From assembly GCA_021287005.1 (NCBI GenBank), contig JAJTBH010000002.1:1-35531 (forward strand): a stretch of DNA of 35,531 nucleotides, read 5' to 3'. Source of the DNA: Anaerolineae bacterium. GTDB lineage: Bacteria; Chloroflexota; Anaerolineae; Anaerolineales; Anaerolineaceae. Under the pieces are notes generated by a model. It had not been told where the DNA came from. It made no database searches and worked only from the letters and a program-made list of their open reading frames with translations. Position 1 is the stretch's first letter. Each line of letters opens with the position of its first letter. Of the stretch, positions 1-35,531 are shown one piece after another. The position numbers were made by a program, and so were the translations under genes.

Positions 1-996
1 CTGGGCAGGAATATTGTTGAACTTACCATGGTACGCGACCTGAAATTTAAGGACGGTCTGGTTTCCATGACCCTGGCATTAACCGTGCCGACCTGCCCCA
101 TGCGTGAACGGATTGCCAGCGACGCCCGGGCGGCCTTAACGGCTTTACCCGAAGTTAAACGAGTGGATATTACCTTTGGCGCCATGACCGACCAGGAACG
201 TGCCCGGGTTTTAGGCGGCGCACAGCCCAATTTACCCAAATTAAATGATTTTAATGAAATCAAGCAGGTCATTGCCATTATGAGTGGCAAAGGCGGTGTG
301 GGTAAATCATCGGTGACGGCGCGCCTGGCAGTGGCTTTGGCACGCAAGGGTTACCATGTGGGTGTGTTGGATGCCGATATTACCGGGCCGAGCATTCCCA
401 AACTATTTGGCCTGGCCGCCGGTGGGTTGCGTTCCGCCGTGCAGGGTATGTTGCCCGCGCAAACTGACCTTGGCATCAAGGTCATGTCGATTAACCTTTT
501 GGTGAAAGAAGACGATGCACCGGTCATCTGGCGCGGCCCCATGATCACCAGCGCTATTCGCCAGTTTTGGGGTGAAACCCTGTGGGGCAAACTGGATTAT
601 CTGCTGGTGGATATGCCGCCCGGCACCTCGGATGCAGCCATCACGGTTGTTCAAAACCTGCCGCTCAATGGCGTAATTCTGGTCAGCACCCCGCAGGACC
701 TGGCCTCAATGGTGGTACGTAAAGCCGTGAATATGCTGCTTGGTTTAAAAATCGCCATCATTGGCGTGGTCGAAAACATGAGTTATTTCCGCTGCCCCGA
801 CACCGGCAACCTGCATTATATTTTTGGTCCCAGTCACGCCGAAGATATTGCCCGCCTGGCCGGCGCGCCGCTTTCGGTTTGCCTGCCCATTGACCCGCAG
901 GTGGCCATATACTGCGACCAGGGACAGGCCGAACTGGTGAATACTGAAGAACTGGGCGAACTGGTAAACCAGGTTGAAACATTTAAGAAGGCTTAA
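1..996 (+). CDS. mrp: Mrp/ApbC-family Fe-S carrier P-loop ATPase (5' truncated)
   Basis: The frame is open from base 1, and the residues before the first ATG (position 28) continue the DUF59/MIP18-like fold, so the true start lies left of the window. About 331 residues are visible. The N-terminal part has the DUF59 pattern ending in VPTCPMRERI. A deviant Walker A, MSGKGGVGKSSVT, and the later LLVDMPPGTSDA identify the Mrp/NBP35 ATPase domain. Family members carry and transfer [4Fe-4S] clusters in the cytoplasm. The usual C-terminal CxxC reads RCPDTGN here, with only the first cysteine, so the bridging cluster site looks altered. The gene ends before a hairpin terminator and is convergent with the FAD operon. 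Family assignment is certain; the cluster-carrier role is inferred from the family. Confidence 0.93.
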   Translation: MGRNIVELTMVRDLKFKDGLVSMTLALTVPTCPMRERIASDARAALTALPEVKRVDITFGAMTDQERARVLGGAQPNLPKLNDFNEIKQVIAIMSGKGGVGKSSVTARLAVALARKGYHVGVLDADITGPSIPKLFGLAAGGLRSAVQGMLPAQTDLGIKVMSINLLVKEDDAPVIWRGPMITSAIRQFWGETLWGKLDYLLVDMPPGTSDAAITVVQNLPLNGVILVSTPQDLASMVVRKAVNMLLGLKIAIIGVVENMSYFRCPDTGNLHYIFGPSHAEDIARLAGAPLSVCLPIDPQVAIYCDQGQAELVNTEELGELVNQVETFKKA

Positions 997-1028
997 GAAT
1001 ATTAACCTTTTTGCCTGATAAAAATTCA

Positions 1029-1058
1029 AAACCCCTTCCCAGTGCTGAGAAGGGGTTT
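1029..1058. terminator. Bidirectional hairpin terminator between mrp and the FAD operon
   Basis: A perfect 10-bp stem pairs 1029-1038 (AAACCCCTTC) with 1049-1058 around a 10-nt loop. A-rich and T-rich ends flank it. It lies between two convergent genes and can serve both. Confidence 0.75.
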
Positions 1059-1109
1059 ATTGTTCATTTGGAGATCTGGCGGTTAATAAGGAATTCCAGA
1101 AGAGCAGGC

Positions 1110-2276
1110 TTACTGCAATGTTTCCTCTTTGCCCTTAAAGGAACGATAGGGGTCCAGATAAGTTAATATTTCCCGGTCTTCAAGTGTATCCTGCCGGCTT
1201 ACCACCCGTTGGGTCAACTCGCCCAGGCCGGGACCGAGCATAAAACCCTGGCCGCACATGCCGGTTAATAAAAACAGTCCTTCGGCCTCACGCGCCCAAC
1301 CTACAATGGGCATGGCATCGGGCGTCATGGGGTAAAGTCCGCGCCAGGTGCGCCGCACGCGGATATTTTTTAAGCGCGGCATGATTTCAACCATACGTCG
1401 CGCCACCATCGGCAAAAACTGGCTGGTCTCATTGGTATCGTACCCCCAGATATTGGGTGAGGGCGTGATACAAAAAATGATTTGCCCGGTGATATGCTGG
1501 TAAAAATAATAGTTGGATGATCCTTCGGCGGGGCGAATATCCACAATCATCGGCCCCAGAAAACGCGCCACCGGTTCGGTAATGGCTGCTTCGTGCGCGT
1601 CGGGTTTTACGGGAATATCCAGCCCGGCCAGTTTGCCCACCTGGTTAGCCCAGGCGCCGGCTGCGTTAATCACCACATCGGCGCCATAAACAGCCTGCGG
1701 CGTTTTAACGCCCACCGCTTTACCGCTTTTAAGGATGATTTCAGTTACCGGTTCATTAAAACGATATACAACCCCTTCCTGCAGGGCATGGTCGTAGAAG
1801 GCATGCGCCGATAACAGCGGTGAGGCGCTGCCGTCTTCGGGCGAGAACGTTCCGCCAATCAAACCGTCAGCTTTTAAGTCCGGTACGCGTTCCAACAATT
1901 CTTTATGTTCCAGCCAATCGATGTTTAAACCAAATCCTTTTTGTTTTTGCAGCAGCGATTTCAGGCTGTTTTCCTCTTCGGGGCGGTAAGCCACAAAACA
2001 ATATCCGCCCTGATCCCATTCGATGTCATCGCCGTATTGTTCCTTCCAGGTGGAAAAAATTTCAATACTGCGCAGGCTGAGACGGATTTTAGCCGGGTCT
2101 GAATGGGTGGCGCGAATGCCGCCGATGGCTTTTTTGTTTGATTCCTGCCCCACACTGGCGTCTTTATCCAACACCAGCACTTTTAAACCGGCTTTGGCGC
2201 AATAAAAGGCAGCCGGTGTGCCCACAGAACCGGAACCGATGATGATCACATCATAATGCGGAATATTTTGTGTCAT
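1110..2276 (-). CDS. FAD-dependent amine/amino-acid oxidoreductase, small (SoxB/HcnC-like) subunit
   Basis: This 388-residue DAO-fold protein begins with a dinucleotide-binding motif at residues 9-19 (DVIIIGSGSVG). It has the AIGGIRATHSD segment of the sarcosine oxidase beta / proline dehydrogenase beta / HcnC group and the C-terminal flavin-contact region LLTGMCGQGFMLGPG. Such proteins oxidise secondary or primary amines (glycine, sarcosine, proline, opines) and pass electrons to a partner flavoprotein. Its start codon overlaps the stop of the upstream gene as ATGA, so the two are probably translationally coupled and form one complex. There is no signal peptide, so it should be cytoplasmic. 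The substrate cannot be read from sequence. The adjacent 2-aminoethylphosphonate operon makes an N-substituted aminophosphonate one option, and a plain amino acid is equally possible. Confidence 0.88.
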   Translation of the reverse strand: MTQNIPHYDVIIIGSGSVGTPAAFYCAKAGLKVLVLDKDASVGQESNKKAIGGIRATHSDPAKIRLSLRSIEIFSTWKEQYGDDIEWDQGGYCFVAYRPEEENSLKSLLQKQKGFGLNIDWLEHKELLERVPDLKADGLIGGTFSPEDGSASPLLSAHAFYDHALQEGVVYRFNEPVTEIILKSGKAVGVKTPQAVYGADVVINAAGAWANQVGKLAGLDIPVKPDAHEAAITEPVARFLGPMIVDIRPAEGSSNYYFYQHITGQIIFCITPSPNIWGYDTNETSQFLPMVARRMVEIMPRLKNIRVRRTWRGLYPMTPDAMPIVGWAREAEGLFLLTGMCGQGFMLGPGLGELTQRVVSRQDTLEDREILTYLDPYRSFKGKEETLQ

Positions 2277-4372
2277 ACCGGCTTTCCTCCTGGTTGGTCT
2301 TCCCCGGCAAAAATGCCCAGGGGCACTTCCATAAAGAGCGGGCGTTTGGTGCCTTCGACAATTTCATTGGAATTAATACCCTCTTCAATGAATAAACGGT
2401 GAATAATGGCGCTGCACGTCTTTGAACCGCAGGCGCCCATACCGGCGCGGGTGACAATTTTAATTTCGTTAATATCACGGTAGCCTTTTTGGATCAGGCC
2501 GCGAATTTCCCCGGCCGTCACACGCTCGCAGCGGCAGACGATCATATCATCTTTAATGTGTTCAACGTAATGATCCAACGGCTGGGTGATTTCATTGTTT
2601 TGCACGCGAATGCCGGCAATGCGCGTGGCATATTCCAGCGGCGCGCGCACTTCCACCACCAGGGTGTTATCACAGCGCGCCACCCCGTGCACCGAAATGA
2701 CCTCGGCGCTGCCCAAAGGCGTACCTTCGGTATCCAGGACCAAAACTTCGTCGCCGCGTTGAATCTGCTCGCGCGTAAATTCATATGGAATGGCAACCAC
2801 CGGTGTGCGGGCGTTCTTGCGGAAATCCACCAGGGTGATCGCCAGGCCAGGGCAGCCTGCCACACAACGTTTACACACCTGGCATGCTTCACTGTCACCG
2901 GTGTAGGTGGGAATGGAGCGAATATCATCGCTGTCTACAAAAATCAGACCGTTGGGGCAAAGCGCCGAACAGGGGTTGCAGGGAATTTCCTGAGTGCAGT
3001 GAATGACGGGAGTAACCCCGCTGGGCAGTTGAGGAATCACTTCTTTGCAAACGGTCTTGCCGGGGCGGGACTTTAAAATCTGGCTGGTGGTATACCATGC
3101 CTGGGGAATTTCTTCCATTTCGCCGCCCAGAGCCCTGACAATTTCTGCCCCACGAATTTTGCCGGAGAAAATGGCGGCCGAGGCTTCGGCAATTTCTTCG
3201 GCATCACCGCCTACATAAGCCTGCATGCCAAAATCAACAGCCTTGCGGTAAAACTCGTTAACCGGGTCGAGCCCGACGGCAATTAAAACACTGTCGCATT
3301 CAAACGAGGCTTCGCTGCCGGGAATGGGTTTAAATTTTTCGTTCACACGGGCAATGGTGACGGATTCAACCTTGTCATCCCCATTGGCGCTCAGGATGGT
3401 ATGCGAGGTGTAAATAGGCACACCCATGCGTACCAGTTTATCTTTATGCACCTTGTAACCACCGCACTCGGGCAGGGCTTCGGCCAGGCCCACCACGCCA
3501 ATGCCGGCTTGCAAAGCGTGGTAAGCGGCAATTAACCCCACATTACCGCCGCCGATGATAAACAGTTTTTCAGCGGGGCGTACCAGGTCGCGATTGACCA
3601 GGGTTTGAAAAGCTCCGGCGCCATATACACCCGGCAGGGTGTTGCCCTTAAAAGCCAGAAATTTTTCGCGCGCGCCGCAGGTTACCAGTAAAATTTGCGG
3701 TTTTACCAGTGCATACTGGCTGCCTTCACGTAAAATGCCCACTTTTTTATCGCTGAACACGGCCAGGGCTGTGCTGTATGTCCAGATATCGATTGAATCG
3801 TACTGGCGCAGTTCTTCTTCCAGGCGTGTGGCAATATCAATACCGCGCGTTCCGGCATACACCGCACTGGATGAACCAAAAAAGCGGTGGGTTTGCAGCA
3901 CCAGCTTACCGCCCAGGCGGTGTTTATCATCCACCAGCAAGGCTTTGATTCCCTGTTTGCCCAACTCAATGGCGGCCGATAAACCGGCCGGGCCACCGCC
4001 CAGAATTAATACCGGCACTTCAATTTCCTTCCGCTCGTACAATAACGGCCCGGCAGCCACCGGGGGTAAATCGGGCAATCCTTGTAATGGAGCAAGGCGC
4101 AGGTCGGGACTGACCAGTTCCATACAGGCTTTAACCGGTTTGCCGTTGGCAATCAACATACATTGTGAACACTGCCCGTTGGCGCAGAAAATTCCCTGCG
4201 GAGAATGATCGTGAGCATGTTCACCAAACACCCTGATGCCGGCAGCAAAAAGAGCGGCCGAAATGGTTTCACCTTCATAGGCGCTGAGTTCCCGGTCTTG
4301 CCAGTAAATTTTTATTTCCCGTCTGGTTGGAATGGGCAAAATAGGATGTTTAAGAATGCGGTAAGAGGTCAT
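2273..4372 (-). CDS. Multi-cluster FAD/NAD(P)-type oxidoreductase, large (SoxA/HcnA-like) subunit
   Basis: The 699-residue protein fuses several electron-transfer modules. An N-terminal [2Fe-2S] domain has cysteines at 63, 68, 71 and 83. A pyridine nucleotide-disulphide oxidoreductase domain has GGGPAG at 125-130 and a second nucleotide motif, FIIGGGNVG, near 275. Two [4Fe-4S] sites follow near 455-515, including CQVCKRCVAGCPG. A C-terminal BFD-like [2Fe-2S] domain has CRCERV and GACGSKTC near 610-655. The separate small subunits of HcnABC, opine oxidase and sarcosine/proline dehydrogenase complexes are here one chain. It probably takes electrons from the downstream DAO-fold subunit to an acceptor such as a quinone or NAD, which is an inference. 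The ATG at 4372 has a GGATGG-like SD about 8 nt upstream. Confidence 0.88.
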   Translation of the reverse strand: MTSYRILKHPILPIPTRREIKIYWQDRELSAYEGETISAALFAAGIRVFGEHAHDHSPQGIFCANGQCSQCMLIANGKPVKACMELVSPDLRLAPLQGLPDLPPVAAGPLLYERKEIEVPVLILGGGPAGLSAAIELGKQGIKALLVDDKHRLGGKLVLQTHRFFGSSSAVYAGTRGIDIATRLEEELRQYDSIDIWTYSTALAVFSDKKVGILREGSQYALVKPQILLVTCGAREKFLAFKGNTLPGVYGAGAFQTLVNRDLVRPAEKLFIIGGGNVGLIAAYHALQAGIGVVGLAEALPECGGYKVHKDKLVRMGVPIYTSHTILSANGDDKVESVTIARVNEKFKPIPGSEASFECDSVLIAVGLDPVNEFYRKAVDFGMQAYVGGDAEEIAEASAAIFSGKIRGAEIVRALGGEMEEIPQAWYTTSQILKSRPGKTVCKEVIPQLPSGVTPVIHCTQEIPCNPCSALCPNGLIFVDSDDIRSIPTYTGDSEACQVCKRCVAGCPGLAITLVDFRKNARTPVVAIPYEFTREQIQRGDEVLVLDTEGTPLGSAEVISVHGVARCDNTLVVEVRAPLEYATRIAGIRVQNNEITQPLDHYVEHIKDDMIVCRCERVTAGEIRGLIQKGYRDINEIKIVTRAGMGACGSKTCSAIIHRLFIEEGINSNEIVEGTKRPLFMEVPLGIFAGEDQPGGKPV

Positions 4373-4683
4373 AACTTTTCCATCCTGATTGTGAGCAGAT
4401 AAAAATCTATCTGCCGGAATATTTTTTATATTTCCCTTTTATTTTAGCTTATTTCTTGGCTGCGATAAGGTTTTAACCGGCTTTAAAAACTTTATGGCCG
4501 GGTGATTCTCAGGGTTATTCTTCTGATGATTGTTGGTCTTTGCAGGGGAATGTATCCATTAGCGAAATATAACCTTGTAAACCCATTTTGACGCGACTAT
4601 ACTGGATTTATATATGACTATAAATATCTAATTAATTGATTTTTAGACAAACCGGGTTGGAAATAAATAAAGAGGATTTAATT
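4373..4683. other. 311-nt divergent intergenic region, FAD operon / lipoprotein
   Basis: No gene is supported here. It holds a short perfect hairpin (GCAGATA at 4395-4401 pairing with 4408-4414) in the presumed leader of the minus-strand FAD operon, and a good promoter for the plus-strand lipoprotein at 4588-4616. No clear sigma-70 promoter for the FAD operon could be picked out. Confidence 0.5.
4588..4616 (+). promoter_or_regulatory. Sigma-70-type promoter of the lipoprotein gene
   Basis: A -35 TTGACG (4588-4593) is separated by 17 nt from a -10 TATATG (4611-4616). Transcription would start near 4623 and give a leader of about 60 nt. Confidence 0.5.
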
Positions 4684-5817
4684 ATGATCAATCCATTCCA
4701 CAAAAAAATCCTGTCGTTATTATCAGTAATACTGGTGCTGGTTATAACCGCGCTGGCGTGTAGTGCGCCGATCGGCAACCGCGGGGTCGTTACGGTGGTG
4801 GTGACCCAGGTGGTCACGGTTACCCCGCAGGCTACCCTGGACGTTTCACCGACCATCGAACAGGCTACGCCCACGCAGGAACCCAGCGCCACAACCGAGC
4901 CGCCCACAGCCACGCCAACCGTGACTCACGTTAATCGTCCCGGTAGTTTTGTGTCGGGCGGACCCTATATGTGGGATAGTGATTCTTCGGTGACGGCTTC
5001 GCAAAATCGCCCCCAGGGAGGCGAATATTTTGATAACAACCTTTATGAACGCCCCTTTAATGCCGGCGCACAGGATAAATATTTCCCGCAGATTGATATT
5101 GTAAAATCATCCATGTTAAACGGAAACCCGTGGGTTTATGGCAGCGTGACGCTTAAAAGCGTCAGCCCCGACAACGGGCAGTTGGACGCAACTTATGCGC
5201 TGGAACTGGATATTAATCGTGACGGGCGCGGAGATTATTTGATCCTGGTCAACAAACCGGCCGTGAACGACTGGAGTACCGATGGGGTGCAGGTCTGGTT
5301 TGATTCAAATTATGATGTGGGCGGCAACACGCCCGTGCGTTCTGACCCGCCGCAGCGCGGCAACGGTTATGACCAACTGCTTTTTGACCAGGGGCAGGGT
5401 AATGACCCCGATCTGGCCTGGGCGCGTGTCTCGGCAGATAAACCCAACGAGGTCTGGTTTGCCTTTAAACCGGTCCTGATTAAAAACGCACAACAATTTA
5501 TGTGGGGCGCCTGGGCTCAAACCGGCGGCATGCACCCCGATTGGTTGGACTATAACGATCACTTCAATCATAATCAGGCCGGTTCGCCATTGCCCGGTGT
5601 CAGCCAGTATCCGTTGAAAGACCTGGCTGAAGTGGATAATAGCTGTCGTTGGGCGGTCGGTTTCAGCGCCACCGGCAGCGAACCCGGCATTTGCCCCCTG
5701 CCGCCCACGCCCACGCCCGTACCGCCAACGGCTACCCCCAAACCCTTAATCCAGTTAACCCTGATTATTGTTTATCCACTGGTGACGCCTACGCCAACCA
5801 CTTATATTATTTATTAA
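4684..5817 (+). CDS. Secreted lipoprotein with Thr/Pro linkers and a calcium-loop-like motif
   Basis: I start at the ATG at 4684 rather than the upstream TTG at 4636, because AGAGGA lies 7-8 nt before it and the protein then opens with a normal lipoprotein signal: a hydrophobic stretch ending VITALAC. The mature protein of about 350 residues has a Thr/Pro-rich linker, a folded middle part and a second low-complexity stretch (PPTPTPVPPTATP) before a hydrophobic tail. The segment DINRDGRGD resembles a Ca2+-binding loop of the DxNxDG type, suggesting a beta-sandwich or EF-hand-like surface domain. This layout is common among Chloroflexota surface proteins. No enzymatic motif was recognised. It is transcribed against both flanking operons and ends in a strong terminator. 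Confidence 0.75.
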   Translation: MINPFHKKILSLLSVILVLVITALACSAPIGNRGVVTVVVTQVVTVTPQATLDVSPTIEQATPTQEPSATTEPPTATPTVTHVNRPGSFVSGGPYMWDSDSSVTASQNRPQGGEYFDNNLYERPFNAGAQDKYFPQIDIVKSSMLNGNPWVYGSVTLKSVSPDNGQLDATYALELDINRDGRGDYLILVNKPAVNDWSTDGVQVWFDSNYDVGGNTPVRSDPPQRGNGYDQLLFDQGQGNDPDLAWARVSADKPNEVWFAFKPVLIKNAQQFMWGAWAQTGGMHPDWLDYNDHFNHNQAGSPLPGVSQYPLKDLAEVDNSCRWAVGFSATGSEPGICPLPPTPTPVPPTATPKPLIQLTLIIVYPLVTPTPTTYIIY

Positions 5818-5833
5818 ACAACGAAAAAATAAC

Positions 5834-5870
5834 AAAGGGCTGCCCTCAATGTAAAAGGGCAGTCCTTTTT
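5834..5870. terminator. Rho-independent terminator after the lipoprotein
   Basis: A 13-bp stem (5834-5846 with 5856-5868, one G-T wobble) closes a 9-nt loop and runs into TTTTT. It lies between the convergent lipoprotein gene and phnX, so it may also stop the phn transcript. Confidence 0.85.
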
Positions 5871-5953
5871 ATTTTGCCTGTATATACCTTGCGTTTTTTA
5901 AACAGTAGGTTGGTCGAGCCTGTTTTTTCGCTTGCGAGGTAAACCCGGGAGGG

Positions 5954-6784
5954 TTAAGGTCTCTCGCCGTGCATCAGTTTATTTTGGATATCACCCAGAA
6001 TGGTGGCCAGATCCCAAAGACCGTCAATGACATAATGCGCCCCTGCCTGATACAGGATGCCGCTAATCTTTTTACGCTGTTGTTCAATCTCAGACGATGG
6101 TAACTGCTCAAATTCATTTTCGGTTAATCCCAGCAAGTTTCCGGATAAAGAGAGCCCCACCGTCCACATTCCGGCGTTTAGGCCTTCTTCAATGTCGGCC
6201 AGCGTATCACCGACTTTAATGATGGACTCCATCGGGTAAATTTGCATTTGAATGGCGTTCTGATAACACATCCAGGGGTAAGGCCGGCCGGCCGGTGTAT
6301 CGTCGGCGCTGACCCACACATCGGGCTCATAACCATTCTGGCGAGCAGCCGGCACCAACACTTCCATCATCCGGCGCGTATAACCGGTGGTGGAGCCAAT
6401 TTTTATCCCCATTTTGCGTAAAGCTGCAATTTGTTCGGGAACACCGCGAATAACCCCGGCATATTCTGACAAACAGGCAATCTGCATGGGTACAAATTCG
6501 CTGAACAAATCCTCCACGTCATTTTCACCGGCCGGGCGCCCATATTGATCTTGCCAGCTTTGCGCCACTTCGGGAATTGAAAGGATGGCGCGTAAATGAT
6601 CTTTTTTCATTAAACCCATTGGGCGGCGGGCGTGATCAATTTGAATGGATACGCCGCGGCTGGCGAACAACTTTAAAAACACGGCCGTTGGAGCGAATGA
6701 ACCAAAATCAACGGTAGTACCGGCCCAGTCCAGAATGAGCCCTTGAATGGGCCCGCGATAAGAACGACGAAAGACAAAATCCAT
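5954..6784 (-). CDS. phnX: Phosphonoacetaldehyde hydrolase
   Basis: This HAD-superfamily enzyme cleaves phosphonoacetaldehyde to acetaldehyde and phosphate, the second step of 2-aminoethylphosphonate degradation. Asp19 in DWAGTTVD is the expected nucleophile. Lys60 in RRPMGLMKKDH aligns with the Schiff-base lysine (Lys53) of the Bacillus cereus enzyme. The substrate-specific stretches GSTTGYTR, DDTPAGRPYPWMCYQNA and VGDTLADIEEG are all present, and 276 residues is the usual length. GAGGTGAT precedes the ATG by about 9 nt. It is the last gene of the phn operon, 38 nt after phnW. Sequence match and neighbours agree, so the function is close to certain. Confidence 0.96.
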   Translation of the reverse strand: MDFVFRRSYRGPIQGLILDWAGTTVDFGSFAPTAVFLKLFASRGVSIQIDHARRPMGLMKKDHLRAILSIPEVAQSWQDQYGRPAGENDVEDLFSEFVPMQIACLSEYAGVIRGVPEQIAALRKMGIKIGSTTGYTRRMMEVLVPAARQNGYEPDVWVSADDTPAGRPYPWMCYQNAIQMQIYPMESIIKVGDTLADIEEGLNAGMWTVGLSLSGNLLGLTENEFEQLPSSEIEQQRKKISGILYQAGAHYVIDGLWDLATILGDIQNKLMHGERP

Positions 6785-6822
6785 ATTTACATCACCTCAA
6801 AAGAAATAAGATGTTCTGTTGG

Positions 6823-7968
6823 TTAGTCCGAAATGCATGGCGGCAGGTTAATTTGCATTTCATCCAGAGTCTGCTGAATGGCTGACATCAATCCATTAAC
6901 ATCTGAAAGTTCAATTCGCCCAATATGACCGATGCGAAAACAATCGGAATGGGTCAGTTTTCCGGGGTAAATTACGAACCCCTTTTGGCTTAATCTTTCA
7001 TAAAAGCTCTGGAAATTAAAATTGGGGTGTTCGGGATAATAAAAAGACGTAATACTATACCCCTGATATTCGGGGCGCAAATAAGCCTTAAAACCCATAT
7101 GGCTCATTGCCGCGAGGGTGACGGCGTGATTTTGACGATATCGTTCGGCGCGCGCTTCGACCCCGCCTTCCTGTTCCAACTCAAGCAGGGCCTGGTAAAA
7201 CGCAATAATGGCGTGGGTGGGTGGGGTAAAACGAAATTGGCCGTTTTTCTCCAACCCCTGCCATTGATCATATAAATCAAGCACCACGGTGCGTGCATTA
7301 TCACGGCTGTTTATTAACGTTTCTTTGCGAGCCAACACAATTGAAAAACCGGGCACACCTTCAATACACTTATTGGAGGAAGTGATTAAATAATCAATGC
7401 CACATTGGGCCATATTAAGCGGATAAGCCCCAAAACTGCTCATGGCATCCACGATATAGGTTATATGATGGCGGCGTACAACGTCGCCAAGTTCGGCAAT
7501 CGGGTTAATGATACCGGTTGTGGTCTCACAATGCACCACGCTGACATGCGTGATGGAGGGTTCTTCTGCGAGCAATAAATCAACTTTTTGCGGGTCGATC
7601 GGTTCATCTTCCGAAAAAGTCATGGAGATGGTTTTAATGCCGTATTTTTGTGAGAGAGCCGCCATTCGTTCACCGTAATGGCCGTTAATTAATACCAGCA
7701 GACAGCCCTGGGGTGGTAATGCAGAAGATACTACTGATTCAAGCCCGTAGGTACCGCTGCCCTGCACCAGAATGGCGGTATATTGTTCTTCTTCCACGCC
7801 GGCCAGTTTAACCAAACGCTGACGCACATCTTTGATCAGGTTGATAAACATGCTGTCGCGTGAGCCAAGGTCTGTTAACATGGCCTGTTTAACCGTTCGG
7901 CTGGTGGTTAATGGCCCGGGGGTAAAAAGCGCTTTATCTTTCCATGAATTTAAAACAGGGGTGTTCAT
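6823..7968 (-). CDS. phnW: 2-Aminoethylphosphonate--pyruvate transaminase
   Basis: This PLP-dependent class V aminotransferase converts 2-aminoethylphosphonate and pyruvate to phosphonoacetaldehyde and alanine. The N-terminal LFTPGPLTTSRTVKQAM and the PLP-site segment SSNKCIEGVPGF, with the cofactor lysine at residue 200, match PhnW. Asp174 in IVDAMSSFG should pair with the pyridine nitrogen. The 381 residues are full length. AAGGAG lies 5 nt before the ATG. It sits between the importer ATPase (9-nt gap) and phnX, which gives a complete import, transamination and C-P hydrolysis order. Confidence 0.96.
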   Translation of the reverse strand: MNTPVLNSWKDKALFTPGPLTTSRTVKQAMLTDLGSRDSMFINLIKDVRQRLVKLAGVEEEQYTAILVQGSGTYGLESVVSSALPPQGCLLVLINGHYGERMAALSQKYGIKTISMTFSEDEPIDPQKVDLLLAEEPSITHVSVVHCETTTGIINPIAELGDVVRRHHITYIVDAMSSFGAYPLNMAQCGIDYLITSSNKCIEGVPGFSIVLARKETLINSRDNARTVVLDLYDQWQGLEKNGQFRFTPPTHAIIAFYQALLELEQEGGVEARAERYRQNHAVTLAAMSHMGFKAYLRPEYQGYSITSFYYPEHPNFNFQSFYERLSQKGFVIYPGKLTHSDCFRIGHIGRIELSDVNGLMSAIQQTLDEMQINLPPCISD

Positions 7969-7977
7969 TAAAACTCC

Positions 7978-8997
7978 TTAAACCAGCCAACAGGCATCTT
8001 CGGGGAAATGAATATCATAATTATCGCCAACATGGGGAATGATCTGTTTATGTTCGTTAAACATATCCATAGTGCAGGTCAGCCCGCTCATATCGACTTT
8101 AACGCGGATGATGGAACCGAGGTAAGAAACACTTTCCACTTTGCCGCGTAAATTATTATGACCGTCTTGATGACCGGGATTAATTTCTTCGGGGCGAATG
8201 GCCAGGCGCGGCGCTTCAGCCGGTAATGGCTGGTTGCTGCGGCCGCCGGCGCGCACCAATTGCCCGTCGAAGCTCACCAGACGTTGATTGGGATCTACAA
8301 TTTTGACAGGAATCAGATTTAATTGACCGACAAAAGAGGCTACAAATTCGGTGGCCGGATAGTTGTAGATTTCAAAAGGTTTGCCTACCTGTTCAATTTT
8401 GCCGTGGCTCATCACAACCACCCGGTCTGAGAGGGAAAGCGCTTCTTCCTGGTCGTGGGTGACATAAATGGTGGTAATGCCCATTTTTTGCTGAATGCGC
8501 CGGATTTCCTGGCGCAGTTCAACGCGGATTTTGGCGTCCAACGCTGAAAGCGGCTCGTCAAGCAACAGCACCTGGGGATTCATTGCCAGAGCGCGCGCCA
8601 GAGCCACACGCTGCTGCTGCCCACCCGATAACTGGCCGGGATAACGCGAGCCGTAACTTTCAAGATGAATTAAAGCCAGCATTTCCTCAACGCGTGTTTT
8701 AATCTCGTTTTTGGGTTTCCAGGCGATTTTTAAACCATAGCCAATATTATCGGCCACCGTCATGTTGGGGAATAAAGCGTAAGATTGAAAAACCATGCCT
8801 ACTTTACGTTTATTGGGGGGCACGTAGGTCATATCCTGCCCGGCAATCGTGATAGCGCCGGCAGTGGGCATTTCAAAACCACCCACCATTCGCAGGGTGG
8901 TGGTTTTGCCGCAGCCGCTGGGGCCCAGGTTAAAATCGTGCACGGCAACCGTATTGTCAAAAGATTTGTTGACATGAGTAAGTTCAAGAAAAGCCAT
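7978..8997 (-). CDS. phnT: AEP ABC importer ATP-binding protein (PhnT/PotA-like) with a deletion before the P-loop
   Basis: This is a PotA/PhnT-type ATPase: Walker A GPSGCGKTT (residues 25-33), Q-loop MVFQSYALFPNMTV, signature LSGGQQQRVALARAL, Walker B LLLDEPLSALD, H-loop TIYVTHDQEEA, then a C-terminal TOBE domain with AIRPEEI. I place the start at the ATG at 8997, where MAFLELTHVNKSF matches family N-termini and GAGG lies 8 nt upstream. The P-loop follows VAVHDFNL directly. Aligned with PotA from FD to the P-loop, the 11 residues holding the GEF..LL strand are absent. The frame stays open, so this is a 33-bp in-frame deletion or an assembly collapse. Loss of that strand would be expected to damage nucleotide binding. 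Confidence 0.88.
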   Translation of the reverse strand: MAFLELTHVNKSFDNTVAVHDFNLGPSGCGKTTTLRMVGGFEMPTAGAITIAGQDMTYVPPNKRKVGMVFQSYALFPNMTVADNIGYGLKIAWKPKNEIKTRVEEMLALIHLESYGSRYPGQLSGGQQQRVALARALAMNPQVLLLDEPLSALDAKIRVELRQEIRRIQQKMGITTIYVTHDQEEALSLSDRVVVMSHGKIEQVGKPFEIYNYPATEFVASFVGQLNLIPVKIVDPNQRLVSFDGQLVRAGGRSNQPLPAEAPRLAIRPEEINPGHQDGHNNLRGKVESVSYLGSIIRVKVDMSGLTCTMDMFNEHKQIIPHVGDNYDIHFPEDACWLV

Positions 8998-9014
8998 AAG
9001 TAATAACCTCGTTT

Positions 9015-9821
9015 CTAACGACCGGTGATTTGCCGGTTGGAAACACCGCGACTGAAAAACTGGATGGCTCCCAGACAAATCCAGGTCAGACCGTAACTGA
9101 GAATAGCCAGAGCGGCAGGTTCATAAGCACGGTCGCGGCCTACCAATACCATGTAAGGTCCCAGGGCGGGGCGTACCAAAAAGTCACCCAGAATAAGTTC
9201 GCCAATAACCAGGGCAAAAGTGATTAATGCGCCGCTTAAAATGGCAATGCGCATGTTGGGCAAAATGACATTTAACAAAATCTGAAGCCAGTTTGCACCC
9301 AGGCTTTGGGCGGCTTCGGTCAGTGTACGCACATCTATCGAACGCATGCCCACATCAATGGCGCGATACATATAAGGCATTGAAAGCACCACATAACCGG
9401 CAGTAATTAAAATATCGGTTTTAAATGGGTCCAGCGTCATTTGAAAAGGAGGACGGCTGAACGTGCGAATCAGGCCGAATACATAAACGATCACCGGAAT
9501 GATAAAAGGCAAAATGGTAATGATTTCAATAACCGGGCGCAGTTTTGGCATTTTAAGATACATCCAGTAGACGGTGGGTAAAAACAATGCCGTGCTGACG
9601 ATAACGGTAATCATCCCCATGATGGCGGAATAACGAAAACTATCCAAAAACTTGGGGTCGGAAAGCACAACTTCATAAGCCTTCAAGCTGATGATTCCGC
9701 GCTGCATGCGCAGCGAAAAATCCAGCGTGCCATACATGGGCACGAAAAAATACAATAAACCCAGTGTGCCCCAAAAGAGAGCCCAAAAATCATAACGTTT
9801 TGTTTTCATGACTTTAGCCAT
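9015..9821 (-). CDS. phnV: AEP ABC importer permease 2 (PhnV-like)
   Basis: This inner-membrane permease of the PotC/PhnV type has about six membrane segments. The ATPase-contact EAA loop is EAAQSLGANW followed by LLNVILPN. The start is ambiguous. The ATG at 9821 overlaps the upstream permease by 16 nt; the ATG at 9809 overlaps its stop as ATGA and would drop four residues. Neither has a strong SD, so translational coupling is likely. The substrate (2-aminoethylphosphonate) is inferred from phnW and phnX in the same operon, because sequence alone cannot separate it from polyamine or iron transporters. Confidence 0.88.
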   Translation of the reverse strand: MAKVMKTKRYDFWALFWGTLGLLYFFVPMYGTLDFSLRMQRGIISLKAYEVVLSDPKFLDSFRYSAIMGMITVIVSTALFLPTVYWMYLKMPKLRPVIEIITILPFIIPVIVYVFGLIRTFSRPPFQMTLDPFKTDILITAGYVVLSMPYMYRAIDVGMRSIDVRTLTEAAQSLGANWLQILLNVILPNMRIAILSGALITFALVIGELILGDFLVRPALGPYMVLVGRDRAYEPAALAILSYGLTWICLGAIQFFSRGVSNRQITGR

Positions 9822-10741
9822 TTCACTGTTTGGCGCTGCAGAATGGTATAACCGACAATACAAACGCTCATAATGACCACCATTCCCAGTGCCAGAGCGT
9901 ACCCTTCATTGGGGTTGTTTAATACATCCCCTCGAATCTGTTGACCGATCAAAATTGTCACCAGATAAATGCTGCCGCCGGTTAAAGCCTGGGCGGTGGC
10001 AAAGGCGCCAAAAGCGCTGGAGAACAATAAAATCATGGCGCCCAGAATGGAAGGCCACAAAACGGGCAGGCCGACATACCACCAATACTGCCAGCCGGTG
10101 GCGCCCAGATTATCCGACGCTTCACGCCATTCCTTTTTTAATCCTTCCAGAGCAGGCGTGATGGTTAATACCATTAACGGAAATTGGAAATAAAGATAAG
10201 CCAGGGTTAAACCTAATACACTGTAGAGGTTAAAACCGGCTTCATAAATATCAAACGGACAGTATTGTTGGTGGGCGGGGCTGGTGTAACAGATATTTCT
10301 GAGGAAAGCGGTGATAAAACCGGTATGGCCGATGGTGGCGATGAAGGCAAAGGCCAGCGGCACGCCGCCAAAATTGGCTGCCAGACCGGAAAAAGTCATT
10401 AATATATTACGCATCCATTTGGGTGTTTTGCCAATTGTGATGGCATAAGCAATAAAAAAACCGAAAATTCCCCCTGCCAGCGACGTGATCAAGCTGACCT
10501 GCAAACTGATGCCATAAGATTTAAGCACATACGGGTTAAACATGACCTGGATGTTTTCAAACGTAAAATTTCCCTTAGTGTCCTGAAAGGCACCGATAAA
10601 AAGGTTCGTGGAGGGCACAATTACAAAAAAAACGATAAATGCAAAAAAAGGGAGAAAGCCGATCCAGGGGCCGAACCGCTCAAAAAGAGGGGATCGTTTG
10701 ATATTTTTATTAATGGAAGGAGGGGAAGAAGATTGAGTCAT
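9806..10741 (-). CDS. phnU: AEP ABC importer permease 1 (PhnU-like)
   Basis: This permease of 311 residues has six predicted membrane segments. The first is WIGFLPFFAFIVFFVIV, and the EAA-type loop WREASDNLGATGW lies before the fifth. I take the ATG at 10741 because MTQSSSPP gives a short cytoplasmic N-terminus. An ATG at 10804 would translate through an intercistronic hairpin. No good SD precedes either candidate. It is the first permease after the binding-protein gene and overlaps the second permease, as expected for heterodimeric PotB/PotC-like pairs. Confidence 0.88.
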   Translation of the reverse strand: MTQSSSPPSINKNIKRSPLFERFGPWIGFLPFFAFIVFFVIVPSTNLFIGAFQDTKGNFTFENIQVMFNPYVLKSYGISLQVSLITSLAGGIFGFFIAYAITIGKTPKWMRNILMTFSGLAANFGGVPLAFAFIATIGHTGFITAFLRNICYTSPAHQQYCPFDIYEAGFNLYSVLGLTLAYLYFQFPLMVLTITPALEGLKKEWREASDNLGATGWQYWWYVGLPVLWPSILGAMILLFSSAFGAFATAQALTGGSIYLVTILIGQQIRGDVLNNPNEGYALALGMVVIMSVCIVGYTILQRQTVKWLKS

Positions 10742-10760
10742 AGTTATATATGAGAGAGGG

Positions 10761-10789
10761 CGTGGCCTGGAAAAATACTCCAGACCACG
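10761..10789 (-). promoter_or_regulatory. Intercistronic hairpin between binding-protein and permease genes
   Basis: 10761-10770 pairs with 10780-10789 around a 9-nt loop; on the minus-strand RNA the only imperfection is a U-G wobble. No U-run follows. Such stems after binding-protein genes often stabilise or partly terminate the upstream message, giving more binding protein than permease. That role is inferred from position. Confidence 0.5.
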
Positions 10790-10815
10790 TCCTGAATGAA
10801 CCATCCGCTATAAAA

Positions 10816-12078
10816 TTATTGAGCTTTGATATCCAGACCTACAACCTTGTCCCATTGATCTTTGATCAGTTCGCGGGCAGCGGTGAGCTGGTCGCCGCTG
10901 GGAACAACGGAAGAGGTGAGCAGAGCAGGATCGGGCAGTTTGGCTTTCAGATCATCGGTGATGATTTTGCGTTCGGTCAGGTCGGCCAGGCGGGCGGGGG
11001 CGCAGTAGCCTTTAACCCAGGTCAATTGACCTTCGTCTGAATAGATGTATTCCTGCCAGAGGCGGGCGGCAGCCGGGTGCGGAGCATAAGCGCTGACGGC
11101 CTGGTAGTAATAACCACCCCAGTTTACATCGGTGGGGTACACGATTTCGATGTTCGGGTTGCCGGCGAAGTTGTCTTTATTGGCATAAGCGTTCCATGAC
11201 CACTGGAAGGTGATGGGGGTTTCGCCCTTGGCGATCGGGCCGGAGTCGGCGATAAGAGGAAGCAGATTGCCTTTGGTATTTAACTCTTTGAAGAAATCGA
11301 GACCGGGCTGGATATCATCCAGGGAACCGCCATTGGCGATGGCAGCCGCATAAACGGTCTGGGCAGCCTGGTTTGAAGCGCGAGGATCGCCGGCCAGGGC
11401 AACTTTGCCCTTGTATTTGGGATCAAGCAGATCTTTGTAGGTTTTGGGCAGTTCTTTGATCACATCGGAATTGATTTCAAAAACCATCACGCCGCTATAA
11501 TCGACATAATAAAAACCGTCGGGGTCATTGGTACCTTCAATGGTATCCCAGGTGGTAACTTTATAGGGAGCCAGCAGATTTTCGCTCTTGGCCAGAGGAC
11601 CATAAGCAGGACCAACGTCGATCACATCCGGAGCCTGGGGACCCTTGTTGTCTTTGTTATCCTTGATGGCCTGAATTTCATCGGCTGAACCGCCATCCGG
11701 ATTGAGGGAATTAACTTTGATGCCGTATTTGGCAGAGAAATTATCCATCATTTCGCCATAATTACACCAATCACGCGGCAGGGTAATGACGTTTAATTCT
11801 TTTTCAGCCTGAGCGGCGGCAACCAATGCATCCATACCGCCGGCTTCTTCTGCGGATGTAACTTTGCTGAAATCAGCGGCAGCGGCGGGAGCTGCTTCGG
11901 CGGTGGTGGGGGCGGTAGTGGTAGCTTCGGCGGTGGGAGCGGTGGTGGCAGCTTCAGCAGCCGGGGCGGCGGGGGCTGCAGCAGGGGTTGCGGCGGGGCT
12001 GCTGCAAGCTGATAATACAGAAGTGGTGATGATCATAAAACTGATCAACGCCATAAACTTGCGTTTATTGTCGAACAT
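10816..12078 (-). CDS. phnS: AEP ABC importer substrate-binding lipoprotein (PhnS-like)
   Basis: The 420-residue protein starts with a lipoprotein signal peptide ending in LSAC, which places the lipidated cysteine at residue 25. An Ala/Thr/Pro-rich linker of about 45 residues precedes an extracellular periplasmic-binding fold of the spermidine/iron/AEP class (segments ITLPRDWCNYGEMM, DVIDVGPAYGPLAKS, ITFQWSWNAYA). AGGAGA lies 5 nt before the ATG. It is the first gene of the operon and should capture the ligand and deliver it to the two permeases. The AEP assignment rests on phnWX downstream; on its own the protein could be called a generic ABC solute-binding protein. Confidence 0.85.
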   Translation of the reverse strand: MFDNKRKFMALISFMIITTSVLSACSSPAATPAAAPAAPAAEAATTAPTAEATTTAPTTAEAAPAAAADFSKVTSAEEAGGMDALVAAAQAEKELNVITLPRDWCNYGEMMDNFSAKYGIKVNSLNPDGGSADEIQAIKDNKDNKGPQAPDVIDVGPAYGPLAKSENLLAPYKVTTWDTIEGTNDPDGFYYVDYSGVMVFEINSDVIKELPKTYKDLLDPKYKGKVALAGDPRASNQAAQTVYAAAIANGGSLDDIQPGLDFFKELNTKGNLLPLIADSGPIAKGETPITFQWSWNAYANKDNFAGNPNIEIVYPTDVNWGGYYYQAVSAYAPHPAAARLWQEYIYSDEGQLTWVKGYCAPARLADLTERKIITDDLKAKLPDPALLTSSVVPSGDQLTAARELIKDQWDKVVGLDIKAQ

Positions 12079-12120
12079 ATTCTCTCCTATTAATTGATTG
12101 ATGAGTTAAATTCAAGCTTC

Positions 12121-12126
12121 ATTATA
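12121..12126 (-). promoter_or_regulatory. -10 element of the phn operon
   Basis: On the minus strand this reads TATAAT, 43 nt before the phnS start codon, which would put the transcript start near 12114. The -35 region at the right spacing (ATTTTC) is poor, which suggests an activator. An inverted repeat lies just upstream at 12159-12186. Confidence 0.45.
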
Positions 12127-12158
12127 AGGAGTGAACTTTGTGGGAAAATTGACGATTG

Positions 12159-12186
12159 ATTAATGTTTTAATATGGAATCATTAAT
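12159..12186. repeat. Inverted repeat upstream of the phn promoter, possible operator
   Basis: ATTAATG (12159-12165) and CATTAAT (12180-12186) form a perfect 7-bp dyad with a 14-nt spacer. It lies about 45-72 nt upstream of the presumed phn transcript start, an activator-like position. The region is AT-rich, so chance is a real alternative. Confidence 0.3.
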
Positions 12187-12212
12187 GAATGATTTAAAGG
12201 TTAAAAAATTCG

Positions 12213-12218
12213 TATAAT
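12213..12218 (+). promoter_or_regulatory. -10 element of the small membrane protein gene
   Basis: A perfect TATAAT lies 45 nt before the ATG at 12264. No convincing -35 hexamer is seen at 16-18 nt. GGGGGA lies about 6 nt before the ATG. Confidence 0.4.
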
Positions 12219-12263
12219 TAAAAGATAATTTTCTCAAATGAACGAATATATAAGGGGGATTCT

Positions 12264-12758
12264 ATGAAAGAATTATTAAAAGACCCGTTGGAAGTTGATG
12301 ATGTTGAATTTGACCGCCAAAAAAGCCTGTATTTAATGATCAGAGAACAGATTACGCATGAAGATGAATTAATTAACGAACGCATCGGTTGGAGTTTAAC
12401 ATCACAAGGTTTTTTATTTATCGCTTACACCGGGTTATTAAATCTGGACATCAAGTCGGTTGTATTTGGCGCTTTTTTACCATCAATCATCGCTTTTTTA
12501 GGCATAATTTTATGTCTTACGGCTTACAGCGGTGTGGCTTCGGCGATTGCGTCACTGGAGCGTATTCATAAATACGCAAGGGAAAGATTTAACATGGATG
12601 TTGATGGTGGAATAAATATGAAGTTCCCATATATATCCGGAGCCGATGCCCTCTCATGGAATAAAATATTTGGGGCGAATGTGGCTATCAGATCCATCCC
12701 AATATTGTTCAGCGCGGCCTGGTTGTTATTATTCTGTGTTCCTTTTTTTATTAAGTAA
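12264..12758 (+). CDS. Uncharacterised small membrane protein (three predicted membrane segments)
   Basis: I do not recognise a named family with certainty. The 164-residue protein has a charged N-terminal helix of about 45 residues (rich in D, E, R, K) followed by INERIGWSLTSQGFLFIAY, which leads into the first membrane segment. A second segment follows near residue 75-95, then a cytoplasmic-looking stretch with basic residues and a last hydrophobic segment at the C-terminus. The ERIxW...QGxLFxAY pattern is one I associate with small uncharacterised bacterial membrane proteins, without known function. It is monocistronic, has a GGGGGA SD and a TATAAT upstream, and ends before a strong hairpin. 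Divergent from phnS, it need not be linked to phosphonate use. Confidence 0.75.
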   Translation: MKELLKDPLEVDDVEFDRQKSLYLMIREQITHEDELINERIGWSLTSQGFLFIAYTGLLNLDIKSVVFGAFLPSIIAFLGIILCLTAYSGVASAIASLERIHKYARERFNMDVDGGINMKFPYISGADALSWNKIFGANVAIRSIPILFSAAWLLLFCVPFFIK

Positions 12759-12822
12759 CCCCTGTTTATAAACAATCAGGTGTTTTGGAAGCGCAGGTCT
12801 TAAACCCCCGGCCATTCAGATA

Positions 12823-12860
12823 AAACGCCAGGGTGAAGTTTTAATTCAACCCTGGCGTTT
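12823..12860. terminator. Bidirectional terminator between the membrane protein gene and apbE
   Basis: A 12-bp perfect stem (12823-12834 with 12849-12860) has A-rich and T-rich outer ends and further partial pairing inside the loop. It sits between convergent genes. Confidence 0.75.
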
Positions 12861-12945
12861 ATCAGTATCAACACGCAAAACGAATGGTGAAATGCGGGCT
12901 GTGTTGATCGCCTTGCATGTATGATCTTTATGTATGGGTTTAACT

Positions 12946-13869
12946 TTAAGGGGTATTCTCCAGAATTACAAAGTTAAACCCGGTGGTATAGCTGATTTTT
13001 CCATCCCGTTCCAAATAAACGGCATGGACGTGGAAACGCTCCGCAAGGTTTAAGCCCTGCTCCGGGCCCAACACAAACAAGGCTGTGGTTAAGCCATCGG
13101 CCAGCAGCGAGTTTTTGCTACAGACTGTAACGCAGTCCACGCCATTCTGCACCGGCCACCCTGTTCGTGGGTCGACGATATGGTGGTAGCGCACGCCGTT
13201 GACATAAAATCCTCGTTCATAGACGCCGCTTGTAACCACACTTTCATCCGAACAGGGCACCGCCGCCCAGCATTTTTTGCCATGCTCTCCGGCAGGGTGC
13301 TGTAGGCCTACGATCCAGGGTGTTCCGTCCGGCTTACTACCCAGGGTTACCACAGTGCCTCCGAAGTTCAGAATGGCACGGAAAACGCCTCTTTCCCTGA
13401 GGAAATCTGCAATTCGGTCTGTAATGTAACCCTTCGCGATTCCGCCCAGGTCAATTTCCATCCCGGCAGGCACCGTGACGGCATCTCCTTGCAGTTTGAT
13501 TTTTGAACAGTCGGCATGGGAGATCAAAGTTTTTATGCTTTCTCCGTCTGGCACTTTTGCTTCTCCGCTTGTAAATCGCCACAAATTGATGACAGGTCCT
13601 ACTGCAATGTTAAAAGCGCCTTGCGAAGCTTCACTGATTTCTGCCGCTGTTTTTAAAATGGTCAGAGTGTGTTGGCTAACGGGAACCGGTTCTCCACCCG
13701 CATGATTGATTCTCCACACATCACTGCCCTCGACGGTTTTGCTCAAAAGAGCGTTGTAAAAAGCGCATTGGTCCATGGCTTGTTGCAACAGGCTCTGCTC
13801 ACACCAGGCACTGATGGTATTAAACGTGTCGAAATATTTTCCGCCGACAGTTTGCATCGAATCACTCAA
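12946..13869 (-). CDS. apbE: FAD:protein FMN transferase ApbE
   Basis: ApbE transfers FMN from FAD onto a Ser/Thr in a target flavodoxin-like FMN-binding domain, using Mg2+. The family motifs are present: MEIDLGGIAKGYITDR, LNFGGTVVTLG, YHHIVDPRTGWP, and the C-terminal metal/flavin site LLADGLTTALFV. The chosen start is the TTG at 13869, because GAGG lies 7 nt before it; the ATG at 13857 has no SD. No signal peptide or lipobox is visible, unlike many ApbE proteins that act outside the membrane. The gene is 56 nt downstream of a flavoprotein with an FMN-binding domain, its probable target, in the same operon. Confidence 0.93.
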   Translation of the reverse strand: MSDSMQTVGGKYFDTFNTISAWCEQSLLQQAMDQCAFYNALLSKTVEGSDVWRINHAGGEPVPVSQHTLTILKTAAEISEASQGAFNIAVGPVINLWRFTSGEAKVPDGESIKTLISHADCSKIKLQGDAVTVPAGMEIDLGGIAKGYITDRIADFLRERGVFRAILNFGGTVVTLGSKPDGTPWIVGLQHPAGEHGKKCWAAVPCSDESVVTSGVYERGFYVNGVRYHHIVDPRTGWPVQNGVDCVTVCSKNSLLADGLTTALFVLGPEQGLNLAERFHVHAVYLERDGKISYTTGFNFVILENTP

Positions 13870-13925
13870 AGCGTTTCCTCGTTTCGCAAAAACAAGTTTA
13901 TTCCTGACCGGTGAAAAAACTTCCT

Positions 13926-15890
13926 TTATTTGGCAGCTTCGGCCAGGCAGGATTCAACAGCGGTACGGAAACCGTTGGAGGTCGCAGTAGCGCCGGCGAC
14001 TGTATCCACGTTAATAACAGCCGGGATCAGCACATCTTGCATGGCTTCCACACCGATGTAGGAGGTTTCCAGTTCGTTGGTCTGGGTAATCTCTGCAATT
14101 TTGCCGCCGCTGATGGTGACGTTGACGGTGATATTGCCAAACATACCGCGGGATGTGGCCTGGTAGGTGCCGTCTTTGAGGTCTTTGGGATTCTTCCAGC
14201 TATTTACGATCACAGAGGGAGACGTATCGCCGTCGGTTTTGATGGCGCCCGTTTTGGCGGAACCGATATATTCGGCGGCATTAATGGCAGCATAGCGGCC
14301 TGAATTGACATTGTTGGCGTTGGTACCGCCGGGCACGTTGATGGTGTAAATGTTGGGCCAGAGTTCGGCGGAATCAACACCCACAGCGTACAGACCCGGA
14401 ATGGCCTGCTCGTTGGCGTCAACACATTCGAACTTGCGGTTAACATGGATGCCGCCAAATGTGACCATAACGGCCTGGGGAATATAAATGAAGTAGTAGG
14501 GCGGATTCTTCAGCTCGTGCAGGTATTTGGCCGGTTTGCCGTAATCGCTGTCTTCACCATTCTGGCAGATTTCATTATAGTGATTAATCGTATTCAGCAG
14601 TGTTTCTTCTTTGATTTCCGGAATGGCTGCGCAGACTTTCTTAACCAGGCCATCGATGGTGTTGTCCGTGAAGGCGTCGCCAAAGGGGTTGCTGCTAAAA
14701 CGTTCTTCCATCTGAGCGATGTCTTCTTCGGCGGTCTTGGCAGGGAAGGCAATATTTTTTACGTTTTGTTCAAAAGCGGCGCGGTCAAAAATGGAATAGG
14801 TCTTCTGGTGAGCCAGAGTCGGGATCATCAAGGCCATCCAGTTTTCATCACCGGAATTCTCGGCACAGATACGTTCGCCTTTTTCGTTGACCCAGATGTT
14901 ATCGGCGCTGTGCGAACCGACTACCAGACCATTGCCTGAACCGAATGTGCCATATTCGCCGCCCGGGGCGCCCGAAACTGTCAGTTGGAATAAACCGGAG
15001 AAACGATCCAGACGATCGGTGCCGCCAACTTCTTTGACCATGCGCAGAGCATCGCCGTTAAATCCGGAGAGGAAACGCACCACATTTTTGACATCAGCAA
15101 AGTGGCCTCTTGCCAGATATTCATTGTTGTTTGCAAAACCGCCGGTGCCGAAAATAACGGCTTTGGCATTAACCTGAATATAATCGCCGTTAACTTTTTG
15201 AGCGTAAACACCGACGATTTTTCCTTCTTTCACAATGAGTTTTTGGGCAGGTGTGTTGACTAAAATCTTAACGCCCAATTCTTCTGCTGCTGCCGTCATG
15301 GGGGGAGCATAATCGTGAGCGGCGCGATTCTCGCCAAACCAGTGGAAAGTTTTGTAATCGCCGCCATGATAATCATCGACAACACCGGTAAATTTAACGC
15401 CGTGATCCTTCAACCAGGCCACGTTGTCGCCGGAAGCTTTGATGAGATCCATCCAGCGCAGTCCATCCACGCGGTTATGATGGTAACCCATCTCGCGGGA
15501 TAAAACTTCGGAAGGTTCTACCGTGATGTTCATGTCTTTCTGCATCTGACTGCCCACGGCAAAAACGCCTTCGGTACCGCGGCCGCCGCCGCCCGTGCTG
15601 CCTGATTTTTCCAGGGCAATAACGCTCAGCTTCTGCTCTGCCGCAGATACGCAGGCAGCCAGACCTGACACGCCGCAGCCCACCACACATACATCACAAT
15701 CATAAGTGCCAACGGGCGTGATGACGGTGTCAGCGGCCGCTTCAGCGGGTTTCTCAGCGGAACTTTCCGTTGAGCCGCTCTTATTGCCGGCAACGGTTGG
15801 GGCGCAGCCGGGCATACCCATCATGGTAATTCCGGCTGCCGTTGCGGCAGCGCCCTTCAAAAAATCTTTACGTGAAATCTTAGTGCTCAT
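13926..15890 (-). CDS. Exported FAD/FMN flavoprotein reductase (fumarate/urocanate reductase-like)
   Basis: The 654-residue protein opens with a Tat-like signal, SRKDFLKG, with RK in place of RR, and a possible lipobox ending at Cys29 (MPGC). An FAD_binding_2 domain follows: CDVCVVGCGVSGLAA, GTGGFANN, and near 530 IPGLYAVGVDS. At the C-terminus (about 570-654) is an FMN_bind domain with VDTVAGATATSNG; Thr635 should receive FMN from the neighbouring ApbE. Family members reduce alpha,beta-unsaturated acids as respiratory acceptors at the cell surface. The Shewanella-type catalytic positions are not kept, since TFGG is not preceded by His and the usual GANR region reads NVPGGTNANN. The substrate is therefore unknown. 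GGAGG lies 6 nt before the ATG. Confidence 0.9.
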   Translation of the reverse strand: MSTKISRKDFLKGAAATAAGITMMGMPGCAPTVAGNKSGSTESSAEKPAEAAADTVITPVGTYDCDVCVVGCGVSGLAACVSAAEQKLSVIALEKSGSTGGGGRGTEGVFAVGSQMQKDMNITVEPSEVLSREMGYHHNRVDGLRWMDLIKASGDNVAWLKDHGVKFTGVVDDYHGGDYKTFHWFGENRAAHDYAPPMTAAAEELGVKILVNTPAQKLIVKEGKIVGVYAQKVNGDYIQVNAKAVIFGTGGFANNNEYLARGHFADVKNVVRFLSGFNGDALRMVKEVGGTDRLDRFSGLFQLTVSGAPGGEYGTFGSGNGLVVGSHSADNIWVNEKGERICAENSGDENWMALMIPTLAHQKTYSIFDRAAFEQNVKNIAFPAKTAEEDIAQMEERFSSNPFGDAFTDNTIDGLVKKVCAAIPEIKEETLLNTINHYNEICQNGEDSDYGKPAKYLHELKNPPYYFIYIPQAVMVTFGGIHVNRKFECVDANEQAIPGLYAVGVDSAELWPNIYTINVPGGTNANNVNSGRYAAINAAEYIGSAKTGAIKTDGDTSPSVIVNSWKNPKDLKDGTYQATSRGMFGNITVNVTISGGKIAEITQTNELETSYIGVEAMQDVLIPAVINVDTVAGATATSNGFRTAVESCLAEAAK

Positions 15891-15963
15891 GTAACCTCCA
15901 GGTAGAATTTTTAAAAAGAGTTCCCGATCATGAAACTCAATTTTTTATAATTTGGACGGCCTA

Positions 15964-16077
15964 CTGGAATTTCATCTGGTAGTAAGAGACATAAAGGAAG
16001 GGGTGTTTTTTGCCTACCTTTCGGTAATACAAAAAACACCCCCATAGTTACTACCCATCCCATCCTGAAATTTCCAG
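15964..16077. repeat. Long nested imperfect inverted repeat (possible leader hairpin)
   Basis: Three paired blocks nest: 15964-15974 with 16066-16077 (one bulge), 15977-15985 with 16048-16057 (one bulge), and 16000-16012 with 16030-16042 (13 perfect pairs). A small inner stem TACC/GGTA closes a TTTC loop. The minus-strand RNA would fold into one hairpin of about 114 nt, some 74 nt before the reductase start codon. Confidence 0.65.
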
Positions 16078-16100
16078 AGACCTATTATGCCGTTTGTGAG

Positions 16101-16141
16101 CGGTACAAAATTAATGTTACAATAACATTAATTTTGTACCG
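16101..16141. promoter_or_regulatory. Perfect 19-bp palindrome, probable LysR operator
   Basis: 16101-16119 is the exact reverse complement of 16123-16141 with a CAA spacer. Its core, TGTTACAATAACA (16115-16127), fits the LysR-type T-N11-A dyad. It lies 89 nt upstream of the lysR start codon and overlaps the likely -35 region of the reductase promoter, as expected for control of a divergent target. Confidence 0.65.
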
Positions 16142-16209
16142 AAAAAAGCATTTGTTTATTGCGTTAATGTCAATAAAAGGTTGCGCCTTATTGTTTTTAT
16201 GGAGATGGT

Positions 16210-17091
16210 ATGGATAGTCAAGATTTGCGCTATTTTGTGGCAGTTGCACAAACACTGAACATCACAAAAGCTGCCGAGCAACTTTTTATTACCCGTCAGG
16301 CGTTATCCAAAGCTATTCTGGAATTTGAAAAAAAATGCGGCTCAGAATTGTTTCTCAGAAACAATGGAAAACTGCAATTGACCGCTCGAGGACGGGAGCT
16401 TCTGGAAAAATCAATCCCGATTGTGGATTTATTTAACGACCTGGAGAAGTCGGTAAACGCAAGTTCGCGGAGTCAGAAAAGTAAAATACGCATCGCCATA
16501 GGACTCGGCACCTTAAATGCCCTTTCTCCGCAGGTATTTGCACATTTTAAATCGGACCACCCTGAAATTGAGCTGTCTGTAAAAGAGGTTTGTGACGATG
16601 AAGTTCGCAAATATCTGGAAACGGAAGAAGCGGATATCGGAATATTAAATTCCACGCCGGAAAAAATAAAAAACTATGATTACAGGCTGGTTCAGGATGG
16701 AAAGATATGTTTGCAGATTTCCAAAAAAGACCCCCTGTCGGCCAAAGACCTGATAACGCCGGAAGATATGCATCTTCAACCGCTTGTTTCATTGGGTGAA
16801 CGCTGTGACATGCATAGTGTGTTGATGGAAAAATGCCACCAGGTTAATTCGTTTCCCAATCTTGTCCTTGAAACCATCGACTCAAACGTTGCCAATAATA
16901 TGGTTTACGATAACATGGCCATATCGTTATTCATCCAATCCAAAACTCAGGCAGCCAGCCCCGCGGTCCGTATTATTCCCCTGGCCCTTGGAGATACCCC
17001 GTGGGGTACCTACGTCATCAGCAGAAAAGGATTTGACCATACGCATTCAACCCGTTTGCTGATCGATTATCTCGAAAATTGCGCCTGTTAA
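16210..17091 (+). CDS. LysR-type transcriptional regulator
   Basis: The 293-residue protein has the N-terminal winged helix-turn-helix of the LysR family (MDSQDLRYFVAVAQTLNITK, then AAEQLFITRQALSKAI, with LFLRNNGKLQLTARG completing the wing). A periplasmic-binding-like effector domain follows from about residue 90. GGAGATGG precedes the ATG. It is divergent from the exported flavoprotein reductase, with a perfect LysR-type palindrome between them, so it probably controls that gene and itself in response to the reductase substrate. The ligand is unknown. By eye the gene is more AT-rich than most of the window, compatible with acquisition of the regulator/reductase/apbE cassette. Confidence 0.93.
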   Translation: MDSQDLRYFVAVAQTLNITKAAEQLFITRQALSKAILEFEKKCGSELFLRNNGKLQLTARGRELLEKSIPIVDLFNDLEKSVNASSRSQKSKIRIAIGLGTLNALSPQVFAHFKSDHPEIELSVKEVCDDEVRKYLETEEADIGILNSTPEKIKNYDYRLVQDGKICLQISKKDPLSAKDLITPEDMHLQPLVSLGERCDMHSVLMEKCHQVNSFPNLVLETIDSNVANNMVYDNMAISLFIQSKTQAASPAVRIIPLALGDTPWGTYVISRKGFDHTHSTRLLIDYLENCAC

Positions 17092-17334
17092 GGTGTGAAA
17101 TTACCCGGTTAATAAAAAATATAACGATATAAACCGTTCAGTTTTCAAATAACGTTTAAATTTCCTCTACTCATCTGCGCCCGGTTTTATTATTCCATTC
17201 GATTTTTTATGTGCGGCGTTTATCAACACGATCTGAATTTTCGAAAGTTATTTTCAGGCAGATCAGTATCATAAAACCCATCGCCAATCAATTGTTACGA
17301 TTATTGGATATTATCTTCCTTCGTTTATCCGCTT

Positions 17335-18504
17335 TTACGGTTGCACCAGCCGCGTCCATTGATGCCCGGCATTATCTCCGCAATAAACCACAAAACCGGT
17401 TAAATCAGGATTCCAGGATTGTTCATTTAAATCCCCTATGTGCATCCGGCGATCCACCAGGGAGCGCGTTTGCCAGTAAAACATAAACAAATTGTTTTCA
17501 GGATCGGCGCTCTGAAGGGCAACAACCGACGAATCATCACTGCCAGCATATTTAACGATGTCGTCCACCGGCGAGGGAATAGTTTTTTCAATCTGTTTGG
17601 CGCGCAGGTTAAATATCAAAAACTCGGCTTTTCCGCCGCCATCCTGATCGTTATGACGGTAAATCAATAAATGTCTGTGGAGTGGGTCCATCGAAATGAT
17701 TTGCGGGTAACCATTGATCGAATAAAAAAGCGTTTGCGGCCGCTCAGTGCGAGCCGGATCCAGCAGATATAAATTTAAAGTGTATGGAATCGATGGGTTC
17801 TGGCTGTTACGCACCGTATAAATCAAACCGGGAGTCACCCAATACAGGTTTTTGATCTCAAAGCCGGCGCTTAACGGCAGTTTTACCTTCTGCAGCAGTT
17901 CGGCCTGATGATTAACAATATAAATCTCGTCGCGGTCGGTTTTTGCCGCATAATCTCGAACGATAGCCAGGTAACGAGAGACATCCGGAGATGGCATTAA
18001 CCCGGAGATAAAAAATTTATCAGGCGGTAAATCATAAATCTGATGGTTGATGACATTGTTTTTGACTTCAAGCCGGTACATAATCAAACGATTTACAGGG
18101 CAATTATCGTTACAGACATAATTTATGGCTGATAAAACAAAACCGGAGCTATCGCTGAACCATCCGGAAAATTTCATTCCTTTCCCAACCAATTCGAGAT
18201 CCGTATCCCAGATGGTTTTGTGAGTGAGCAAAGATGTTACCGCAACGGGATGGGTATCATTCTTAAAAGACACCAGCCATTGACCGTCCGGAGAGATAAA
18301 TGTATTTTGAATTGTTTTTTCCAGGCCCTCTTTTTGATCTTGTGGAATAATGGGCGTGGCGTCAGGAGGATAAATAAATCTGGCGGTTGGTACAACAGAT
18401 GTCGCAGATGGGGTGGCATCAATCGTCGATGATATCTGCGGCGCCTGAACGCAGGCGGTTAAAATCAACAGTACGAGTCCTAAAAATGGATTTATCCGTT
18501 TCAT
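17335..18504 (-). CDS. Lipoprotein with probable beta-propeller (WD40/TolB-like) repeats
   Basis: The ATG at 18504, with GGGGGA four nt upstream, gives 389 residues; a GTG at 18516 would add four. A short signal peptide ends in LILTAC, so the lipidated cysteine is near residue 18. A Ser/Thr/Pro linker follows. The rest alternates short hydrophobic strands with blade-like phrases such as ISPDGQWLVSF, SGWFSDSSGFVLS, PSPDVSRYLAIV and WNPDLTGFVVY. These are typical of WD40/TolB/DPP4-like propellers, though no full repeat consensus is conserved. It should sit on the outer face of the membrane and bind rather than catalyse. Function is unknown, and it is separate from both flanking transcription units. 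Confidence 0.75.
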   Translation of the reverse strand: MKRINPFLGLVLLILTACVQAPQISSTIDATPSATSVVPTARFIYPPDATPIIPQDQKEGLEKTIQNTFISPDGQWLVSFKNDTHPVAVTSLLTHKTIWDTDLELVGKGMKFSGWFSDSSGFVLSAINYVCNDNCPVNRLIMYRLEVKNNVINHQIYDLPPDKFFISGLMPSPDVSRYLAIVRDYAAKTDRDEIYIVNHQAELLQKVKLPLSAGFEIKNLYWVTPGLIYTVRNSQNPSIPYTLNLYLLDPARTERPQTLFYSINGYPQIISMDPLHRHLLIYRHNDQDGGGKAEFLIFNLRAKQIEKTIPSPVDDIVKYAGSDDSSVVALQSADPENNLFMFYWQTRSLVDRRMHIGDLNEQSWNPDLTGFVVYCGDNAGHQWTRLVQP

Positions 18505-18575
18505 AATATCCCCCACAGATAAACGAATCCTTTTATTATTTTAAACCGCAGTGCAATAAATTACCAGACCATCTT

Positions 18576-18609
18576 TTCAGGGAGAACGTCGGAAAGCGCT
18601 CTCCCTGAA
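18576..18609. terminator. Hairpin downstream of the ABC exporter operon
   Basis: A perfect 10-bp stem (18576-18585 with 18600-18609) lies just past the exporter stop codon. No U-run follows on the minus strand, so termination may be weak; mRNA 3'-end protection is an alternative. Confidence 0.45.
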
Positions 18610-18620
18610 TACAATGTGGC

Positions 18621-20540
18621 TTAACGTACCCCCTCTTCCAGTCCCTGATCAAACTGGGTATGGTAAAGATGCGCATACAAGCCGTTTAATGCCAGCAGAT
18701 CGGCGTGTTTGCCCTGTTCCACAATTCGCCCGCGATCCATCACCAGTATTTTATCGGCAGCCAGAATGGTGCTGAGACGATGCGCAATCACAATGCTGGT
18801 GCGCCCGGCCATCACCCGTTTAAGCGCCTCTTGAATCAGGCTTTCCGATTCGCTGTCCAATGAACTGGTGGCTTCATCTAACACCAGAATGCGCGGGTTT
18901 TTAAGGATTACACGCGCCAGAGCGATGCGTTGTTTTTCACCGCCGCTCAAACGGTAACCGCGCTCGCCCACCACGGTGTCATATCCGGCAGGCAAGTCAC
19001 AGATAAAATCATGAATATTGGCCGCCTTCGCCGCCGCCTCAAGCTCAGCCTGGGTGGCATTCAGACGGGCATACAACAAATTGGTGCGAATGCTGTCATG
19101 GAAAAGGTGAGTCTCCTGGGTGACCATACCGATCTGGCTGCTCAACGAATCGAGGTTTAAATCGCGCAGGTCATAACCGTCCAACAAAATGTGCCCCTCG
19201 CTGGGGTCATACAGACGCGGCACCAGGTAAGTGAGCGTGGTCTTACCCGCCCCACTGGGACCCACCAGCGCCAGAAGCTGCCCGGCCTGCACCTCAAAAT
19301 CGATATGCTCCAACGCCGACTCGCGCGCCTGGCTGCGCCCGCTCGTTACCGTACGGGTCTCGGCGTCCGACAAAACTGCCTGCACATCCGTCATGCGTCC
19401 AAAACGGCGCACCTCGCTTAACATGCCATCGGCGTTAACTTCATATTTAAAAGAAACGTCCTCAAAACGCAAATTTCCAAAACAATCTTGCAATATCAGT
19501 GCAGAGGGTTTTTCGCTAATTTCCAACGGCAGGTCTAACACCTCAAAAACTCGCTCAAAACTGACCACCGAGGTGGCAAATTCGACCGGCGCTCCGGCCA
19601 GGTCTTGCAACGCGGCATATAAAACCCCCAGATATGAACCAAAAGCCACAATGGTACCCACGGTAAATGCACCCTGAATAACAAAATACCCACCCAGGCC
19701 ATAGACCAGAGCCGTGCCAAATGCGCTCACCAGGCCGATCACGGCAATAAAAAAACTGGTGCTGACCGCGCGCAAAACGCCCAGGCGGCGCACCTCACCG
19801 GCACGTTCTTCAAAACGACCGACCTCATCACGCGAACGGCCAAAGAGCTTCACCAATAAAATTCCACCGATATTAAGCGTTTCCATCATCATGGCATTCA
19901 TGCGCGCGTTGGCATCCATCTGTTGGTGGGCCACATCCCGCAAATGATCGGCCAGGCGGCGCGCCGCCAGAATAAAGAGCGGCATAAACACCAGGCTGAT
20001 CAAAGTCAGGCGCCATTCCATTGAAAACATGACGATACCCACCCCCACCGCCTGAATCAGGTTGGTGATGATATCCACAATGGTGTTGCTGATGGCATTT
20101 TGCGCGCCGATTACATCATTATTTAAGCGGCTCATTAATTCGCCCACACGCGTATTGGTGAAAAAACGCAGTGACATACGCTGTAAATGCGAATAAAGCG
20201 CCACACGCAGATCGTAAATTACTCCTTCTCCCACCACCGTGTTTAAACGCCGTTGAAAAACAGCAACCAGTCCGCTGATGGCCGGGATGCTCAACAAACC
20301 CAGAGTCAACCAGGCCAGGCGCTGCAAATCACCACCGGGGATGGTGTGATCGATCAATTCACGCAGGATTAAGGGGGTTAATAATGAAAGCCCCGTATGC
20401 GTCAGGATCAATATCAACATACCGGTTATCGACCAACCATACGGGCGGGCATAGGCCAATACGCGCCGTAATAATGGCCAACTCACCTTTGGTTTTTCAT
20501 CAGTCGCATGCATAAAAGTATGCCAGTTACCACCGTGCAT
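18621..20540 (-). CDS. ABC exporter half-transporter (MdlB/MsbA/LmrA type)
   Basis: The 639-residue protein has an N-terminal six-helix exporter domain (first helix GMLILILTHTGLSLL, coupling region FFTNTRVGELMSRLNND) and a C-terminal ATPase. The ATPase has Walker A GPSGAGKTT, signature LSGGEKQRIALAR, Walker B ILVLDEATSSLD and H-loop IAHRLST, all intact. It should work as a homodimer that exports lipids, drugs or peptides; the cargo is unknown. An unusual loop of about 40 residues lies between the aromatic FKYE strand and LEHIDFEV in the ATPase domain. I choose the ATG at 20540, which has GAGG five nt upstream, over a GTG at 20546. It lies 30 nt downstream of an HD hydrolase gene and is probably co-transcribed with it. 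Confidence 0.92.
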   Translation of the reverse strand: MHGGNWHTFMHATDEKPKVSWPLLRRVLAYARPYGWSITGMLILILTHTGLSLLTPLILRELIDHTIPGGDLQRLAWLTLGLLSIPAISGLVAVFQRRLNTVVGEGVIYDLRVALYSHLQRMSLRFFTNTRVGELMSRLNNDVIGAQNAISNTIVDIITNLIQAVGVGIVMFSMEWRLTLISLVFMPLFILAARRLADHLRDVAHQQMDANARMNAMMMETLNIGGILLVKLFGRSRDEVGRFEERAGEVRRLGVLRAVSTSFFIAVIGLVSAFGTALVYGLGGYFVIQGAFTVGTIVAFGSYLGVLYAALQDLAGAPVEFATSVVSFERVFEVLDLPLEISEKPSALILQDCFGNLRFEDVSFKYEVNADGMLSEVRRFGRMTDVQAVLSDAETRTVTSGRSQARESALEHIDFEVQAGQLLALVGPSGAGKTTLTYLVPRLYDPSEGHILLDGYDLRDLNLDSLSSQIGMVTQETHLFHDSIRTNLLYARLNATQAELEAAAKAANIHDFICDLPAGYDTVVGERGYRLSGGEKQRIALARVILKNPRILVLDEATSSLDSESESLIQEALKRVMAGRTSIVIAHRLSTILAADKILVMDRGRIVEQGKHADLLALNGLYAHLYHTQFDQGLEEGVR

Positions 20541-20570
20541 TTTCACCTCATCAACTTATTTTAAATCAGG

Positions 20571-21146
20571 TTAATTTTCATCCTCGCCGACAAACTGGCG
20601 GTATCGTTTAATTTTCTCGGAAAGGCGGGCTGCCAGACCGGCGTGAGCACCGTGCAGGGCTTCATAAATAATGATGGCTTCCTGGCGATAGGACTCTATT
20701 TTGGCGGGAGTCCAATAAAAGGGCGGATAATACAGATTGGTAATGCGGTCTGCCAGTTTTACCATCCATACCTCACGCGGCTGGCGGCGAATGCGCTCCA
20801 GGCTGTCGCGCATCTGGTTTTCCTTATCCGGCAGTGAAACATCTTTGGTTAATGCCAGCACCCCGTCGGCCACCTGCGCGCCGAACTCGTTTTTAAGCAT
20901 GTCATACGTCACAGGCGTATCTTCAATGACATCATGCAATAAAGCGCACTGCACCGCCAGGTCGCCATCCACATCGGGCGTCTGCGCCAGCGCATGCAGC
21001 ACTTCCATAGCCACACTGCCAATGTGATTGATGTAATCGATTTGTTCCTGTGGTTCAGCGCCGCCATAGGTCTGACCGTGGTGGTAACGGGTGGCATAAT
21101 GCCAGGCTTTTAAGTAAACATCCGGTGACCATTGTTTGTTTGTCAT
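20571..21146 (-). CDS. SpoT/MESH1-like HD-domain hydrolase
   Basis: The 191-residue protein has only the HD phosphohydrolase domain of the RelA/SpoT group: HHGQTYGG near residue 22, His41 in NHIGSVA, ALLHDVIEDT with His71-Asp72 and Glu75-Asp76, then EFGAQVADGVLALTKD and VKLADRITNL. This order matches the (p)ppGpp hydrolase domain of SpoT and stand-alone small alarmone hydrolases, which need Mn2+. No synthetase domain is present. The substrate could be (p)ppGpp or another nucleotide. The start at 21146 is set by AAGGAG 7-8 nt upstream. The gene precedes an ABC exporter with a 30-nt gap. Confidence 0.85.
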   Translation of the reverse strand: MTNKQWSPDVYLKAWHYATRYHHGQTYGGAEPQEQIDYINHIGSVAMEVLHALAQTPDVDGDLAVQCALLHDVIEDTPVTYDMLKNEFGAQVADGVLALTKDVSLPDKENQMRDSLERIRRQPREVWMVKLADRITNLYYPPFYWTPAKIESYRQEAIIIYEALHGAHAGLAARLSEKIKRYRQFVGEDEN

Positions 21147-21274
21147 AAGTTTTTCTCCTTCAATGCTCACAGTTAATTTTACCCCTCTCTTTGCAGCCAA
21201 TCAGAGGGGAGAAAAGCAGAATAAGTATGCTGTTTTACACAATACAGGGGTTGTTTCAGGTGGATGGTGCAAAA

Positions 21275-21308
21275 GACGGGGCGCGGGAACAAAAACACGC
21301 GCCCCGTC
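21275..21308. terminator. Terminator after the topoisomerase A gene
   Basis: An 11-bp perfect GC-rich stem pairs 21275-21285 with 21298-21308. On the minus strand TTTT follows it and TTTTTTT precedes it, so it can stop transcripts from either side. Confidence 0.85.
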
Positions 21309-21316
21309 AAAAAAAG

Positions 21317-23818
21317 CTAAATTTTAACCACACCCGCCACCGGGTCGGCTTCAAACAGATTTCCATTGGCATAACGCGCGCCCAGGTCAATGCCTTTGGT
21401 GGCGCGGGTTACCTGGTTGATATCCTTCACAGCCAGGCGCAGACGGCGGCCCTTCTCCGAATAGATATCCACATCGGCGGTTTCAGGAGCCACAGTTAAA
21501 GCGCCAACCAAACCGGTGCTGTCATTGATCTTCCAAATCTGAACCCCTTGCCCGCCGCGCCCCTGCACGGGGAACTCAAGCAGGCTGATACGTTTAATAT
21601 GCCCGTGTGTGCTGGTGATTAAAACAAATTCTTTGGCCTGCTGCGGCTCTAACAAAACGCCCCCCACCAGTTGATCATCCAACATCTTAATCGCCGCCAC
21701 ACCACGCGCCGAGGGCGTGGCCTGCGGGTTAATGCTGGCAGCTTCAAAACGCAGAGCGCGCGGGGTTGTTTCCTGGCTGCCCGAAGTGCAGATAAACACC
21801 TCGGCTTTATCCGAAGCCACACCCGCCAGCAGAACTTCATCATCCTTACCTTCCAGACCGATAATCGGCGACCAGGCGCCTTCATGGCGGCTGTTCAGGC
21901 AGTCTTCTGTTTTAACACGTTTAACATTGCCGGCGCGGGTGACCAGCACCAGTGAATTTCCCGGTGTGGCTGCGCCGCAGCCGATGATTTCTTCACCCTT
22001 ATCCAGGCCAAGCTCTGTAAAAGTGGCCTGCAAGGGCAGGCGGCCGACATTGGCCTGCCACACGCGCCCGCGGTTGGAAACCAGCAAAAGCGCCTCATCC
22101 GGTTTAACCTGGATGCGTGTCAGGTTAATTTCCACGGCACGCGCCGAAACTTTACCGCGCGGGGTGCTGTCTTTCCAGGTTTTGGCATCGCAGCGCTGAA
22201 TGCCTGTGCGGCTAACCACCACCATCTGCTCTTCGGTGGGAATGACCAGGTCGGCCACAGTAACCCGCGCCTGATGACCGTCTTCATGATCGATAATCAC
22301 CGTGCGGCGTGGATCGGCATATTGTTCTTTAACTTCGTCGGTTTCCTGAATCACCACCTGCAAACGACGATCTTCGGAAGCCAGAATTTCTTTTAATTCC
22401 TTAACCCGCGCTTTTAATTCCTTCTGTTCGTCTTCCAGTTTTTTGCGTTCCAGCGAGGTCAGGCGGCGCAGGGGCATATCCAGAATGGCTGTGGCCTGAA
22501 TTTCGCTCAGGCCGATCTTTTTCATCAGGTTGGCGCGCGCCGTTTCGGTATTTTGAGAATGGCGGATGATATCGATCACCTCGTCGATCATGCTGATGGC
22601 CTTCAGCAGCCCTTCTACAATGTGCAAACGCGCTTCGGCGCGGGTCAACTCATACTGCGAACGGCGGGTAATGACCTCAAGGCGATGACGGATGAATTCA
22701 CTCAGCATTTTGCCCAGGGTTAAATTTTGCGGGCTGGCTTTACCTTCTTCACTCATCACCAACGCCAGGGCGTTATAAGAAAGGCTCGAGCGCATCTGGG
22801 TATGGGTGAAAAGGCGCTCCAGCGCCTCATACGGGTCCACCCCGCGGCCGACTTCAAAAACCACACGCATGCCCTTATAGTCCGATTCATCGCGCACATC
22901 GGTGATGCCCTGGAATTTATCGCGGTTGGAGGCGATACGTTCCAACACCGTGGATTTCTGCACCTGGAAGGGTAACTCGGTCACAATGATTTCGCTCTTG
23001 CCACCGCCAATATCCTGAATGTCGGCTTTGGCCTGGCAGACCAGAGTGGCATTGCCGGTTTCGTAAGCCTGGCGGATCATATCCACCTTGTTTTCGTCGC
23101 CATTCACACGGTAGCGGTATAACAGACCACCGGTAGGCAGGTCGGGACCGGGAATGTATTTTTGTAAATCTTTCACGCTGATCTGGTCGCGTTTTTTCCA
23201 GTTTTTGGCCATATAAACCACGGCGTCACATACCTCGCCGAGGTTATGCGGCAAAATACTGGTCGACATACCCACAGCAATACCGGTGGCGCCGTTTACC
23301 AACAGGTTGGGGAAACGCACCGGCAAAACCAGGGGTTCTTTAAGCGAACCGTCAAAATTAGGAACCCAATTGACCGTATCCCGATCAATATCCATCAACA
23401 TCGACTCGCCCAATGCCGCCAGGCGGGTTTCGGTGTAACGCATGGCAGCCGCGCTGTCGCCATCAATGGAGCCAAAGTTACCCTGGCCGTCAATCAGCGG
23501 TGAGCGCATTGAAAAATCTTGCGCCATGCGCACCATCGCATCGTAAACCGATTGGTCGCCGTGGGGGTGATATTTACCGAGCACTTCACCGACCAAACGC
23601 GCCGATTTTTTATGCGGTTGATTATGCACCAGGTGCATATCGGCCATGGCGTATAAAATGCGGCGCTGCACGGGTTTTAAGCCATCCCGTACATCCGGCA
23701 GGGCGCGATCCAAAATAGTTAACACGGCGTAACGCCGGTAAGCCTGTTCCACAAAGCTATCCAGGGCTTGAACCTGGATGGTCAATTCGTTTCCATTAAG
23801 GGTAGATTCTTCACTCAT
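21317..23818 (-). CDS. Type IIA DNA topoisomerase subunit A (GyrA/ParC)
   Basis: The 833-residue protein has the breakage-reunion domain with the catalytic tyrosine at 128 ([11 protein letters not shown]), the quinolone-site helix [15 protein letters not shown], and the DNA-gate segment [11 protein letters not shown] coiled coil runs near residues 430-490, and the C-terminal beta-pinwheel carries a degenerate GyrA box, QGRGGQG. The pinwheel and box favour GyrA; the lineage-style partner makes ParC possible. Residue 89 is Gln where E. coli GyrA has Ser83. I start at the ATG at 23818 (MSEESTLNG); the upstream SD is weak. The gene lies 19 nt after subunit B and they surely form one enzyme, which introduces supercoils or unlinks chromosomes using ATP. 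Confidence 0.95.
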
Positions 23819-23837
23819 AGGGGCACCCTGTCCTTTT

Positions 23838-26003
23838 CTATTCCTCTTCGTTCCAATCCACATTCATCAACCATTCCTTGCGCGGGCCAACCTCGCTGCC
23901 CATCAGGCGTTCAATCAGCGAACGCGTGGTGTGCAGATCGTCTATGACCATACGCAGGTCGCGCGAAGCGAAATCGGCAACGGTAAGCTGGCGTTCCTCT
24001 GCCTCGCGTACCCTGCTTTTTTTGCCTTTGCCGCCCATTCCCTCCGGCAGCACAAATACGGTTTCGCGCAGTTGTTCAGGGTTCATTTCACCCAAACCTT
24101 TATAACGTTGAATGTTCAACGGATCGTTTTTCCATTCTTTTTCAATTTCGGCGCGTTCTTCTTCACTGTAGGCATATTGCTCCTGGCGGGTCTTGCTGTT
24201 ACGCACCAGGTAAAGCGGAGGGCGTGCCACATAAAAACGCCCCGCTTCAATTACCGGGCGCATGGTGCGCCAGAAAAGAGTCGCCAGCAGGGTGGCAATG
24301 TGGCTTCCATCCACATCGGCATCCACCAACACCGAAACGCGTCCATAGCGCATGGCATCCACGTCGCAATCGGCGCCCACGCCGGTGCCTACGGCAGCAA
24401 TGATGGCGGCAATTTCTTTGTTTTTTAAGATTTCATTGATATTCATCTTTTCCACATTGGGAATCTTGCCGCGCAGGGGCAAAATGGCATGGTAACGCGA
24501 ATCGCGCCCCTGTTTACATGAACCACCGGCCGAATCACCCTCAACCATATAAATGGCGGTGTATTCAATGGGCACCACCGGGTTGCCGCCGCGGCGCTGA
24601 ATATCGGCCAGCTTGCCCAGCACAAATTCACCGGCGTCCATGGCCGATTTTTTAATCACCAGCTTGCGCGCCTGGGCTGCGGCCTCACGCCCGCGGGCAG
24701 CCGCCACGGCCTGGTTGACAATCACTTTGCCCACCGGGATATTTTTTTCAAGATAATCACTCATATAACCATAAGTGCCCGAAAAAACTGGCCCGTGCAC
24801 TTCAGGGCTGGTCAGGCTTTCTTTGGTTTGTGAGAGAAACTGCGGCGTACTCGTCATGGTGATTTTAACCACAGCGGTCAGCCCCAGCAGGGCATCATCT
24901 CCGCGCACATCTTCTTCACCCTTAATTAATTTTTTGGAAGAGGCAAACTGCTTAACGGCCTTGGTCAAACCGCCTTTAAAGGCGGTGACGTGCGTGCCGC
25001 CCAACGGGGTGGGAATGGCATTTACAAACGAATAAATCTGGGTGTCCTCACCGGCATACTGCAAAGCAATTTCGGTTTCAACCGAAGCTTTAATACCTTC
25101 CACCTCAATCTCGCCGCTTTCTTTAAACACAATCGGTTTATGCAGTGGGCTGAGACCTTCGTTAAGGTAAGCCAGATAATCGGATAAACCGTTTTTGGAA
25201 TAATAAATCCTGGTTTCCGGTTTGCTTTCGCGCTGATCCAAAAACTCGATGCGCACGCCCGGGTAAAGATGGGCAATCTGGCGAAAACGGTTATCAAGCC
25301 GGGTGGCATCCCAGGGCACATAATTATCGGGGTCGCGCCACTCCATTTCATGGGCAAACCAGGCGCGGTTGGGGCGAAAACGCAAACTCGTGCCACTGCT
25401 CATTTCAGCATCGGCTTGAACGGTCACTTTTTTGCCGTTGACCTTGAGCGACTGGCAGATTTCCTTGCGCCCGCTGGTAATCAGGGTGGTCTCGGCGTTA
25501 ATCTCGCCCACTTTAGCTCCGCTGGCGTCAAAAATTTCAACCTCGCCTTGCGGAATGCCGCCGTTTTCAAAACGCTGGCGGAAGAACAAACCATGCCGGC
25601 GCACTTCCACCTCAAGATAAGCTGAAAAAGCGTTGGTACATTTTAAACCGATACCGTGCAGACCACCCGAGCTGGAATAAGCCGAATCGTCGCCGCCAAA
25701 TTTGCCCCCGGCGTGCGGTTTAACCAACACCTGGGTTAAGGCGCTCATGGCGCTTACGGGTTTAAAGTCAATGGGAATGCCGCGGCCGGCATCATTAACG
25801 GTAACGGCGCCGTCTCTGGCAATATTTACTTTAATGGTCGAGGCGAACCCGGCCATACATTCGTCCACCGAGTTATCCAGCACCTCAAGCAAAATGTGGT
25901 GCAGCCCGTGCACATTGTTATTACCAATATACATGCCCGGGCGGCGGCGCACCGCTTCAAGGAATTCCAACTCAATAATCTGATCGGCACTATATCTCGT
26001 CAT
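23838..26003 (-). CDS. Type IIA DNA topoisomerase subunit B (GyrB/ParE)
   Basis: The 721-residue ATPase subunit shows the GHKL N-terminus ([40 protein letters not shown]), the transducer domain, and the TOPRIM domain with [17 protein letters not shown] and metal-binding VDADVDGSH. The C-terminus reads [12 protein letters not shown]. The GHKL part differs from ordinary GyrB and ParE at several places (for example [16 protein letters not shown]), so it may be a lineage-specific paralogue. The ATG at 26003 has GGAG about 9 nt upstream. A good promoter lies at 26075-26103, and the gene leads a two-gene operon with subunit A. Confidence 0.95.
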
Positions 26004-26074
26004 GCATTTATCTCCATCAAGGTTAAACCGGTGCACACCAACCGCAGCCGGAAATTATTTTACGATATAGAACA

Positions 26075-26103
26075 ATTGTACTACAACGTTTTCATTATTT
26101 CAA
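26075..26103 (-). promoter_or_regulatory. Sigma-70-type promoter of the topoisomerase operon
   Basis: On the minus strand TTGAAA (26098-26103) and TACAAT (26075-26080) are exactly 17 nt apart. The transcript would begin near 26068 and have a 65-nt leader before the subunit B start codon. Confidence 0.65.
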
Positions 26104-26186
26104 TTGGCTTTATAGCCCCCGCAATTATACCGCTTAGCAGCCCACATCTGGCAATTTGTCGGCGCATACACCCCCATTATAAAAGA

Positions 26187-26216
26187 GAACATCCCTTACG
26201 CCGATAAAGGATGTTC
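26187..26216 (-). terminator. Terminator of the 107-aa gene
   Basis: GAACATCC (26187-26194) pairs with 26209-26216. On the minus-strand RNA the stem extends through a U-G wobble to 12 bp with a 6-nt loop and is followed by TCTTTTATAA. Confidence 0.7.
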
Positions 26217-26278
26217 CTTCGTGATACAAAACGGCAATGAATACCGGTAAATTATATTAAAAATTTGCCTCAAAAAAA

Positions 26279-26602
26279 TCAGGCTGCATTTAATTCCGAT
26301 TTACCTGCTTCGCTATAAGCGCGCATACCGGTTACACGTGTGGCCTGTGCATTGGCGCGGACCTGGTCTGCGGCGGCATATACCTGGCGGCTTTCATTTT
26401 GTTGTAATTTATCCAACAACTGTGCGCCTTGCGCCCGGCTTTCATTTTCGCCGACCTGCATCCGGCGCGATTCGAGGGCTTCGGTTGTTTTGTTTTCATT
26501 TTGTTCCGGCGCCGTCTGTGTTTTTGGTTTCACCTGGCCGACGCCATTATTTGCTAAAGCGGCATTTGCCTGTGACACATTCATATTAACTGAACCAATC
26601 AT
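26279..26602 (-). CDS. Uncharacterised 107-residue Ala/Gln/Asn-rich protein
   Basis: I do not recognise the family. The protein has no Cys, Trp or Phe, no signal peptide and no membrane segment. It is rich in Ala, Gln, Asn and Glu. The N-terminal part (about 1-40) looks disordered and the rest helical, with EALESRRMQVGENESRAQGA and LLDKLQQNESRQVYAAADQ having heptad-like spacing. GAGG lies 4 nt before the ATG at 26602; a second ATG at residue 7 is possible. That the gene is real is strongly supported by a perfect consensus promoter upstream and a hairpin terminator downstream, making it a monocistronic, probably well-expressed unit. It is divergent from the Hsp20 genes. Confidence 0.72.
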   Translation of the reverse strand: MIGSVNMNVSQANAALANNGVGQVKPKTQTAPEQNENKTTEALESRRMQVGENESRAQGAQLLDKLQQNESRQVYAAADQVRANAQATRVTGMRAYSEAGKSELNAA

Positions 26603-26649
26603 AATACCTCACACTTAGACCCAATAATTAGACTTGTTTTATCAAAATT

Positions 26650-26678
26650 ATTATAGGACGCCCCTTCGGGCCTGTCAA
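26650..26678 (-). promoter_or_regulatory. Consensus sigma-70 promoter of the 107-aa gene
   Basis: The minus strand reads TTGACA (26673-26678), a 17-nt spacer and TATAAT (26650-26655), matching both hexamer consensus sequences exactly. The spacer contains a GC-rich dyad (GCCC/GGGC near 26660-26670) that could be a repressor site. The start point would be near 26643. Confidence 0.8.
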
Positions 26679-26865
26679 CTTACAGAACCGTTAGGAAAGA
26701 GTAATGAAACGCCCAAATGCCATGTATACAATCCTCTAATATTCCTTTTTTGTTTTTCTTATAGATCGTTATCAAAAATCTTATCGACCCGGCATAGAAT
26801 AAACATTGTAAAAACATTAACCCAATAACCATAACCTGATGGAAAAATAACAGGAGGTAAAAATT

Positions 26866-27297
26866 ATGTTTAGATATTATGTTCCCCCAACTTTCCGCGA
26901 CCTTGACCGAATGCAGCGCCGCATGGAACGTATGATGAATGCTTTTTCACCCTACAACAATGAGCCCGCCGGTTACCCGGCCCTGAATGTATGGGTCAAG
27001 GATGACGATATGATCGTCACCGCCGAACTGCCCGGTTTCACCCCGGAATCAATCAACCTGTCGGTGATGGGCAACAACCTGACCCTCAGCGGCAGCCGCG
27101 CCGAAGAGGATCTGCCCGAAGGCGCCAAATATCATCGCCGCGAATGCGTTAGTGGTGAATTCAACCGCACCATTCGCCTGCCCTACAATATTGACCCCGA
27201 AAAAGTGGAAGCCTCTTTTGATAAGGGCCTTTTAACCATCAAACTGGCCCGCGCCGAAGCGGATAAACCGCGCAAAATTAATATCAAATCAAATTAA
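26866..27297 (+). CDS. Hsp20 small heat-shock protein, copy 1
   Basis: This 143-residue ATP-independent holdase has a short N-terminal arm with FRDLDRMQRRMERMM and an alpha-crystallin domain (about 40-135) containing AELPGFTPESINLSV and the family signature ASFDKGLLTIKL. It ends with an I-x-I-like INI for oligomer contacts. It should bind unfolding proteins in the cytoplasm during heat or other stress. AGGAGGT lies 7 nt before the ATG. It leads a tandem of three Hsp20 genes. No CIRCE or other recognised heat-shock operator was found upstream. Confidence 0.95.
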   Translation: MFRYYVPPTFRDLDRMQRRMERMMNAFSPYNNEPAGYPALNVWVKDDDMIVTAELPGFTPESINLSVMGNNLTLSGSRAEEDLPEGAKYHRRECVSGEFNRTIRLPYNIDPEKVEASFDKGLLTIKLARAEADKPRKINIKSN

Positions 27298-27313
27298 TTA
27301 GAGGAGGTATGCC

Positions 27314-27718
27314 ATGACTGACAAAAATCTTGATGTAACCAAACAGGAAGTGGATATGGCTGAGGGCGTTGAACGTACGCGCTCCCGCCGGGCATATATT
27401 CCGGCAGCCAGCATCTATGAAAGTGAAGACAAAGTGGTGGTCGTCGCCGATTTACCCGGTGTGGATGAACAGGCCGTCGACATCACCCTTGAGAAAAACG
27501 AATTAACCATCAGCGCTTACGTTGAAGCGCGCCAGCCCGAAGGCTATACTCTGGCCTATGCCGAATACGAATCCGGCGATTATCGCCGCACTTTCATCCT
27601 CTCGGATGAAGTAGATCGCGACAATATTGAAGCCAGTGTTAAAGACGGCGTCTTGCGCCTGGTTTTACCCAAAGCGCCCGACTTTAAAGCCCGCAAGATT
27701 ATGGTCAAAGCGGGATAA
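27314..27718 (+). CDS. Hsp20 small heat-shock protein, copy 2
   Basis: This 134-residue alpha-crystallin-domain protein begins 16 nt after the first copy, with GAGGAGGT before the ATG, so the two are co-transcribed. Core motifs are VADLPGVDEQAVDITLE and the signature ASVKDGVLRLVLPK. It lacks the arginine-rich N-terminal arm of copy 1 and instead has an acidic start with an RTRSRR patch. The proteins are divergent rather than recent duplicates, so mixed oligomers or different clients are possible. Confidence 0.94.
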   Translation: MTDKNLDVTKQEVDMAEGVERTRSRRAYIPAASIYESEDKVVVVADLPGVDEQAVDITLEKNELTISAYVEARQPEGYTLAYAEYESGDYRRTFILSDEVDRDNIEASVKDGVLRLVLPKAPDFKARKIMVKAG

Positions 27719-27730
27719 AACAGAAAATAA

Positions 27731-27765
27731 CGTGCCGGTCGGAAAAGTTTATTCCGACCGGCACG
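27731..27765. terminator. Hairpin between Hsp20 copies 2 and 3
   Basis: A perfect 14-bp GC-rich stem (27731-27744 with 27752-27765) has a 7-nt loop. No U-run follows, so it may attenuate or protect the upstream mRNA rather than fully terminate. Confidence 0.55.
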
Positions 27766-27800
27766 ATCAATCGAATTTTATCAAAAGGAGGTAGGTTACC

Positions 27801-28307
27801 ATGACACTCAATCATCTCATTCCCTGGAAACGATCAGAGAAATTGCCAGTACGCAGACAGGAGGCTGACTCATTCCTTCAATTGCGAGACGAAATGGATC
27901 GCATGTTTGAGAGCTTTTTTGAACCCCCCTGGAGCCTGCGTCCATTCGAGCCGTTTGAATCCAACTTTTCCGGCTTTATGCCCAGCCTGGACGTCAATGA
28001 AACCGACAAGGACATTAATGTTACGATTGAATTACCCGGCCTGGAAGACAAAGACATTCAACTTTCCCTGGAAAATAATGTTTTGACCGTTAGCGGTGAG
28101 AAAAAATTTGAAAAACAGGAAAAGAAAAACAACTTCCATCGGCTGGAACGTTCCTACGGTTCCTTCAGCCGCCAGGTGGCCTTGCCCTGCGATGTTGATG
28201 AAGACCGCGTTTCCGCCGTCTTTAAGAATGGCATTCTGAACATCAGCCTGCCCAAATTGCAGGCCAACAGCTCGCAAAATAAACGCATTGTCGTTAAACG
28301 CGGCTAA
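27801..28307 (+). CDS. Hsp20 small heat-shock protein, copy 3
   Basis: The longest of the three, at 168 residues, it has an N-terminal arm with LRDEMDRMFESFFEPPW, typical of class A bacterial Hsp20, then VTIELPGLEDKDIQLSLE and the signature AVFKNGILNISLPK. The C-terminus is KRIVVKRG. AAGGAGGT lies 8 nt before the ATG. It is separated from copy 2 by 82 nt and a strong hairpin, so its level may be set separately. A strong terminator follows. Confidence 0.95.
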   Translation: MTLNHLIPWKRSEKLPVRRQEADSFLQLRDEMDRMFESFFEPPWSLRPFEPFESNFSGFMPSLDVNETDKDINVTIELPGLEDKDIQLSLENNVLTVSGEKKFEKQEKKNNFHRLERSYGSFSRQVALPCDVDEDRVSAVFKNGILNISLPKLQANSSQNKRIVVKRG

Positions 28308-28330
28308 AAGCCGGTCACAAAACGAACAAA

Positions 28331-28365
28331 AACAATCCGCCCGGTCATCGGGCGGATTGTTTTAT
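28331..28365. terminator. Terminator after the Hsp20 cluster
   Basis: A 13-bp perfect stem (28331-28343 with 28349-28361) closes a 5-nt loop and is followed by TTTTAT. It also faces the convergent end of the sugar operon, with an A-run on the other side. Confidence 0.88.
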
Positions 28366-28381
28366 AAAAGCATTTTAAAGT

Positions 28382-29197
28382 CTAGCGAGTTTTGCGGAAC
28401 GAATTTACCTTGTCCATAAAAAGTTTAACCCGGTTTTCGTCAACATGATTTTCAAATTTACCATCATATTTAAAGGTTGTACCGACCACGGCGCCGTCGG
28501 CAATACTTAACTGCTCAACCACATTATCCAGGCGTACGCCCGTGTTGGCAAACACCACCGTATCGGGCACAGCCTTTTTCACTCTGCTTAACACATTGGC
28601 GTCGGTCTGCGCGCCGGCTGTCAGGCCGGAAACGCACAGGGCATCGGGACGATGGTTAAACACGGTGGTTTTGGCAATTTCATCAATTTCGCGTTCGGCC
28701 AGATACTTGGCCGCTTCAGGCACGATATTAAAAAACAGTTTAACCTCTTCGGCATGAATGGCATGTTGGTGGCGCACAATTTCGCCGCAATTCGGATTCC
28801 AGAGTCCAAAATCGCTGGCATAAACGCCCGAGAAAATTTCGCGCACAAATTTGCCGCCCGTGGCAACCGCCAGGTCCAGCGAGGCTTTGGGGTCCCACAA
28901 TACATTAACGCCAAATGGAATACGAATTTCTCCCAATAATTCGCCAATTACCCGTGCCATGCAGGCCACGGTAACGGTCGGCACCGTGGTCAGGTAAGGC
29001 ATGCTGAACTCGTTTGAAAACATGACTGCATCCACACCGCCATTTTGCAGAGCCATCAGGTCTTTACGCGCCCATTCAATTACTTCTTTCATACCGGTCT
29101 TTGAGTTGTAATAGGGGTCACCCGGCAAAGAACCCAGGTGACACATGGCAATAATTGGTTTTTCAACATTAAAAATTTCTTTAATACAATTTCCCAT
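28382..29197 (-). CDS. BtpA/SgcQ-family TIM-barrel protein
   Basis: This 271-residue protein matches the BtpA/SgcQ family throughout: IIAMCHLGSLPGDPYY, GVDAVMFSNEFSMPYL, FGVNVLWDPKASLDLAVATG, ALCVSGLTAGAQTD and VFANTGVRLDNVVEQL. It is predicted to be a TIM barrel with a phosphate-binding end (DGAVVGTTFK). The cyanobacterial member affects photosystem I stability, and SgcQ lies in an E. coli carbohydrate locus; no reaction is firmly known to me. Here it is the last gene of a sugar importer/kinase operon, which favours a lyase, epimerase or aldolase acting on a phosphorylated sugar. GGAGA lies 7 nt before the ATG at 29197. Confidence 0.88.
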   Translation of the reverse strand: MGNCIKEIFNVEKPIIAMCHLGSLPGDPYYNSKTGMKEVIEWARKDLMALQNGGVDAVMFSNEFSMPYLTTVPTVTVACMARVIGELLGEIRIPFGVNVLWDPKASLDLAVATGGKFVREIFSGVYASDFGLWNPNCGEIVRHQHAIHAEEVKLFFNIVPEAAKYLAEREIDEIAKTTVFNHRPDALCVSGLTAGAQTDANVLSRVKKAVPDTVVFANTGVRLDNVVEQLSIADGAVVGTTFKYDGKFENHVDENRVKLFMDKVNSFRKTR

Positions 29198-29242
29198 TTT
29201 TTCTCTCCACAAATCTAAATTAAAATAAATTCTTAAAACTTT

Positions 29243-30778
29243 TTAAGCCATTAAAGAATCTGATAACCGATGCATTAAAGGTTTGGTCGTTTCATACAAA
29301 TCGCGGAAAATCTGATAATTAAGTTCATACAATTTGCCCGCTTCCGGGTTGGGTCGAATTTCCTGCTTTACCTTCACCCACTGGTTAATCTGCGAAAGAT
29401 TCTGGTATAAACCCACGCCGGTGGCTGCCAAAAAAGCATCCCCATAACTGGCCCCAATTTGCTGATCCGGAATGGTCAGGGTTATGCCGCATACGTCCGC
29501 AACAATCTGCATCCATAATGGGTTTTTGGTTCCGCCACCCACCGCCAGAATACGTTTTGGAGAAACACCCTCTTTAGCCATTTCTTCAAAATTATGCCGA
29601 ATGCCAAAAGCCACCCCTTCCAGAATGGCGCGGTAAATATCGGCACGTGTATGGCTGAGGCTCAAACCAAACCAGACACCTTTGGCCCGTGGGTCATGGA
29701 TGGGCGTACGTTCGCCCTCAAAATACGGCAGGCTAATTAAACCCTTTGCTCCGATCGGCGATTCAGCAGCCATTTTGGCCAATTCTGCAAATGTATTTTC
29801 GCCGCCTTGCAATTCATTTTTGACTTCCAGTTGCGCAAACTGATTACGGAACCAGGTGGTCAGGCTGCCGGATGTAGACATGCCGCCCAAAAAGGCAAAA
29901 CTGTCCGCTTCCAAAAAATTTGAACTCCAAAATTTTTGGGTCTTTACCAGGCTGGCAGTTTTCATAATGAAGAAAATACTGCTGCCAAACATTAACATCA
30001 TATCGCCCACATCGGCCACGCCGGTGCTGAGGGCTTCAGCGGCGGCATCGGTGGTTCCGGCCACAACCGGGGTTCCTTCAGCCAGACCGGTTTCCCTGGC
30101 TGCATCGGCGCTGACTCTGCCCACAATTTCGTGGCTCCAATAGGCCTGCGGCAGCCTTTCAAGGGGGGTTATTAATTCAGCCGCGTTATCCAGCCATTTA
30201 CGCTGGTAGACATCATACAGCGGGCAGTAACCCCCGGCCGTGTAAATATCAATGGTGGCCTGACCGGTTAATTTATGCACCAGGTATGCCTCACTGGTTA
30301 AAAACCAGCGCGTTCTGGCATATATTTCGGGCTCATTGTTGCGAATCCACAACACTTTGGGCCCGGAAGCCTGTGAACTTAAGCGTGAACCGCTTATTTT
30401 AAAGATTTCCGACTCTCCCAATTCCTTTTCAAGATATTCAATCTCTTTTCCGGCCCGGCTGTCAATGCCATACAAAATACCGGGTCGCAGGGCATGCCCT
30501 TCCGCATCTATCGGCAACACGCAGGATCCAATCGCACTGGTTCCTATTCCCAAAATCTGGTTGGATGGCACAGCGCTTTTTTGCAGCAAGTTTTTAACAA
30601 TCTCAACAAAATCATGCCACCAAACCTTATCGGCATCATGCTCAAAAAAGCCGGGTTTGGGTTTATCCATGCCGTGCTCCACCGTATGGCTGTTTAATAC
30701 AACACCATCTGCCGTAACCAGAACGCCTTTTGAAGAATAAGTTCCGATATCAACACCGATCAAATATCCTTTTGCCAT
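29243..30778 (-). CDS. FGGY-family carbohydrate kinase (xylulokinase-like)
   Basis: The 511-residue kinase has the N-terminal phosphate-1 motif IGVDIGTYSSKGVLV, the catalytic-base region VVAGTTDAAAEA, the FGGY signature region (GARGL-like IGAKGLISLPYFEGERTP, LSLSHTRADIYRAILEGVAFG) and the adenosine site AVGGGTKNPLW. It should phosphorylate a sugar, polyol or ketose with ATP. FGGY members use many substrates (xylulose, ribulose, glycerol, fuculose, autoinducer-2), and none can be chosen from sequence. GAGGG lies 7 nt before the ATG. It lies between the M29-like hydrolase and the BtpA-family gene in the importer operon, so it probably acts on the imported compound. Confidence 0.92.
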   Translation of the reverse strand: MAKGYLIGVDIGTYSSKGVLVTADGVVLNSHTVEHGMDKPKPGFFEHDADKVWWHDFVEIVKNLLQKSAVPSNQILGIGTSAIGSCVLPIDAEGHALRPGILYGIDSRAGKEIEYLEKELGESEIFKISGSRLSSQASGPKVLWIRNNEPEIYARTRWFLTSEAYLVHKLTGQATIDIYTAGGYCPLYDVYQRKWLDNAAELITPLERLPQAYWSHEIVGRVSADAARETGLAEGTPVVAGTTDAAAEALSTGVADVGDMMLMFGSSIFFIMKTASLVKTQKFWSSNFLEADSFAFLGGMSTSGSLTTWFRNQFAQLEVKNELQGGENTFAELAKMAAESPIGAKGLISLPYFEGERTPIHDPRAKGVWFGLSLSHTRADIYRAILEGVAFGIRHNFEEMAKEGVSPKRILAVGGGTKNPLWMQIVADVCGITLTIPDQQIGASYGDAFLAATGVGLYQNLSQINQWVKVKQEIRPNPEAGKLYELNYQIFRDLYETTKPLMHRLSDSLMA

Positions 30779-30803
30779 GTTTTTACCCTCAAGATTTTAT
30801 TTA

Positions 30804-31871
30804 TTAAATCAGGAACTTGCCTTTTTGATAAATCAATTTATCATCCAGGTAAATCTCACCTTCCTGGCGCATATCTTTCACAATATCCCAGTGAATGGAA
30901 GATTGATTGGTGCCACCCACTTTCGGGTAGGCCCTGCCCAACGCAACATGGATGGTTCCATCAATTTTTTCATCCAACAAAATATCTTTGCTGAAAAACT
31001 TTAATTCCGGATTGGTGCCGATGGCAAATTCGCCAATCAGACTGGCGCCGGGGTCGGTATTAATCACGGACAGCAAAAAATCTTGATTGGTGGAAGATGA
31101 AGCCTCCACCAGTTTTCCCATTTCCCAGCGCAAACGAATATCGTGCATCAATCGCCCGCCCAACACGCCGGGGAAGTCAAAATAAATATAACCGTCAATC
31201 GTGCTTTCTACCGGCGCCGTTTCTATTTCACCATCGGGCATATTCCAACCGCCATCGGCCACATCCCATACACGCCCTTTGAACGAAAAGCTCAGATCGG
31301 TGCCCTTACCGACCACGCGAATGCGTTCGCCCTTATCCAGCACTTCGGCCCATTGCCGCCATTTTTTGCCACAGGCCGGCCAATCCAACAGACAGGCATT
31401 AAAGAACATATCCATCATGGTTTCTTCATCCACACCGGCCTGGCTTGCCAGCGCCGCATTGGGCACACGCAATAAACACCAGCGTGTTTTTTGCCAGCGC
31501 ATGGTTGAAATTTTACCCATTGCCTTACGGAACAGAGAAAGTTTATCGGCCTCGACATCCCAAAAAACATCCAGGTTATGAGCACCGCGCAAACCAAAAT
31601 AAACGTCGGCCCATTCCATGCCATAGGCTTCAATTTCCGGCACCCACCCAATCTGATCACGATTGCCATGCTTAAGCACCAGCCTGTTTAACTCTTCTGA
31701 CAGAAACTGCACCTGGGGATACGCCCCGGCTTTAATACAGGCTTCATAAATAGCATGCACCAGGGGATATGTTTCCAGTTCCACAAATGCAATCATCACT
31801 TTTTCGCCCGGTTTAACCACGGCCGAATGATTAACCAGAAGATCCCCTAACTGAGCCCATCTTTTATCCAT
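30804..31871 (-). CDS. M29-family metallo-aminopeptidase-like protein
   Basis: The 355-residue protein aligns with M29 aminopeptidases (AmpS/PepS, aminopeptidase T): an N-terminal Rossmann-like half (LLVNHSAVVKPGEKVMI) and a C-terminal catalytic half. The metal-ligand motifs NMPDGEI, GEFAIGTNP, GTIHVALGRAY and SSIHWDIVKDM appear intact, so it should be an active two-metal enzyme. It is shorter than the roughly 400-410 residues common in the family. Its place between a sugar-type permease gene (28-nt gap) and an FGGY kinase (25-nt gap) is unusual for a peptidase and suggests it cleaves an amide or amino-acyl group of the imported compound. That is inference. GGAGG lies 7 nt before the ATG. Confidence 0.88.
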   Translation of the reverse strand: MDKRWAQLGDLLVNHSAVVKPGEKVMIAFVELETYPLVHAIYEACIKAGAYPQVQFLSEELNRLVLKHGNRDQIGWVPEIEAYGMEWADVYFGLRGAHNLDVFWDVEADKLSLFRKAMGKISTMRWQKTRWCLLRVPNAALASQAGVDEETMMDMFFNACLLDWPACGKKWRQWAEVLDKGERIRVVGKGTDLSFSFKGRVWDVADGGWNMPDGEIETAPVESTIDGYIYFDFPGVLGGRLMHDIRLRWEMGKLVEASSSTNQDFLLSVINTDPGASLIGEFAIGTNPELKFFSKDILLDEKIDGTIHVALGRAYPKVGGTNQSSIHWDIVKDMRQEGEIYLDDKLIYQKGKFLI

Positions 31872-31899
31872 CTTATCGCCTCCAGATCATAGGATTGAA

Positions 31900-32937
31900 T
31901 CATCTCTGCATTTTTCGATCATGCAGGAAATAATTAAGTACAAAAATAAAAATCATCAAAATCCCCCAGGAAAAGTCTTTAAAGAAGGAACTGCCGCGCA
32001 TGCCCATCAGGAACATATGAAAACCGGTCGACAGAACCTGTAAAATAACGATGGCAATAAATATATTTAACACACTGCCAAAGCCGGGAATAATATTGGC
32101 CAGAACACAGATTAATATGGTCAACATAACAAAAGTGGTTGCCCCGTATTCATATGCAGCCGACATGGTGCGGCTCATGGTTAAAACGCCGGTAACGGAA
32201 GCAAAAATACCGCTAATGATATAAATCTTCATTAATACGGCTTTATTATTAATTCCCGAAAAATTGGATGCAATCGGGTTGGTGCCCATCATACGCACCT
32301 GAAAGCCAAAAGGAGTCTGGAACAACAATATATAGGTAAGCAGGGTGACGCATAAAAACACTATAAACGGGATGGGAATTCCCAGAAAACTTTGAGAGCC
32401 GATCACCGATAGTTGGTCCGGAAACCCGGTTACAGTGGCGCCTTTTGTCAGACCGGTTGAGATGCCTGTAAAAAATGTCATGGTTGCCAATGTCGCCAGA
32501 ATCGGCGGCACGCCCACATACCCCACCAGCAATCCGTTTACAACACCGGTAATTGCACCAACTACCAGGGCGATAAACAGAGCGAGGATGACGAATAAAC
32601 CCATCTGCTCGGGAGAAACATCCTTTGGAACAATTTTCACCAAAAAAAGACCGGCCAAAACCGCCGACAGGTTGGACGTGGCATTAATCGACAGGTTAAT
32701 CCCCCCGGTCAAAGTTGGAATCATCATCGCCAGGGTTAATATGCCAATTTCCGGAAGCTGAAAAGCCATGGTGCTGATGCTGCGATTTGAAAGAAAATTA
32801 TCTTCCGTGACTCCAAAAAAGATAACCAGCACTGCAAAAACGCCCAATAATAAAAGAGTTTGGCCATCTACTTGAAAATACTTTTTCAGTGCGTTGAAGC
32901 CCTTACCGGTATTAGACAGAGACATTTTAGAATTCAT
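31900..32937 (-). CDS. Sugar ABC importer permease 2 (RbsC/LsrD-like)
   Basis: This inner-membrane protein of about 345 residues has 8-10 hydrophobic segments of the BPD_transp_2 (RbsC) family, with the signature stretch ISTMAFQLPEIGILTLAMMI near the start and LTGGINLSINATSNLSA. I start at the ATG at 32937, with AGGA about 9 nt upstream, rather than a TTG at 32970 that overlaps the preceding stop codon. It is paired with the next permease, indicating a heterodimeric channel as in autoinducer-2 or rhamnose importers. Confidence 0.9.
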   Translation of the reverse strand: MNSKMSLSNTGKGFNALKKYFQVDGQTLLLLGVFAVLVIFFGVTEDNFLSNRSISTMAFQLPEIGILTLAMMIPTLTGGINLSINATSNLSAVLAGLFLVKIVPKDVSPEQMGLFVILALFIALVVGAITGVVNGLLVGYVGVPPILATLATMTFFTGISTGLTKGATVTGFPDQLSVIGSQSFLGIPIPFIVFLCVTLLTYILLFQTPFGFQVRMMGTNPIASNFSGINNKAVLMKIYIISGIFASVTGVLTMSRTMSAAYEYGATTFVMLTILICVLANIIPGFGSVLNIFIAIVILQVLSTGFHMFLMGMRGSSFFKDFSWGILMIFIFVLNYFLHDRKMQR

Positions 32938-32966
32938 AATTTTTTCCTGTTCCCGATTGGTGAAAG

Positions 32967-33971
32967 TCAAATTGTTTCAACGCTTCGTTTGATCCGTTTT
33001 GTCCAATTTAAGCGCAGCGCAGGTAATGAAGTAAACAAGATTAACACCAGACCAACCACCAGTTTTTGCCATTCAATCGGAATGCCGGTCAAAATCAGAG
33101 CCCGATTGATCAACTGGATTAAAAGTACCCCCAACACCGTACCAATCACCGTGCCGCGCCCACCGGTGATGGATGCGCCGCCGATAATAATGGCCGCCAG
33201 AACATCCAGAGGCTGGCCGATAAAAATCACCGGGTTAAACTGCCGGCTTAAGAAGGCCTGGGTAACCCCCGCCACAGCGGAAAAAACGCCCATAATGGCA
33301 AAAAGAATATACAATATTCGTTTGACATTAAAACCTGAGCGAATAGCCACTTCTTTATTGCCGCCAATGGCATAAACGCCGCGCCCAATCGTCGTATATT
33401 TAAGAAACCACCAGATAAATACACCCATCAATAAAACATAAATGATGGACTGGTGTAAACCCGTATCTCCTACAATGGGATCTTTTGCCGTCAAAATAAA
33501 TTGCGAATAATATCCGACGCCGCCTTCGGGCAGGTCAAAATTGGCAGTTGCGCCGATGAAAAAGAGACAAAAACCATACCACATGGTGTTGGTCGCCAGA
33601 GAGACATTAAAAATAGGCAAATTAAAACGATTAACCAGGAATGCATTAATCAACCCCATTAACAAGCCCACCGTGCAGGCGATTACAAAATACAGCAATA
33701 TACCACCTTCATAATGCTGCGAAAGTAAAAATGTATGGGTGGCATAGGCCGATACGGCCGTGATCGCCACAAAGGAAATATCAATTCCGCCGGCAATCAC
33801 AATCGGCAAAATACCAAAAGCCATGATGAAATATACGATCGAAGCGCGCAGGGTATCAAAAAGGGTTGATATGGTAAAAAAGGCCGGATTAATCACACCA
33901 ACCACCAGAGATAAGCCAATTAAAATGAGGAAAACAATAAACTCATTGGTTTTAACGATTTTATTTAACAT
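32967..33971 (-). CDS. Sugar ABC importer permease 1 (RbsC/LsrC-like)
   Basis: The 334-residue RbsC-family permease has about nine membrane segments. Family stretches include IVIAGGIDISFVAITAVSAY, YAIGGNKEVAIRSGFNVKR and ILAA-type AAIIIGGASITGGRGTVIG. AAGGA lies 8 nt before the ATG at 33971. It is 12 nt after the ATPase gene and directly precedes the second permease, so all three should assemble into one importer. The ligand is probably a monosaccharide or a related small polar molecule. Confidence 0.92.
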   Translation of the reverse strand: MLNKIVKTNEFIVFLILIGLSLVVGVINPAFFTISTLFDTLRASIVYFIMAFGILPIVIAGGIDISFVAITAVSAYATHTFLLSQHYEGGILLYFVIACTVGLLMGLINAFLVNRFNLPIFNVSLATNTMWYGFCLFFIGATANFDLPEGGVGYYSQFILTAKDPIVGDTGLHQSIIYVLLMGVFIWWFLKYTTIGRGVYAIGGNKEVAIRSGFNVKRILYILFAIMGVFSAVAGVTQAFLSRQFNPVIFIGQPLDVLAAIIIGGASITGGRGTVIGTVLGVLLIQLINRALILTGIPIEWQKLVVGLVLILFTSLPALRLNWTKRIKRSVETI

Positions 33972-33983
33972 AACAAGATCCTT

Positions 33984-35498
33984 TTAATTGACTTTTTGGG
34001 TGGATGAACCAATCAGTTCGTTATTTAATTCATCTTCCTTAATGGCTTCACGTTTAAATTCTTTATCTATTTTTCCGGAGCGCATTAATAAGATGCGGTT
34101 ACAGGTTTGAGTCAATTCGGGAATATCATCAGAAATAATAATGATGCCCAGGCCCTGCCGGGCAAGATTACGAATGAGTTCATGAATTTCGGCTTTCGAA
34201 CCAACATCCACCCCGACGGTTGGGCCATTTAATATCAAAACTTTCGGATTCATCGCCAGCCACTTGGCCAAAACCACACGCTGCTGGTTGCCGCCCGAAA
34301 GGCTGGTTACCGGCAGGTCGCCTGAGGGTGTTTTTAATTCAAGGCGTTTAATCCATTGATTGGATTCCGTATTTTTCCTGCGGCTATCGATCAAGCCGAA
34401 TTTGTTTAACAACTGGTGCAAAATACCCACCACTATGTTGTTACCAATGGATTGTTCCAGAAAAAGACCTTCACGAATACGATCATCGGGAACAAAACCA
34501 ATCCCCAATTGGATAGCCTGTTTGATCCCGCTTACAATCACTTCCTGACCATCAATATAAACCTTGCCCGATTGAGCCGGAAGCTGGCCAAATAACGACA
34601 GGCCCAATTCGGTGCGGCCTGAGCCCAGCAAGCCGGTAACGCCCAATACTTCGCCGGGTTTTAATTCAAAGGAAACATCCGAAAAACAGTGGGGCAGGGT
34701 TAAAGCTTCAACTTTAAGCCGCGCCGGGGCTGCTTCATCGGGGGCGGAAAATTTAATTTCAGAATTATCAAAATGGCGCCCGGTCATGTTAAATTCCATG
34801 GTGTGAACGTCCATGCCCTGCGCACCTTTATCCATTACCTTTTGGCCGTTTCTGAAAATGACGGTGCGATCTGAAATTTCGGTTACTTCATTCAGTTTAT
34901 GACTTACAAATAATGTGGAAATACCCTGTGTTTTTAATTCGGCAATGACCTTAAAAAGTGCGGAAATCTCTTTTTGCGTCAGCGCCGTAGTAGGTTCATC
35001 CATCACAATAATTCGAGCATTGGATAATAAAGCTTTTACAATGGCAATTAATTGTCGATCGGCAGTGGATAATGTTTCAACAATTGCATCCAGGGGAATA
35101 GAAGAATTGATTTTTTCAAGACCTCTGGCAGCTATCTGGTAAATATCCTTCCAGTTCACCAGTTGTTTACCTGAAGCGACCTGTTGGTTCATTACAAGAT
35201 TTTCAGCAACCGTCAGGTTGGGAAATAAAGAAAAATCCTGATAAATTACTTGAATGCCTTCACGAATGGATTCAAGCGGTGTTAAACGATGGTAATGACG
35301 GCCGTTAATATAAATATCACCTTGATCCGGGCTGTAAACGCCTGAAATAATCTTAATCAAGGTGGATTTTCCTGATCCATTTTCGCCCACCAAGCAACAA
35401 GTTTCCCCTTTGCCAATGGATAAATTTACATCATCGAGAGCCAAAACGCCCCCAAAACGTTTATTAATATGTTCAACTCGGAGGATTTCTTCTGTCAT
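33984..35498 (-). CDS. Sugar ABC importer ATPase with two nucleotide-binding domains (RbsA/MglA-like)
   Basis: Two fused ATPase domains are seen in about 504 residues. Domain 1 has Walker A GENGSGKST, the signature LSTADRQL and Walker B IIVMDEPTTAL. Domain 2 has the family-typical degenerate Walker A GLLGSGRTEL, a canonical signature LSGGNQQRVVLAK and an altered Walker B LILNGPTVGVD, with the Asp-Glu pair replaced by Asn-Gly, so it probably cannot hydrolyse ATP. The ATG at 35498 has AAGGTG about 10 nt upstream; a TTG at 35522 is less likely. It is the first operon gene inside the window. A substrate-binding protein gene is missing and probably lies beyond the right edge. Confidence 0.93.
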   Translation of the reverse strand: MTEEILRVEHINKRFGGVLALDDVNLSIGKGETCCLVGENGSGKSTLIKIISGVYSPDQGDIYINGRHYHRLTPLESIREGIQVIYQDFSLFPNLTVAENLVMNQQVASGKQLVNWKDIYQIAARGLEKINSSIPLDAIVETLSTADRQLIAIVKALLSNARIIVMDEPTTALTQKEISALFKVIAELKTQGISTLFVSHKLNEVTEISDRTVIFRNGQKVMDKGAQGMDVHTMEFNMTGRHFDNSEIKFSAPDEAAPARLKVEALTLPHCFSDVSFELKPGEVLGVTGLLGSGRTELGLSLFGQLPAQSGKVYIDGQEVIVSGIKQAIQLGIGFVPDDRIREGLFLEQSIGNNIVVGILHQLLNKFGLIDSRRKNTESNQWIKRLELKTPSGDLPVTSLSGGNQQRVVLAKWLAMNPKVLILNGPTVGVDVGSKAEIHELIRNLARQGLGIIIISDDIPELTQTCNRILLMRSGKIDKEFKREAIKEDELNNELIGSSTQKVN

Positions 35499-35531
35499 GG
35501 GCTGTTTCACCTTATTAATCAAAACTGTTTG

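Follow-up and report, generated by a model that had tools for sequence, protein, structure and literature searches.

A probable orphan small-protein gene behind an exact consensus promoter in an Anaerolineae bacterium

Introduction

Orphan genes are common, and one that retains all of its expression signals may well specify an authentic, expressed lineage-specific protein. A locus of this kind is found in the draft genome of an uncultured Anaerolineae bacterium related to Levilinea (GenBank assembly GCA_021287005.1; 4.15 Mb, 558 contigs, 87% complete, 6% contaminated). The window analysed is the stretch of 35,531 nucleotides at positions 1–35,531 of contig JAJTBH010000002.1. The question raised by the locus is whether a 107-aa reading frame of no recognized family is a genuine and well-expressed gene and, if so, what kind of protein it specifies. 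The case is a good one because, in the same genome, the exact promoter that precedes the frame is demonstrably that of real genes, including those for rRNA and tRNA.

The transcription unit and its neighbours

A complete transcription unit spans 26678–26187 on the minus strand. The features of the unit and of the adjoining region are as follows.

26650–26678, minus strand: promoter TTGACA-17-TATAAT, exact sigma-70 type consensus, 12/12
26660–26671, minus strand: dyad GCCC-GAAG-GGGC (4 bp) within the promoter spacer, not above chance
26606–26610, minus strand: ribosome-binding site of sequence GAGGT, three bases 5' of the ATG
26279–26602, minus strand: open reading frame of the 107-aa orphan protein, ATG at 26602
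26186–26217, minus strand: intrinsic terminator, hairpin with a 14-pair stem and a U-rich tail
26075–26103, minus strand: candidate promoter of the gyrB/parE-type gene, 10/12

The signals named in a preliminary description of the locus are all present. The promoter agrees with the consensus at 12 of 12 positions (26678–26650), GAGGT lies three bases ahead of the start codon, and the 14-pair terminator folds at -19.1 kcal/mol (z -5.4), a stability that none of 200 shuffled sequences equalled. The leader of the mRNA is about 41 nt long, as counted from the inferred start. The stretch GTGAGGTATTATG carries the ribosome site and runs up to the ATG at 26602. Exact promoters were also described as rare in the window, and this holds. 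The orphan's promoter is the sole 12/12 match among 34 promoter-like sites in 17001–35531, and the window contig (C298) has one exact consensus promoter with a spacer of 16–18, namely this one.

The next minus-strand gene, which starts at 26003, is of the gyrase B/topoisomerase IV (gyrB/parE) type. It has a separate 10/12 site and so need not depend on the promoter of the orphan. On the other side lie three hsp20 genes, transcribed divergently from the orphan. These are consecutive and mutually different, and occupy 26866–28307.

The spacer of the orphan promoter is 82% GC, the highest value among the 46 exact promoters of the genome. Such a GC-rich spacer could reduce or regulate the strength of the promoter. 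The dyad within it had been proposed as a repressor-binding site. The dyad exists; its reading as an operator is not supported, since an equally good dyad occurs in 29.6% of shuffled spacers. Dyads of at least 4 bp are present in 5 of the 46 exact promoters. Inverted repeats in the divergent region between the orphan and the hsp20 genes were limited to a single weak one (72%).

Elsewhere in the window, a 164-aa ORF at 12264–12758 matches nothing in Pfam; its codon score is low (0.031) and membrane stretches appear likely by eye.

Exact-consensus promoters across the genome

TTGACA and TATAAT with a spacer of 16–18 occur together 46 times in the genome, against once for a reversed-pattern control, so that the class lies far above chance. 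Downstream genes were inspected for 30 of the 46. Of these 30, 23 are followed within 350 nt by the start of an ORF that is 100 or more aa long, and a tRNA gene follows two further ones. We take the ORFs, judged by eye without a family search, to include RecA, ribosomal proteins, ValS and many regulators of transcription. Upstream of a 16S rRNA gene, at a distance of 305–797 nt, five of the 46 stand in tandem. The exact consensus is a real promoter class in this genome and the orphan is a member of it. The class is probably also a strong one, given its excess over the control and its position ahead of ORFs, tRNA genes and 16S rRNA.

Two minor observations concern other members of the class. 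The tandem 16S rRNA promoters (G000:C401:18116-18635; L081 3117–3636, minus strand) are spaced about 125 bp apart, and two of them are identical. The genes of two paralogous 72-aa Cys-containing proteins (L048 1777–1992; L050) each have an exact consensus promoter, which is followed by a leader of some 245 nt; the ORF in L050 starts 243 nt past its promoter. The L048 protein gave no match in Pfam.

Coding status of the reading frame

When the 862-base intergenic region was shuffled, an ORF as long as this appeared in 195 of 2000 trials, so length alone is no evidence for coding. Codon content is more informative. The orphan frame scores 0.201 bits per codon and the other five frames are all negative. 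Among 405 equally long segments read in a wrong frame only one attains this score, and 17 of 80 segments from true genes score no higher than the orphan. In a synonymous-codon test the orphan frame exceeded all 5000 draws (20.9), yet the antisense frame scored 24.2, and the test therefore carries no weight. The orphan frame fits coding by its codon content.

The alternative that the transcript of about 450 nt is itself the functional product, as a small regulatory RNA whose enclosed ORF is incidental or of dual use, is unlikely. The promoter and terminator of such an RNA would look identical to those observed; the ORF length is within chance, and protein relatives are lacking, as they would be for an RNA. 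Against this, the codon score, matched by so few wrong-frame segments, fits the frame, and a ribosome site is correctly placed ahead of the ATG. Rfam models gave nothing at gathering level anywhere in the window; the best match in the orphan stretch is at chance level (E 3.4; 15.2 bits, against 39 needed).

The gene is probably real and well expressed. Strong expression had been predicted from the promoter, and this prediction stands in part: the promoter is of the class that serves rRNA and tRNA genes, whereas codon use is average and not of the highly expressed kind, lower than in the three neighbouring hsp20 genes. Codon use itself is accordingly no argument for very high expression.

Search for relatives

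Comparison of the protein with Pfam, NCBIfam, PHROGs, PADLOC and PDB sequences gave chance-level matches or none. The product had been described as belonging to no known family, which this comparison supports. The source genome holds a single copy of the gene. Scans of contigs from GTDB genomes and of viral contigs, as well as of plasmids and phages, revealed no relative.

Within the family (147 genomes, own included) there was one other match, at E 0.018, which was rejected as a relative. It lies inside a larger unrelated protein, presumably kinase-like as read by eye, and is at chance level for that number of genomes. A sample of 400 genomes from the order contained nothing besides the source genome at 0.01. 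In a sample of 400 genomes from the phylum a single other match reached E 0.008, again rejected; about three such matches are expected by chance. It falls in a 227-aa frame that, by eye, resembles a sigma factor. At E up to 1, a set of 101 relatives yielded weak matches in 10 other genomes, the best again at E 0.018. Sensitivity was controlled with the genome's own FlaG, a 115-aa protein of similar size, which at E <=0.05 was recovered in 21 of the 101 (own included), down to 24–30% identity.

The corresponding position in other genomes was searched by tblastn upstream of the gyrB/parE-type gene. Across 14 related loci, several of them from evidently duplicate genomes, the best match had E 0.21 and no relative of the orphan was found; two loci, L074 (a short fragment) and L017 (a 56% relative), had been excluded. 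The closest named genomes by the gyrB/parE-type neighbour are Levilinea saccharolytica (80% identity) and a Levilinea MAG (79%). No genome of the same genus as the source was seen among those searched.

The locus has the two marks of an orphan gene, as no relative was found outside the lineage and the codon score fits a coding frame. Judged from its sequence, this is a taxonomically restricted orphan gene of the ordinary kind in an unusually clean setting, and not a new system. Like the bacterial orphan genes described in the consulted part of PMC1824705, it is short, has no homologues outside one lineage and has no assigned function. It differs from them, as far as that part of the source goes, in its unusually complete expression signals, including the exact consensus promoter. 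Promoter quality may be usable for ranking orphans in uncultured bacteria.

A young or de novo gene is another explanation of the same distribution. Here a non-genic ORF beside a promoter would have become expressed with little or no selected function. No relative besides the source itself is found in 147 family, 400 order and 400 phylum genomes, and in the 14 related loci, which come from other genera, the region ahead of the gyrB/parE-type gene holds nothing alike. The sections consulted of PMC11101190 report that promoter recruitment yields proto-genes in evolving lines of Escherichia coli. Together with the corresponding sections of PMC10697842, they indicate that a ready promoter can drive an adjacent non-conserved ORF, and that a random protein can act on chaperones. 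The orphan resembles these E. coli proto-genes and de novo genes in having no relatives; it differs, from what those sections describe, in a codon use and translation start that fit an established gene. Coding-like codons, the GAGGT site and the terminator jointly suggest an established gene too. Moreover, fast divergence or gene loss leaves the same pattern, and the genomes compared include none of the same genus. Overall, a de novo origin without selected function is not a likely explanation.

The predicted protein and a model for its production

The protein contains 18 Ala, 12 Gln, 11 Asn and 9 Glu among its 107 residues and has no Cys, Trp, Phe or His, in agreement with the Cys- and Trp-free, Ala/Gln/Asn-rich composition noted earlier. 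Its GRAVY is -0.82 and its pI 8.1, and the sequence, judged by reading, shows no obvious transmembrane segment or signal peptide. A single-sequence AlphaFold2 model, made with no alignment, has a mean pLDDT of 76. Residues 1–32 are floppy with one short helix at 12–18, and a long helix occupies residues 33–106; the block from residue 41 on has a pLDDT of 74–95. The model accords with the helical product foreseen in the preliminary description. Single-sequence prediction can over-predict long helices. The hydrophobic periodicity of the helix is not significant, being equally good in 948 of 2000 shuffles, so that a coiled coil is unsupported; an 11-residue repeat is likewise without clear support. 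Foldseek found no match among viral models at E <=0.001; for a single helix this is to be expected.

The explanation we favour, and hold to be moderately probable, is a genuine monocistronic unit for a small protein that is made constitutively, is restricted to the lineage and has a long helix after a floppy N-terminus. Its steps would be as follows. (i) The housekeeping RNA polymerase would transcribe a single-gene unit of about 450 nt from the exact consensus promoter. (ii) Translation would start at the good ribosome site. (iii) Transcription would stop at the strong intrinsic terminator ahead of the gyrB/parE-type gene. (iv) The predicted product is small and soluble and is so far confined to one genome; its N-terminal third would be flexible and be followed by a single long helix that is charged and rich in Ala and Gln. 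(v) Production of the protein may be constitutive and abundant. (vi) The protein would probably be a small partner-binding or structural helical one and not an enzyme.

A bolder proposal is that the protein is newly arisen and private to the lineage, that it ranks among the more abundant proteins by virtue of its rRNA-grade promoter, and that its long charged helix acts on a core process, possibly protein folding. This we regard as quite improbable.

Comparison with stress and flagellar proteins

The divergent hsp20 genes had prompted the suggestion of a stress role. The divergent arrangement is as described; a stress role does not follow from it. The promoter is of the housekeeping type and the orphan is not co-transcribed with the chaperones. 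A scan of the whole window for the CIRCE box, allowing up to three mismatches to the consensus, gave 0 matches, and membership of the HrcA/CIRCE regulon is thus not supported. Nor was the gene found in the rest of the family genomes searched, among them those that carry similar hsp20 genes. The specific form of the idea, a hydrophilin or LEA-like stress protein linked to the hsp20 cluster, draws on a protein that is hydrophilic, predicted to be helical and free of Cys and Trp, and that is encoded next to the divergent chaperone genes. Hydrophilins, as defined in the consulted part of PMC7448490, have more than 6% glycine and a hydrophilicity index above 1.0. The orphan, with 7 glycines in 107 residues (6.5%), lies just above the first value; its hydrophilicity of 0.82 (Kyte–Doolittle, GRAVY -0.82) falls below the second. 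It differs further from the proteins so defined in having no clear 11-residue pattern and no stress-type promoter signal that was found. A hydrophilin-like role is therefore very improbable, and a heat-shock role of the orphan is not indicated.

Small proteins linked to the flagellum are typically free of Cys and Trp, disordered at the N-terminus and helical at the C-terminus, and anti-sigma factors of the FlgM type are of similar size with the same order of disordered and helical parts. The orphan shares this general look, and flagellin, FlaG and FlgM are encoded in the genome. A role as a flagellar export substrate or regulator is nonetheless highly unlikely. The genome has its own separate FlgM (52.4 bits), whereas the orphan gave no match to PF04316 in the Pfam search. 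A sigma-28-like site precedes flagellin, whereas the orphan promoter is of the sigma-70 type. The flagellin profile is matched in 22 of 147 family genomes (21 above the cut-off), whereas the orphan occurs only in its own, where it lies outside any flagellar cluster.

This Anaerolineaceae-related MAG encodes a flagellar system. Its loci (L077 G000:C487; L078 G000:C540) contain FlgK/FlgL-like, CsrA-like, flagellin, FliD-like, FlaG, FliS-like, FlgM and rod-like genes, the names being assigned partly by eye, and large glycosyltransferase-like genes are interspersed among them.
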